Positions 1-64,000 of a DNA stretch of 64,000 nt are shown one piece after another; positions within the stretch are counted from its first letter, which is position 1; each line of letters starts with the position of its first letter. The stretch spans positions 124,001-188,000 of the forward strand of contig NBIV01000110.1 of NCBI GenBank assembly GCA_003194525.1, in the 5' to 3' direction. The notes under the pieces were generated by a model that saw nothing but the letters and a program-made list of their open reading frames with translations, was not told where the DNA came from and searched no databases. Both the position numbers and the translations under genes were made by a program. The DNA comes from Gracilariopsis chorda (lineage: Eukaryota; Rhodophyta; Florideophyceae; Gracilariales; Gracilariaceae).

Positions 1-24
1 CCCCCCCCCCCCCCCCCCCCCCCC
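1..24. repeat. poly-C run at window edge
   Basis: The window opens with 24 cytosines. This may be a real homopolymer or a contig-edge artefact. It lies just upstream of the first gene's 5' UTR. Confidence 0.7.
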
Positions 25-49
25 ATCCTTCTCCTCCACCGCTCTCAAA

Positions 50-1843
50 ATGGCCTCCCCGCCCACCGAAGTGCTGCGAGAAGACGGCGAACTCGCTCCG
101 TCCGACGAGTGGTTCCCACATACACAGCTCTCTTCAGATCCCTTTTTCGTCGTGGCCATCACCGGTCCACAAGCGTCTGGAAAGAGCACCCTCATAAACA
201 CCCTCTTCCAAACAAACTTCCCGGTCGCCTCAAGAGCCTCGGTGGCCACCGCCACAACCCGCGGCATCCTCGCCTCTCATGTCCCCTCCCCAACTCGACA
301 AACCCTGCTTCTCGACGTTGAAGGCGCTGATGCCCGTGCCCGGGGGCGTGACGGAAAACTCTTCGCCGCCCAGTGTGCCGCCTTCGTCACTTCCGTCGCT
401 GACGTTGTTATCGTCAACCTGTGGTTTCATGACGCTTGTAGACTTGACTCCGCTGCACATGGCTTGCTTCGCTCCATCTTTTCTAGCGCTGCTTACGATT
501 TGCTTGAAGGCCATCCTTCCAAAACCGCTTTGCTTGTGGCCGTCAGAGATTTTGAAGATGACTCTCATGAAAGCTGTGAATCGCTCACCTCTTTAATTCG
601 CCAAGACGTAAGTTATGCTCGTCTCCCTCCTGCTTCGCATCTCGCTTTTCTTTTGGCTTGAGTAATGTGCTAACTTGCCAACTACAATCGCCTCCGTTTC
701 GTTTTGTTTACCACTGCTTAGATTACGGATATATGGGAAGAAGTGGCTCTCGAATCGGGTCTTCCAGTTGGTGAGGGTGCATCCCCACTGGAAGAAGTTG
801 CCGACCTGCACATCTACATGTTCCCGCACATTCGACACCGCGCCGAACAGTTTGACAAGCGTATCGCTCACTTGAAGAACGCTCTGGAAGAGGGTGACCT
901 CGCTCAACCAAAATACTCGAAGAACATTCCGTCTGATAGTTTCTCCACCTACGCACATACCCTATGGGATTCCATCTTGGCCGGCGCTGCGCATCAGTCC
1001 GTGCAAGCTGCTGACGTCTTTGATAGAAGAGTGGATGATTTTTACACCGGTGACGACTTTGCTATCGTGGCCGCCTTCCGGTGCGACGAGGTCTTCTCGC
1101 AAAAGCTTGCAGAAGCCTCGGGCGATATTGCTGACCTTTTGGAAACAGTTGAAGCTGGCACCAGGTTGGACAACCTGGGCAAGAAGTGCGACAATATTAT
1201 TGAACGCTATTTACAAGAATATGATGCTGAAACAAGCGACTTTGCCGCCGAGCCGGCTTACGACCGCAAGAGAACCGAGCTGGAAGCCATTATTGATACG
1301 GGCCTCATGAGCGTGTTTATGAAGAACATTGCCATCATCTCTCGCGAAGCGCTCGCCTCCTTTAAGGCATCCGTTGCCGATGACATGCCCACCAATTTTG
1401 CCTCGTTTACCGCTCTCACTGCGTTTGACAAGCGCGCTAAGGAGGGTATTCGACGCGGCGGCTCGTGGTCGTATGAGAACGAGCGTACGGACCTCAAGAA
1501 CATGATCCATGAGATTTCGGAGCAGCAACAAAAACTGGTCGAGTCTCAAGTTAGCGCTTCGAAGAAACAGAGCGAGGCGATTCAATTCTTACGCATGCAA
1601 CATGCGCAGATGCAGGCGGTTCAGCAACAGGCTTTGGGAGGAAGTGTCGGTCAATGGAACGTCGGCGCTGCCTATCGACCTCCTGATTCAAATGTCAACC
1701 TTTCGCTCGCGTATCAGCAAGGTCGCACTAATCTTCAAGTATCCATGGTACCGGATGAATCCTCAACTTTGCTGGGGCCTGCTGGCTTCACGGCTGGTGT
1801 GGGGCCGGGTAATCTAGGCATGAGTTTTAACGTCAACTTCTAG
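50..1843 (+). CDS. RHD3/SEY1-type dynamin-like GTPase, two exons
   Basis: The gene has two exons, 50-607 and 722-1843. The 114-bp intron starts GTAAGT, ends TTAG and has a GCTAAC branch-like motif at about 670. The phase is 0 and the joined product is about 559 aa. Seen: a P-loop GPQASGKS (residues 39-46), G3 motif DVEG (89-92), and an RD-type guanine-recognition motif in VRDFE (about 165-169), as in atlastin/GBP/RHD3 GTPases. A helical middle region follows, then a short Gln-rich coiled stretch. Family knowledge: SEY1/RHD3 proteins are about 750-850 aa and fuse ER tubules through a C-terminal membrane hairpin. Here no hydrophobic hairpin is visible and the tail is short and Gly/Asn-rich, so the product looks soluble. 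The ATG at 50 is the first in frame and precedes the GTPase domain by a suitable distance. A further 3' exon is possible, but a clear stop lies at 1841-1843. Confidence 0.85.
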
Positions 1844-2187
1844 TACGCTGCAGAAAAAAAGAAGTTAGTGGTAAACTACTAGCGTATGGATGATACAAGA
1901 GAAGACTCAAAAAAAACACACACACACATTACCTCTCGCCGATGAGACGGATCTCTTGAGCACACGACCGATCGCAAGTGAACATTATCATGAACGGAAG
2001 GCGCGGAGCTCGATTGGTTCTTCGCAAATCACTTGTGCTATAACTCCAACATTCTACAATATAAAAAAATACACTCTTTGAACGCCTACTATCTATGTAT
2101 ATCATGAACATCAAGTACATAAACCTTCCTTCGCCGTACCGGTCTCCACCCCCGTACTTGATTGTGCCTAGATGCTTTTCACCGTTC
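1844..2187. other. Convergent 3' intergenic region
   Basis: This is a short AT-richer gap between two convergent genes. It presumably holds both 3' UTRs, and an AATATAAAAAAAT-like stretch lies near 2057. No gene is seen. Confidence 0.6.
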
Positions 2188-5100
2188 TTACATCTCAGGA
2201 CCCGAGTCCATATCCCCAGCTTCTATCGGGTTGTCATCGATGTCTCCGTATCCGTCCCTCGCACCCCTTGGTTCATACTCCTCCTCATCCTCATCCTCAG
2301 TGATCGGTTCTTGACGGTTCTTTCTCCCGAGTCTTTTCTTCCCTCGTCCTGGGTTCAGACATAAAAAAGAACTTCGCGGGGCACTGTTTTCGTTGCCGAC
2401 GCTTCGAGTCAGTGCACCACCAGTAGCACTCTCTCGTTCTTTCTCAGTGGTCCGTCTCCTCCCTGTGAAGGACCGCGACTTCCGCGTTTTGCCCTTGCCG
2501 CTCTTCCGGCTCGCATTTGACCCGGACATCCTCAGTTCCCGGCTTAACCGCTTCACCAGTCCCAATTGCGGCGCGCTCTCATGCGATGTACGAACTGGGT
2601 TAATGTGCTGGATTTGCAATAACGCGTAAGCCCCTGCTTCCGTCAGTGCGTTATCCGCCGGATGTGATTCTAGTGCTTTTACAATGGCCGTTCGTCCGCC
2701 TAATCGCACAATTCTTTCTTGGTTTCCAACGTTCTCCAGTGATGCCGCACGCAAAAACTCGCAAGCGCTAGCTAAGAAACGGCTGTTGTCAGAAAACATC
2801 TCCATTGCAGAGATGACTTTTCTAATACCCTGAATGACGTTCGGGGATGACTGCAGCTCTTCGTCACCCTTGCACAGATCCGCTAGAGTGAGACAGCACC
2901 ACAACGTGACGTTCACATTCTGCGGATGTAGCTCCATCACTCCCAGGATGCTGCGAACACCGTTGTGAATCTTCACCTCGTCACAATTGCCAAAGTGTTC
3001 ATTACAAGAGTACCGTAAGGCAGCGCAGCAATGCTCCAACACGTAGGTGTCCTGTTTCCATTTCTGCATCACATCGAGAATGGCTTCAACACCTCCGATC
3101 GCGTGAAAACGATTCTTGTTTTCTTCAGAATCTAATACCAGAGTGCAAATCGTAGCTAGAACCGGCTGCAATGCCTTGATTTCCGTGTATTCCGCCGTCT
3201 TTTCAACTAGTCTGGTAAGCTCCTCTACTATGCCGTCCTTTCCAACTTCGTTTTTGAACGCAACACTGCGCATACACAGTCGATTGACAGTAGCACAGAT
3301 ACTGATGATTACGTTCCCTGTGTCGGGCAATCCCTTCTTATGGTATGATAATGCAGTGTGAAAGATCTCGGCTAATGATGATTCGTTCGAACGATCTGTG
3401 AGGAGTTTTGACTTGAACCTGTACGAATCTTCTTGATTAACTTCGTTTGTCAGTGCACGCATAGCTCGAACGATTTGAATCACAGCCGATTCTCTGTGCA
3501 GAAACCTCTGCAAGGCTACTACGAGTGTGCTCGACAGCCCAGTCTTGAGAAGGGAAGAAACAATCTTGGGCTCCGCTTCGCAGAACGCAGCAACGGCTGA
3601 ACTCCCATTCTCTTGTACTGACACACTGTCTGAGTTTCTTTTCATAGCTCGAATAACGAGTTCCGGGGCTTTCAATTGCGCAAACGATTGTGCGGTCTGA
3701 GCATTCTTGGGAAATACAATGGCCGCCATCGCACTGCATGTAGCCGCCACAACCTTGGCGTTCTTAGAACTGTAAGTCGTGAGAGTTCGAACCAACACTT
3801 CTGGACATCCTGCTTTGAGCGCAGTCGCTTGGTTCCGCCCATTATTCGCACAAACGCTTGTCATTGCAAGAAGAGCCAACTCTGAGACTCCAGGAACAGA
3901 CTGGTGAGAGGTAAGCAGTGAAGCTAAGCCCTCAATACCCTTCGTATCGGCGAAAGTTTCCTGGTTTTCCGAGTTGTCAAAGCAAAGCCTGTCAATCACA
4001 CCACATGCTTTTTCTAATAAGACGGTGTCAGATCCTCCTTGCTTGATAATATCAGAAGCGAACGGAATTCCTCCCGCCTGTACAATCTCTGTTTTCATCG
4101 CTTTGTAATGGGCAAGCGATTCCATAAAATCCAAGGATATTCTGATAAACGTAGCATTTCGGGAGTGCTGCTGCATCGCAACAAGTACTTCGGGCAAGGG
4201 CTTCGCATCAATTAAGCTCTTCTCCGCAGCAGAGCCCGCACTTCGAGTGATAGAAGTCAACGCTGCAACAATAACAGTACACATGGAAACATCATCACGT
4301 CTCAAAACCAAGGCACGTACCAAACGATGGTAGGCGTACGAATCTATGGCCTTATTGCTAGCCACAGCACATCCTTCAGTTACGTGACGTATCGCAATGC
4401 AGATCTGCTTTGTTACGGCAGTATGCATATCGGATGAGCCATCTGCGTCGTGGCCCCATAGCTCCAACAAGTTAAACAGGTCAGGAACGGCGGCTGCGAT
4501 ACTGAATGCCTCTTTGTAGTCGAAGCAATCCTTTCCACCACAATAGCTGGAGATCGCCCTACATGCAGACTCATGGACCATACCAGAGCCTTCAGTGCTT
4601 CGGTCCCGGAGACAGTGCGTAATAAGGCCCACCCCCCATATACAAAACAGATCTCACGGCACTTTTCGGACAAACACGTGATTTCTGCAAATACTGCACA
4701 ACCAGCGAGCAGTACATGTCGTGTTTCCAGATGGCTACGGATCGACTCTCCGGCGACCTGTATAACACCAGGCATGTCAGGATCCACACCAAACGCGTAA
4801 GTGGGGAGAACAGCATCGTCAAAGCCTTGTACAGCGCGGTAGCAGTCAGCATACGTTGTTAGCACGAGATCCTCCCTCTTCGACGGCTGCGTGGTATGCA
4901 GAATGCGAACAATTGCGAACAAACCCGCTTCCAGGATGGCCGGCTCTGCGATATGCGACGCCATGCCCACTATGACCTTGGCAAACACGTTCTCCTTTTC
5001 AAGATATGCAAACGTCTTCGCATCCTGAATCCGGACAACTGCCAGGAGGCGGTTGAGGCGGAAAAGAGGTTCTTGGGCATCGGCTCTCAGGGGATTTCGC

Positions 5101-7373
5101 GGGTACGACGCCAGCGCGTCCTTAATCTCATCGATGCTTGGGCCATCGCCCTTCATGGCAACGGCCTGACTCATAGCACCTGACGCCACAGAGTTTCTCG
5201 CCAAGCTGGAAGAATGCAAGTTATCGTCGGCGGTATTTAGTAAGTCTTCGTGTTCAAGTTCCTCCAGACCTCTATCTTGTTGCGCAGTTGAAACTCCAGC
5301 GGCTTGTCCAAGAGCGTATGAAGGGGTATTGTTCAAAGAGCCATCACCATTAACGTCATCGCTCTCTAAGTCAGGATAAGGTTGTGCAGCTTCGTTCTCG
5401 AAGAACATTCTTCGTGTGCGGAGACCCGGCGCCACTGCTGCTTCCTGTGATGTGCTGGATAGCTTCTGCTTGTCTTCAGGAGCCGTAGACCCGGTCTGGA
5501 CCGTCATGGATGCTTCAAGCTCGTCTTCTTCTGGGGCACGAGTGCTTTGGATATGCTCTTCGTGGTGTTCGGTATCATTCGTGGCCCCCACGTCGCTGGA
5601 GTGAGAGGCCAGGACAGTCGCAGTGGCAGCGGCCGCAGTGGCGGCAGTCGTAGTAGCGGCAATCGCCGCGGCGGGACGCAGAGGTAGCACGGAGGGAGAG
5701 GAAGTGTGCACACTTTGTGTTGGTGTAATGAAGTGGTCCTCCTCGTCTTCTTCGTCCTCCTCCTCCTGCGCTACGCGCTGTCCTTGTACGTCTGTTTGTT
5801 GATGTTCGTTTTCGAAAGGCGTCTCTGTTGGTTCTTCAGAGGGTTTTTGCTCATCAGCAACAAACGGCTCTTCTGGCGTCTGTTCGGTAATGCGGTGAGC
5901 ACCTGCCAATGGCGCAGGTGCGACTTGTTGTCGTTGCCTTGTTTCAGCCTTGTGTACAGGTGGTGGCGCATAATCTGAGATTGGCTCAGCATGCGTGGAG
6001 TTGGTTGACAGAATTTGTTCTTGATTTGCTGCCTTTTCAAGTGCGTTTTGCTGGACCTTTCGAATCTCCGCCTCGCTCACTTGATACGGTTCGGGGGCAG
6101 GTTCGGACGCCTTTCTCTGCTTGGCTTCCCGAAGCGAGGCCGGACGAACGCGGTTAGCGGGAGGAGGCGGGGCCCCGACAACGTCTTCGTGAGTTGAGAT
6201 TGTTCTGTCTTCACTGTACGTATCCACTGTCTTCTCCGTGGAGCGGTCAATGATATTGCCGACATTGTCTTGAACGGTCTTTGTTTCGACGTGCACGGTC
6301 TTCGCTTCAACGTGCACTACGGTGGGCTTCGGTGGCGCAGTGGTGGAATGCTCAACATGAGCAGGGGCTTGTTTGTGCGAAAGATAGGCAGTGGCGGCTA
6401 TGTCAGCTTCGGCTTCGGCAACAGCGTCTCGTTGCCGTCTCTCAATCTCTGTGATTTGATCCCGCACAGAGTGCCCCGTAGAGGGCATTGACTGCGTTAA
6501 ATTCTGCTCCGGCACTATAGATCGGTTAGAATGGTGCTCCAAATGATGTCGCGCACGCTTATCAACGAGCTCTGCAGCACGTTTTTCAGAGTTGTTGGAG
6601 TTGGCTTTGTTCCTATGATGTCTTGAAGAGCGACCACGTCCATACAAGGCACGTTCCCTCGAAGTGGAATGGTCGATCACTTGTTGTTGTTGCGCAGCTC
6701 GACCTTCCCAATATTCAGCCTCCTGTAAATCCTTACCCACGCCCTTTCCAGAGCGATAAATCCACGCCAAATTCTTCATGGCCGTGACATCATTGTGCAC
6801 ATCAGCCACCTGGCGAACAATTTCAATGCCCCGTTTCGCGTCCTGTCTGACACCGAATCCGCGAATGTAACACAAGCCCAAGGCGCTTTTTCCGGTGTTA
6901 TCGCCCATTTGAGCGGCGCGTTTCCAGCATCTGGCAGCGTCGATCGGGTTGACTTCAAAGTATCTGCCGCGCGCTAGTAACTGCCCCAGTTCAGCCCAGG
7001 CTCGAGGATGCCCCCGTTCCGCGGCGGCTCGAAACCACACAAAGGCGGCTCGTTCATCAGTGGCAACGAGCTGCGAAGCATAAGCTACCATAGCAGACAA
7101 ATGGCCATTCATAGCCGCTTTCAAGTACAGGTTGGCAGCATCCGAATGTCGAGCCCTTGCCTCATATTCCTTCGCCAAACAGAAGAGATCGTGCGGCGTT
7201 TCATGCGGCGTATCCATGGGCACGGGATGGTGGTTGACAGTCAACTGATTATTACTCTGCTGCACGTGTTGCGTCTGCATGGCGTGTGAGGAAGGCGTAG
7301 GTAACAAAGGGTCATAAGGCGGGGGCGTGCGTCTACTAGCTGGTTGAACGTTATCAGCGGTGCTAACATGCAT
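2188..7373 (-). CDS. Sel1-repeat plus ARM-repeat protein, interrupted by a frameshift in a G run
   Basis: Two overlapping minus-strand frames look like one gene. The upstream frame (ATG at 7373, the first before the conserved part) encodes a Gln/Pro-rich leader, about four Sel1-like repeats (for example LAWIYRSGKGVGKDLQEAEY), a long Ala/Glu/Thr-rich disordered middle, and the start of an ARM-like helical array. The downstream frame (4632-2188, no ATG at its start) continues with about 700 residues of armadillo-type repeats and ends in a basic Ser/Arg and acidic tail. The frames change at a run of six G on the minus strand (about 4633-4638). One more G would join them into a protein of about 1,720 aa, so this is an assembly error or a real 1-nt deletion. 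Sel1 and ARM repeats are protein-binding scaffolds and no catalytic domain is seen. The alternative of two separate genes is less likely, because the second frame lacks an ATG and a promoter gap. Confidence 0.7.
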
Positions 7374-8090
7374 GATGAGACGGCAAGCAGCGGCAGCAGC
7401 GGCTGGAGTTGACAAGGCGCGAAGTGAAGGAAAGAGCCAAAACGAAAGCGCCACAACGAGAGCGCTACAAAGAAAGCGGCACAAGCAGGAGTACCTCCAC
7501 GCTCGACAAGTCAGCACAGCACAGCACGGTTCGCGCACTCCGCCCCAGGAAAAGGAGGGGCGGGGGGGAGTCCACAAAAGTCTCGCGAGGGAGCGAAGCA
7601 CAAAGGAACGCCCCACAGCAACGGCTATGATGCACGACACAACAAGCACAAGTCAACAAAAAGCTCGCCGTATCAAGCAGCAGCCCGCGCCTGCCTCGCC
7701 GCCTCGAAACAAACGCCGCCCCTCAACCCACTGGATCAAAACGCGCATTTGAACGTGCACGAAGCCGCCAGTGGAACGGCTCGCCTCTCCCAACGACAAA
7801 CATCAATCGCTGCAACGTCCACGCGCCCCACACACGCCGCTTGTCTGTAAGCAAACCAAACGGTCTCACGCTCTCTTCCCCTCCACGCGTCCACGCGTCC
7901 ACGCGTCCACATACCCACGTATCCAACCACAATCTCAAATGAAACGCACCACGAAGCAAACACGCACGCTGCTTCCAACGGCGCACAAACAGCAAGCAAC
8001 CAAACCCGCCACTCCACACACCTCAACCGCAAACCCACCAAACCCCAAAACTCCCAGCACCCCCCCTCCACCAAACCGCACCACCAAAAC
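7374..8090. promoter_or_regulatory. Divergent promoter region with three ACGCGT boxes
   Basis: This region lies between the divergent Sel1/ARM gene and the small membrane-protein gene. At 7883-7910 the 8-mer CCACGCGT is repeated three times in tandem, placing three ACGCGT palindromes (7885, 7893, 7901) exactly 8 bp apart. In yeast ACGCGT is the MluI cell-cycle box; any such role here is inference. The rest is C/A-rich with no supported gene. Confidence 0.45.
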
Positions 8091-8594
8091 ATGCCGCGTC
8101 CAACACAACAACAACCGGCGCAACAACAACTCGCCGAGCCGCTCCCTCTCCAGCCGCCGCCCTCCCCCCAAGCGCCCAGCAACAACCGTCTCAAGAAGAC
8201 GCTCCACCTAAACGCGCTCTTATCCTCACTGCTAGCGCTAGCGCCGCTTTTGTCACCAACCCGCACAGCGCGCTTTCTCCACCTGCCAACCCCGTCGCTC
8301 GTCGCCCTGCCCGCCCTCCTGCTCGCCCTCTTCGCCGCCTTCCTGTTCCGTTCCGCCACTCGCCCCAACGCAAACGCAAAACCAGCTCTGCTCTCCGTCG
8401 CCGCCGTCGACTTCTTCACCGCCCTCGTCGTCCTTGTTCTGCTGCTTCTGTCCCGACCGCACACTCTCGTTTCCGCCTTCTTACTCGCCTCCATCTCCGC
8501 CGCCTTCTTCGCTCTAGCCGTCGCCCACCTCTACTTTCTCCGCCTATCCTCGCATTACTACGCACACGCCCAGGCCGAAATCGTCGCTATCTAA
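8091..8594 (+). CDS. Small four-helix membrane protein, function unknown
   Basis: The product is 167 aa. A Pro/Gln-rich N-terminus of about 35 residues precedes four hydrophobic segments: around LLSSLLALAPLL, LVALPALLLALFAAFLF, VAAVDFFTALVVLVLLLL and AFLLASISAAFFALAVAHLYFL. A short polar C-terminus follows. The spacing suggests a compact four-TM protein. I do not recognise the family. The start is the first in-frame ATG, after a C/A-rich leader. Hydrophobic leucine/alanine runs can arise by chance in C-rich DNA, so coding status is likely but not certain. Confidence 0.55.
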   Translation: MPRPTQQQPAQQQLAEPLPLQPPPSPQAPSNNRLKKTLHLNALLSSLLALAPLLSPTRTARFLHLPTPSLVALPALLLALFAAFLFRSATRPNANAKPALLSVAAVDFFTALVVLVLLLLSRPHTLVSAFLLASISAAFFALAVAHLYFLRLSSHYYAHAQAEIVAI

Positions 8595-8788
8595 CAACCT
8601 AAGCAAAGTCCAACAAGACAATCGAAACTTCAACAAATCAACCTTACTCCCCCGCATACAAGCACATCCCAAACACACCTTCGAGAAAAGGAAAGTAGGG
8701 AAACAAACACGGTAGCGAACAAACTGATTGGAAAAAACAAAAAACCATCTTCAATCACCACACTCAACTAACCTATTCAAATCCTAAT

Positions 8789-10726
8789 CTATTCCGAGTC
8801 GCTGTCACTGTCGTCACTCGATTCCGAGTCTGACTCCTCTCCGGAAGAAGAATCCGAGCTGCTGTAGTTCACGTTTTTGGCCTCGTCGAAGAACGACCTT
8901 GGCTTCGCAACAACTTGCTTGCACTCCCGTCCCCCGTGGCTACTACTGCTCTTCTTCAACGCCCCAAGCCGTGCTCTCAAGTCTTTCATCTCCTCCTCAA
9001 TCTCCTCCAAACAGCTGAACTCACGTCCTAGAGACGAAGATCGAACCGTTTTGAAGTTTGGAAGCGTGTGTTCAAGGAACGCCTCAATGTTGCGCATTGT
9101 CCGATTATCAAGCCGATCCATGTCAAGCTCTACCTCCCCATCACCTTTCTCTCCCTCCTTGTACGATTTCTGGATAATCGACAATAGTGCGGGCAACTTA
9201 CTCGGCGGCACATTTGTGACAGCATCCCCACACCTCTTCTTTTCATCAAAACTCATTTCCTCCTCATACAACAGTGCAGCACGAGTCAGATACCCGGCAC
9301 CCTTAGCCACTGGCGTTCTAGCCAGAACCGGAACACGGCACCGTTCCAAATACCCTAACCTCTCACGAATCTCCTCCCTCGACATCGTATCCGGATCTGA
9401 GTGCATAATGATTTCTCGCGCCGCCGCTATTGCCTTGCGCCTTGTAGCTTTGGCCGACTTGCGCTTATTCACACTGGGTCCGGACACACATACAACGTCT
9501 ATATCGGTATCCATTCTAGAAGAGGCATCAACCACTTGCTTACCCTTTCTACCACGTACTCCAGTGCTGCGTTTCTTGCAAAGCTTGGAAGAAATTTCCT
9601 CCGGAGACGGGGGTGGCGGCAACCCCTCACTGAACTTATTGTTGAAGTCCTTTTGCAACATGTTGGCACTATTGTACAACATGTCCCCAACCCTATTGTA
9701 TACCATAGCGTTCCTAAAAATCAATCGCACGTCGTGCGCGAAAGCTTCAGCGTCGAAGCGGTATGGGAGAATGTCATCTTTCACAGCTTCAATGTACGCC
9801 GTAGTTTCTAACTTCCTTTTAACCGTGCGTAGGTCCATCGGCTGCTTGATAATTTCAAAGTAGCGAGGGATAGCAGCTTCATGCCACAGTTCCTTCACAG
9901 GTGACGCAAATGCGTTCGTAGAAGGGTCACGAATCATACTAGTTACCAGCCTCTTGCAAAATTGCAACCTTTTGCACTTGGACATACATGTAGGTAAAGG
10001 CACCGGCTTGTCCGCAGGTGTCTCGTCAATGGCAGTTCTCGGTCTGCGAATGCGCGAAGACTGACGGGTAGGTTCCATATTCGCTGGCTTCGCAGCGCAA
10101 GGCGAAGCTTTATTTCCTTGTGTTGTTGTTGAAGGGGTAGGGAGGGATGCATCGACGTCAACGTTAATGATTTGCGGTACTTCGGCAGGTGACTTGGATG
10201 GTACGCGCGCGCTGCTCGCAGTGCGTCGGCGCGGTGCTTGCTTTCGCTTTCGGGAGTTACGGGCTACCGTCTTTCGTTGCGGTTTGGGAGTGGGGTTCTT
10301 TTCTGACACAAAAACAACGTCCTCATCAGCAGACGGCGAAGCTTTAAGAGCCGCCTTCCTTGACTGAATGGCCTGGAGTTTCTCGAGAAGAAAACGACGA
10401 CGCTCTTCGTCCGCATTGTGGTTGAGTCGCGTTACGAGGTCTGACGTGTGATCCGAAGACGGAGTGTTGGCTTCAACAAAGCCAACTGGCAGTGATTTTG
10501 CCGAATCATCAATACGCGCGCGCTTGGTATTTGGAGAAGATGGTTCTCGCGGTGAATACGAGTCCTTAGATAAATCCGGAAGGGTCAGGGTGGGCGGACG
10601 CGGTTTGAGAAGATTCGGCCTAGAAGAGTTATGTTGTCTGCTAGCGCGCATGTTAGGCTCGTCACTTGCAGCCGAACACGGACTCGCAGGTAGGTCTTCC
10701 CAGATGTTATGCATGTCGGAATGCAT
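8789..10726 (-). CDS. BET-family (GTE-like) bromodomain-NET protein
   Basis: The product is 645 aa with no visible intron. The N-terminal 230 residues are basic and disordered, with nuclear-localisation-like clusters (RKRKQAPRRR). A single bromodomain follows at about 255-370, with the ZA-loop-type IPRYFEIIKQPMDLRTVKRKL and the acetyl-lysine-binding helix region NAMVYN. A NET/extraterminal domain follows at about 490-560 (MSFDEKKRCGDAV, then ELDMDRLDNRTMRNIEAFL). The end is an acidic Ser/Asp/Glu tail. One bromodomain plus NET is the plant GTE layout, whereas animal BET proteins have two bromodomains. Family role: it reads acetylated histones at promoters and helps P-TEFb-type kinases. A CDKC-like kinase is encoded at 30.8 kb, but no operon-like link is implied. 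Confidence 0.88.
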   Translation of the reverse strand: MHSDMHNIWEDLPASPCSAASDEPNMRASRQHNSSRPNLLKPRPPTLTLPDLSKDSYSPREPSSPNTKRARIDDSAKSLPVGFVEANTPSSDHTSDLVTRLNHNADEERRRFLLEKLQAIQSRKAALKASPSADEDVVFVSEKNPTPKPQRKTVARNSRKRKQAPRRRTASSARVPSKSPAEVPQIINVDVDASLPTPSTTTQGNKASPCAAKPANMEPTRQSSRIRRPRTAIDETPADKPVPLPTCMSKCKRLQFCKRLVTSMIRDPSTNAFASPVKELWHEAAIPRYFEIIKQPMDLRTVKRKLETTAYIEAVKDDILPYRFDAEAFAHDVRLIFRNAMVYNRVGDMLYNSANMLQKDFNNKFSEGLPPPPSPEEISSKLCKKRSTGVRGRKGKQVVDASSRMDTDIDVVCVSGPSVNKRKSAKATRRKAIAAAREIIMHSDPDTMSREEIRERLGYLERCRVPVLARTPVAKGAGYLTRAALLYEEEMSFDEKKRCGDAVTNVPPSKLPALLSIIQKSYKEGEKGDGEVELDMDRLDNRTMRNIEAFLEHTLPNFKTVRSSSLGREFSCLEEIEEEMKDLRARLGALKKSSSSHGGRECKQVVAKPRSFFDEAKNVNYSSSDSSSGEESDSESSDDSDSDSE

Positions 10727-13700
10727 TTACAACTTCAAAAGTTGACTAGAACAGGATATTTCAACACGTGCGCGGAAGCGCAGATGATAGAAATCGGCGG
10801 TAGGTAAAAATGGCGTAACACCGGTGACCGGTGAGAAGGAAGACCGAAAATGGGATGACGACGTCAAGTACGAGTGTATCGAGGAAAAAAAATTGGCGCC
10901 TCGCTCGAAAAAGCGCGCGTTTAGGGAGAAAGAAAATGTTGAAAAAGAATGAGGAGGGCTTATATACAGAAGGAATGGGAAGATAAAGAGAAGGGGTGCA
11001 AAACAAAATGAAAAGTGCAACAAAAGAGAAAGGGGAGGACAAGAAGGAAAGAAAGGGAGGAGGGGGCACAGGAGTGGGTGGAGACAAGCGAATGTGCTCA
11101 AAGTGCAGGGGGTAGCGGAGGATCTGGGAGGCGAGCTCGGATCACAACGCGACTTTGGCAGACGACACGCGGCGACGGCGGTTGCGGGGCGGAGTCGCGC
11201 AAAGGCGGCGGGGGCTTTTATACTGTTCGGACGAAGCTACTGTAATGCGGGGCGTGGCGTTGAAAACAGCCATTTTTTTAGCACGTAGGCGCGCACGCCA
11301 GCGTGACGGGGGCGTGACCGGGGCTCTTGTTTTGGCGCGCTTTTTGCAAAATGGAGGGAAACGAAAACGTTCAGTTGCGGGGGCCGGCGGGTCGATTTCG
11401 GAGGCGTTTCGTTTCGGTCAGTCAACTTTCGGAGCGCGCTGTGTGTGCTCGGGGTGACACGGCGGGCGCAATGGCGCTGTGGCGCGCGCTGATTGGCGCG
11501 TGTATCACGCGGTTGGTGTGGCTGTGAAAGCGCCCCACGTGCGCGAGCGGCGAGTGCTAGTTGCCCACGTTCTTAATTTTTTCGGTTATTTTGCAGGGCG
11601 AGCTTTGTCAGTTCGGTGGAAGCGCGATGGGCGGGCATACAGTGCGCTCGCATTCATCCGAATTTTCAAATCGCTCTTGGCAGGTGGGAGGGGCCTTGCG
11701 CATACGCGTGCGGCGCATGCGCCGGGTGAGCGTGACGGAGACGAGCGAATAAGTCAGACCGCGGCCGCCATGGCTGGCGCGCCTTGTCTCCCTCGCTGCC
11801 GTGGTACTGCCCATTTCGGCAAAATTTACTTCGAAATTGTATATTGCCCAACAGCGCGCAAAGACACGCGCTGGTAGGGCGTGTACGCATGCTCGGAGAG
11901 GAGGCTATGCATGTGGAGAGGGAGCCGTTTCTGCTGCCGGAGTGCTACGTTGAGCGTCAATTGGCCAGATATGACGTGGGTGGCGTTTGCACTGCGATGG
12001 AGAGTGTCGTTTGCACTAACGCATGCAATTGTTGTGAAAGTGGGTGGTAAGCGCTTGTGCACAACTTGCACTTCGCCCTGCTGCAAGTAGCGCCACGTTC
12101 AAGCGCGTGATGCAGCGCTCTTGTGCGGCAGGGTGAAAACTGACAACAAGTGCGCTGCCCTAAGAGCACCCGCTCTGGCGAGACAGCGCCAGCGCAGCGC
12201 ACCGGGGGGTAGTAACCTGCCGCGTCACAGCCGTAAGCCGATCTGCACAAACCGGGGCGCAGCATTCAGATTTGATTGGCTGTTAGCGCCTTATGCGGTC
12301 CGATTATGACCAACACGGTCCGACATTGCCCGCCAACAATACAACGAGTATACAGCAAGGCGTCGAAAATGTAGATACTGCAGTGCCCTTCTTTCGCGAT
12401 ACTGGCCTACACGCAACTGTGCAGACTTCGCTGTGCAGCTCTCGTCAGCTCTTGTCAGCCGTGGTCGTTACTTACCACCGATGAGGTAAATTACGCTTGT
12501 TTGGCCACATCATTGTGGGGTGATGTTAAATAGTTATCAGCCGTGCCTGTCGGACATCGAAGGCGCAACCGTCAGTGTCCGCCATCGCCTTGCGTCCTTC
12601 CCTTTGCTTGAAAAACTGCAATCGTAAGCGCCACCCATCGCCGACGCTTGTCCCATACTGCAGATACGCTCACCCATCTTTCAGGGCACGGCCGTCCTTT
12701 TCTTCCACGTTTTTTTATAACTTTTACGTTCGTCATTTTCCCAAGTTTCAAGCAACAGCAGACATCCAGTAGACTTACCAAAGGAAACCGACGGTACCAA
12801 GGCCAGTGTACTGTGCCAACTTACATGGTATCTTTCTCCCTTCTCTCCCACCAACTGTGCCCAGCATCCCTTTAAATAGATCTGCAATCTTGTTATCAAT
12901 CGTACACAACCGGGAAAAGCTCGCTCCCACAGCAGCCGCACAATTGCGCATGCAACTTCAACGGACAACGCTCCTGGCCAGAAATTGGCGCACAGTAGAA
13001 TTGCGTGCGCCCAGCAACGAACAGCGAATCAATCCGCCAGCACGCAATCTAACGCTCACTCGCTCTTCACCGTCCCCACAAAAAAAGTCCGAGGGCAACA
13101 ACATCTATACCGTGCTAATGGTAGACTTTACGAAGGTATCCGTGCAAACCTCCCTTTCGAACAGCTGTACCAAAAAACTGATGGTGAGCCAAGTTGCGTA
13201 CTGCGCGCTGGCGCTCCACTTCGCTCTGAAGGAGGGCGCTCAAACAACGGTACGCGGCCGAAAAACTGATCGACTCATGCGGCGACTCGAATGACGACTT
13301 GTCACATTTTTGTGCCGTGCTGTTCACAACTCTTTACAAGGCGTTTGTCTTCGGCATGGCCCGCTTTTCTGCGCTTTCGTACGTGCCCCATACGTGTTGG
13401 GCCTAATTTAAACTTCGTTTTCTCCGTTGATTTGTGCTGGCTGATTGGCTCGCTGTTATATCCGTTGCGTGACATACGACTCGTACCTGCGAGGAAGACG
13501 TGTGATTCGTCTGCACCATGTAATTGTTTTTAGTGCATCTAACTTACTTAGTAATTACACGCAAATGCATTTTAGCCTTTCTTCTTGTACACGTAGCTTG
13601 CTGTGACAATTATTCTTCTGCAAGTCGTGGACACCCGTCCAGCGCTACACTGAGAAAGCGCATGTGCGAATTAGCGTCTTGAGCTAAAATAAAATTTTTC

Positions 13701-15829
13701 CAAAAGGTTTTTAGCTTTTCTTTGAAAATCGTCCTGAACAATGGAGAAGCGAGAGATGTAATACCCGCCGCCTGATACCTATATCTACACCGCTAGCCAG
13801 TTGGATCCGAGTGTCACGAAGGCGACCGACGGTTTCCTGTTTGCGCTTCCCACTAGCCACTAGCAATCATATATCCTGCTCACCCGCTCTCTTTTTCAAA
13901 CCTCTCCACATGCCCAACCCCAACGTTTGAAGTGCTAAAGCATGAACATAGCGACCGTTTAAGCTCTGCGTCGCAAAGCATAACACAGAAATATCTGTGG
14001 TCGTAAGTACAGACGAAATTTGCTGGAGTCGCATGAAAGCACGGTAATAAAACCCTCACAAGAATCTACCTTGGTGACAGAACATCTAACATGTTTTGGC
14101 AACCATTCTGGAAATCGAAAGCTACATTGGCTAAAACCCATTTCTAACAGCCGTCACATGGAAAACAGCCACTCAGTATGCGCCAACGTTCTTCTCCCGC
14201 GTTAGATACCGACCTGAACCATGTACAGCTCTCTACCATAGGAAACACTACTATCAAAGCACTATGCTTCAGGCGTCGTTCAAGTCTTCTAATGATCCCG
14301 CATCCGTTCTATGGCTCTTAGACCTGGAAATGATGAGCAGTCACATTGCATTGAACTTGCAAGGCAATGATACACCTGAAAAAGCAGAGCACCTGTTCGG
14401 TTAACCCGGATGGGAAGAGTAAGAGGACCCAGAATATTGATCAGAAATTGAATTTCTCCGAGCACCTCGGTTGAAATGTACTATCTCAAGTACCACACTG
14501 AAGTCCAAAAACTACTTTCTCTGCATCTGCACATATCAAACCAAACACCACGGCATTACCGTCAATAGGTTCGTATCCATCTTTGCGCCTTCTGACTTGA
14601 TTTCAAGTAAATAGTTTTCCGCATTCTGGAAGCCAATAATTCTTAGGTGCTTGGAGAATGTGCCATTCCTAAACGAAAGCCGATATTCTCTGAGATTTTT
14701 GGATAAAACTCATATGCTTTATTGTTCAACTATGCCCTGCTAAGATCTTTACATGGTTTGGGATCAGGGTGAGGACATATTATACACTCTAATCATCTGC
14801 TAGCAAGGCAAAACCAGCTAATGAAGCACTTCATGCTGCTCCTGGGATGGGCGGGTGAATTTGAAAGGACAGCTTACAAGAAGAGAGCGGCGATCGTCTT
14901 CTGTTCAGGGCATTGCTAATCACAAATCTGGAAAGAGAGGTCAGAATGTCCTTCAAGGAGAACAAAGAAGCTGCATCACGACGATCACCGCCTCAAAGTC
15001 TCAAATAAATCAAATAAATCAACTTCTGCGTTTCCTTGGCAACAAACGAAATTTGTACAGAGCGAGTTTGGAGACCCCCATCCACGGTCCTCTACCTCAA
15101 ATGAAATCGTTCGTCTTCCCATCCGACAAACACTTTCTAGTACGACAATTCCTAATGAGGGTGATTAAACGAAAGAACTCTTTTACGTACTGTCCTGACT
15201 TTCTATTTGTACCATTTACAAAATGTCCAATGACGCCATACTCCAACAAATCTTGCGACATATCTTGCAGAGCAATGAATGGTGCCCTCAAGCTTCAACT
15301 AGCTGCGTGATTGCAAGACATCCCTTCCGAGCCATTTATTTGCTGTCATTCGATGTTTAATCCTTTCATAGGAAAATGAAACCGTGAAAGTAGACCTGAA
15401 TTTCTGGAATGGGGTCCTTGACCAGATTGTCATCTCCATCTTCCATCAAGTTGTGATGTTCAGGACATTGTTTCAGTTTGGAACGAAATATCATGTAAAA
15501 GACACGTATCACCGCCTTACCACTGTCCCATGCACCATTTACGAACGGTAACTTCGAAGCACGTTCAGAAAGCCGATATTGTAGAAACGTTCCACTCTGG
15601 GAGATTTTAATGCCATAGGTGCCCTTTCTCTTGCAGGCCCTGAAGCTGCTTCGTTCAAATTCAGTCACTTATTAACCTCTGCAAAGTCCTCACTCGAATC
15701 TACCTTCTAAGAGTATGGGTATACTCTGATTTCACATCCAGTCGGTTGGAACCGCCATGTCATCAATATAACTCTATGGGTCATACCTCATCTCTTCTGA
15801 CTAGGCTACAAACAACAATCGGACTCCAT

Positions 15830-16115
15830 TTGAGGAGTCTAGGATAGGCATACCATGAGAAAAGACACCAAAGTCGAATTGGACGACGTTACAGCTTTCC
15901 TCGTATTCAAATGAATAATCATGAGAGATATGTTAATGGTACGCACCAACTGACCTTCGCAAGACATTTTTCGTCTATTCCTGATTTCACAACGTGTAAT
16001 GGAACAATGAATAAAACAGAGTTCATAAGTTTGAATCGTATGAGAACTAAAACGAGCTACATTTCCTTCGATGAAGGCAGAAAACCTTACGCAATACTTC
16101 TCGAGGAAGAATGAA
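15830..16115 (+). pseudogene. Decayed Ty1/copia-like reverse transcriptase fragment
   Basis: Short plus-strand frames resemble the palm region of copia RT. A DDVTAFL-like string (about 15880-15900) recalls the conserved QLDVTTAFL block. In another frame, 15911-16114 gives RYVNGTHQL, then NGTMNKT, RMRTKT, YISFDEGRKPYAILL in the order of the copia block that runs up to YVDD. The YVDD itself and flanking LTRs are not seen, and frames shift with stops between blocks. This was judged by eye only; a chance match is possible. Confidence 0.4.
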
Positions 16116-18510
16116 GCACATCTTCTGATCGCGCGTGCGCCACAAGAAAGAAATCATCAGTTACTTGTTTGTTCGAGCGCACATCTCTTATTAAATCCCG
16201 TTGGTCCCGTTATGCGCTTCACGGAATCAGCGCATGAGTGTTTCAGAATTCTCTGAAGAGTAAGTAAGGAAAGCAAACAGCCTAATGCGCAACAAAATGT
16301 TCAGGCGGAACTAAACATGTCAAGATATGAGAGAAACTAGAAGTTCTATGAAGCTTAATATGGTGACATATGAAGAGCCTAGAACTCCGTTGTGAGTTGT
16401 AAGCTATGTTTAGATTCATGACATCGATAAAGGGCGTAGCTTGAAGTAGTTGTTGCCAAGATACGCGCTTCTCATAGCACTTTCTTAAAGAACGAATGTG
16501 CATACTGAGTCCGGATTTTTTGAAAGGATGAAAACGGATAGTCGGTACCTTCTCGACATCCGTTGAGGCAGACATGTCATAAACGGTGAGCCCAACTCAG
16601 ATGCCAAGTTCCAACGCGCTGAACTGTCTGTAAGGCCAATGATCGGGCTTCATATTGGATGGTAACGGTAGGCAGTTTTTATTCATGAAATACTTCGTGC
16701 ACCTATGTGATGATTGCTGACTAGGGTATTCTGCTGTTGTTGTCATGATTCATGAACCAGGAACTAGAGAAAGACGTTCCAACCGAGCCAAAAAGCAATC
16801 CATCAAAGGCTGAGGGTTTGAAGAAATGAAGGGCTTTTTGATTTGCAAAAAAGATGACAAAGAGACATTGAATATGACTTGGTTGCTCTGAATGGGTTAG
16901 CAGGTTGTAGTAAAAAGAGCGAGGTATGTGCACATCTGTACAGCTCAAAAGTTCAATTGTACAAGCAGTGCTTGTACATGTATTAGGCAAAGAATTGAGG
17001 CAAAGATACATCGGTACCTTTTACCACTAAAGAAGTGGGAGAACAAAATTGAAAGGAACATATGAGTTGTTGTTGCCAGACGGACATTGTTCTCATTGAG
17101 GAGCAATGCGAGTGGCTTGAGAATTAAATGCACGTGTAGAAGCGATTTATAAGTCGTTAGTCGATGGTTTAAGTGGTATGAAGATATGGCGTGGTGAATT
17201 TGATATTGATGCTGAAGGAGGTGGAGTTTGTACAACTGACGTTTGAACGGCAGGGTCATCAATATCATTAAAAGGAACTGGGAATGAGAAATAATGCCTC
17301 ACGAATGATGAAACAGTTCTTCTTAGAAGAACGTGACAATAGTGGAACAAGTGAGGGGGAACAGCGAATATCTAGTGCTTAATAGCGTAGACTGCAGCAA
17401 AGTTTCTCACAGGTTGAGGATCTCGTGTGGAAGGAGTGCCGCAACCCGGACAGCTGGCGATCAGGGGGCCGGAACAAACAGCCTAGCTAGGCTTTCTGTC
17501 AGCCGGACATTTGCGAGAAATATGATAGCCAATGAGCGCGAGGTCGAAAGAGGTGACATGTCGCGCTCGTGACGCTGGAAAACCACATGCATCAGCGTGA
17601 CGGGTGAATTTTAAACACAAGCAAAACGCAGCTTTCGATGCATATGCGCCGCACACTGCGCTTAAACGAGCCCCCAGCGGCAACATTGCTTGAGATCGCT
17701 AGCCCTTTAACCTTTACCTTCGGCGGTAAAGGGTTACCATCCACTTGCCACATGCCTCACAGCTCTTCCCACTCACTAAACCCTCTGGACCAGCACCAAT
17801 TCGCGATCCTTACCCCTTTCTCGATCCACAACGTTGCAAATAAGTTTGTTCAAAGTAATCCAACTTCCCTTTTCCTGCCAACCCACCCCCCGCAACAATT
17901 CTAAACGCTTTTCGAGTACAATGGCCATCTCTACTACTATCGATTACCTTCATGTCATCCCCCAAAGCTTTTCCTTCTTCGTACCCTTCGCCCTAATACC
18001 CAACACTCCGAGGACTCCCTGTATAGCTCCGCCTCCCTCTCGAACGTAAGCCACGCGAAAACCACCAAACCTCAGGTCACGCTATCCAACAGTCACACTA
18101 GTGCCGTTTCCAAGCCCACATCCCTCATCTTTCGTCCACCATTTGTAAACTCCGAAAGCTGCCCTCACATCATTGCGCACTTCCAACCCCCACCCCTGCC
18201 CCGCACGCATGCATGATATTTTTCACTTCTTTTTCTCCTATTGAACACCCTCTGGACACTGTCCCCCACTTCTCCTATGTACACATCCTGCTTTCTTTTC
18301 TTGTCGTCTCTCTCGAGTTTTGGTTATGCGCTCAACCTCTCGGGCACCACCCACAGACAACTAGAACAATCGATAACAATTCGTCCCATAGAATAGTCTT
18401 CAAAGCCTTTGATTCCTTCTCCGTTCAACTCGTTATGAATCTCTCGCCGTGTCCCATACGCTTTAAAGAAAAACATCCTCCCCGTACCACTGCTTTCCGT
18501 CCAAATCTTT

Positions 18511-18535
18511 TTCTCTCTCTCTCTCTCTCTCTCTT
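18511..18535 (+). repeat. CT microsatellite
   Basis: A (CT)n run of about 12 units lies 235 bp upstream of the zinc-finger gene start. Confidence 0.8.
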
Positions 18536-18678
18536 TTTATGAAACGCGTACTTTGATTCCTCGTACGCATGGGTTTGGTAAAGACACAACAACCTACTGT
18601 CAACACTGTACGTGCTTCTTGAATATGTACCACTTCGCCTTGGATGTCCGGGTATGATCCCTTTTGATCAGAACACGC

Positions 18679-18686
18679 TATATAAA
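18679..18686 (+). promoter_or_regulatory. TATA box of the zinc-finger gene
   Basis: TATATAAA lies 84 bp upstream of the ATG at 18770. This allows a leader of about 55 nt. It is the clearest TATA box among the host genes here. Confidence 0.5.
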
Positions 18687-18769
18687 CTTAGAAGCCGCTG
18701 TTCTTTCCTATCACTGCAATCTAACATCCATTCCAACAACCCCTCCCTCAAAAACTCTTAGCCCTTAGA

Positions 18770-20339
18770 ATGGATTCCAAAAAGGAAGCCAAGCATAAGC
18801 AAAGAAGCAATACAAGCAAAAGCACAACCTCGGCAACATCAAGACTTTCCCAAACGTCAGCTTCAAGCCATCATGGCAGCCTACGTCGTTCATCCAGTTC
18901 ATCAAATCTCGACCCACGCAGATATCGAGAACAGAAGAACCCGGAACCCAAGTCTCCATCCCCTGCTTCGACAAGTGCGCAAGAAATCTCCCCTCCTGCT
19001 TCTCCGGGAACACATCTGGCACAGCTTCTCCAACGCAGTGCGATATCCGATCGGTCTCGGTCCCCTTCTAGAAGTGGATCGAGACAAGCCACCACGCATG
19101 ACTCGTCGGCTCAACGACGGCACCACTCTACACGATCAAAGTCACCGGCTCCAGGAGATCGTTCCGGGCGTAAGTCCAAGGACTTTACGTTGCTCGAAGC
19201 GGCGTCTTCCCCACTGCTAACTTTAAGAAAAGGAGCACAACTAGATGGATCGAGGACAACAACACACTCATCTACACGGTTGAAAAAGCATTTACATAGA
19301 TGGACCGGCAATGCTCAAAAACAACAAAAACAACAGCAGCAACAAGAAAAGGAAGAAAACGTTGAAACGTCCCAAGATGAAACAGCTAATAGTTCCGACA
19401 AAAGCTTAACTTGCCCGACTTGTGGAACTCAGTTACCGAGTCGGGACAGTTATAAAAAGCAGTACGTCAATCCACCATTCCTTGCACGCTACCTCCTCCA
19501 GTTCCCTCTGCCAACACACCAGCATGACGCATATGTATTCCATGGCCTACTCTTGCACAAGTAGTCACTAACACTAAATGTCCGGTTTGAAATGGTTTGT
19601 GGATTTCCTCCACCTTGGTGTATACATTGTGTGCATGATGATACTTTTCTCGTTTTCCAGCGTCGACACACTCGGTCACGGCTACGAGTGCAGTTCATGC
19701 GGGGCAAAGTTCGCGGACATGGGTAATCTGAAGTAAGTATATGACCAGCATACGAGAGCGAGAGAAGAATACCGGTTTCAAGGCATACGGACAACTTACC
19801 GTCGAACGTGTGACACTGCTATTCGACAACGAAAAAAACACGAATTTCACGATCACACAAAAGCCGACATGTCAAAACAGTTCAGTACGTTAACAGCCAA
19901 ACACCGACCACTGGGAGACATCAACGCATCGGCTCTGAAACATAAGCCACACTAAAGAAGTCAGGCAGCTAACGAAGGGGGGTGTTCGTCGAATGAAATT
20001 CTTTGCGATGTTAGCAACAACGAAAAGCCATACATCTGTGATATTTGTGCGATGGAATTCGTGTTTCGAGACGCGTTACGGTGAGTCTTGCAATTCCATG
20101 TGAACAGATTATATATTGTGAGAACACACAGCTAACCAATATTGGCGGGGGGGTTCTGACCCGTGTCACTGGCGTTATTTGCGAGTACGGTGCTTCGCGG
20201 ATCGTGGTGCAGACGGCATGTACAGAGTGTTCACTGGAATATGCGTCCTTTCCGATGCGCAAGTTGCGACAGGACGTACAAGAAGAAAGATCATCTGAAG
20301 CGACATTTAGCGGCATTTCCAGATCACAAGGGCGAGTAG
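18770..20339 (+). CDS. C2H2 zinc-finger protein, multi-exon (partly unresolved model)
   Basis: Exon 1 (18770-19461) encodes a Ser/Arg-rich disordered region, a Gln run and the first finger half (CPTCGTQLPSRDSYKKH). The donor is GTACGT, with an acceptor at 19660. Exon 2 (19661-19732) gives YECSSCGAKFADMGNLK and a GTAAGT donor. A later exon ends at 20080 (EKPYICDICAMEFVFRDALR, GTGAGT donor). The last exon (20213-20339) gives RHVQSVH, RPFRCASCDRTYKKKDHLKRH and a TAG stop. Typical C2H2 linkers are visible, so a sequence-specific DNA-binding role is likely. The segment 19757-20022 is unresolved: the best-fitting frame contains a TAA at 19953-19955, implying another small intron or a broken allele. 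The first ATG after the TATA box was chosen as start. Confidence 0.65.
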
Positions 20340-21450
20340 TGATACGCGACGTGACAAGTATATAACTGTAAACCAGAGCGGAAAACGGACAATATAGCTG
20401 TAGGTAGGAATGGGATGATGGAGTGTGGAGGGGGAGAGAGAGAAGGGGAGGCGGATGCGATTAAGAGAATGAAGGGTTGACAAACTGCTTTTTAAACTGG
20501 CCCGGCTCGCTCACGAAACCCCACAAGTTGGACAGGATGGAAGCGCAGCGTCGTTCCTTTTGTCTATGCGGAAATGAGCAACATGTTATATCCAGATGTT
20601 GACCAGAGTTGGGGCTTGTCTCAACGGTTTGCTGTGAGCCAGAATGGCTAGTTTTGTAAGGGATAGGAGGTTACGTAAACCGGCAAGATGCAGTGTGGAT
20701 CATGACGGGATTGGTTTGAAAGGGGTATTGAGAGTGACAGCTCATAGTCATGAGACAAGAAACGGTGGAAATGAAGGGTATGAATGGCCTACGTTTACGT
20801 GGAGAGTATGGCGTGGTAGGAGGAAGCTGATGACGGCAATGCACGAAACGAAGTTTACGAACATGTGCCCAGGGCCGGAAGCGGCGGTGGAGGGGGGCGA
20901 CCTGGACGTGGTATGCGAAGGAAAAGCATGACGGGAGGCGAAGACGAGAAACGAAGTATGGATGAAGAAGTTATATAAGGGGAGGGAAGAAGGTGTGGGG
21001 CGGTTGGGGGAGAGAACGGGTTGGGGCGGGGGAGAGAGAGAGGGTGAGAAGGTGCGGAGAGAGCTCGGGGCTGGAGGGTGAAATGGGTCGGTTTTTATAG
21101 CGGAGACGGGGTCGCGTTTGAGGTGGCTGCGGAAGAATCGCGATACTCAGGGGCGCTTTGTATGTGCGCATCGAAAGGCATCGAATAATAGCCGCTTACC
21201 AATAACGAAGGAGCAAAAGCAAAAGCGCATACACGTGAATGAAGAAAACGCATGTGCGCGCGCGACACGCGGAAACGTGGACACGGTATCACATGGGCTT
21301 CGCTCACGTGGTGTACACGTAGTCAAGACACCGATTGTCTCTGTGTCAATAAATGTGCAAAGCACACAAAACAAGAAAAGTACCAATTTACATTACAAAA
21401 TAACAGAAACACAACACGACAAGGCAAAAAAAGGCGGGAGAGGGCGACAG
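20340..21450. other. Intergenic region, about 1.1 kb
   Basis: The sequence is G/A-rich, with a TATATAAG at 20972-20979 and long GGGAGAG runs. There is no supported coding region. It probably holds the 3' ends of the convergent zinc-finger and Gln-rich genes. Confidence 0.4.
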
Positions 21451-22794
21451 TCATTCGTCCGAGTTACATCTTCGTTCCCGCACGCCCGAAACAGCGGCGT
21501 CCCGCTCCGCACCTAACAAATGCGGTACAGAATGATGATAAGGCACATTACTCCGAAAAGCATTCGAACCAAAACGACCATCATATCCATGTGCAGCTCC
21601 GAACTGAGTTTGCGACGCATAAACATGATTCGGCCGACTAGAACACAAGCTTCGAATTTCATCGCTGGAAAGAGCCGCAGGTGCCTCAAATAAACTGCGA
21701 CAACTACTACGACCCGTTTCATTGCTGCTTGAAATGGTGCTTGAACTTGTCCCGAAATGGCATGGCAACGATTGCAAATCACTTAGTATCAGGTTCTGAG
21801 CGTGTGATATGTTCATTACGGGTGCGAGTGGAGGTCGCGTTTGACTTTGCGTCGGTGTTGGTCGATGCGTTTGTCTAGGCGAGTAGTGTTGATGTCCGTT
21901 GGAAGCTTGTTGTTGTTGTTGTTGTTGTTGCTGTTGCTTCTGCTGCTGCGGCAGTGGTGGAAGCGAATGCGTTGATGTTGACGTTGCACTACTGCATGCA
22001 GGAGACGCAGCGCCATGCAACGAAGGGCGGGAAGCGCAAGGTGCACCCGCGGGAGGACGCAACGCAGCGGCAGGTAGGTGCGGCGGTCGACCGGTGTGCG
22101 GCGCCGGTTTTGAAGGATACAAGGAAGGAAAGCGCGGCTTTCCAATATGCGCGTCCGCAGGGGGACAAAGTGAAGTAGACGGCAATTTCACTTGTTGAGC
22201 TTGCACATGAGCTTGACTATGCTGCATTCTCGCACTTGCTTTCCAAGTTCGAAAGGTGTCATCGTTGATATCCGCGAAATGGTTGAGACAGTTCTCGGCG
22301 AGAATTACCAGTCTCGACGCCTCGGACGCGTGGTGATAGCCTACTGCAGCCTGCAACTGGTACAGTCTTGGCATTGATAACTGCACATGTTGGCGAATTC
22401 GAATGAGGCGTTGGTCGGACAACGGGAGCTGATTCAATTTGTGAAGCTGTTCAAAAGAGTAGAGCACGTTACGCAATTCACGCAAGAAAAGCGCCTCGGT
22501 GGGTTGGGCGGACGGCGGGGTGACGGACGGAATCGTGGTTGAAGAAGCGGAAGAACAAGACGACGTGGAAGGGGAAGTATGCAGTTGCTTTTGTTGTTGT
22601 TGTTGTTGTTGCGGTTGCGTAGGTGGTGGCGGTTGGTTGGAGGGGGGCGGGTTGGTGGTGGGGGAAAGAGGCGGGTTGGTTGGGGAGGAGGAAACGGATT
22701 GCTTGTGGGCGTTTTGGTTTGCGTGTAGCGAGCACGGACGAGGAAACAGCGTCCACGTACGCCGCAGTTTTTCCTTGGTGGAGAGGGTGGTCAT
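21451..22794 (-). CDS. Gln/Pro/Ser-rich protein of unknown function
   Basis: The start is the first ATG (22794), giving about 447 aa. Two CAA-type glutamine runs (about 21907-21935 and 22584-22612) and Pro-rich tracts flank one ordered-looking block of about 85 residues. That block includes ALFLRELRNVLYSFEQLHKL and ENCLNHFADINDDTF, predicted helical. I do not recognise the family. Low-complexity flanks with one helical block are common in transcriptional or RNA-binding regulators; that is inference. The gene is divergent from glutamate-cysteine ligase across about 0.8 kb. Confidence 0.55.
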   Translation of the reverse strand: MTTLSTKEKLRRTWTLFPRPCSLHANQNAHKQSVSSSPTNPPLSPTTNPPPSNQPPPPTQPQQQQQQQKQLHTSPSTSSCSSASSTTIPSVTPPSAQPTEALFLRELRNVLYSFEQLHKLNQLPLSDQRLIRIRQHVQLSMPRLYQLQAAVGYHHASEASRLVILAENCLNHFADINDDTFRTWKASARMQHSQAHVQAQQVKLPSTSLCPPADAHIGKPRFPSLYPSKPAPHTGRPPHLPAAALRPPAGAPCASRPSLHGAASPACSSATSTSTHSLPPLPQQQKQQQQQQQQQQASNGHQHYSPRQTHRPTPTQSQTRPPLAPVMNISHAQNLILSDLQSLPCHFGTSSSTISSSNETGRSSCRSLFEAPAALSSDEIRSLCSSRPNHVYASQTQFGAAHGYDGRFGSNAFRSNVPYHHSVPHLLGAERDAAVSGVRERRCNSDE

Positions 22795-23629
22795 GGCGCG
22801 CGCGGGGGGGGAAGAGGGACGCTCCTCGCGTCTGCGCGGGGGACGCGTAGCCGTGTTTAGTGCTGCGCTGTTACATACCAACGGTACGTTGATTGCAACA
22901 GCGCAGCTATTACAACAGCACACGTTGTCGGTCGCGAGAGCCACCCGCCGCGCTCCTGTGACTCAACAAGTTCTGAGGGCGTAGAATAGTGACGTGGCGT
23001 GCAGACAGCAACCGTGTGGCACGCCACGTGTACACATGGCCAAGCGCGCTTGGTGTCACCGTTGTATGCGATGTGCGACGTGGCAGAGAACACGAACAGC
23101 AAAGATGTTGACGAGCGTGAATGCGGAGCGGAGGCGGAGGAACGACCGGTGGAACAGTGCATAGGGCGCGCTGATTGGCGCAGCGCCGCGAGGGGCGGAA
23201 TGAATGCACGGGTGCAAACAGTATGCACCGCCCCCGTGACTCGCGCCGTGCGGGTACCGTTTTCTTCGTCGAAACGCGCCGCCAATGGGCGCGCACTGCG
23301 TGGGCGCGGAGCTCCCAAAACAAGCGCTACGCACCGCAAAATAAACCCTCCAACTTGCGCTCAACACGTGCCACATCGTCGTTTGCTTGTCTGCGCCTTC
23401 TGTTGCGTATGAGATACTCCTTCACACCTTGCAGTGTTTCTCCCCCACGTTCATACGTTCGTCCATAAAAGCGCAACCGCCGTTGTTGTGCTCTCGCTAT
23501 CAACGACGCGCCCTTCGCTGCTCGATCAGCTTCTTCTTCAGCTGGAGGTCGCATTGCTCTGCTCTGCTCCTCTGCTCTGCTTTGCTCTGTTTCCGCTTCG
23601 TTTGGGTTCCCATTCGCAGTCCCGCTGGC
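22795..23629. promoter_or_regulatory. Divergent intergenic region and GCL leader
   Basis: The region is GC-rich and lies between the Gln-rich gene and glutamate-cysteine ligase. From about 23480 to 23629 it is pyrimidine-rich (tandem CTCTGCT-like repeats at 23560-23590), as expected for a 5' leader. The frame is open upstream of 23630, but homology starts only at the ATG. Confidence 0.45.
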
Positions 23630-25840
23630 ATGGGCCTTCTAGTCGACGGTACCCCTCTGGCATGGCCGCAGTCAAAGCCCCATCGCCACACAGTTAAGAC
23701 CAACGGCGTGTCTCAATTTCTCTCTGTCTACCGCTCTGCAAAGCATTTCAAGGACCACCAACTCAAATGGGGCGACGAGGTAGAGTATTTGCTAGTATCT
23801 TTCGACCCGTCTTCAAAACGCGCAACTCTACTGTTGCGCGCCCCAGAGCTACTTGACGTGCTGCAACAACCTGAACATGCCCAACCGCCTCGCTCTTCCG
23901 TCCCAATTTTGTGGCGGCCAGAGTATGCGGCTTGGATGATTGAGGGCACTCCGGGTATACCCTACCGCTCCTACGCCGCTGACCTCGTTAATGTGGAACG
24001 TAACATGGCTTTGCGACGTTCTGAAATTGCCAAATTGCTTGCGAATGGCGAGACTGTTCTCAGTTTGACTACCTTTCCCAACGCTGGCTGTGGCGTCTTT
24101 ACCTCGCCCCCAACCCTCCCTTTCGGTCCGGTGGCACGATCCTTCTTTACGAGTGACGCCGTCATCAGTCCGCATCCACGCTTTCCAACCCTTACCCGAA
24201 ACATTCGACTGCGCCGCGGAAAGAAGGTTCATATTCGTGTACCTTTGTTCATTGATCACAACACAGCTCCATCCATGCCGCTCATCCCGGACCAAGTCGA
24301 GCATCTCTCCCTACTGCAACAGGCGTCGGAAAATATTGCGCGCCATACCCCTGATGCAAAGTTACTTGAACACGGTTTGAGAACCGTGGTCAATGACACC
24401 ATAGTCATGGACTCCGCGGCTTTTGGAATGGGTTGCGGCTGTTTGCAGGTCACGCTTCAGGGGCGTGATCTCAGTGAAACCCGCTACTTGTACGATCAAT
24501 TGGCCGTTATGGCTCCGCTTATGCTAGCGCTTACCGCTGCCACCCCGGCTCTGAGGGGCCTGCTTGCGGATACCGACGTACGCTGGAATGTTATTTCTGC
24601 AGCTATGGATGACCGAACCGACGAGGAGGAGCAAACGGGACGTGTTCCCAAGTCGCGATACAGTTCTATTGACTGTTATCTGTCAGACAGGGCCAAGTAT
24701 AGCCCGGAGAAGTATAATGACCTTCCTATCCCCATCAACGAAATGGCGTATCAACAGCTTATTGAGGGAGGCGTCGATCATCTGCTGGCGCAGCACGTTG
24801 CACATCTTTTCATTCGTGACCCGCTGGTTGTGTATGAGGAGAAGCTTGAACAGGACAATGAAACGTCCACTGATCACTTTGAGAACATTCAGAGCACCAA
24901 TTGGAACACGGTTCGCTTCAAACCGCCACCACCTGGAACTGATATCGGATGGAGAACTGAGTTCCGCTCCATGGAAGTCGGTCTTACAGACTTTGAAAAC
25001 GCGGCCTTCTCAGTGTTTATTGTGCTGCTTTCTCGTGTTATTCTCGCCTTCAATCTCAACTTTTACATACCTATGTCCAAGGTGGACGACAACATGGAAG
25101 TGGCTCATGAACGCGACGCCGCCAACAAGCAAAGCTTTTACTTTAGAAAGAACATCTTCAAGTCCTCCACGGGAGCGGAATTTTTGTGCGATTGCGGCCA
25201 TGTACATAATGCCTCGCTTGTCCGCGGTCATGCCGAATGTGTTGATATTGATAACTTTTGTGGCAGGGCCGAAGACAGCAGCGGATCAGATTCAGACTCT
25301 GAACCTTTTGAGTTGATGACTTTGGATGAAATCTTGAATGGAAAACCGTTGTGTCGTAATGGTCGTCCTGAGGGCTTCGCGTTTGCCGGTCTGATTCCTT
25401 TGATCCGGGGGTATCTGGATGCGCTTACCATTGATACTATGACAAGAGCTCGCTTGCACTTGTATCTAGATTTCATTGCTGATCGTGCATCCGGAGATCT
25501 CTGCACGAACGCCACCTTTATTCGAAACTTTATTCGAAAGCACCCGGCATACAAGTATGACTCTGTCGTGTCACATGAGATTAATTATGATTTGATGCTC
25601 ACTCTAAAGGGAATAACCAGTGGTGAAATTGCCGCGCCGGAACTTCTCGGCGATTATCAGGCACAAAGTTTCTTTGAGGAGAGCGAAACTGCGGATACTA
25701 TGATGGCGCGAATGCAGAGGAAACTTGAGGGACCTGAAGCTGCGATGTTGCATGGCGCTTCTATGCCAACCTGGGCGCTGGAAGAAACGCTTCGAAATAT
25801 TGCTAGAGAACAAGTTGTGGATACGAGGTGTGGATGTTGA
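23630..25840 (+). CDS. GCLC: Glutamate-cysteine ligase catalytic subunit
   Basis: The product is 736 aa with no intron. It catalyses ATP-dependent joining of glutamate and cysteine, the first step of glutathione synthesis, in the cytosol. The start MGLLVDGTPLAW matches the family's usual MGLL..GTPLSW N-terminus, which fixes the ATG at 23630 although the frame is open further upstream. KWGDEVEYLLVSFD carries the glutamate-binding and metal-ligand region. Other family blocks are FGMGCGCLQVTLQ, RDPLVVYEE and GWRTEFRSMEVGLTDFENAAF. This is the animal/fungal/oomycete type (GCS superfamily 2), not the proteobacteria-like type of land plants. At 736 aa it is longer than human GCLC (637), with an acidic insert near residues 540-560 (SSGSDSDSEP). 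Confidence 0.95.
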   Translation: MGLLVDGTPLAWPQSKPHRHTVKTNGVSQFLSVYRSAKHFKDHQLKWGDEVEYLLVSFDPSSKRATLLLRAPELLDVLQQPEHAQPPRSSVPILWRPEYAAWMIEGTPGIPYRSYAADLVNVERNMALRRSEIAKLLANGETVLSLTTFPNAGCGVFTSPPTLPFGPVARSFFTSDAVISPHPRFPTLTRNIRLRRGKKVHIRVPLFIDHNTAPSMPLIPDQVEHLSLLQQASENIARHTPDAKLLEHGLRTVVNDTIVMDSAAFGMGCGCLQVTLQGRDLSETRYLYDQLAVMAPLMLALTAATPALRGLLADTDVRWNVISAAMDDRTDEEEQTGRVPKSRYSSIDCYLSDRAKYSPEKYNDLPIPINEMAYQQLIEGGVDHLLAQHVAHLFIRDPLVVYEEKLEQDNETSTDHFENIQSTNWNTVRFKPPPPGTDIGWRTEFRSMEVGLTDFENAAFSVFIVLLSRVILAFNLNFYIPMSKVDDNMEVAHERDAANKQSFYFRKNIFKSSTGAEFLCDCGHVHNASLVRGHAECVDIDNFCGRAEDSSGSDSDSEPFELMTLDEILNGKPLCRNGRPEGFAFAGLIPLIRGYLDALTIDTMTRARLHLYLDFIADRASGDLCTNATFIRNFIRKHPAYKYDSVVSHEINYDLMLTLKGITSGEIAAPELLGDYQAQSFFEESETADTMMARMQRKLEGPEAAMLHGASMPTWALEETLRNIAREQVVDTRCGC

Positions 25841-26474
25841 CTCTTCTGGTACTGTATGTTTAGGCGATACCGCATTTTTTTGTTGATCTACCACCACAGG
25901 TAGACCTGTAGATACTCATATATGAATAAACAGTTTTTTTTTCCACTAGACTTGCCTCGTACATGAGCAAAGTCCTGTGTGTTAGAGAGGGGACGGGGAG
26001 GTCCAGCTGTCGCGAAGTAGTGTACAGTTTCCGTGAACCATTTGCATGGCGATGGTCAGAACGAAAAATCAAGAATCACGAAGGCTAGAACGTGCTCTAT
26101 ACACGCGCTGAAAGCAAAGAGTAGTTGATTTGCTCACGGTTTCTTCTTCGTCATTGCGGGCTCGTGAATAATGATTCCGGCATCTCGGAAGATGGAAGAA
26201 ATCTTTACTCGAGTAAGTTATCTATGTTTGGGAAGGCAAACAACTTCTTTGGCCTCTGATAGCAGCTACTCTTTTCCTTCTCTTTGCATTAGGGCGTGCA
26301 AGCTCTGATCTTTTCCAACTCCTTTCGCTTCGGGGAACGACGCGCATGTTGCTCTGCATCGTTCCTATCCATTGTCCAGGAACGATATCTTGACATTCCT
26401 TGTCCCAAATAAGCTGCAGCAATGGCACGCGGTGTCGCTACGTGCTGGCAGGTCACGTGTATGGGGTAAGACAT
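25841..26474. other. Intergenic region
   Basis: This is the 3' side of GCL, with AATAAA at about 25924-25929, and the 3' side of the minus-strand PET117-like gene. No coding region is supported. Confidence 0.5.
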
Positions 26475-26693
26475 TTATTGATCGGAAGATGCTTGCTTGG
26501 CCTGATCTATTTGTTGAGCCTCTTGCTCTTTCAAAAGCACTTCGCGACGGTGGCGCTCTCTTTCTGCATCCAAAAGCACGCCGGCTTGCATCCTGGATAT
26601 TTGTTTCTTTTGGTCCCAGTGGACGTAACCGATAATTCCCAGAGTTGCGGCACATGTGATAGCCAGAACTGCAAATGCTCGAGAGACGGCCAT
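26475..26693 (-). CDS. PET117: PET117-like cytochrome c oxidase assembly factor
   Basis: The product is 72 aa, starting MAVSRAFAVLAI. It has one N-terminal hydrophobic segment (AFAVLAITCAATLGIIGYVHW), then a charged helix with a Q-K-K/M-x-x-G-V-x-x-D-x-E-R pattern (MQAGVLLDAERERHRREVLL). Family: PET117 proteins are 70-110 aa mitochondrial inner-membrane or matrix factors that support heme a synthesis and COX assembly. They share the pattern of one N-terminal helix and the G(V/P)xxDxER motif. The upstream in-frame extension (to 26744) is not conserved-looking, so the ATG at 26693 was preferred. The gene is divergent from NDUFS3. Confidence 0.7.
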   Translation of the reverse strand: MAVSRAFAVLAITCAATLGIIGYVHWDQKKQISRMQAGVLLDAERERHRREVLLKEQEAQQIDQAKQASSDQ

Positions 26694-27314
26694 TGAAATC
26701 AGCGATGTCAATGATATACTCTCAAACCATATCGGATTATGCAACGCGCCCTAAGATACCCTACCACACGCACCAAAGAGATAGGTGTGTGTGTCCTAGA
26801 TATCTTGTCCAGAGTTTGAAGGGCCTACCGCAAAATCACCGTTCGGAGCTGACGATAAGCTTTCTCCTCTTTTTGGATAGTACCGCGGTTCCCTGCTCCG
26901 TGCTGCTTGATCCTCGAAACATAAACCATGAAAGTCGCGCGTGATGACAACGTCAGTCCTGCAAACACTAAAATGCGCGGAGCCGATCGCTTTGATGGCG
27001 CAGCACGAAGTCAAGTGTAAAAAAGCAAATGAACAAATAAAACAAAAACAACTGTTCCTGTGGAGGTTTTTGCTGGTCAGCGCTTTTGGTGGAGGTCCTG
27101 AGAAAACATTGGCATCATTGCTTTCAATGCACGGCTTTCTACAACTAGCTACGTGCCTCCTTCGCCTGGGAAGAACTAACCGTGTCCCCGCCGCTTACCT
27201 TCGATACCGTCGGTACCAGCTATCTCCCAACTACGCTTGTATCGTCTTTTCGATCGTTGCGCCAAGTCTTGGATCGTGCGAGGTCCCAAAGATCCTACAA
27301 GCATCTGCACAACA
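26694..27314. promoter_or_regulatory. Shared upstream region of PET117-like and NDUFS3 genes
   Basis: A 620-bp divergent gap separates two genes for respiratory-chain biogenesis, so it could act as a bidirectional promoter (inference). No TATA box or gene was recognised. Confidence 0.4.
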
Positions 27315-28073
27315 ATGATGTCCGTTCGTCGTGTAATGTCGAGGCTGCTCTTGTCAGCCCCCAGAACGAGCTATCGCGCATTATGCACTGCTACAGATAC
27401 AACGTCAGCAAAGCCCGTCAGCAACCCCCAACTTGAGCAGCAGAAAGCGTTTCTGGCTTCCGTCGTAGAGACACTTCCCAATGCAATCACAGCCGCCCGG
27501 ATTCAAGGCGGAAACGCACCAAGCGGTGGCGAAATGGTTCTAGAAGTCCCAAGCAATGTTACCGTTCCTGTTCTTCGCTTCCTAAAGCTACACTCTTCAT
27601 CACAGTTCAAGTGCTTTATTCAAGCCACCGCAGTGGATTACCCCGAGCTTAAGGAGAGATTCAGAGTCGTGTATAGCCTGCTTTCCACCAGATTCAATGC
27701 GCGCATCCGCGTTCAAACCTACGTCGACGAAGTAACTCCTGTTGAATCCGCGACGAAGGTGTTCAAGGGGGCTGACTGGTTCGAGCGCGAAGTATGGGAT
27801 ATGTATGGTGTGTTCTTCCACAGTCACCCTGACCTTCGAAGAATTCTTACGGATTACGGATTCGAAGGCCATCCGCAGCGCAAAGACTTCCCGCTCTCAG
27901 GCTATGTCGAGGTTCGATATGATGATGCAGAGAAGAGAGTGGTGCAAGAGCCGGTTGAAATTGCCCAGGAATATCGAAGCTTCGACTATTCCACTCCGTG
28001 GGAAGTGTTTCCGGAAGGAACCCGTCCAAAGGATGCAGTACAATTAGAACAATCAGAGAAGAAACCGGAGTGA
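27315..28073 (+). CDS. NDUFS3: Mitochondrial complex I 30 kDa subunit (NDUFS3/NAD9)
   Basis: The product is about 252 aa. The start is at the ATGATG pair (27315/27318), followed by an Arg/Ser-rich presequence ([20 protein letters not shown]) typical of matrix import. The body shows family blocks: [77 protein letters not shown]. This is the signature region of the 30 kDa subunit in the peripheral arm near the ubiquinone site. A nuclear location with a presequence fits a gene that has left the mitochondrial genome. The tail EQSEKKPE is charged and unconserved. No intron is seen. Confidence 0.95.
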
Positions 28074-28145
28074 GATGCGCGAGTGGAGTAGCGCGGAGCA
28101 CATTTCACATGTTGACCAGCATTTTTATACTTTGTTCTCGTAGTG

Positions 28146-29705
28146 CTAGATCGATTCCTCCTCGTTTACTCTCTCCGGTACTTTGGCTAAAACTAAACCT
28201 CTCAGTATCACCTTCGCACGCACTGCTCCTGAGAGCCCAACGGGAAAGTATCCCTCTTTCGATTTTGTCGTAGACTGAATCAGCTCGCTTGCGAATACTC
28301 GCACGCTTCCAAGTTCCTTTCCACTATCAAGAACAGTTAGCTTGACGTTGGCCTGCGATGTATCTTCACATAGTGCATCGAAGCTGAAGCTCCAGACCGG
28401 ATTTATAGGGTCCATTCCGGGGATTGGGCATTTTGCTTGGCGGATTGGTGGGGTCTGTTTTTGCTTATCCCCAACCTCTATTCTACACGCAACTTCTTTC
28501 GACATGGGCGGCAGGTTCCTTGCACGGTCGATTAGTATAGAAACAACACATCGCCCTACCACTGGTTCGGAGGGGTCTTGGAATGCGTAGAACTTAGATA
28601 TCAAGAAGAGCTCTCCATTCTTGGCAACTTTCTCCCGCACTCGGTCGTGAAACCGTTCCCATCTCACTTCCGTCGCCAAGAGTTCCCTAGCAGTGAATGT
28701 CATGGAACCGACAAGATCGTCCTTCGAAAGGCGGTCTTTATCTAGGCATTTGAGCCTAAACGGCTGTTCCATAGCCGAAACAAGGAAAGCTTTAGTTGTA
28801 TTCCACACTGGCTCCAGCTTGTCCCATACCACGTCTGTTTTCATTTCCTCAAGACCAAAAGTTGCTCGACAATATAAATCAGGGATGGACTTTATCTTCC
28901 CTATTCTCTTTAGCTTCGTAAAGCCTCTTCCCTGCTTAATGGTGACCACCATCACGCCAAATGGCGGAAAGTATGTGCGAAAAAAATCTACAGACTCGGA
29001 AAGTTTGTGCATAAATCGATTTGGCAAGACAATCATTGATGCGGTTACATTCTTCAGCACCAAACGGACAACTTTTTCTAGAGGCCCGAATTCGCTCAAG
29101 TTGGCAATGCCTGTGAAATCCATGTCAATTGTGGGGTGGTCTATCATCGCAACATGGACGGCTCCCACTAATGGTATGTTCTTTATGAGAGGTCTTAGAA
29201 CAACAGAAAGCCTGCCAGACCAGCGTAGCTCCTTGATTCCAAACGGTGCTGTCAGCGGAGCGCACTTCATCTTTATGTTCGGTGATCCTTGGAAGTGAAC
29301 ATCTAGGTCCAGGGCGATCGAATCGTTGTGCCGCTTATGAACTATTACTTTATCAACACGAAGAGGGTCCTTCCCGAGATCAGCACTGATGAACCTGAAC
29401 TTGGAAAACGGGGGCGGTATATGGTGGTTGATTAGCGGTTGAATTGCCCAGTCAAGTTGATCCTCAACGATCTTCCCGATTTGTGGCCAGCATATCCGAG
29501 TTATCTCATTGCACCAGTCCAGACTTTCCACCACTCCCGCAATCTTGTCTCTGGGAGAAAATGTGTCGGTGGCTGGAATTTGAATGCGCGGAATCTTAGA
29601 CATTCTAGCGCGACGAGCACGTAGGACGTTTTGAGGGATGGGACGCGCGTACAAGTGCCTATAGGAAAAGTACACAAATATCGCAAAAAGAATGACCCAT
29701 ATCAT
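28146..29705 (-). CDS. SMP-C2 membrane tether (extended-synaptotagmin/tricalbin-like)
   Basis: The product is 519 aa, starting at ATG 29705. An N-terminal transmembrane segment (MIWVILFAIFVYFSYRHLY) is followed by a region with SMP-domain features (ESLDWCNEITRICWPQIG, then lipid-cavity strands such as PLVGAVHVAMIDHPTIDMDF). Two C2 domains lie at about 255-390 (VTIKQGRGFTKLK..) and 395-505 (VSILIDRARNLPP..). Family: E-Syts, tricalbins and plant SYTs sit in the ER and move lipids at ER-plasma membrane contacts. The calcium-binding aspartates are only partly present (LDKDRLSKDD in the first C2), so calcium dependence is uncertain. Its 3' end lies 72 bp from that of NDUFS3 (convergent). Confidence 0.85.
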   Translation of the reverse strand: MIWVILFAIFVYFSYRHLYARPIPQNVLRARRARMSKIPRIQIPATDTFSPRDKIAGVVESLDWCNEITRICWPQIGKIVEDQLDWAIQPLINHHIPPPFSKFRFISADLGKDPLRVDKVIVHKRHNDSIALDLDVHFQGSPNIKMKCAPLTAPFGIKELRWSGRLSVVLRPLIKNIPLVGAVHVAMIDHPTIDMDFTGIANLSEFGPLEKVVRLVLKNVTASMIVLPNRFMHKLSESVDFFRTYFPPFGVMVVTIKQGRGFTKLKRIGKIKSIPDLYCRATFGLEEMKTDVVWDKLEPVWNTTKAFLVSAMEQPFRLKCLDKDRLSKDDLVGSMTFTARELLATEVRWERFHDRVREKVAKNGELFLISKFYAFQDPSEPVVGRCVVSILIDRARNLPPMSKEVACRIEVGDKQKQTPPIRQAKCPIPGMDPINPVWSFSFDALCEDTSQANVKLTVLDSGKELGSVRVFASELIQSTTKSKEGYFPVGLSGAVRAKVILRGLVLAKVPERVNEEESI

Positions 29706-30778
29706 CTTGCGATCTCTTTTGAAGGCAGGGTGCGGGAAGCGCTCGGAAGCTCAACGGGTCTGACCCAGCTCGTCTACACGAGTCTGTGGGCCAAGCCGGA
29801 GCTAGCAAACGAAACACGTAGTGCAGAATGTGGCGAGGTTCACAGCTAGTCCAAAAATATAATTACAAGGGTACAAAGAGTGTTTCGTCGAGACCCGAAA
29901 AAAGGCTTTGAAGATAGTGCTTCTGGGACAACGCGCTCGGCGAATGTGGTTGCTGAGTAGAGAATTTAAATAATGATATCCTAACGAATTCCCTTACTGT
30001 GTGTGCGACCCGTCTGAGGAAACGTGCGATGAAAGAGTTTCATTGCCACGGTAGTTGAGCGTGGAACATGGAGGCGGGCCAAGTAGCCAGTACGGAGAGT
30101 TGTAAAATGTCTATAACTCTCCGCCTGATCGCAGGACCAACGTTGCTCCTGGAGACACACCGGTGCTGTTCGCCTTCCTAACCCCTGCGTTCAAAAGAGG
30201 ACCGCGACGTGACATCGGTGCTGTACGCGCGTTCACATCTGGTTTGGACCGCACAAGCTAGGGTGGAGGGGTGCTACTACCAAGTTGGTACTACAACGGT
30301 ACGTGTAGTACCTTTGTCCTGCATACAGCAAGGACACAAGAACACAGGTCGTACACATGCGGGCGGCCTCGGAACTTGCGCACAAGGGCAGATACACAAG
30401 GGTAGCAATTATCTACCCTTGTACTGTACGCGCCACTAGTAGATACGGATGATCCGAACATTGCTTACTCTTTTTAGGTGACAGCAGAGTCACTCCGTAC
30501 AGAATCTGTTCTGTGTTGCAGATATCTTAAGAGAGCACAAGACACGGCTTGAAGTTAGTCGACATGCAACAACGTCTCACAAGCCAAAGTATTTCTTGGC
30601 AACTGATGAACGTATCTGAAATTCATGTGAGGAGCATTTCATGAATCATTGTTCACAGCTACACGTACTCGCCGCCCTGCTTGCCCTACCCTGGTAAGCG
30701 TTTCCACAGTCCCAGGAGCTGTATTTTTCTTATTTCGAACCCTCCTGAACGGCCTAATCCATCTATGTCTTGAGCCAT
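29706..30778. other. Intergenic region with two longer hairpins
   Basis: No gene is supported. Two perfect inverted repeats stand out: a 9-bp stem GGTACTACA/TGTAGTACC at 30287-30312 (8-nt loop), and a 9-bp stem ACAAGGGTA/TACCCTTGT at 30396-30422 (9-nt loop). They may be a MITE remnant or a structured transcript. The region also holds the promoters of the divergent tether and kinase genes. Confidence 0.45.
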
Positions 30779-31858
30779 ATGGCGACCGCAGCAGAACCTA
30801 ACGTCGAAGATGAAGGTTGGGACCAACCTATCAACCGTGCACCATCGCGCAAGCGCTGGCGCTGGTCTCGTGAGGTAACGGACTTCGAAGAAATCGAACA
30901 AATCGGTGAAGGAACTTATGGTCAGGTGTGGATGGGACGTGACAAGCGCTCAGGCGAGATTGTAGCCCTGAAGAAAGTTCGCATGGATCAGGAGAAAGAG
31001 GGTTTTCCAGTCACGGCTATAAGAGAGCTCAAAATGCTCCGCTCATTACGACATGAGAATATTGTAAATCTTAAAGAGATTGTAACCGGCCAAAATCAGA
31101 ATCGCAACAAGGTTCAACGCAATAAGCACGAGATCTACATGGTGTTCGAGTACGTTGACCATGATCTCACAGGCCTGATGGACACACCAACCATTCATTT
31201 TACTGAAGCTCAAGTGAAGACATATGCCAAGCAGCTTCTGTCAGGCCTGTGGTATTGCCATGAGCGCGAAGTACTCCACCGCGATATAAAGGGCTCTAAC
31301 CTGCTCATTGATAACAAGGGCAATCTCAAGATTGCTGATTTCGGTCTCGCTCGTACTTTTAATGATCATCTCAAACGTTACACCAATCGCGTTATTACTC
31401 TGTGGTATCGATCCCCGGAACTTTTACTCGGAGCTGAAGAATATGGTCCAGAAGTTGACATCTGGTCCGTCGGCTGTTTGCTGGTCGAGCTCCTCACAAA
31501 GAAACCGCTTTTCCCCGGCAAGGACGAGCTTGAGCAGTTAGATCTAATATTCAGTGTGCTTGGTAGCCCGACAGAAAGTATATGGCCCGGATGGCAACAA
31601 CTTAGCCTTGCACATACCGTCAAGACGGAGGCATATGTTCCACGCCTTCGACAAAAACTGAAAAGCTTAAGCCAAACAGCGCTTGACCTCATTGAATGGT
31701 TGCTGAAACTTGATCCAAAAAGGAGACCAACTGCATTAGAAGCCTTGGATCATGAGTGGTTTTGGTCAAAACCATACCCTACGCCAAGAGAAGAGCTACC
31801 AAAATATCGCTCCACCCATGAGTTTCAGGCCAAGCAGCGACGAAAAGAAAACCGATAA
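30779..31858 (+). CDS. CDKC / CDK9-CDK12-type transcriptional cyclin-dependent kinase
   Basis: The product is 359 aa, with the ATG at 30779. A complete kinase domain is seen: glycine loop GEGTYGQV (43-50), catalytic lysine in VALKK, cyclin-contact helix PVTAIRE (77-83, compare PITAIRE of plant CDKC and CDK9/12/13), catalytic loop HRDIKGSN, DFG as ADFGLAR, activation-segment threonine in KRYTNRVITLWYRSPE, and GAEEYGPEVDIWSVGC. A short charged tail ends in KQRRKENR. Family role: phosphorylates the RNA polymerase II C-terminal domain to promote elongation, with cyclin T/K partners. All catalytic residues are present. The insert between beta strands (GQNQNRNKVQRNKHE) is typical of CDK9/12. No intron is seen. 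Confidence 0.93.
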   Translation: MATAAEPNVEDEGWDQPINRAPSRKRWRWSREVTDFEEIEQIGEGTYGQVWMGRDKRSGEIVALKKVRMDQEKEGFPVTAIRELKMLRSLRHENIVNLKEIVTGQNQNRNKVQRNKHEIYMVFEYVDHDLTGLMDTPTIHFTEAQVKTYAKQLLSGLWYCHEREVLHRDIKGSNLLIDNKGNLKIADFGLARTFNDHLKRYTNRVITLWYRSPELLLGAEEYGPEVDIWSVGCLLVELLTKKPLFPGKDELEQLDLIFSVLGSPTESIWPGWQQLSLAHTVKTEAYVPRLRQKLKSLSQTALDLIEWLLKLDPKRRPTALEALDHEWFWSKPYPTPREELPKYRSTHEFQAKQRRKENR

Positions 31859-32635
31859 GATAGCATCTTCAATGTGTGTGTATACTTGTGTGTTTACAAG
31901 AACTCATGTCCGTACTTCCAGGACTATGGTGGGGGTTAATCTAGAAAGAACCCTCTCTCTCGAGATAAACCGGCAGTCTTCTCTTGAGATGTTCTTGTTT
32001 TTGATTCGACGTCGAGGCCTTGCCTTGTTCGTAATATGCAACAACTGGGATATACTTACTGTACTTCTGACCGGTCGATAGTCTCCCCTCACTTCTGCAG
32101 CTAACGCGTCGCACTTGTTGATAAAGCGAACAAATGGTCGCAAGTCGACCCAACGGACGCAGCGACGGAGGTCCAAGCAATTGAAAATGCAGTACACGGC
32201 ACCTTGACCCCAGCGGTCACGATGTCTGTTTCATAATTGGTGTTTTTAGGTGTGCCGCTCTACGGCGACATCTGAGAACGAAATGGTCCACATTACTTTC
32301 TATATTGAGTGGGCATCCAAGCAGAAACATTTCCTGTTGTAAACAAACGTAGAGACGGGATGCAGAATCGGGACGCTGCCGGTAAATATTCGCGCCAAAG
32401 CCGCATGCGCTATTCTCAGATTCACTTTGTTCAACAGCGGCTCTGGGACTTCATTGATCGGCGCTGTGATTATGAGGTGGAAACGGAGCCTTTGTTCAAC
32501 CTCGATTTCTCTCTCTAATTGCTGCTCAACGAGTAACCCTAGGCTTTTCTTTGCCAGGGTGTCAGCGGCATCGTTTCCCAGGAGGTCAGCGGCGTCGTTT
32601 CGTGGTATCCCACAGGGTGCATCTTCAATGTAGTT
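31859..32635. other. Intergenic region
   Basis: This lies downstream of the kinase and of the convergent NEPRO-like gene. No supported gene or notable repeat was found. Confidence 0.45.
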
Positions 32636-33772
32636 CTAATCATCAAGTGCCCCGAAGATGTCGTCCAAGTCTTCAGAATCCGAGCTACCTGACTCTTCAG
32701 CTGGTTGATTTGGTGCCACTGTTGCAGCTTTTTGATTCATTTCACTTCTCTTTCCGTCCGACGCTAAACACCCGTTTCCATTTAGTCCGCCATCTTCCTC
32801 TTCTTTGCATTTCTCTTGAACTGTTCTGCATTTCGATGAACTCTTTCTCGTTTGAACTTCACTGATGCTGTTGGATTGCGAATCTCTTTGCTCGATAACG
32901 CCACTACTAAACTTGTATGAAACCGGTATAGACACCTTTGCGCGACCCATACGCATGGTGGGAAACTGGGGCTCGCTAGCCTTCGAAGAAACGAGGTCAT
33001 ATATGTTCTTGTCATCAGTTGGCGGCTCTGGTATACTTTCCGATTCTGTTCTCGATTCTGAGAAGTTCAGCTTCACCGAATCATGCGTTTTATCCTGTAT
33101 CTGAGTTGAACTGTTCGTTTGAGGAAGAGATATGACCTCCTTCGCGATTGGGGTCGGTACACTGCATTTTGTAGTCTGATCATTTTCCAAGAGAGCGACT
33201 TCAGTACCAACGTCCTCAACCAAATAGCCTTCTATATCACGAGAATGAATATTGTTTGGATCTGCTTGTTCTTGAACAGAGAACAGAAGCCCGAGTTCCA
33301 ACGACGCTCCCCGCAATTCTTGGAGTATCTTCTTCTCTAACACGTAAATCCGAGAGAGCATGGATACCATCGTTACGGCAAAGGGAAGAAAATGAGATCG
33401 ACTGACAAGCTCATTTGTAACTTGTATCGCTGCTGAGGGAATAGTTTCGAGTACGAATCTGCTATACAACGTCTCCAGGGATTTTATATCATCATGCGTA
33501 ACGCTCGAAAGGGCTAAGGGTGCGTTTTTTGGTGCTTTCCGTTTCTCAATACCTTTGATAGTAACTGCTTGTCGGATAGAGTTCCACGCAACGTGTTGCT
33601 GGATTCTTCGAAGAATGCGGCGAACTTCTTCAAGTTTTCTGAAGTAAAACCCATGCCTGTGTTGATTTCGGTTCCTGTACATCAAGCGACTGAAGGTCCT
33701 ATGTTCTGTCGTTCTGATCGAATGTTTCTCTATTGAAAGCAGCTCTTGGAATCGAATTCTTATCTGTTCCAT
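32636..33772 (-). CDS. NEPRO/Rmp1-like protein (tentative)
   Basis: The product is about 378 aa from ATG 33772. The N-terminal third is basic and helical with a YRNRNQHRHGFYFRKLEEVRR segment. This recalls the conserved N/K-x-Q-H-R-x-x-x-x-F/W core of NEPRO and RNase MRP subunit Rmp1. The middle is a helical bundle with a Leu-rich stretch (VSMLSRIYVLEKKILQELR). The C-terminal half is disordered and ends with an acidic SSDSEDLDDIFGALDD patch. If the assignment holds it would act in nucleolar pre-rRNA processing (ITS1 cleavage). The match is a short motif recognised by eye, so it could be another coiled nuclear protein. Confidence 0.5.
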   Translation of the reverse strand: MEQIRIRFQELLSIEKHSIRTTEHRTFSRLMYRNRNQHRHGFYFRKLEEVRRILRRIQQHVAWNSIRQAVTIKGIEKRKAPKNAPLALSSVTHDDIKSLETLYSRFVLETIPSAAIQVTNELVSRSHFLPFAVTMVSMLSRIYVLEKKILQELRGASLELGLLFSVQEQADPNNIHSRDIEGYLVEDVGTEVALLENDQTTKCSVPTPIAKEVISLPQTNSSTQIQDKTHDSVKLNFSESRTESESIPEPPTDDKNIYDLVSSKASEPQFPTMRMGRAKVSIPVSYKFSSGVIEQRDSQSNSISEVQTRKSSSKCRTVQEKCKEEEDGGLNGNGCLASDGKRSEMNQKAATVAPNQPAEESGSSDSEDLDDIFGALDD

Positions 33773-35371
33773 AGTTATCCGCGCACAATACAGGACCTTC
33801 ACTCGAAGTGTTACTCAAGACGAGATCTCTTGCCGGAAACGATGCAGCAACTTTCCTCGGAGGCAACTGTCTCTGATTATGTATGATAAATTAGAGCTCT
33901 TCACGTGGTACATACTCACATCATTCTCCACAAGGCATTGAAGCAATATGAAAAAAGGCCAACGAAACAAAAAGCGTTCCTCGCCAGATTCCTGAAGTAC
34001 GTCCTACGGAGAACTGAAGTCGACTCGCGCATATTACGTAGGTGTCCAACAATATGAATCCAGTTAATTGAAAAAAAGATGGAATTTCCAGGCACGCAGA
34101 AGAGTATTTATTTGGCAGCGGAAAGGCAAGCGGGCGCTGATCGCTGAAGCCGTAAACGAGCCACTGCGAGTTCTGCTCCCGTAGCAGCAGTCGTTTTGCT
34201 TCTCCCAGCGATCGGCACCCACACAGCTCATCTGCTCTGTCTCTTGGGCTTTGTTTTCCCACTCCCAAAAGTCTCTGACACCCTGGCACTCCGGCCTTCT
34301 AGGGCCACGTTGTCCTTCTAGGACGTTGCTGTTTGTAGCTCACTTCTACTGACTCCAGGAAGGGCTGATTAGGTCTGCCCTTCACACCTGACCAAGAATA
34401 AAGATCGAGCATAAGCTGTATTGAAGCCACAAGTAAAGGGTTTTCTTTTCATACCGAGGGTTAAACGTTAGCGCTCCCTTTCCCGTGAGTAGATGCCTTC
34501 CTAGCCAGCGACGTTGCTCCAAGGCAACCAGGGTTAAGAAGCAAAAGGCTGGCCTTCTAGCTTTCGCGTTCATATTATTGTTCCACAGAGGGGCGGACCT
34601 CACTCACGACTACAGGGTGGCTGGAAATCGACTTAAAAAGCGACAGCGTCGCAGTATCCCACATCAAGTATCGGCGTAATCGTTTACGGCTGACCAGAGT
34701 AAAGACGGCGAGGGATTGCATAGCCCATATTCCCCTGCATTCGAAATACATCTTCGGCTACTAGTCTGGAAGATCCCTTATTTCACCACTACCTTCCTCC
34801 GGCATCCGCAACGAAGGTTGCCTTGTGTCCACTATTCAATAACACGGTTCGTTTCTTTTTCTTTCGCATACTTCTATCATCCGCTATCTTCCCTTCTCCT
34901 GTCACGTATCTATGGGTTAAAATTTTAGGGATACTAGTTCGAATTGCATATCTACTCTTCACTCTCCAGATGATTCTACGCTTTCTTTCTGTGGCACTTC
35001 GTTCGAAGCTCACATACAAGCAAATACCCAACAGTCGTTGTCCCTGGCGCTGAATGTCTTGAACCAATGACCCTCACGGTCATGCCAGACCATACGTTGC
35101 ACTTAATGGCTGCACTCGATTGTATTCGTCATTGTGTATTCAAACGAATTACCAGAGCCACAGTCGGTAAGTCATGTTGTTCTGGTATATTTGAAGGCAA
35201 CAACATTTTCCTCCACGCTCTGGATTTTGATGCAGAACACCCTGTAGTGGTTACAATCTTCCTCAAGTTTTGCGATAACCTTCATGTGCTCTAGTAAAGG
35301 GAACAAGAACAGATACGTCATTTCAATTGCACCCCCAATATGATTGACTGTCATGTTAGTTGAATGTCACG
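33773..35371. other. Intergenic region, about 1.6 kb
   Basis: Only short overlapping frames without recognisable domains occur. No RNA gene, repeat or transposon end was identified by reading. Confidence 0.4.
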
Positions 35372-36223
35372 TTAGTCGTTTCTTATAAACACATTACGAA
35401 CTCCGGCTACTCTTTTGCCCATGAACCTTGCAATTCGAAAGTTTGGTTCGATGTAGCTGACGTCTAGTAAGCCAGAAGGATCGAAAAACTCAACTGGTAG
35501 TCCCAGTCGTAGTTCAGCTATAACTGCGTTCATATCACTAGGCAGCTGAATGCGTTTGCCGTCAGATCGTTCCAAGATCACTACCTTGTGTTCTAGCAAT
35601 TCAAGCTTCAGGCGACTGGGTCCAACAAATGTGTACTTACATTCCACATCCAATGTGGCATTGATATCGCCCTGCCCAGATGAACCAGGAAAAGTCCAAA
35701 GGGCGCGGTTAATTATGAGCTTCTTATCTGGTAAAACGTCCTGTCCTATACGGCGGATGCGTATGTTCCCACTTGTCTTTCCCCGCAAGGAAGAAAATAA
35801 CAATTTCCATGACCCCGCAAGGGCCGTTTCAGTGAAAATCTCTGTGGCCGCTGGGTTGTTTAGAGACTCAAGACGCCGTATAAGTCTTTCCACCTCAGTA
35901 ATCTGGGCGTCATCATTGATAAGAGTGTTCAGTAATTCCAGTAAACGATGCTTCGCCGTGCTTGGATCAGAAGGAAGATCGACTTTTGAAGTAGGTTTTA
36001 TTGGATCTTTGTTCTTTTCACTCGAATTGTTTTCTGAAATGCCGTTTCCAGTATGACAAAGAAGTAGAGCCCGCCCTCTCCTGCAGTATCGAATCCGAGA
36101 GGCAGTTGACTGCAGGTGAAAGGACTCTGACGACAACTCTCTAGCACAATTTTGTTTTTGTATCGGAAAGCCTGTACAAAAAGCGATGGGGCAACCGTTC
36201 GTATTACTGGCGCCAGGTTGCAT
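35372..36223 (-). CDS. Plastid lipid-associated protein (PAP/fibrillin family)
   Basis: The product is 283 aa from ATG 36223. An N-terminal stretch of about 75 residues rich in Ser/Thr/Arg is compatible with a plastid transit peptide. The PAP/fibrillin domain follows: AKHRLLELLNTLINDDAQ, the signature ETALAGSWKLLFSSLRGKT, a lipocalin-like beta region with NATLDVECKYTFVG, and a C-terminal LLDVSYIEPNFRIARFMGKR matching the family's D-x-(S/T)-Y-L-D-x-x-(M/L)-R-(I/L)-x-R block. Family members sit on plastoglobules or thylakoids and bind lipids and isoprenoids. The gene shows that the host has a plastid. Confidence 0.88.
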   Translation of the reverse strand: MQPGASNTNGCPIAFCTGFPIQKQNCARELSSESFHLQSTASRIRYCRRGRALLLCHTGNGISENNSSEKNKDPIKPTSKVDLPSDPSTAKHRLLELLNTLINDDAQITEVERLIRRLESLNNPAATEIFTETALAGSWKLLFSSLRGKTSGNIRIRRIGQDVLPDKKLIINRALWTFPGSSGQGDINATLDVECKYTFVGPSRLKLELLEHKVVILERSDGKRIQLPSDMNAVIAELRLGLPVEFFDPSGLLDVSYIEPNFRIARFMGKRVAGVRNVFIRND

Positions 36224-36259
36224 GGTTTTCTGGCTATCGCTTGGGCCTATCGAATGCAA

Positions 36260-36996
36260 GAGAAATGCGAAAAAGTTGAGGGTTGAGGGTTAACCGTTTA
36301 CCTCTTGGGTCTTCTCCGCAACAATTGCTCGGTATAAGATGTCAGAAAGTTATGACGCAATCGACAGGAAGGTTTTGCACCCAAGTGTAGATATGTCTAC
36401 CCTTCGTGAAGCCGGAAGAACGGACTTCGCTCCCTCGGAGCTGGACTGGAGATCTGTACCATTACGTATGCAAGGGCAGAATAGTTACCGCATACTGTAC
36501 AAGGGGGGAGCTCAGTGTGGTTGTGACTCACAACTTGTGAGAGTCTATGTATGGCTAGCCGATTACAAAATTTGGTAAGAGCATCTCTACCCGATAGTTC
36601 TATTCAGCTACTCTTGTTGTTGTTGTTGTACAGATGTATGAAAATGATTGGATCACAATGCCAGCAGTACACGTTAAGTTGCAATAGTCAAACTCGTTCT
36701 ACACTCGTACCGCTGGTACTGGGTTATTCCTGATTAGCATTTTGTGTCGCACACAAAGTCCATGAAAACATTGCCAGCAATGATACCGCGTATTAGGACG
36801 AGAGCATTTGTGTACTCGCATTTTTCATGCGAACACGGATTTGAACACGCTCAACTGCCGAGGGCGCAGATTAGCAAGCTTTCAAAATCGTGGCAATTCA
36901 GAGCGTGCGACGGCTCACGATGCAGACTTGACGGCTTTCTGCACCTTAACAGCACAGGTTTAGCCGTTACCGTCCCCTCTTCTTTACATCGTCGCC
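36260..36996. other. Intergenic region and probable left flank of the Harbinger element
   Basis: No supported gene. The left terminal repeat of the DNA transposon that starts to be readable at 36997 should lie here, but I could not identify a matching inverted repeat to the right flank (51.0-51.3 kb). Confidence 0.35.
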
Positions 36997-37396
36997 ATGC
37001 TTCACATTCTCCTCATTTTCCTCTCCAAAAGCAATCGACTGCGCTAAATCGACAACTACCCCTTCCGCCACCACATCTCGGCAACTGCGCAACGCCGTCG
37101 CGACAGACGTATCCCTCGGGTAGCGCTACAGGATTCACATTCATCTCCGTTTATGACTCTATTTCTGTCGGTTAATGATCAAGCTCTTATCACAATCACT
37201 GGTTTCGATCATAATGCCTTCGATTATATTCTAAAAAGATTCGCTCCACTTTACGGTATATACTCCCCGTACTCTATCACTGGGATGGTAACTCGCCTCC
37301 AGCGCCCGGCACGAAGACCGAGATCGCTGACAGCTTTGCAGTGTCTCGGTCTGGTGCTGAGTTGGGGCAGAACGCGAGGGTCTACCATGGTCTTGT
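36997..37396 (+). pseudogene. PIF/Harbinger-type transposase, N-terminal part (cut by element 1)
   Basis: The frame starts at ATG 36997, has a TAA at 37045-37047, and then reads through 37153 onward. Seen: GFDHNAFDYILKRFAPLYG and GRP-like PRSLTALQCLGLVLSW, typical of the N-terminal part of DDE_Tnp_4/Harbinger transposases before the DDE core. The frame stops being transposase exactly at the CTTGT duplication and LTR at 37397. It resumes in the same reading frame at 48909. The early TAA means the copy was possibly inactive, or starts downstream, even before the insertion. Confidence 0.75.
37392..37396. repeat. Target-site duplication CTTGT (left copy)
   Basis: CTTGT directly abuts the TG of the left LTR and matches 48904-48908 beyond the CA of the right LTR. 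Confidence 0.9.
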
Positions 37397-38203
37397 TGTG
37401 GTGCAATGCCCCAAAGGGGAAAAACACCGAAAGACGTCCGGGATCTTCCTCTCACGAGGTGAACCCAGTTGGGTAGAGCCCTCCCAGAGGTGTCACGGCG
37501 AAGCCGGTTTGTAAGACCAGGGACACCTGTCGCGACTCGCGCAGGGAGGTGAAGGCGAAGAATCGGTATCCGCGTGAGCGGGGTGTGATCCTCAGTAGAG
37601 GTATGTTTCCACGTAAGTGGGGGTGTGTGAGCGGATGCGCACACGAGGGCCGCGGATAGCGGGAGGTGCTACCCTAAAAAGGGGAAAGAGGAAGGACGAG
37701 TGGGTCGCGAGAGCGACGAGTAGATACGGCAATGCCAGTGGACAGGACTCCCTATACAGGGCGAAACACCAATATGATTGGAACAATTAGTACTCCCAAT
37801 GATGGGTCTCCTTTAGATGTGCAAGGGGGGTGAACTTCCGTACACTACGGTGCTTCCCTCCAAGAAGGAGTTGAGAACACGCGGAGGCGGTAAAGCTCAG
37901 AGCCAATTCCCCAGGTTGGGGTCCCTTGTTGGGGAAGGTTTACTGGTGCGACGGCAGTGCGCCGTCGCACTAAGTACTAGCTTCCCAGAAATGGGTGTGA
38001 AAATAATAAATAAAATTAACTAAAATACTCCACATTCCGTGGCAACATCCACTACTGTGGCCAACCGCCAATTGACCCAAAACCGTGTCCCACGTGTCCA
38101 TACCCACCATTGTGGGGCGTAGTTCATATACACACTACACAACCGATAATATCGGGAAAGCGTTCAAGTACCCAGAATCCCTCCCTGAGGGCGTTGCACT
38201 TCA
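37397..38203 (-). repeat. Element 1 3' LTR (left copy)
   Basis: 807 bp, TG..CA ends, near-identical to 48097-48903. Its first 290 bp hold at least ten perfect 4-bp-stem hairpins, for example 37570-37581, 37590-37601, 37609-37620. Confidence 0.95.
37946..37970. repeat. Strong LTR stem-loop
   Basis: A 10-bp stem GTGCGACGGC/GCCGTCGCAC with loop AGTGC. The right LTR copy (48646-48670) has one stem mismatch. The element B copy (52176-52200) has an 11-bp stem with a different 3-nt loop. Confidence 0.85.
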
Positions 38204-38215
38204 TATCCCCCCCTT
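38204..38215 (-). promoter_or_regulatory. Polypurine tract of element 1
   Basis: On the minus strand AAGGGGGGGATA directly precedes the 3' LTR start TGAAGTG. This is the expected plus-strand DNA primer site and fixes the element's orientation. Confidence 0.8.
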
Positions 38216-38259
38216 AAGGCGGGAAAACGACCGCGGGCGCGGAGGATTCCCAGACGAAA

Positions 38260-40047
38260 ATGGGTGATAAAAGCGCGTGCTTTGTCTCCGGTTCTCCGGT
38301 AAATCCCTCTGCACCAGAGTCATCAAGCACACAAACGACAACAACAGCCACCCTCCAAAAGGGACAAATGAACGACGACAACCATATCAACAGCCACAGC
38401 CAACCGCCGAGACTTCTCGGGCGGTACACCACCGGTTTCCGGTCAGTTCCCCTGCCTCAGGGCGATCGAAATCCGGTACAACCGGGGAATATGGCTGCTG
38501 CAGCCGACCATCCCTTCGCACTACCACCTTCGGTGGTGTCCTCCGGAACCACTCCGGTGTCCAACTGGCCAACCTACAACACCCTGGTGGGGCTCAACCC
38601 GATGAATCGGAATCACGCGTCGCGCCTGCGCCTTGCCCCGTGGTTTCACCCGGTCGCTGTCCTCAATGAGGGGTTGGTCACCGCTTATGCGGATGGTTCA
38701 GACACCCTTCCGGGGGATCTGCCCAGAGCAGTCACCACATCGTGGGATTGGCGTCACCGGATTGCGATTCCGCGTCACCACCTCCGAAGAAACTCGGGCG
38801 AGACCGTCGCTGCGGCGCAGACCGCGTTGACGCGGATGGCGTACCAACGGCAGAGCCGGGCTCCATTCGATGTACCGGTCCCACCGGAGTTTGGCTTCGA
38901 CGTTAGCTACTTCCGCACTCGCGGGGAGATTGGGTACGGCGAGAACCTGTTCCGCCTCGAGACCCTCGCTTGGAGGAATTTCCCCGCAGCGCGGCAAGAG
39001 GCCCTTTGCTGGGAGCGACCGATTATTCGGGCGGAGTTCAGGTACCTTCCCCGGCAATACCGGTCCAACTTTCTCCAAAACTTCATCCGCTACGAGCGGC
39101 GTTGGCGATCCCGATTCGGGTACTTTATCCCGTATCAGAACGTGGAGATAGAGCGGATTGCGCCGCCTCACCGACTAGGTCGGTATGTAGCACTCCCCGA
39201 GTGGTGGCGCTTCCATGAAGCCTGCCGGGGGTGCTACATAGAACTCCCGCCGGTACTTACGTACCTCGGTTCGCTGCTCATGCAGGATCCCCGGTCGGGG
39301 TTGTGGTCCGTAGTGGTTACGGAGTGGGCGGCCCGCAGTGCGGCTTATATCCTCAACGAGGCGTACGACCAGTATCGTCTCTGGTTCCTTCAACCGCGTG
39401 TGCGGGCAGCGATCCGAAACTTGGATCTTCGCATCCCCCTTGGGGGCCAGGCCAACAATGAAGAGGTCCTCCAATTACTTGGGTACATCGACAGCGTTAG
39501 CTGGAGTGAGGTCCCGCTGGAGCAAAGCGGTCGTCTGGATGGCGGCAGCGGTAACACCGGTGGTCCGGGACTCGGTAGAAACACCGCCCTTGCGGGGGAT
39601 TTTATCTACTTCGACCCCTGGGAGTTCCGGGAAATTTCCTCCGAGGAGGCGCGAGAGCTTCGCGATACGCCCCGGCATGTGCCGGAAGACCACCCGGTGG
39701 GGTACGTCGATTCTGACGACTACTACCGCGCATACGGCGGGGATGACCCAATGGTCGATAACGAACCGGAAGAACCCGGGGAGATGGACGTAGAGGAAAC
39801 CGGCGCTAGCGCGGAAGCTTTCCCAGAGGGGGTATCTCCGGCCGAGCCGGCTGCTGACCCTTCAACGGCAAGTGCCGGACCTTCTATCCCCAGCGGGGTG
39901 ACGGCGAATGAAAACGAAATCATCGCACGTTTCCTCCGGGGTGCCGGTCTTAGCGCTGCCGAGGTATCGGGGGATGTCACCACCATGGCGGACGCGTTGG
40001 CCTACCGCCTTGCTGGGGGTTACGCCCCGGACGATGGGGGTGAGTGA
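38260..40047 (+). CDS. Antisense-strand protein of element 1 (unknown function)
   Basis: The product is 595 aa from ATG 38260, 57 bp inside the 3' LTR and on the strand opposite to gag-pol. The Pro/Ser-rich first 80 residues are followed by a conserved core of about 330 residues with APWFHP, FDVSYFRTRGEIGYGE, RPIIRAEFRYLPRQ, RSRFGYFIPYQNVE, IELPPVLTYL, WSVVVTEWAARSAAYIL and YDQYRLW. An acidic tail ends in a Gly/Asp-rich segment. Homologous proteins lie in the same place in elements 2 and 3, so it is a maintained gene and not a chance frame. I recognise no known domain, signal peptide or membrane segment. It could be an envelope-like, structural or regulatory accessory; no function is assigned. 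Confidence 0.85.
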   Translation: MGDKSACFVSGSPVNPSAPESSSTQTTTTATLQKGQMNDDNHINSHSQPPRLLGRYTTGFRSVPLPQGDRNPVQPGNMAAAADHPFALPPSVVSSGTTPVSNWPTYNTLVGLNPMNRNHASRLRLAPWFHPVAVLNEGLVTAYADGSDTLPGDLPRAVTTSWDWRHRIAIPRHHLRRNSGETVAAAQTALTRMAYQRQSRAPFDVPVPPEFGFDVSYFRTRGEIGYGENLFRLETLAWRNFPAARQEALCWERPIIRAEFRYLPRQYRSNFLQNFIRYERRWRSRFGYFIPYQNVEIERIAPPHRLGRYVALPEWWRFHEACRGCYIELPPVLTYLGSLLMQDPRSGLWSVVVTEWAARSAAYILNEAYDQYRLWFLQPRVRAAIRNLDLRIPLGGQANNEEVLQLLGYIDSVSWSEVPLEQSGRLDGGSGNTGGPGLGRNTALAGDFIYFDPWEFREISSEEARELRDTPRHVPEDHPVGYVDSDDYYRAYGGDDPMVDNEPEEPGEMDVEETGASAEAFPEGVSPAEPAADPSTASAGPSIPSGVTANENEIIARFLRGAGLSAAEVSGDVTTMADALAYRLAGGYAPDDGGE

Positions 40048-40134
40048 AACCTCTAGTCCAGTTTCCTGGTTCTTCTTTCCCTGGCTATGCCAGTTAGTGT
40101 AGTGTAGTATTGTGGGGAGCTAGCTGCTCCCTTG

Positions 40135-40140
40135 AATAAA
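40135..40140 (+). terminator. Polyadenylation signal of the antisense gene
   Basis: AATAAA lies 88 nt after the stop at 40047, just after a GGGAGC/GCTCCC hairpin. Element 2 has AATAAA at the same relative place (56344-56349). Confidence 0.55.
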
Positions 40141-40238
40141 CTTTCCCGTTTAGAACGGTGCTTCTCGGTTGAGTTCCCCGTCTTCGACGGACCTTGTCTT
40201 GTTATCCTTTCCTTTCGCTCTCCGCTCGCGCGGCAACG

Positions 40239-43200
40239 TTACCCAACTTGGGCATTTACCAGCGTGGCTGGAGCTGCAGTTCCCGTTTGACGGTGGTATC
40301 GCACGACCTGCGACCGTGGGAGGTGTTCCATTGGCTCCCACGTATCCCCACTGGGGTCGTACCCGTACCAGCGGACGCGGTATTGTAGAATACCATCCTG
40401 GTCCCAGGTGTGTCCGACAAGTCGGTCTACTACGAACTCTCGTTCGTAGACCTGCCGGCCGTGCCGGGTGGTGGTTGTAATCCCTGGCGAGGGTTGCCCG
40501 CGGTGCGGTATAATGTCCCTTAGCAGGGTGTTCGGCGATAACTCCGACGTTGCCGTGCGCTGTCCTAGTGGCCGCTGCTCATGCGGGAAAATATCCCTCA
40601 AGAGGGTGTGTGGTGCCACAGTTTTCACCGGCAAGTCGTTCCCCAGAGGGGTGTCGTTGTTTCCGTCTTCACGGTAGGCCGGGCGAACCGCCAGTCGGCG
40701 GGGGACTTGGGTTCCGCCTTCGCGGTTGAGCGCACGAACCGCGAGTTTGCGGGAAGATGACCGCTCCTGCGGGATCGGCATTTCCACAATCCCCTGGGGG
40801 GTCCCGTGCGACACGGTGATTGGGTGGCGAACCGCCTCCCTGCCAGGCGCACGAGCGCTCTGCACCATACGTTCCGGCGATGCCGTGGTGTCCCCGGCTA
40901 CTGACGGGTTGCCTGGGGCTAACTCCGGTACACCGGTATTTTGGTCAAAATTCCCCTCTGGGGGGTTCCGGGCAGGTGCCGATGACACCCTTTTCAGGGG
41001 AATTGCCGCTGAGCGCAGTGCACCATCTCCGTGAGGAGGAGCAGCGTCCGGTACGACCGGTTTCGAGCGTGCGATGGCGCGCGTTATTCCCGAGTTCCTC
41101 GGTTCTTCGCCGCAGCGATGCGGGGGTTGGCGCAAATTATTCCCCGTAGCGGGGGCTTTGATTCCGTCAACGACGGGAGGCGTTTCCGGTGCTTGCGAGC
41201 CAGGGCTTAAAGCTTCGACTGCAGCTTGGCCGCCTTTTTCCCCAAGAGGGGTGTGGGTATTCCCCTGTGAGGCCGGCGTATCTGGGCGCCCCTTCTCCGC
41301 AGGGCGCGGATCTGATCGACCTGATTGAACCGCTTCCGCGGGGACTTCCGCCAACGGCGGCTTCGAGGCATCGGGCGATTGCCTTTCCGCTGCTGCGGTA
41401 TTGGAGTGAGGCTTCTCGTTTTCCCGGGACAAACGGTGTATTTGCCGCTTTTGCAGGGCCTGTGCGTCTGGTTCCTGTTGCACAGCACTGCCCGGGAACG
41501 GGGGATTAGTGTCGCGTGACATACTCCGTGCTCCACGGTCAGTGTTCCGTATGTTACGGTGTGTTTCCCGTTGCGACGGTGATATCGCTCCTCGAAAACG
41601 AGTGTTCTCCTCCCCCTCCTTAGACGGAGCGGCGGGATAAGGGATAACATTCCCCGCCTGGCGGGTATAGATGCGCGCCAGTGGGGCAGACGTGGTAGGG
41701 GCGGGCGCTGAGGGGCCCGAATTACCCGGCTGAGCCGGTGAGTCCGACAGAGTCGGTAGGTCTGAGAGTCCCCGGCTGGGGTGTGGTAGTACCGTAGGTC
41801 TAGTACTCCCGGATTGTTCCGGTGTAGCGGAGTCCGTAGAAACGGGGTTGCCTGGATCCAGGACTACCTCTGACGAGGGAGGAGGGGCGAGGACAACACG
41901 ATCACGGGAAATCCGTTCGTGCGTGTCCCCCATCTCTACCACGACAGTGTCGGTGTTAACAGAGATCACCTTGAAGGGTCCATCCGCCACAGGTGAGAGT
42001 TTGTGACGCTTCTCCCGTTCCGGGTTGTAGTATTCCTTCCTGATGAAGACGTAGTTATTTGCCCGAATCGGGGATGGTTTTCCTCGCACGCGAGCGTCAA
42101 AATCCCGCTTGTAAGCGGCTTGGGCCCGTGCCATAGACTTCCGCGCAGCGGGGACCAGCTTGGAAAGCCATCGCTTCCATTGCTGCCGGTAGATACCCAC
42201 AGATGGGAAATTGTCCAAGGTAGCTTGGGGTTCCAGCGCCACAGGCGGGGGTGTTCTAGATAGAACTAACTCGAATGGCGAAACTCCGGTAGTCCGGTGT
42301 ACCTGCGTATTGTACGCGTAGGTTACCGCATCAGCGTAGAGATCCCAATTCGTTGGGTGGTCAGCGACGTAGGAACGTAACGCCGCGAGTAACGTCCGGT
42401 TAAACCGTTCAACTTGCCCATTACACTGGGGGTGGTAGGTAGTCGTGAACAAGTTCTTGACATCCAGGATGCGACAAACATCCTGGAAGAACTTGCTCAC
42501 GAACTGCTTCCCGTTGTCAGAGAGCACCTCTACAGGGGGACCGTAGACAAAAATCCAGTGCGTCACCAGAGCCTGGGCCACCGTGAGAGCGGTTATCCTC
42601 CGAAGAGGGACAGTCCGTACCAGCTTAGAAAAGCGGTCGGTAATGACAAGTAGAAACTTGTTTCCACGTTTCGTGGTGAGTAATGGTCCGAGAATATCGA
42701 TCGCGATAAACTCGAGCGGCGCCCTTGCGGGGAATAGTTTCATCTTCCTCGCATTTTTGCGGAGTTTGACGCGATTCTTCGCGCATTCGCTACAAAACCG
42801 CACAGTTGCGTAGCAATCCACCGCCATTGCGGGCCAATAGAAATCCCTTCGCAGGGTTAGGTAGAGTTTCCTCCCACCTGGGTGACCTCCAATGGGGGCG
42901 TAGTGTGATAGATGTAACACCCGCGATTGCAGGGAATGTGGTACCACAATCTGTGGGCGGGCCTCGACCTTTCTTACGAGGTAGCCTTTGTCGTTTACCC
43001 CGAAAGGGAGATCTTCACCACCGTTGATACGGGCACGAATTCTCGTACAGAATGGGTCGCCGAATTGTTCTCGGATCATTTCTTCCGGTGATACCGGTAC
43101 AAAGTTTCCCGGTAACGGGTTCTCAGATTTATCTCGCGATGCGAGTAGTTCGTCAAAATCAGCATCCTCGTCCCAGGTTTCTGGCCTAGCCTCGACGGCA

Positions 43201-45800
43201 TGTTCCGGATCATCCGGGTCTATAGCCATGAAGCATGGGACTTCATCATCCTCCGTTGGGAGTGCTTCCCCACTTGTGGGTAACCGCGATAAAGCGTCGG
43301 CCTGAGTGTTCTGCGCACCCTTTTTATAAATGACTTGAAAGTCATATTCCGCGAGGCGGAGTCTCCAGCGCATGAGGCGTCCCGACGGGTCGGAGATATT
43401 CATCAACCACCTCAATGAGGAATGATCCGTGTACACGGTGAAGTGAATTCCCATAAGGTAGGGGCGCAGAGTGGTCATCGCCCATACGACGGCGAGGCAC
43501 TCTTTCTCCGATACGGAGTAGTTCCGCTCATGAACATTGAGCGAACGTGACCAATAACCAATTGGATGTCGTTCCCCCTCGGGGGTGGTTTGAAAAAGAG
43601 CACACCCGACTTGGTAGTCGCTCGAGTCCGTATCTACGGAGTATGGCAACCCAAGTTTTGGGAGATGTAGGATTGGTGGTGATGTGACAGCCTCCTTTAA
43701 GGAGTTAAAAGCTTCCGATTGCTCGGGCGTAAATGTTCCCAGTTTTGCGGGGTTCCCCTTTCGCAACAACGCGTTCAGGGGCGCTGCAGTATCCGAAAAG
43801 TTCGGGATAAACCGTCGATAGACGTTGACCAGCCCCAGAAAGGAGCGCAGTTCCGTTTGAGTACGGGGTTCTTTCGCCTCAACGAGGGATTTGACTCGAG
43901 CTTTCTCGATCGCTAACCGTCCAGGACGGATAATGTGACCCAGATACTTCACAGTATCTGTGAAAAACTCGCATTTCCTCAACTTGAGGGTAATTCCCGC
44001 ATCGCGGAGTACGGTCAGCACGTCTCGGACGTGAGTGAGATGGTCGTCCAACGAGTTGGAGAAGATGATAATATCATCAAGGTAGACCAGACAACTCCGC
44101 CACTTAAAGCGGTTGAGTAGAATATCTACTGCACGCTGAAAGGTGGCGGGGGCGTTGGTTAACCCAAATGGCATCCGCTTGAAGCGGTACGTTCCTGCAT
44201 GGCAGGTGAATGCGGTTTTGTCGCGATCCTCCTGTCTGACAGGTACTTGCCAATATCCCCAATTGGCATCAAGGGCCGTGAACACGGTGGCGTCTCCAAG
44301 GGAGTCAATGCACTCGTCCATACGAGGGATGGGGTACGTGTCCCTAACAGTCACGGCATTGAGCCGGCGGTAGTCGACACAGAACCTCCAGGTTCCGTCA
44401 GCCTTTAAAGCCAGTACAACTGGGGATGCCCAGGGCGATTGAGCGGGCTCAATCACACCTGCGCGGAGCATCTTGTCCACCTGGGACTGCTCCTCTTCCC
44501 GAGCTTTCGGACCTGCCCTGTAAGGGGGTTGTGCAACCGGTCGCGCACCGGGGATTAAATCGATCCGGTGTTCCGTTGCATCAATCTCGCCAAGCCAGCC
44601 ATCCCACATTGTGGTGAATTCCCGTAACATAGTACGGAGTTTGTCGCGGTGCGACTCTGGCACGTGGCTGAAGTCCAGCGCTTCAAGTGCGTTTTCCGGA
44701 TCAATCCGGTCATTGCTCGATGGAGCATTGTCCTGTGGAACAGGTGTGGTTCGCAATTCCGAGTTACTCGGTGTGTTCGACGCTGAAGTAGCGGTTTCCT
44801 CCCCCTCCTTAGACTTGACGTCTTCGGACGGCGGGGTGAACTCCTCAGAAGAGGTGGTAACTCCGAGTACATCGGCGGCTGTCATCTTCGTTGGCAGCAT
44901 TCCCATAGGATGGGGGGTTACACTCCCAATTACTTGGTGTTTGACCAGATACTGGGGGTGTTTGCCAAGGTTGGCAACCAATATCCGGAAAGGAACATCC
45001 GGGGAAATGGAGACAATTCCATTAGCCAGCGCCAGCTGGGATTTCTCGTACAACGAGGCGAGGGGTTGTATAACCCGAAGACCGTGTTGACGGGAATTTA
45101 CCTGTACCCAGACTTGGGACTCAGCCGGTATAGAAACCGAGGCAGCGACGCGGAGCTTGGTGGACTCGCGGGACGCGGGCGGTGGTTCCTGCGCAGCAGG
45201 GAGCGGAACTTGTTTCCGAGAGGACCGCTTTAGTGGGCGGCGAACAATCGGAACCGACGATCCGTCGTCAAGTTCTACACGCCTGAGGCGGGGCCTGATT
45301 GCGTCGACAAATCTGTCGCAGTAATCACATCCCATTATGACTGGTGCTGCCAGTGAACGGCAAACGATGAAGTCCAACTTCACCACAGATGTACCAAGTC
45401 TCACGACGAGGTCCACTGTGCCCACCGTTTGTAACGGATTGTTGTTCGCATCCGAAATGTCGGGGACCGCGTCAGAGCGGATACGCGACCGCACAAGCGG
45501 GGGTAACAATGATTCCACGACAAAGTTGGGGCCTGCACCTGTATCCAGGACGGTGAGAAACCTCACCATAAACTGGGGGTCAAGGCCAAGGTCGGCATAG
45601 ACCTTATAATTGCGCTTGGCCAAGACCAAGACTCTACCGGGAATCCGGGGATTTTTACTCCGTATCCACGGGCGACGCAACACACCGAGGTGCGCAGAGT
45701 CCGCGTCAGCGGTGTCTTTCCTCGAGAGGACTTTCACCGGGGAGCGAGGCGAGGACGCCTCGGGCGCCAACAGCCTCGTTTTTGAGGACGCCTCTCCCAA
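40239..45800 (-). CDS. Element 1 Pol: protease, RT, RNase H, integrase, chromodomain
   Basis: An intact frame of about 1,853 codons. Seen: aspartic protease LDTGAGPN (D at 86); RT with RMPFGLTNAPATFQ and catalytic YLDD (573-576); RNase H with YSVDTDSSDYQVG; a zinc-finger start (HLSHYAPIGGHPGG, CSECAK); integrase core with IDILGPL, VLSDNGKQF and ERFNRTL supplying D, D and E; a GPY/F-like module (SPVADGPFKVISV); then a linker of about 400 residues rich in Pro/Gly/Arg; and a C-terminal chromodomain (REFVVDRLVGHTWDQDG, YRVRWYGYDPSGDTWEP). The order PR-RT-RH-IN-chromodomain marks a Ty3/gypsy chromovirus, whose chromodomain usually guides insertion. The frame has no ATG near its start and overlaps gag's end in the -1 frame, so it is probably made by frameshifting. 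Confidence 0.95.
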   Translation of the reverse strand: MGEASSKTRLLAPEASSPRSPVKVLSRKDTADADSAHLGVLRRPWIRSKNPRIPGRVLVLAKRNYKVYADLGLDPQFMVRFLTVLDTGAGPNFVVESLLPPLVRSRIRSDAVPDISDANNNPLQTVGTVDLVVRLGTSVVKLDFIVCRSLAAPVIMGCDYCDRFVDAIRPRLRRVELDDGSSVPIVRRPLKRSSRKQVPLPAAQEPPPASRESTKLRVAASVSIPAESQVWVQVNSRQHGLRVIQPLASLYEKSQLALANGIVSISPDVPFRILVANLGKHPQYLVKHQVIGSVTPHPMGMLPTKMTAADVLGVTTSSEEFTPPSEDVKSKEGEETATSASNTPSNSELRTTPVPQDNAPSSNDRIDPENALEALDFSHVPESHRDKLRTMLREFTTMWDGWLGEIDATEHRIDLIPGARPVAQPPYRAGPKAREEEQSQVDKMLRAGVIEPAQSPWASPVVLALKADGTWRFCVDYRRLNAVTVRDTYPIPRMDECIDSLGDATVFTALDANWGYWQVPVRQEDRDKTAFTCHAGTYRFKRMPFGLTNAPATFQRAVDILLNRFKWRSCLVYLDDIIIFSNSLDDHLTHVRDVLTVLRDAGITLKLRKCEFFTDTVKYLGHIIRPGRLAIEKARVKSLVEAKEPRTQTELRSFLGLVNVYRRFIPNFSDTAAPLNALLRKGNPAKLGTFTPEQSEAFNSLKEAVTSPPILHLPKLGLPYSVDTDSSDYQVGCALFQTTPEGERHPIGYWSRSLNVHERNYSVSEKECLAVVWAMTTLRPYLMGIHFTVYTDHSSLRWLMNISDPSGRLMRWRLRLAEYDFQVIYKKGAQNTQADALSRLPTSGEALPTEDDEVPCFMAIDPDDPEHAVEARPETWDEDADFDELLASRDKSENPLPGNFVPVSPEEMIREQFGDPFCTRIRARINGGEDLPFGVNDKGYLVRKVEARPQIVVPHSLQSRVLHLSHYAPIGGHPGGRKLYLTLRRDFYWPAMAVDCYATVRFCSECAKNRVKLRKNARKMKLFPARAPLEFIAIDILGPLLTTKRGNKFLLVITDRFSKLVRTVPLRRITALTVAQALVTHWIFVYGPPVEVLSDNGKQFVSKFFQDVCRILDVKNLFTTTYHPQCNGQVERFNRTLLAALRSYVADHPTNWDLYADAVTYAYNTQVHRTTGVSPFELVLSRTPPPVALEPQATLDNFPSVGIYRQQWKRWLSKLVPAARKSMARAQAAYKRDFDARVRGKPSPIRANNYVFIRKEYYNPEREKRHKLSPVADGPFKVISVNTDTVVVEMGDTHERISRDRVVLAPPPSSEVVLDPGNPVSTDSATPEQSGSTRPTVLPHPSRGLSDLPTLSDSPAQPGNSGPSAPAPTTSAPLARIYTRQAGNVIPYPAAPSKEGEENTRFRGAISPSQRETHRNIRNTDRGARSMSRDTNPPFPGSAVQQEPDAQALQKRQIHRLSRENEKPHSNTAAAERQSPDASKPPLAEVPAEAVQSGRSDPRPAEKGRPDTPASQGNTHTPLGEKGGQAAVEALSPGSQAPETPPVVDGIKAPATGNNLRQPPHRCGEEPRNSGITRAIARSKPVVPDAAPPHGDGALRSAAIPLKRVSSAPARNPPEGNFDQNTGVPELAPGNPSVAGDTTASPERMVQSARAPGREAVRHPITVSHGTPQGIVEMPIPQERSSSRKLAVRALNREGGTQVPRRLAVRPAYREDGNNDTPLGNDLPVKTVAPHTLLRDIFPHEQRPLGQRTATSELSPNTLLRDIIPHRGQPSPGITTTTRHGRQVYEREFVVDRLVGHTWDQDGILQYRVRWYGYDPSGDTWEPMEHLPRSQVVRYHRQTGTAAPATLVNAQVG
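41611..41623 (-). promoter_or_regulatory. Internal polypurine-tract-like 13-mer (IN-linker boundary)
   Basis: On the minus strand this reads CTAAGGAGGGGGA and encodes part of SKEGEE. It is identical to 44800-44812, 57752-57764 and 60866-60878, and matches 12 of 13 bases of element 2's 3' polypurine tract (54321-54333). It is a candidate extra plus-strand priming site. Confidence 0.5.
44800..44812 (-). promoter_or_regulatory. Internal polypurine-tract-like 13-mer (protease-RT boundary)
   Basis: Same 13-mer as at 41611, here encoding SKEGEE between the protease and RT domains. It is conserved at the homologous place of element 2 (60866-60878). Confidence 0.5.
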
Positions 45801-45827
45801 AGGGGAGACTCCCTCAGTTAGTTTACC
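45794..45827 (-). promoter_or_regulatory. Candidate -1 frameshift site between gag and pol
   Basis: On the minus strand G-GTA-AAC precedes the gag stop TAA (45820-45818). The pol frame is -1 to gag here and is open across it. About 7 nt downstream lie two mutually exclusive hairpins, GGGA/TCCC (45803-45813) and CTCCC/GGGAG (45794-45807). The heptamer is not canonical at its P-site half. Confidence 0.4.
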
Positions 45828-47991
45828 GCCTTCGGCGGTGGGTTGGTTTCCTCGACAACGAGTGCTTCATCCCGTTGACGGGGGTTTCTATCCGCATAAG
45901 CGGGGGTTGCAACGGATGGTTGCGTGATCTCCCGAATCGGGATGTATGAAGCTTGCCGCGCACGCGGGGTCTGTGGTAGGGCGTGAGAAAAGTCCGTTTT
46001 AGCACGGAGGTAGGAAGCCGTCGGGACGGAACGTTTCTCCTCTGGAGTGAGGGCCTCATAATTTGCCACCACCTTGGCCATATCCTTCAGTGAACAAATA
46101 CACTGAGGAGAGGTATGGCCATGGGCATAGCACAGGTGGCAAATGAGAGCCAGCACCGCGACACGCGGATTATTATTCCGAGTATCGGAGAAGCGAACCG
46201 CAGGGCGGGTGTCAGTCCATCCAGGCCGTTGATAACGGGATTGACCGTTTGAAAACGGGAGTCGTTGGGGTTGAACCCGACTGTTACCACCGTATAGAAC
46301 GGGATCTTCTGTTCCCGTATCATGGGTTATCTCCGTCGTTGACGGTAACTCACTGGTGGGTATCGACACACCATCCCCCTGCGCTAAATGCACGGTATCA
46401 AATCCCTGTCCAGGGTTCCCATCCGCGGTGAGCGGGAGAGAGGAAGCTTCGCTTTCCAGCAACAACGCCTTGGCGGATTTAGACCGATTGTTCGGAGTTC
46501 TTGCACGAAGTGCATCCCCTTCCGCTCGAGCGTGTTGGACCAGCTCGAGGTAGGTGATCCTTCGCTTGTCCTCCCGATAACGGGTAACTAAACTCCGGAT
46601 TGCCGGGTCAAGACCATCAATGAACATGGTACTGCGCTCCCCAGCGGGTATACGTTACCACATCTGTGGAAAGCCTTGTTAAGGCGCACCGAGTAATCGG
46701 TCTCGGTCTCTCCAGCACGCTGGCGTGTATCTCGCAAAGCGAGGATAGCCTGCTGAATAGCGGTGTTGGTGGCGTAGGAGCGCAGAAGATACTGCACAGC
46801 CTCCGGCCAGCAAGTAACTCCTCCCTCGGAGGCGCGAGAAGATCCTCGGACAGAGGTGTATTGGTCCTCGGCCACTCCCCGTAAGAAATACGGTAAAGCC
46901 AAATAGGCTTGTCCCTCATTCATACCGAGGATATCGGCCTCCGCTACAAAGCGGGATAGGAAATCCAGTACTAGGACTGGGTCCTCTCCAGTAAAATACT
47001 GGTTGCGGAGCGAGAGCTGCATTCGCTTAATGCATTCTCGCACCTTTCCCGTACCACGAGGCGTACGTCCAAGTGACGAATCTTCAAGCCGGTAGTACCG
47101 GTATGATAAAAGCTTCCGGTAATCCGGGTTTGTCGGTTTCAATTCCCGGAGACCGGGGTGTCTTCTCCCCTTCTGGCGGGTTCGGACCACACCTTCAGTG
47201 GCCGATGACCGCTTCGAGCGGGAGGAGTAGCCTCGCTTCTCGTCCTCCCAGTCGGAGTCCGAGGAGCTCGAGCTAACCGAATGGTTTCGGGATGAGTCCG
47301 ACGATGTCGAAGAATCGGAGTCCGAATATTTTCGGTGGTGTTTCCGTCGGTGACGGCGTTTCTTCTTCCCAGCAACCTGGTCGTTGTGCGATGCCTCGTT
47401 TACTGGATCACCCAGGGATGGTTTGTCCATGAGGACGAACTGCTCCAGCGTCTCCAGGCGGGCACCAATCCGATCAAATCGGGCTTCAACTCCTTCGATG
47501 AAGGCGGCGGGTTGTCCCAAACTCTCCAACACGGAGTTGACGTCAGACCGTAAAATACGGAGTTCCTCGGCGACCTCCTCTACGGGGGTTGCCGAGACCA
47601 CCTCTTGGAGGGATTTTAGTTTCCCTACAAGGGTGTCATGGGCGGTCCACAGAGCGCGGACCTGGGATTCCAGGGAAGTCCCCTGGGGGGTGTTATCGCC
47701 CGTTCCACGGGGGCTTGAAGCCGCGACAGCGGGAGCAGGCCGGGGTGCCTGGGGCACTGCGGCAACAGCCGGAGTCGATGCTGCATTCCCCTGTGGGGGT
47801 GATAACGAGGGCAAAAGGAGGTTCCGGGGTTCCCGGTCGGGGGTATCATTCCGCAATGAAGCGGCGCCAGCACGGCTGGAACTTGTCCGTATAGGGATAC
47901 GGGGTACGAACCGAACTTCGGAAGTGTCCGCGTTGTCGCGGGAGCGACTACGCGTAACCACTGGCTCCGCGTCGGAGGGATTTCTCGACAT
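45818..47991 (-). CDS. Element 1 Gag with CCHC zinc knuckle, split by a frame change
   Basis: The first frame (47991-46588, ATG at 47991, 467 aa) has a disordered Pro/Ala N-terminus, a coiled segment (ESQVRALWTAHDTLVGKLKS), a basic RRHRRKHHRK patch and a capsid-like helical region. The second frame (46627-45818) carries on with MFIDGLDPAIRSLVTRY and a zinc knuckle CHLCYAHGHTSPQC (CX2CX4HX4C). The two overlap by about 40 nt and the second is -1 relative to the first. The change falls near a CGCT-CCCC-AGCG hairpin at about 46634-46645. It may be a 1-nt deletion in this copy or a second recoding site. Gag forms the virus-like particle. Confidence 0.8.
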
Positions 47992-48080
47992 GAGAAAATA
48001 CCGTTACGACGGGAAACGATCACGGAACTTCCGGTGAATGAAAACAAACCTCGTAAGAGGGAAAGCAAAAACCGATTCTA

Positions 48081-48093
48081 GGTCGGGAGACCA
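48081..48093 (-). promoter_or_regulatory. Primer-binding site of element 1
   Basis: Three nucleotides after the 5' LTR the minus strand reads TGGTCTCCCGACC, starting with the TGG expected opposite a tRNA CCA end. The same 13 nt occur at 52770-52782 in element B. The tRNA was not identified, and the site is itself a GGTC/GACC hairpin. Confidence 0.6.
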
Positions 48094-48096
48094 CTT

Positions 48097-48903
48097 TGTG
48101 GTGCAATGCCCCAAAGGGGAAAAACACCGAAAGACGTCCGGGATCTTCCTCTCACGAGGTGAACCCAGTTGGGTAGAGCCCTCCCAGAGGTGTCACGGCG
48201 AAGCCGGTTTGTAAGACCAGGGACACCTGTCGCGACTCGCGCAGGGAGGTGAAGGCGAAGAATCGGTATCCGCGTGAGCGGGGTGTGATCCTCAGTAGAG
48301 GTATGTTTCCACGTAAGTGGGGGTGTGTGAGCGGATGCGCACACGAGGGCCGCGGATAGCGGGAGGTGCTACCCTAAAAAGGGGAAAGAGGAAGGACGAG
48401 TGGGTCGCGAGAGCGACGAGTAGATACGGCAATGCCGGTGGACAGGACTCCCTATACAGGGCGAAACACCAATATGATTGGAACAATTAGTACTCCCAAT
48501 GATGGGTCTCCTTTAGATGTGCAAGGGGGGTGAACTTCCGTACACTACGGTGCTTCCCTCCAAGGAGGAGTTGAGAACACGCGGAGGCGGTAAAGCTCAG
48601 AGCCAATTCCCCAGGTTGGGGTCCCTTGTTGGGGAAGGTTTACTGGTGCAACGGCAGTGCGCCGTCGCACTAAGTACTAGCTTCCCAGAAATGGGTGTGA
48701 AAATAATAAATAAAATTAACTAAAATACTCCACATTCCGTGGCAACATCCACTACTGTGGCCAACCGCCAATTGACCCAAAACCGTGTCCCACGTGTCCA
48801 TACCCACCATTGTGGGGCGTAGTTCATATACACACTACACAACCGATAATATCGGGAAAGCGTTCAAGTACCCAGAATCCCTCCCTGAGGGCGTTGCACT
48901 TCA
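48097..48903 (-). repeat. Element 1 5' LTR (right copy)
   Basis: 807 bp, three differences from the left copy. It drives gag-pol on the minus strand. Confidence 0.95.
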
Positions 48904-48908
48904 CTTGT
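48904..48908. repeat. Target-site duplication CTTGT (right copy)
   Basis: Matches 37392-37396. Confidence 0.9.
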
Positions 48909-49528
48909 GCATGTTGTTCGGCATATCAGCATCGGTATGCTCGCTGTTTCTTCGTTTCGGGAGGCAACTTGTGTTGCGGGCATTGAAGGATGATGATAAC
49001 GCAGCTGTCAGAATGCCAACAGCTGAGGAAATAGAGGCCTTTCAAAATGCATTCTCTGCCAAATACTCTACCCTAGGTGATGTTTATGCTGTAGCAGATG
49101 GTTTGAAGCTTTACTTGGAGCAATCTGGGTACTGCGTAATTCAGAATATGTTCTATAATGGATGGACGCATGATCATTACGTCGGCAACGTCTTCGTGTT
49201 TGCTCCAAATGAATGCATCATTGCATGCGCAACAAACGCTCCAGGAGCCATGCATGACTCTACTATAGCTGAATGGGGAAACATTTATTCGAAACTAGAG
49301 GCCTGCTACGAAAACTACGGAGGGCGATGTGTCGTGGACTCCGCTTTTTGTAAGGCACAGTACCCATTTCTTATTAAGTCTGCACAGGATCATTTCAGCT
49401 CGGCTGTTTACGCTATAGATGTCGTACGCATGCGCCAAGCAACGTCTGCAAGGCAGGCATCCGAATGGGGAATGCGTGGATTTCAGGGAACTTTTCCTCG
49501 CCTCAAGGACCGAATGCCGTACGAGTAG
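48909..49528 (+). pseudogene. PIF/Harbinger-type DDE transposase, C-terminal part
   Basis: It continues the frame broken at 37396. Seen: VADGLKLYLEQSGY (first catalytic D in the DG motif), NGWTHDHYVGNVFVFAPNECI, APGAMHDSTIAEWG (second D in HDS) and VVDSAFCKAQYPFLIKS. The acidic third residue may lie in the RQASEWGMRGFQG segment (E of SEWG). These are the blocks of DDE_Tnp_4/Harbinger transposases. The stop is at 49526-49528. The neighbour on the opposite strand is a Myb-like protein, the usual two-gene layout of PIF/Harbinger elements. Confidence 0.85.
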
Positions 49529-49681
49529 AGAGGCAAACGTAAGCTAATTTTACTCTCAGTGGTTCGGCTATTCAACCTTCGGGCAAGACTGGTGGGGATT
49601 AATCAAATCGTATCATCTTATATGCCACACATGGGCGCAGAAGTAAACCATCTATTGTTCTCTATGAATCCGTAAAACAAG

Positions 49682-50659
49682 CTACTTCTTGACCAGCGAC
49701 ATCATCAACATCTCCATCATACGTTCATGTCGCTTGGTCTCTTCCTGCCGAATTGCTCGCTCCTCTGCCCGCTGCGCCGCTCTTTCTTTCCTCTCTTCCT
49801 CTCGTTCGGCCTCCCGTCGAAGGCGCTCTTCACGCTGTTCCTGTCTCCATTTCTTTTCTTCCTCACGCTCTATAGATCTCATCGCCGTGTCCTCGTCCCG
49901 CCTCGCCTGATCCTGCATCATCTGTAGCTTGTAAAGCTCAATCAGGTCAGCACTCGAGCTTCCTGGCGTCTCTTTTGCCCCCCTCTTACGCACGATAGGG
50001 CGTGCACTGGAAGGGCTCGGTGATTTTAGGGGGGTGTTCTCGCGCGCGCAGTCTGCTGAATGCAGTACTTCTGCGCCGCTAGGGCCGTCATCGAAAGGAT
50101 TAGTCTCCGGCTCCTCGTCGCCGGAATCAAATGCACAAAGGATATCATCCGAATCTTCACCTTCCCCGATGTCCGCACGTTCTGTCATACTGTAACGAAT
50201 AGGTTTAGCTTTCTCAACATCTGGAGTAATGGTAGGATCCCCAGTTGGGATCCTGCGGCGATGAAGAGAGGCAAATTTACGCTTCAAGCTGTCCACGGTG
50301 CGCTTATACTCGGGGTATCTTTCCGAATGAAGCCAGACGATATGGTCCCATTCCTCCTTAGCGAGCGGCAAATGTTCTTCTAGAAGCTCCAGTAAACTGT
50401 CTACTCCCTGCCTTGAAAATCCCGAGCCGCGCCCCCCACTCTTCTCGATCGTCTTCTTCCTCTTACGAATTCCACCCACTACCCTCGAAGCCGACTTTCG
50501 GCCACCTCTCTGCTGCCATGCAGCAGCATGAGAGGGTACATTTCTCGTCGCTGCGGCCCCGGAGAAAGTGGTGGAGAGGTTCCGGGGCATTGGTGGGGAT
50601 GCGCTAGTCGCAGCGGCATCGGGCGGAACAGACGGCAATGCACCTTGCGCGTGAGGCAT
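49682..50659 (-). CDS. Myb/SANT-like DUF6818 protein, Harbinger partner
   Basis: From the first ATG (50659) about 325 aa are encoded. The frame is open to 51022 through Pro/Ser-rich sequence without an ATG, so a 5' exon may exist. Seen: a trihelix-like domain, GFSRQGVDSLLELLEEHLPL then EEWDHIVWLHSERYPEYKR and VDSLKRKFASLHRRRIPTGDP, matching the DUF6818 pattern. An acidic linker and a long charged coiled coil (about 80 residues of Arg/Glu ending RMMEMLMMSLVKK) follow. In Harbinger elements the Myb-like partner binds the element ends and brings the transposase to the nucleus. It is convergent with the transposase, 154 bp apart. Confidence 0.75.
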   Translation of the reverse strand: MPHAQGALPSVPPDAAATSASPPMPRNLSTTFSGAAATRNVPSHAAAWQQRGGRKSASRVVGGIRKRKKTIEKSGGRGSGFSRQGVDSLLELLEEHLPLAKEEWDHIVWLHSERYPEYKRTVDSLKRKFASLHRRRIPTGDPTITPDVEKAKPIRYSMTERADIGEGEDSDDILCAFDSGDEEPETNPFDDGPSGAEVLHSADCARENTPLKSPSPSSARPIVRKRGAKETPGSSSADLIELYKLQMMQDQARRDEDTAMRSIEREEEKKWRQEQREERLRREAEREEERKERAAQRAEERAIRQEETKRHERMMEMLMMSLVKK

Positions 50660-51022
50660 AGGCGTCTCGGAGGAAGGCTGGGATGGCGATGCGGAGCGAA
50701 CTTGCGGCAGAGTCGCGACCGAAGGGCTTCGGTGACGTGACAGAGAAGCTTGTGTTCTCCCGGGGTTGCATTCCGAAGAGCGTTGTACGGAGAGCGGAGC
50801 CGGTATGAAAGGAGGAGAGGGAAGCGATGGGGGCTCAGGGAAGCTCTCCGAAGGATCGTGGAGCGGGTGTTGTGCGTAGGCGGTATCTTGACCGGCGGGT
50901 GGGGCAGGGGCAAATCCGCTTGGCCGGAGGAAGTCATTCTGCACGTGCGAGGAGGTGCCCGGCGGGAGGTAGTCGGTTTTGGAAGGGGGGTAGGCGAAGG
51001 TTGGTGGACACAGCTGGCACAA

Positions 51023-51942
51023 AAAGTGGCGAGTGGGAATTTGTGTTCAGCACAAATCAACCTCGCACGTGGGCGAATGCCAACCACGGAGAAAAAATGC
51101 GCATACATATTTGGGGTGATTTTGGGGCGAACAGCCCTCGAAATGCCGAAATGTGCAGCAGTAAATTGGAATTTGTGTAATCAGGAAGCACCCATTATGC
51201 AATCCACACTAATTATGGTACGGAAAAATTGGTGTGGGCCACACTAATTTCATGTGACTTCATTATTAGGATGGTTTTTCTATCCGCCCTCACGCTCATT
51301 GGCGCACGCCCATTGGCGCACGCAAATCGCGACCCACTGCTGAAGAGTCTGGCGTCACGGTCGTGTGGCGAACAAGCTGCGTTGCTTCTTTGCTTCCATC
51401 TCCGCGTCCACGCACTCCAAAACACTCCCATATATGGCTTCCGACGCCGTACTTCTCCAAGCCAACCCAACCCCAACCTTTTGGGCCCCACACCCCACGC
51501 AACCTCTGACCCCTCCCCCCTTCTCACGCCCCCATCTTCTCGCTCCCTTTCTTTGCCAACTTGAGGCGGCGGCTTTGCTCCAGCCTCACTGCATTACTCC
51601 TGCCCCGCCACCTTGCCCCCGCCTCGCTGCGTTACTGCCGCCTTTCCGCCTCACCACGTTGCCACCACCTCGCCCTGACGCGCCGTCTTGCCGCCGTCTT
51701 GCCGCCTTTCTGCTTTACTGTCTTAACGCCTTGAAGCGGCCCTGCCGCCTTTCCACGGCCTTGCCTCGCCACTATGGGGCTCTATCACCTTGCTGCCGCC
51801 CCACCTTGCCGCCTTGCCACCTTTCCACCGCCTTGCCGCCTCCTCAACAGCCTTTGCATTACCTTTTCCCTTCGCCACCGCCTCTCCGCCTTGCAGCCGC
51901 CTCTCCGCCCTGCAGCTGCCTCTCCACCTTACAGCCGCCTCT
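51023..51942. other. Right flank of Harbinger element with a CCGCCTTG-type degenerate repeat
   Basis: At 51.0-51.3 kb the region upstream of the DUF6818 frame is AT-richer and should contain the right terminal repeat, not identified. At about 51560-51940 the plus strand is a degenerate array of CCGCCTTGCCGCC-like units on a pyrimidine-rich strand. No gene is supported. Confidence 0.45.
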
Positions 51943-52766
51943 TGTAGTCCAGCGCCCTGAGGGAGGCATTCTTGGTACTTGAACGCTTTCCCGATATTAT
52001 CGGTTGTGTAGTTTGTATATGAACTACGCCCCATTATGGTGGATATGGACACGTGGGACACGGTTTTGGGTCAATTGGCGGTTGGCTACAGTAGTGGATG
52101 TTGCTACGAAATGTGGAGTATTTTAGTTGATTTTATTTATTATTTTCACACCCATTTCTGGGAAGCTAGTACTTAGTGCGACGGCACGCTGCCGTCGCAC
52201 CAGTAAACCTTCCCCAACAAGGGACCCTAACCTGAGGAATTGGCTCTAGTTTTTACCGCTTGCGCGCGTGCTCTACTCCTTCTTGGAGGGAAACGCCGTG
52301 AACCACGGGACATCTAACCCCCTTGCACATCTAAAGTGACCCATCACTGGGAGTCATATTATTCCAATTGCATTGGTGTTTCGCCCTGTATAGGGATATT
52401 GTTACCGGCATCGCCGTTCGCCCCCTTAATCTCGCGACTCACTTCGTCCTCTCTTCCTCCTCTTCGCCCTTCCTTTTCCCCTTTCTAGGGTAGCACCTCA
52501 CGCTATCCGCGGCCCTCGTGTGCGCATCCGCTAACACACCCCCACTTACGTGGAAACCTACCTCTGGCGAGGACGCATTCCCGCTCTCGCGGATACCGAA
52601 TCTTGTCCTAAACCCTCTTGCACTAGTCGCAAAGGGTGGCCTCGGTCTTACAAACTGGCTCAGCCGTGCCACCCCTAGAGGGGCTCTACCGGACTGGGTT
52701 CACCTCCACGGAGGAAAGATCCCGAACTTCTTTCGGTGTTTCTCCCCTTTGGGGCGTTGCACCACA
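51943..52766 (+). repeat. Element B 5' LTR
   Basis: About 824 bp, the reverse-complement homologue of 37397-38203, ending CACCACA. Many of the short hairpins are kept, for example the strong stem at 52176-52200. Confidence 0.85.
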
Positions 52767-52769
52767 AAG

Positions 52770-52782
52770 TGGTCTCCCGACC
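52770..52782 (+). promoter_or_regulatory. Primer-binding site of element B
   Basis: TGGTCTCCCGACC, identical to element 1's site and also 3 nt after the LTR. Confidence 0.6.
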
Positions 52783-52871
52783 TAGAATCGGTTTTTGTTT
52801 TCCCTCTTACGAGGTTTGTTTTCATTCACAGGAAAGTGCGTGATCGTTTCCCGTCGTAACGGTATTTTCTC

Positions 52872-53546
52872 ATGTCGAGAAATCCCTCCGATGCGGAGCC
52901 AGTGGTGACGCGTAGTCGCTCCCGCGACAACGCGGACACTTCCGAAGTTCGGTTCGTAGCCCGTATCCCTATACGGACAAGTTCCAGCCGTGCTGGCGCC
53001 GCTTCATTGCGGAATGATACCCCCGACCTGGAACCCCGGAACCTCCTTTTGCCCTCGTTATCACCACCGCAGGAGAATGCAGCATCGACTTCGGCTGTTG
53101 CCGCAGTGCCCCAGGCACCCCAGCCTGCTCCCGCTGTCGCGGCTTCAAGCCCCCATGGAACTGGCAATAACACCCCCCAGGGCACTTCCCTGGAATCACA
53201 GGTCCGCGCTTTGTGGACCGCCCATGACACCCTTTTAGGGGAACTAAAATCCCTCCAAGAGGTGGTCTTGGCAACCCCCGTAAAGGAGGTTGCCGAGGAA
53301 CTCCGTATTTTACGGTCTGACGTCAATTCCGTGTTGGAGAGTTTGGGACAACCCGCCACCTTCATCGAAGGAGTTGAAGCCCGATTTGATCGGATTGGTG
53401 CCCGCCTGGAGACGCTGGAGCAGTTCTTCCTCATGGACAAACCATCCCCGGATGATCCAGTAAACGAGGCATCGCACAACGACCAGCTTGCTGGGAAGAA
53501 GAAACGGCGTCATCGACGGAAACACCACCAAAAATATTCGGACTCT
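52872..53546 (+). pseudogene. Element B gag, 5' part only
   Basis: The first 225 codons of gag match element 1's gag closely by eye (MSRNPSDAEPVVTRSRSRDN onward) up to KYSDS. The frame then enters element 2's LTR at 53547. The coding part before the cut has no stop, so the truncation is due to the insertion. Confidence 0.85.
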
Positions 53547-54318
53547 TGTAGAGCAATACCCAGAGATGGGAGCAGACACACAAGGCTGTTCGACGTCCTC
53601 CTCTGTGAGGGTAGCGCAGTGGCAAAACCACCTGTGGTGAGCACACGAAGCCGGGTGTAAGACCGGGACTCACCGTCACGACTAGCGTACAGGTGTAGAA
53701 ACCACGACAGACCACGAAGTGGGAAAGCGGAAAATGCAGCGACACACGAGTGGTGGGCGACGCGCAAGAGCGGTGGGGTGTCCACACGAGTGGGGCGGTG
53801 GTAGCGAAGCAACAGTAATCACCGGTAGTCGCAGAAACAACGACACCTGTATACGGGACAAAAGAACAATGACCGCTGTAAAAGTGCGCACAGAAACAAA
53901 CACAGTAGTGGTAAGAATGTGCTGAAGCTCCACGAGGTGGGTAACTAGGCCTTCACAGGATGGCGTCTCTCCAGATGGAGGTGGACACTCACCAGGGAAC
54001 CTGAGTTAGAGCCAGACACTCGCTTGTTGCGTTTACTTAGACCTGGGCAGCCGGAGCTCACACACATAAGTAGTGGTGGCCCCGCCCTGACAGTACAGTA
54101 GTAATTAACTAATAATATCCATAAGGGGAAGCGTAACTATACACACGTGTGGCACAAGCCAGCAATGCTGTGCACTACACTTGTGAACCAAATTGGGGCC
54201 CTTCAAACGGAAACAACATACTGTTGTAACACTCATACTCCATGGTAGAGAGGTTAGCATCGCCAACGCGGAATATGACTGCACCACGTGCTGATACCGC
54301 TATTAGCGTTGCACTTCA
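53547..54318 (-). repeat. Element 2 3' LTR
   Basis: 772 bp from TGTAGAGCAA to TTGCACTTCA. Boundaries were set by the junction with element B gag and by homology with element 1's LTR end. The partner LTR is outside the window. Confidence 0.8.
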
Positions 54319-54333
54319 TCTCCCCCTCCTTAA
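54319..54333 (-). promoter_or_regulatory. Polypurine tract of element 2
   Basis: The minus strand reads TTAAGGAGGGGGAGA just before the LTR start TGAAGTGC. It shares 12 of 13 bases with the internal copies at 57752 and 60866. Confidence 0.75.
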
Positions 54334-54388
54334 GGAGCAAGAACCACCTCTGAGGAGTGTTCGTGGCGACATCGCGTTGTGCGTAAAT

Positions 54389-56251
54389 ATGTCCGCGTCG
54401 AGCGATGGCACGTTATCCGACTCGGGGTTCTTCATCACGCAAGTGGACATACACCAAGAGCAGCTCGACAACTGTACTTCTCCGCCTATTCCGCGACGAC
54501 CTTCCTTGTCTTCCGCTCCTACTGCGATGAATCCGCACGACACCAATCCGCATGGCGGGAACGATCTTCCGCCATCGGGTTTCTTCTCCGGCTTTCTGAC
54601 TGCACCACTCCTGTCTTCTGCAGGTCCTCCAACCAACGCCTCAGGCGGTATACCTGCCACTCCGAGCATGTCGGTTCCATCGCCTGCGGCGAGCGCATTA
54701 CCTTCATATGATGAGCTCGTTTCCGTTGATCCGGCCGAACATCCGTCTCGCTACAGCGGTGCGCCCTGGTTTCACCCAACATTGGTGCAGCATGAAGACC
54801 TCATTGAACAGTACGCTGATGGTAGTGGGCTCCTGCCGGGTGATCTTCATGTTTGGATGACACTCAGCTTCGACTGGCGTACCCGGGTTGCCATGCCAAC
54901 ACACGTTCTGGTCCACCGTCGTGGTGAGAATGGGGCGCAAGCGCTTATCGCGATGATTCAACTCGCGTATCAGCGTGTGTATCGGACTCCTTCGGAATTC
55001 CCGGTCCCGGAAGAATATCACTTTGATATCGCATTCTACCGAACCCAAGGCGAGATGGGATATGGCGACCGCTTAGCAGCGTTGGCTCCGTCCATCCCGG
55101 AACGGGGTCCGGCAGCAACAGTCCACCAGAACTATCTGTGTTGGGCGAGACCGATCCTTCGTGCTGAGTTCCGTTATCTTCGCCATCATCCGCGGTCTAA
55201 CTTTCTCCAGATGATCCGTTTCGAACGTCGCTCGCGATCCCGCTTCGGGAATATGATACCGTATCAGAACTTTGAAGCTGAGCGCATCCGACCGCAGTAC
55301 ATACGAGGCCGTTACGTTCCCCTACCCAGGATGTGGGCTGCCTACGAGGCTTGCAGGGATTGCTATATCGAGCTTCCGCCGTGCATCACCTTCATCGTTA
55401 GTCGACTGTGCAGCAATCCATTCTGCGGGTGGTGGTCCGTTGTACTCACTGAGTGGGTCGCCCGCGCAGCGGCGTATCTTCTCTTCGAGGTCTACGACCA
55501 GTTCAGACTGTGGTATATCCCTCCGCGAGTGCGTAGCGGCATCTGTGAAGTGGATCTCTCCCTCGTTCTCGGCGGTGCCGGCAACTATAATGAGGCGCTC
55601 TCCCTGTTGGACGCGATGGACCAGGTTGAATGGAACAGTATTCCCATTCAATGGAGTCGCCGTCATCAAGGTACCAACCCAGCCGACCGGTCTCCGGGGC
55701 GCCGTACTCCGTTAGCGGGTGATTACGTCTACTAAGATCCTGTAGAGCGTCGTTTCATCTCCGAACCGGAAGCATTGGCACTCCGCGATCGCGAGCGAGT
55801 TGTTCCACCGGGTCATCCGACGGGCTACATCGTCACTGACGGATACTTCCAACCCTACGAGGAGGCCGATCCAATGATGGACAATGATCCTCCCACGACT
55901 GGGGTGGGCGCGAGCGGTGGCGATGGCCTTTCCTCAGCTGAGGGCTCCGGGATTCCAGCGTATACCACTTCGGGTCCGTCCGTGGCTCCTCCGGCTGGGC
56001 CAAGTCACGTTCTATCATGGAACATTCCCCACGTCGGTGGTGGTCCCTTCCATACCGCTCCAGTTGGAAGTAGCGCGCCATCGGCGGATGTGTCCGGTCA
56101 AGACCGTGCAGCCATCATTGTCCAATTCCTTGGCGAACTAGGAATGGATACTTCGGGATCTTCCGTTTACATCTCGCAAATTCGGGCGGTCATGCTAGCG
56201 CGGCTGGCGCAGCCAGGCCATCCTCATCAGAGTGGTGGTCCATCCTCTTGA
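54389..56251 (+). pseudogene. Antisense-strand protein of element 2, one internal stop
   Basis: Homologue of the element 1 antisense protein. The ATG at 54389 is the first after the LTR; the frame also runs back into the LTR. Conserved blocks include APWFHP, FDIAFYRTQGEMGYGD, RPILRAEFRYLRHH, RSRFGNMIPYQNFE, IELPPCITFI and WSVVLTEWVARAAAYLLFE. An in-frame TAA at 55733-55735 falls where element 1 has Phe (YFDPW), and the same frame stays open to 56251 with homologous sequence. No frameshift is seen over 1.86 kb. Function unknown. Confidence 0.85.
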
Positions 56252-56343
56252 GGGAGCAAAGCGATGTTCCCAACGGTTGGCTTCCACCGTCCCTGATAGT
56301 GGGGGTCGTGGTAGTAGTAAGCGGGGGGAATTACGTGTTAACG

Positions 56344-56349
56344 AATAAA
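56344..56349 (+). terminator. Polyadenylation signal of element 2 antisense gene
   Basis: AATAAA lies about 93 nt after the stop at 56251, the same relative position as in element 1 (40135). Confidence 0.5.
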
Positions 56350-57751
56350 CGCTAAACTTCCCTCGTGGGGCTTGTGTCTTTTTCTTCTTTTTCTTCTTGC
56401 TTCTTCCTATCCATGGTCTTCATCTTCTCTTCATGAGCCATCTTCATCTTCTCTTCATGAGGTTTCCAATCTTCTCGTCTTCTCGAGGCCTCCATCTTCA
56501 CACCGGGAAACCGGGCTCGCGGTTCACCTGGTCAATTCAGTGGCTTACCCAACGAGCGCACGGTCAATTGTGCCGGGTATTCCCGTTCTGGTACGGTGGT
56601 GATACTGCACGATTTTCGATCGGGGCAATTTCTCTACCGGTTCGTCCGTGTCATGGGACGGCGGGTACCCATACCAGCGTACTTGGTACCGAATATATCC
56701 CTCTGGGTTGTAACTGTGCCCGACGATACGGTTGATAATGAACTCCTTCGAGTAAACATCACGCTTCGCGGTTCCGGTTGCAGTCCGCACGATGGTAGTT
56801 TCCGACGGCGGAGCCGGTGATGGCTCCGTCCAACGGTTCCTGTCGCTCGCTTGCGGCGTCGGCCACGGGATTCCCTGATGAGGTTAAACTGAATTCCTCG
56901 TTGAGGTTGAGTATACCCCATTGGGTTCGGGAGATCGTACCGCTAAACTGCGAATGCTTCCTCGTCCCATTTGTGATGGTTGGCGACGGGGAGGCGGTTC
57001 ATGGGCCACGGCGCGTGCCGGTTGGCAAGGCGTATCCAAATGGTTGGCTGTCGTCATCCTGTACTGCAGAGGTGTGTCACCATGAGTGGGGGTGCGGTGC
57101 ACATCTCGCAACACGTGGCGGTCCGGCTCTCCTGCATATGCAGTGTGGGCCACCCCTGCTGGGGTTGACTGAACCAGTCTTTCACTACTGTGAGCTGAAT
57201 CCAGATGATCTGAGCTGCTCGGTACAGTACCAGAGAGACTTCCTCTGATGAGAGACGATTGAAATTCAGATAACCCATCTGTGGGACCATGAGCATCCCT
57301 TTGCGAGGGTGTAGAAACGTCCTGTACATCAGGGTTCCATAAGTCGGGATCTGGCGTGACTTCTTTAGTCTGCGCTGCAGCGGCGGGGCTCCTTACGACA
57401 TCCTCGACGGTCGTCGGTGAGTGGGGAGCCAACGGAGCGTCCGGGTTCTGAGCCGGGCTTCCTGCGTCCATTCCTCCAATGGGAGATGATACAACAGCGT
57501 CCGTGTCCGGTGGCCTTGACAGCGTCTCGCGAGTGCGGTTGACAGTTCGCTCCCTCAACGGAGGTGACTGCGTAGCGTGCTCACGAGGCTGCCCATCGGC
57601 GGGGCCGGTCCTCCCAGTCTGCTGAGGTAGTTCCACGCGTGCGGCGGTAGCGTGCGATGTCCCTACTTCAGGTTGCCGTGTCTCACGAGAGTTTATCAGA
57701 GCTCGCGACAGCGGTGTAGACTTCGCTGAAAAGCGGGATTGACTGGCCTAC

Positions 57752-57764
57752 TCCCCCTCCTTAG
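57752..57764 (-). promoter_or_regulatory. Internal polypurine-tract-like 13-mer, element 2
   Basis: Same 13-mer as 41611-41623 at the homologous IN-linker position. It encodes AKEGE and is directly followed by a stop codon in this copy. Confidence 0.5.
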
Positions 57765-60700
57765 CCGGGGCGGCGACAGGGCTTGAAACAACGTCTGACG
57801 GTGGTTCGACACGCGGCGTAAAGCGTGAACGAACGTGTACCGGAGTTTCCGAAGATTGCTGCGACAGCATCGGTATGTCCGACAGTCCTCTCGACGGGCG
57901 CGCAACCCTAATTGTGCGGTGCAAGGATCCTGCTGCGGCAGTTGGAATCAATTGAGCGTCCGGGGTTCGGGGAGCAGAAACGACTTCCGAATGCGGGTAA
58001 GGGGCTCGTACGACACGATCACGGCTGAGCCGTTCCTGAGAATCACCAACTTCCAGTACAACTGTTTCTCGGCTCACCGAAATGACTTTGTAGGGTCCAT
58101 CCGCAATGGGCGAGAGTTTGTGGCGTTTCTCCTTCTCAGGGTTGTAGTATTCCTTCCTGACGAAGACGAACTGTCCTGCATCCAGCGAGGGAAGGGGCCG
58201 ACGGGGTCGGGCATCGAAATTTCGTTGATACGCGCATTGCGCTCGCTTCATTGAAGATTTCGCGACCGGGACCATCCGTGTTAGCCAATCCTTCCATCGG
58301 AGGTAATGATCAACCGTTGACGGGTACCTGTCCTGCGTTGACTGCAACTCTATCGCCACAGGCAGCGGTGGACGCGAGAGCACCAGCTCGAAGGGTGATA
58401 AGCCGGTTCCTCTGTGTACCTGCGTATTATACGCGTATGTCACGGTATCGGTGTACAAATCCCAAGTACGAGGGTGCTCAACCGTATATGCACGCAGAGC
58501 GGACAACCATGTTCGGTTAAACCGTTCCACCTGCCCACTAGCCTGGGGATGGTATGTCGTTGTAAACAGATTCCTGATGTCAAGTATTCTACAAACGTCT
58601 TGGAAGAAACGTGCGGTGAACTGCGGTCCCTTGTCGGATAAAAGACTAACCGGTGGACTGTAGACGAGAACCCAGTGACGGACGAATGCTTCGGCCACTG
58701 AACATGAGGTAATCTTCTTCAACGGTACAGTCCCGACGAGTTTGGAGAACCTATCCGTTATTATGAGTAGAAACTTGTTACCACGTGAAGTGTGAAGGAA
58801 CTCACCGAGGATATCGATAGCGACAAGTTCTAACGGGGCCCGTGCCGGGAACAGGGTCAACTTCTTCGCATAGCGGCGCAGTTTCACTTGTTCACGAGCA
58901 TAGTGAGTACAAGACGGAACAATCGCGTAGCAATCCAACGCAAGTGCGGGCCAGTAGAAATGCCAACGTTACGTCGTGTAGAGCCTCCTTCCACCAGGGT
59001 GTGCAGCTAACTTCGAGAAATGCGAGAGATGAAATACTCTCGACTGAAGGGAGTGGGGAACCACTATTTGTGACGAAGAAGACACAGTCCTTACCAAGTA
59101 ACCTTGTGAGTCAGCTCCAAAAGGAATGTGGGCGCCTCCATTGAGTTGGGCACGAATCTTCGTACAAAACGGGTCTCCATACTGTTCGCGGATCATCTCT
59201 TCGGAAGTGATCGGTGCAAAGGATCCGGTATCCGGTTCGCCACCGTCAGCAACGAGCAGATCATCAACAATTTCATCTGAAACCAGATCATAACTTGAAT
59301 TCTCTTCAAGGAGGAAACAAGGGATATCATCGTCATCGACGGGAAGGGTTTCCGCTTCCGTTCCTAAACGAGATAGAGCGTCAGCCTGGTTATTTAGGGA
59401 ACCCTTTTCATAGAAGAATTCATAATCGAACTCAGCGAGGCGTAGTCTCCAACGAATCAGGCGGCCCGAAGGTTCCGTGACGGACATTAACCAACGCAAA
59501 GCGGAGTGGTCCGTACTAACGGTGAAGTGTGCGCCCATCAGATATAGTCTGAGTGTTTGCAGAGCCCATACCATGGCGACGCATTCCTTTTCAGGGAATG
59601 AGTAGTTCCGTTCGTGGACGTTGAGCGTTCTGGACCAAAAACCGATTGGTTTTCGTTCCCCATCGGGAGTCGTTTGGAATAACGCACAACCAATTTGGTA
59701 ATCACTCGCATCCGTATCCACGGTATAAGGTAACCCATCCTTAGGCAACGATAATATCGGTGCAGAGGTGACAGCCTCCTTCAGAGAGTTGAAAGCTTCC
59801 ACCTGTACAGGGTTAAGGGGGCCCAGTTTTGGCGGTTGTCCTTTTCTGAGAAGATCATTAAGGGGTCCTGCAGTCTTTGCGAAGCTTGGAATGAACCGTC
59901 GATACACGTTACATAACCCTAGAAAGGAGCGGAGTTCCGTTTGGGTTCTCGGGTGCTTGGCCTCTTTGACGGATTTGACTCGAGCTTCCTGTATCAGCAA
60001 GCGCCCAGGGCGAATGACATGGCCCAGGTACTTAACCGACTCGTTAAAGAATTCGCACTTCCTCAGCTTTAGGGTTACTCCAGCATCACGCAACGTGGTC
60101 ATGATTTCACGAACGTGTTCTAAATGATCATCCAAGTTGTTGGAGAAGACTATGATATCGTCAAGATAGATGAGGCAAGATCGCCATTTGAAGCGGGCCA
60201 AGAGGATATCCAACGCACGCTGGAAAGTAGCGGGAGCGTTTGTTAATCCAAACGGCATACGCTTAAAGCGGTACAAACCTGAATGACAGACGAAAGCAGT
60301 CTTATCACGGTCTTCCGGTCTTACTGGTACTTGCCAGTATGCCCAGTTCGCATCCAATGTGGAGAAGACAGTCGCCTCACCGAGAGAGTCAATATACTCA
60401 TCCATTCGCGGTATGGGGTACACGTCTTTCACGGTGGCGGCATTAAGGCGACGGTAGTCGATGCAAAAACGCCAAGTCCCATCGGGTTTCGGAGCCAGTA
60501 CTACTGGGGATGCCCACGGTGATTGAGCGGGCTCTATCACGCCTTCGCGGAGCATTTTATCCACATGAAACTGTTCCTCCTCCCTTGCCTTGGGGTCTGC
60601 CCTATAGGGGTGTTGAGCAATCGGCTTGGTGTCCGGTACTACATCAATCCGGTGTTCCGTGGCCGAGACCTCCCCGAGGGATCCATCCAACATTGAGGTG

Positions 60701-60865
60701 AACTCTCGCAACATATTTCGCAACTTCTAGCGGTGCGAATACGGTACATGACCGAGATCCAGATCTTCTAATTCCTTTACAGGGTCCAAATTATCGTAAC
60801 TCGTAGGAACGGCCTTCTTTTCTGAATCTTTCGTGTTGAGCGACTCCACAGAAGAGTGGGAACCC

Positions 60866-60878
60866 TCCCCCTCCTTAG
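60866..60878 (-). promoter_or_regulatory. Internal polypurine-tract-like 13-mer, element 2 (protease-RT)
   Basis: Same 13-mer as 44800-44812 at the homologous place, encoding AKEGEG. The flanking protein sequence is diverged while the 13-mer is unchanged. Confidence 0.5.
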
Positions 60879-61828
60879 CATGAGGCGTATCATTTCGTTC
60901 TTGAAGTAATTCGAGTACATCGGCTGCGCACACCTTTGTAGGGATTAAAGCCGTTGGATGCGGAAGTACAGTACCAACTACTTGGTTCTTCGCCAGGTAC
61001 TGCGGCTTCTTGCCAAAGTTGGCTATCAAGACCTGAAAGGGGTGTTCATTTGAGATCTGAACGACACCATTAGCCAGGGCCAATTGATACTTCTCGTACA
61101 GCGAGGGGAGCGGTTGAACAACACGCAATCCTCTTGGAGCGGCAGTTACTGAAACCCACGCCTGTGATTCGGGGGGTATGGAGATTGGCCGTGCGACACG
61201 TAGCTTGGGCGACTCCTTTGGAGGGGACGAATCCTGCAAGGGGACCGGAAGAGGAACCAACGTGGATGAGGCACGCCGTAATTAACGACGAACTATCGGA
61301 ATGATGGAACCATCTTCTAGTTCAACTTCTCGCGCACGTGGACGAATTGACTCTACGAAGCGATTGCAGAAGTCACATCCCAAGATAACGGGGGCCGCTA
61401 GTGTCATACAGACGATTAAGTCGAGCTGCATCGAACAGTTACCAATCCTGATCATCAGAGAAACCGTACCAGCCGTTTTCAACGGGTTGTTATTGGCATC
61501 AGCAACGTCCATGACGGGTCCTTGTCTAACACGAGAACGCACTTCAGGCGGTAAGAGAGATTCGACAATGAAATTGGGGCCGGCACCTGTATCCAGAATA
61601 GACAGATGACGCACCATATACTGGGCGGAAAGGCCAAAATCAGCGAAAACTTTGTAGTTTCGCTTGGCCATTACCATGACTCTATCCGGTGACCGGTGAT
61701 TCTTACACCGTATCCACGGGCGACGTAACTCACCAAGGTGGGCCGAGTCCACGTCTGTGGTGGTCAATAATTTCCTTGAAAGGATCTTGACCGGGGAGCG
61801 AGGCTTTGACGCCTCGGGCGCCGATGAC

Positions 61829-61876
61829 TGTGATGCAAGGAGTATCTTGGTCATCCGAGTTACTCCTTGCATCACA
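61829..61876. repeat. 48-bp palindrome at the LTR start
   Basis: A perfect 16-bp inverted repeat (61829-61844 with 61861-61876) with a 16-nt loop. The right arm plus 9 preceding bases (CATCCGAGT) also resembles the LTR's other end (62421-62445), so the LTR end seems duplicated inside the LTR. Confidence 0.8.
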
Positions 61877-62445
61877 AATTCGTGTGGTACAACCACTAGG
61901 GGCGCGAGGCCACTCGGTAGCGATGTGGATGTCCACGAATTACCCTGATAATAGGGGTGCCGCTTGCGGCGGCAAGGCCTAGGGGTGCTTCTGTCCGGGT
62001 AACCGGGGTTCGGTCGCGTGAGCACGGGTGTAGCACGGGAATCCGTGTGGGGTGGAAGCTTAGCGGGAGACTGCAAGTTATAACTAGTCCGGAGGTCCGG
62101 TTAAGGCTCCTGGAACTAGGAACTTGGGTTCCGTGCCCGATGATCTTCCAGTTTACTGAGGTGCGACCCTTCCCGTCACTAAGTACTGCGGAGTGCCGCA
62201 CTAGCTACAGTAAATAATATTCGAAATATCTAGATAATTCTAAGTAGATGGCCCGTGGCCAGCACCTACTGTGCACATCCCAAATAAAGTGGAAATCCAC
62301 GTATGAACCGCACCCGCTCGTGCATCGCTCAGTGTCCCCTTGTGACAACCCTCGGGTTACCGAAAACACGTGTGACGTATGAACCGTCGCGTATCGACTT
62401 GGTGATTTCCGCACCTCGGATGACCGAGTTACTCCTTGCATCACA
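61829..62445 (-). repeat. Element 3 LTR with 16-bp terminal inverted repeats
   Basis: 617 bp. It begins TGTGATGCAAGGAGTA and ends with the inverted match of that sequence, ACTCCTTGCATCACA. It is unrelated by eye to the LTRs of elements 1 and 2 except for TG..CA and the following polypurine tract. Confidence 0.75.
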
Positions 62446-62485
62446 TATCCCCCCCGTTAAGAGCGGAGTATATCGGCGAATTCGC

Positions 62486-62495
62486 CTATATAAGG
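62486..62495 (+). promoter_or_regulatory. TATA box for the element 3 antisense gene
   Basis: CTATATAAGG on the plus strand lies 41 bp inside the LTR and 9 bp before the first ATG (62504). A start about 30 nt downstream would favour the next in-frame ATG at 62621. Confidence 0.5.
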
Positions 62496-62503
62496 AGCGA
62501 ACA

Positions 62504-64000
62504 ATGTCGCGGTATCGCAGCATTCGGTCTGCTTCTCCCCCTCACTCCTGTGAAAACCAAGCTCTCATCGAACACGACACTGATACCGGCCACCTCAGCG
62601 CTTCTGAATTCCAACTAACGATGCAACCATCTGAGAATCCCCAGCAACCCCCTTCGCACCCTTCTGCATCAAACTCCGGACCCGTTCCGACCACGGCATC
62701 AGTGCCACTGCCTCAGCCTCAGCCTTTGCCGTACATACCGGCGTATGTCTCGAATTCCGCGGTTATCCGCCCTCCTCAGCGACGCATCCATCAGTCATTC
62801 CCGCACCCTGCGGATTTAGTGGGCATTAATCCCTTAAGCCGCCCCGAGGCGTTTGCTAATGCTCCGTGGTTTCATCCACAAGGGGTGCGCGATGAGGGCC
62901 TCCTCGATCAATACCAGGTCGCTGGGCGTCTTTCCGATGGACTCCCGCTTCATGCGGTGTATACTGACGACTGGCTCGCGCACTGCGCGCTCCCGGACAA
63001 CTCGATATCGCGGTATGGCAACGAGCGTATGCACGAAGCGCGGGTGCGCTTCACCAAGCTGGTGTATCAGCGGATACGCCGCATCATTGGAACAGTCCCT
63101 CTGGACGATGCGTGGGAATTCGACACCTGGTTGGCCAGAACCAACGGCGAGGCTTACGCCTACATAGAGCAACTCGGGGATCTGCCCACTCGACGTTGGC
63201 GAGGGACCCATGGCGTTCGCCAGGAGGCACTCTGTTTCCAGCAACCACTTTTTTGCGCGGAGTTCCGCTACTTGCGCAAGCGCGACATCCCTTTCTGGGA
63301 ATTCGCTCGTTGGGAGCGACGAACCAGGTCAAGACTGGGGTACCTCGTTCCATATCAAATGGTCGAGGTTGATCGCGTTCGGGCATCTGCTCGGCTTGGC
63401 CGATACGTTCCAATTCCAGATCACTGGGCTGCAATTGAGGCTCCTCGGGGTTGCCCAGTGGAGATTCCTCCGGTTATTACTTACTTAGGCTCTCACCTAG
63501 TGAATGATCCCTATTGCGGGCTCTGGGTCGTGGCACGCACGGAATTCATTGCCAAAATGGCAGTCTTCATCCTGTGGGATGCGTACGACACCTACCGGGT
63601 GTGGTACATGAGTCCGACGGCTCGGGAGTACGCGAGAAATCTCGATTTGTCTATGGTGCTTGGCTCTCGCGCCAACCAGGAAGACTTTCGTCACCTTATG
63701 AACGTCGTGGACCAGATAAACTGGGACTTGGTACCAGCTGATCAAGCAGCGCGAGGTAATCGTTCGCGACAGCGCGAGTATTCCCCCGGTCGGACGGCTG
63801 ATGCCGGAGACTTCGTATGGTATGATCCATGGACCCGTCAGCATCTGACATCCGAGCAGGCTCGGTATTTGCGGCAAAACCCGCGGGCTCAACCGGCTAC
63901 CCAGCCAACTGGCTATATTTTCGAGCCGGATGCGGCCGTGATGGACTATATGTCCGAGGATGGAGATGCTGATTACAGCGAAGAGCCATACGAGATGGAT
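62504..64000 (+). CDS. Antisense-strand protein of element 3, partial
   Basis: Open from 62504 (or ATG 62621) to the window edge, about 499 codons. It is a clear homologue of the element 1 and 2 antisense proteins with conserved blocks NAPWFHP, RTNGEAYAYIE, FCAEFRYLRKR, RSRLGYLVPYQMVEVDR, LGRYVPIPDHW, VEIPPVITYLGS, and DAYDTYRVWYMSP near residues 365-377. GDFVWYDPW occurs where element 2 has a stop. There are no stops in this copy. The third independent occurrence at the same place supports a functional gene; the role is unknown. Confidence 0.85.
   Translation, partial: MSRYRSIRSASPPHSCENQALIEHDTDTGHLSASEFQLTMQPSENPQQPPSHPSASNSGPVPTTASVPLPQPQPLPYIPAYVSNSAVIRPPQRRIHQSFPHPADLVGINPLSRPEAFANAPWFHPQGVRDEGLLDQYQVAGRLSDGLPLHAVYTDDWLAHCALPDNSISRYGNERMHEARVRFTKLVYQRIRRIIGTVPLDDAWEFDTWLARTNGEAYAYIEQLGDLPTRRWRGTHGVRQEALCFQQPLFCAEFRYLRKRDIPFWEFARWERRTRSRLGYLVPYQMVEVDRVRASARLGRYVPIPDHWAAIEAPRGCPVEIPPVITYLGSHLVNDPYCGLWVVARTEFIAKMAVFILWDAYDTYRVWYMSPTAREYARNLDLSMVLGSRANQEDFRHLMNVVDQINWDLVPADQAARGNRSRQREYSPGRTADAGDFVWYDPWTRQHLTSEQARYLRQNPRAQPATQPTGYIFEPDAAVMDYMSEDGDADYSEEPYEMD

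Follow-up and report, generated by a model that had tools for sequence, protein, structure and literature searches.

A micro-hairpin-saturated Ty3-type chromovirus retrotransposon in the red alga Gracilariopsis chorda

Introduction

The window analysed here is a 64,000-nucleotide stretch of the genome of the red alga Gracilariopsis chorda. Within it lies a retrotransposon (e1; positions 37397..48903, minus strand) that a first-pass annotation had described as carrying a perfect micro-hairpin about every 25 nt. The locus raises two questions: whether so many short stems exceed chance expectation and, if so, whether they are kept by selection or written by the copying process itself.

Results

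Architecture of e1 and its neighbours

The element is 11.5 kb long, is flanked at both ends by a 5-bp target duplication (CTTGT) and has LTRs that are 99.6% identical. Paired LTRs with a short target duplication, the order reverse transcriptase (RT), RNase H and integrase within one pol frame, and a C-terminal chromodomain identify it as a Ty3-type chromovirus. In pol sense, the 3′ LTR lies at 37397..38203 and the 5′ LTR at 48097..48903 (both minus strand, 807 bp and non-coding); the latter was among at least 41 matches in G000 to the query 37396-38203, with 40 of 1808 candidates scored. The pol frame (40239..45866, minus strand, 1875 aa) contains Pfam matches to RVT_1 (488-646), RT_RNaseH (740-841), H2C2 (975-1032) and rve (1049-1146), followed after a linker of ~660 aa by Chromo (1811-1852, E = 1.3e-9). 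Among 120 listed of 4950 matches, chromodomain-bearing relatives are 54-66% identical in the searched region. The first part of gag (46591..48003, minus strand, 471 aa) has 39 homologues at E<=0.001 (7999 candidates scored). A second gag frame (45821..46654, minus strand) reads a zinc-knuckle type CX2CX4HX4C motif in translation, for which the Pfam zf-CCHC_2 match is weak (E = 0.49). Neither the pol nor the gag frames gave a Pfam protease match at E<=0.01; the majority line of the aligned relatives has a DTG motif upstream of the RT.

Moreover, e1 carries an antisense gene (38218..40047, plus strand) encoding a 609-aa protein with no Pfam match at E<=0.01. The gene is conserved in three elements of the window, the relatives in the two others sharing 49% and 42% amino acid identity with it, and a further G. 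chorda relative (P0002) shares 51%. One of these elements is e2 (54692..61875, pol on the minus strand; antisense gene at 54692-55984, plus strand), which belongs to a related Ty3 family and has a 2.0-fold excess of stems of at least 4 bp and a 1.2-fold excess of stems of at least 5 bp. The other is part of a third related element (62000..64000), with a 3.3-fold hairpin excess and an antisense-gene homologue (62816-64000, plus strand). Between e1 and e2 lies an inverted, truncated sister copy of e1 (51943..53545, plus strand; LTR, leader and gag start) that is 90% identical and whose LTR falls in group D. No Rfam family reached the gathering score across 37000-64000.

Size and extent of the hairpin excess

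All 22 hairpins listed in the first-pass annotation are perfect stems lying exactly where it had placed them. Its loop range of 3-5 nt holds for 18 of them, the other four (37463, 37531, 38407, 38493) having loops of 1-2 nt. Examples are ACCACC-TTC-GGTGGT in the antisense gene (38523..38537) and CCCCG-TAG-CGGGG in the pol linker (41142..41154). Stems of at least 4 bp with loops of 3-5 nt were counted over 37396-48903 and compared with 200 dinucleotide shuffles. This gave 543 stems against an expectation of 149.7 (sd 14.7), a 3.8-fold excess; there were 178 stems of at least 5 bp (38.2, sd 6.8), 29 of at least 6 bp (9.6) and 6 of at least 7 bp (2.4). Shuffling e1 locally, in windows of 12 to 60 bases, gave an expectation of only 140-144 stems. 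Codon-preserving shuffles gave the same picture for pol (262 vs 84.5, z = 18.5), the first part of gag (83 vs 24.8, z = 11.7), the second gag frame (35 vs 12.6, z = 6.8) and the antisense gene (79 vs 31.8, z = 8.6), whereas five host ORFs showed no excess of stems of at least 4 bp (z -0.6 to 1.1). A density several times chance, as had been claimed, is thus borne out against shuffles preserving dinucleotides or codons, with host ORFs at shuffle level.

The excess spans the non-coding LTRs (36 vs 9.5 for the 3′ LTR, counted over 37396-38203; 38 vs 9.9 for the 5′ LTR, counted over 48096-48903), gag, pol and the antisense gene, and stems start in all codon phases, in agreement with the earlier description of hairpins in LTRs and in genes on both strands. 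In 1-kb bins it starts and stops near the ends of e1. The bin just before e1 (36001-37000) is itself raised (21 vs 11.8), one host bin (5001) has 22, and the host stretch 1-36000 as a whole has a 1.27-fold excess (z = 5.0). Within e1 (11,508 nt), 372 strong hairpins that do not overlap amount to one per 31 nt, so that "about every 25 nt" was a fair description. Start-to-start spacing is most often 20-21 nt; 14 gaps between strong hairpins reach at least 55 nt, the longest being 136. A strict 21-nt periodicity or helical phasing was rejected, the strongest period (20.75 nt) having a power of 5.2, below the null median maximum of 5.8, and a weak component at 30.75 nt (power 3.4) exceeds the null in pointwise terms only (0/500).

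Make-up of the hairpins

A closer look at CC...GG frames revealed that their inner pairs are complementary much more often than after permutation of the 3′ arms (65 vs 3.9, sd 1.9, at span 13; 103 vs 16.0, sd 3.5, at span 12). The same permutation in the host gave 2 vs 1.6 and 8 vs 5.8. The 95 hairpins of 5+3+5 type carry 64 different arms, so the array is not one dispersed repeat. This variety also led us to reject dyads bound by protein in duplex DNA; loops shorter than 3 nt can be interpreted as fraying of the inner pairs, which would count against such dyads too. Loops of 3-4 nt are favoured (5+3+5 type, 72 vs 6.7 host-scaled), and no loop motif is shared among the e1 hairpins. The base of the stem is CC in 227 of 377 hairpins, GG coming first in 11. 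Linkers of 0-4 nt number 41 and those of 5-11 nt 138, compared with 127 and 177 in 30 shuffles (P = 3e-5).

The suggestion that stems covary therefore holds within one sequence, where inner pairs are complementary, and only weakly between families. As to long-distance compensation, 88/190 double-changed pairs stay Watson-Crick vs 50/144 in control stems, a weak difference drawn from six overlapping comparisons.

Distribution among families

Five related Ty3 families of this genome share the array in graded form (1.8- to 4.3-fold). The excess is 4.3-fold in L061, 3.8-fold in e1 (of which L062 and L064 are near-copies and L066 a close relative), 3.1-fold in L048 (whose family includes L063 and L065), 2.3-fold in L073, 2.0-fold in e2 and 1.8-fold in L075 (z = 2.3). 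A distant Ty3 element, L078, has none (0.6-fold), and four Copia copies (L067, L068, L069, L071) range from 0.95- to 1.55-fold, most without excess and L068 being highest (z = 3.3). Only 21 of 67 e1 hairpin centres are common to L048 (13/68 for control stems). Each family having largely its own hairpins, selection would appear to act on local hairpin shape and not on particular sites. No relatives were found in viral contigs. In prokaryote genome contigs one search found none and another three remote Gypsy pieces in MAGs; two of these, L081 and L082, have 1.27- and 1.19-fold stems of at least 4 bp, and 2.11-fold (z = 4.0) and 1.62-fold stems of at least 5 bp.

Folding and strand

The minimum folding energy difference (MFED) of e1 was 11.2% in the sense (s.e. 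1.0) and 9.8% in the antisense direction (32 fragments of 350 nt, 12 shuffles each), vs 0.1% and -0.4% for host DNA in 350-nt fragments. The antisense-gene region shows a weaker gain (-41.2 vs -39.6, 120-nt windows). Predicted pair probabilities of the e1 hairpins (0.43 sense, 0.39 antisense) are no higher than those of chance hairpins in the host (0.45, 0.41); optimisation of equilibrium RNA folding is thus not evident. Energies and pair probabilities together led us to reject optimised equilibrium folding of one strand.

The hairpin signal is nearly strand-symmetric. Tolerance of G-U or A-C as a marker of the folded strand is not decisive, as the tests point different ways. Mid-stem mismatches in e1 occur at 0.79 (GU) and 1.06 (AC) of expectation, and pooling e1, L048 and e2 gives 107 GU vs 156 AC (P = 0.026, against G-U in pol sense). 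Outer stem positions disagree (AC 3.19 and GU 1.50 in e1; 2.33 and 2.85 in L048; 1.98 and 2.71 in e2). Pair changes fixed between LTR groups number 8 AC and 4 GU vs 11 and 17 private ones (P = 0.17), and in pairwise LTR comparisons GU exceeds AC (6:0, 5:3, 7:3).

Evolution of the stems

Stems defined in one sequence only carry an ascertainment bias; LTR-subfamily and two-direction loss tests were relied on instead. Across four LTR subfamilies, fixed differences fell in 18 of 262 stem columns and 98 of 546 non-stem columns (0.069 per paired vs 0.179 per unpaired column), compared with 39 private mutations on stems and 67 outside them (Fisher P = 3.7e-4), in what is an approximate test as the groups share one alignment and fixed differences are columns but private ones events. 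Pooled control stems (loops of 12-24) showed no such contrast (ratio 1.27 vs 1.26, P = 1.0), and they share the bias towards conserved stems that arises from requiring a stem in at least two groups. With substitutions placed by simulation and six directions summed, the LTRs lost 27 stems vs 86.8 expected and their control stems 59 vs 70.8. In the RT region, 6 stems were lost from e1 to L061 (28.4 expected) and 18 in reverse (35.1). Control stems there also lose less than expected (20 vs 34.8 in both directions, real stems 24 vs 63.5), which means that some of the coding signal reflects constraint of a general kind.

In the truncated copy at 51943-53545, stems of the gag part were lost at the neutral rate (15 vs 15.3) and the LTR lost 19 vs 26.6. 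In the e2 family, shared variants fall on stems less often than singletons do (OR 0.56, P = 0.01; control OR 1.10). Shared and singleton variants are alike in the L048 family (11/63 vs 111/461, P = 0.43), and the direction L032 to e2 shows no protection (12 lost vs 14.7). Singletons in the e1 LTR fall on stems at a ratio of 0.82, with counts (6 vs 19) too few to use. Protection is clear in the non-coding LTRs and weaker in coding parts. Stems are kept in replicating lineages and not in private, presumably post-insertion, mutations, which we read as purifying selection during replication.

The first-pass annotation had also proposed that one arm is rewritten from the other by RT snap-back or template switching. 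Paired, stem-preserving changes made up 1/8, 0/9, 0/11, 0/35, 0/29 and 0/17 of changed pairs in six close comparisons, a total of 1/109 from comparisons that overlap and in some cases share a sequence; between LTR groups they were 3 of 17 fixed pair-state changes. Stem gains were at chance except with L061 receiving (18 vs 7.1, 12 vs 6.6) and with the decayed sister copy taken as the start toward e1 (34 vs 11.0), an excess read as mirroring that copy's losses. There is thus no general excess of paired, stem-preserving or stem-creating changes among copies and, paired changes being rare, arm rewriting is not supported. The other proposal, selection for a structured genomic RNA, fared better: stem retention in the LTRs supports selection, but the near strand symmetry and the G-U and A-C counts do not single out genomic RNA as the molecule.

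Discussion

What the hairpins do we can only infer. The explanation we consider best, with a probability of roughly 0.45, is a hairpin array in the genomic RNA of e1 that is read by the element's own protein. The replicating nucleic acid, most likely the genomic RNA, would form several hundred autonomous micro-hairpins, each with a stem of 4-6 bp, a loop of 3-5 nt and a base that is mostly 5′-CC...GG-3′, separated by linkers most often of 5-11 nt. Least certain is the last step, in which the array may serve as a packing lattice bound by an element protein; zinc-knuckle Gag would be the first candidate, though naming it as partner is a guess. Such a lattice would make sense of why the stem base has its C-on-5′ polarity, why very short linkers are scarce, why the array is confined to one clade and why it covers LTRs and antisense gene beside coding regions. 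More tentatively, this algal chromovirus clade may carry, in addition to its genes and LTRs, a second, genome-wide code of hundreds of interchangeable micro-hairpins recognised by shape by a dedicated element protein, so that the entire length, and no single signal, would serve packaging or protection.

The main rival is shielding from host RNA surveillance, in this case silencing guided by Argonaute: structure along the entire RNA would conceal it by interrupting accessible single-stranded stretches. The MFED of e1 is within the range printed in PMC7642675 for HCV (7.5-10.7%) and pegivirus (12.5%), transcripts with genome-scale ordered RNA structure (GORS) evade RIG-I/PKR recognition in vertebrate cells according to PMC3950689, and in the host there are two full-length matches to the Piwi domain and none to the DNA methyltransferase family PF00145. 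The style of evolution, with positions largely unconserved and paired sites less variable, also resembles that of GORS. However, the excess is absent from most of the Copia copies measured in this genome, 94 of 371 gaps between strong hairpins are at least 26 nt, so that many small-RNA-sized targets stay open, and descriptions of GORS give no preference for perfect 4-6-bp hairpins on an invariant CC/GG base. Shielding is possible yet doubtful. We regard as unlikely that the folded molecule is instead single-stranded cDNA or antisense RNA, its hairpins protecting or organising it during reverse transcription or preventing sense-antisense annealing. Near strand symmetry, strict Watson-Crick pairing and the antisense gene conserved in three elements would fit, as would the slight surplus of A-C relative to G-U when read in pol sense, A-C being equivalent to G-U in the other strand. 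That effect is small and uncorrected for multiple looks, the families disagree at outer positions, fixed LTR changes are too few, and pairwise LTR comparisons run the opposite way.

A mutational origin, in which snap-back or template switching keeps creating perfect palindromes, would account for pairing that is strictly Watson-Crick, for hairpins that are neutral as to strand and occur in every codon phase, and for their restriction to one clade. It also predicts the paired changes and gains that proved rare and mostly at chance, and it does not lead one to expect CC/GG at the outer end, presumably the last part that snap-back would write; we hold it to be very improbable. That base composition, codon usage or a dispersed repeat produces the excess as an artefact has next to no probability left. 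Although e1 is more GC-rich than host 1-36000 (57% vs 50%) and structurally meaningless parallel complementarity is also raised (265 vs 131 host-scaled), which we put down to the CC...GG spacing, the excess holds up against four kinds of shuffle (dinucleotide, codon, codon-context and local), and both mirror repeats (121 vs 223) and direct repeats (197 vs 234) are fewer than at host level. Shuffles and arm permutation together refute an artefact.

Perfect 4-6-bp hairpins are about four times as common as expected along 11.5 kb of coding and non-coding sequence and appear to be under selection. This suggests that a structural code running the full length can lie beneath the proteins of a retroelement, and the keeping of hairpins during copying seems to point to a further role in the life cycle of e1. 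No comparable constraint in a retrotransposon was found in the literature searched by listings. With graded families and nearly hairpin-free Copia in one genome, the purpose of whole-genome nucleic-acid structure, packaging or hiding from RNA silencing, becomes directly testable.

With chromoviruses (Ty3/Metaviridae), e1 shares the protein domains and their order; it differs in the hairpin array, the antisense gene and the long linker between integrase and chromodomain. Dispersed packaging signals of single-stranded RNA viruses are many degenerate, genome-long hairpins recognised by coat protein. The array resembles these in its many degenerate hairpins but is far denser and has no shared loop motif. 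Ty3, Ty1 and HIV-1 also have gag, pol, LTRs and a structured genomic RNA, with some cis elements in hairpins. According to PMC11381356, the Ty1 and Ty3 genomes are A-rich mosaics with stable regions of up to 30% (HIV-1 ~40%), and its section on these three elements describes no uniform micro-hairpin array. In behaviour, e1 also resembles coronavirus and other GORS genomes, which as described in PMC7642675 share with e1 hundreds of consecutive, largely unbranched stem-loops genome-wide, raised MFED (folding energy below that of shuffles), structure kept at poorly conserved positions and paired sites that are less variable. Coronavirus stem-loops are several interrupted duplexes with paired runs seldom above 14 bp (PMC7642675), whereas e1 has perfect 4-6-bp stems, mostly spanning 11-14 nt, on a CC/GG base, near strand symmetry and pair probabilities that are not raised. 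As GORS has been described in positive-strand RNA viruses and e1 is an algal LTR retrotransposon, e1 is best said to work like GORS without being GORS.

Element 1, its genes and its relatives

The genome of origin, that of Gracilariopsis chorda (family Gracilariaceae), comprises 91.3 Mb in 1081 contigs, and the window is C110:124001-188000. Element 1 (37397-48903, minus strand) has LTRs of 807 bp, a target duplication CTTGT, gag and pol. Gag (45821-48003, minus) lies in two overlapping frames, for which frameshifting and a broken copy are candidate readings; relatives such as the protein P0004 have a single gag frame with a CX2CX4HX4C motif. Pol (40239-45866, minus) carries reverse transcriptase (RT), RNase H, integrase and a chromodomain. 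Approximately 660 residues separate the integrase core (end 1146) from the chromodomain (start 1811), and 40239-42000 is GC-rich (GC 0.62). A gene on the plus strand (38218-40047) adjoins the 3′ LTR. Antisense genes lie opposite the 3′ end of pol in three elements (38218-40047, 54692-55984 and 62816-64000, all plus), and the element 1 protein shares 49% and 42% amino acid identity with its homologues in the other two. No Pfam match was found for the antisense proteins of elements 1 and 2 or for P0002, a relative of the antisense gene from G. chorda; the product is a putative conserved accessory protein. A gag relative, P0029 (BWQ96_04085), is also from G. chorda, and the other named gag relatives come from Agarophyton chilense.

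At least 41 matches to the element 1 LTR occur in the genome, a lower bound because 40 candidates out of 1808 were scored; 39 of them share 100% identity, and the other two 99% and 90%. Across the LTR queries, first-look candidates numbered 1798-1841 per query, 40 being scored. As nearly all listed matches are identical, the family is young. At L007:650-2308 just 26 bp lie between a group-B LTR and an inverted element 1 LTR, which suggests a nested or near-site insertion.

Hairpin excess and geometry

The first-pass annotation had described element 1 as saturated with short perfect hairpins, and all 22 that it cited are present. The excess it proposed holds against each kind of shuffle: 543 stems of at least 4 bp with loops of 3-5 nt were found versus 150 expected from dinucleotide shuffles (140-144 from local shuffles), and pol contains 262 versus 84.5 from codon-preserving shuffles. 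The excess is 3.6-fold at 4 bp, 4.7 at 5 bp, 3 at 6 bp and 2.5 at 7 bp, which marks stems of 4-6 bp as the favoured unit. The most enriched geometry is 5+3+5 (72 versus 6.7 host-scaled) and the most numerous 4+4+4 (104 versus 30). Stems start with CC and end with GG in 227 of 377 cases, GG coming first in 11. The inner pairs vary yet match: within CC...GG frames of span 13, complete inner matches fall from 65 to 3.9 when the 3′ arms are permuted. Gaps of 5-11 nt between hairpins are favoured (138) and those of 0-4 nt under-represented (41); the 30 shuffles gave 177 and 127, respectively (P = 3e-5). The strongest period of the array did not exceed that of gap-shuffled arrays.

In 1-kb bins the excess starts and stops near the ends of element 1. 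A second hairpin-rich region spans 52-64 kb; it consists of a sister copy at 51943-53545, inverted and truncated, together with element 2 and a portion of a third element. The kilobase before element 1 (36001-37000) holds 21 stems of at least 4 bp (11.8 expected) and 11 of at least 5 bp (3.0 expected). Short stems are also mildly raised in host DNA at 13001-18000 (16-20 per kb versus 11-13 expected; GC 0.43-0.44 from 14001).

Distribution among element families

Ratios to local shuffles, for stems of at least 4 bp unless stated, were compared between families. The ratio is 3.84 for element 1 (LTR 4.19, antisense gene 3.26), 4.34 for the sister RT at L061, 3.55 for the sister fragment and 3.33 for the third element. 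Related Ty3 families follow with 3.12 (L048), 2.32 (L073), 2.00 (both element 2 and its relative L032) and 1.79 (L075; z 2.3, 901 bases). Stems of at least 5 bp are not in excess in element 2 (1.19), L032 (1.31) or L075 (1.21). No excess was found in L078, a distant Ty3 element with 37% amino acid identity to element 1 (0.61), and little or none in four hand-picked Copia loci of six (0.95, 1.06, 1.25 and 1.55); the six contain 39-60 stems versus 41-50 expected. Gypsy pieces on two MAG contigs gave 1.27 and 1.19 (2.11 and 1.62 for stems of at least 5 bp), and host DNA 1.27 (1-36000) and 1.44 (48904-51942). A mild background excess therefore exists, as seen in Copia L068 (z 3.3) and in host 1-36000 (z 5.0). 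The trait is a property of a chromovirus-family clade and is graded inside that clade.

Retention and turnover of stems

The first-pass annotation had offered two origins for the hairpins: rewriting of one arm from the other, or selection for structure. Rewriting predicts paired changes, and these were nearly absent from six comparisons between close lineages, in which some sequences were used more than once (1/8, 0/9, 0/11, 0/35, 0/29 and 0/17); between LTR groups they made up 3 of 17. Selection fared better. In a lineage test, substitutions were re-placed randomly on same-base sites, with codon position and synonymy class also kept in coding sequence. Stems lost versus expected between LTR groups A, B and C were 4 versus 16.3 (A to B), 3 versus 15.4 (B to A), 7 versus 14.8 (A to C), 2 versus 11.9 (C to A), 8 versus 15.6 (B to C) and 3 versus 12.8 (C to B). 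Summed over these six directions, 27 were lost versus 86.8, and control stems with loops of 12-20 nt lost 59 versus 70.8. RT stems lost 6 versus 28.4 from element 1 to L061 (reverse 18 versus 35.1), 6 versus 29.7 from L066, another relative, to L061, and 4 versus 11.3 from element 2 to L032 (reverse 12 versus 14.7, not significant). RT control stems also fall below expectation (element 1 and L061, both ways, 20 versus 34.8), hence the hairpin-specific part is smaller in RT. Low loss at P ≤ 0.05 occurred in 2 of 33 control rows.

In a subfamily test on four LTR groups of two copies each, the rate at stems relative to non-stem positions was 0.38 for differences fixed between groups and 1.21 for private differences (Fisher P = 3.7e-4), and the pooled controls gave 1.27 and 1.26. 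Shared variants avoid stems in the element 2 family (P = 0.01). No such avoidance was seen in the L048 family (P = 0.43), whose own control was low (P = 0.05). Singletons and changes in the truncated sister copy were taken as presumably post-insertion. Singletons fell on stems at ratios of 1.26 in the L048 family (control 1.37), 1.32 in the element 2 family (control 0.98) and 0.82 in the element 1 LTR (6 on stems and 19 elsewhere; control 0.20). In its gag part, the sister copy lost 15 stems versus 15.3 expected; in reverse, 1 was lost versus 7.6 and 15 gained versus 3.1, the same event from the other side. Its LTR part retains some stems (19 lost versus 26.6), as expected if some divergence arose during its replication. 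Taken together, the three tests indicate that lineages which replicate keep their stems, with the clearest signal in LTRs, and give no sign of preservation in the chromosome after insertion.

Synonymous sites are saturated between element 1 and L048 (identical codons 0.49 among same-residue codons). Of the element 1 hairpin centres, 21 of 67 also occur in L048, versus 13 of 68 for control stems; thus some positions last and most hairpins are family-specific. Gains exceed chance only where L061 receives (18 versus 7.1 and 12 versus 6.6), although these, being unpolarised, read in reverse as losses in element 1. The 34 gains versus 11.0 with the sister fragment as start are likewise readable as losses.

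The folded molecule and its possible role

The favoured loops of 3-4 nt point to a folded single strand rather than to protein on duplex DNA. The folding energy gain (MFED) is almost equal on the two strands: 11.2% and 9.8% in element 1, 5.9% and 5.6% in L048, 3.4% and 2.0% in element 2, 1.4% and 0.2% in Copia, and 0.1% and -0.4% in host DNA. Mid-stem G-U is not enriched in element 1 (0.79 of expectation; A-C 1.06). This pattern fits either a stability threshold that G-U would miss, or a function in single-stranded cDNA or on both strands. Element 1 hairpins have an ordinary predicted pair probability (0.43; chance hairpins in host DNA 0.45), so selection may favour hairpins that close locally over the global energy minimum, which would matter for co-transcriptional folding or protein recognition.

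Our leading reading, with a probability of about 0.45, is that the genomic RNA forms a putative hairpin lattice, along which the element's own nucleic-acid-binding protein would bind and read. In its favour, most stem bases have C on the 5′ side and G on the 3′ side, linkers of very few nucleotides are scarcer than expected, the hairpins extend over LTRs, gag, pol and the antisense gene alike, and the trait is common to related elements and lacking in most Copia measured. Under nearest-neighbour rules the reversed stem base (G 5′, C 3′) would be equally stable. Shielding from silencing ranks next, as a rather unlikely alternative. A profile search of the genome found two Piwi-domain matches of full length, along with scattered fragments, and no match to PF00145 (the C5 DNA methyltransferase family) in its 91 Mb, with matches in 10 of 14 control genomes, both of which speak for shielding; against it, 94 of the 371 gaps that separate strong hairpins are at least 26 nt long. 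Partial Piwi-domain matches on contigs C483, C648, C777 and C944 recur in pieces on either strand, approximately 8 kb apart, a pattern that a repeat array carrying a Piwi-related fragment could give.

Comparison with known systems

The hairpin array of element 1 is real and strongly above chance; it is apparently under selection and clade-specific. It is unlike anything found described for a retroelement: the literature search, judged mostly from titles, found no description of a micro-hairpin-saturated retrotransposon. The nearest known kind is genome-scale ordered RNA structure (GORS). For SARS-CoV-2 and HCV, MFED is given as approximately 15% and 7.5-10.7%, with hundreds of sequential stem-loops whose positions are poorly conserved (PMC7642675), and GORS transcripts are described as evading RIG-I and PKR (PMC3950689). 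SHAPE-MaP probing of Ty3 RNA in yeast is described as showing a mosaic with stable regions of up to 30% (PMC11381356).
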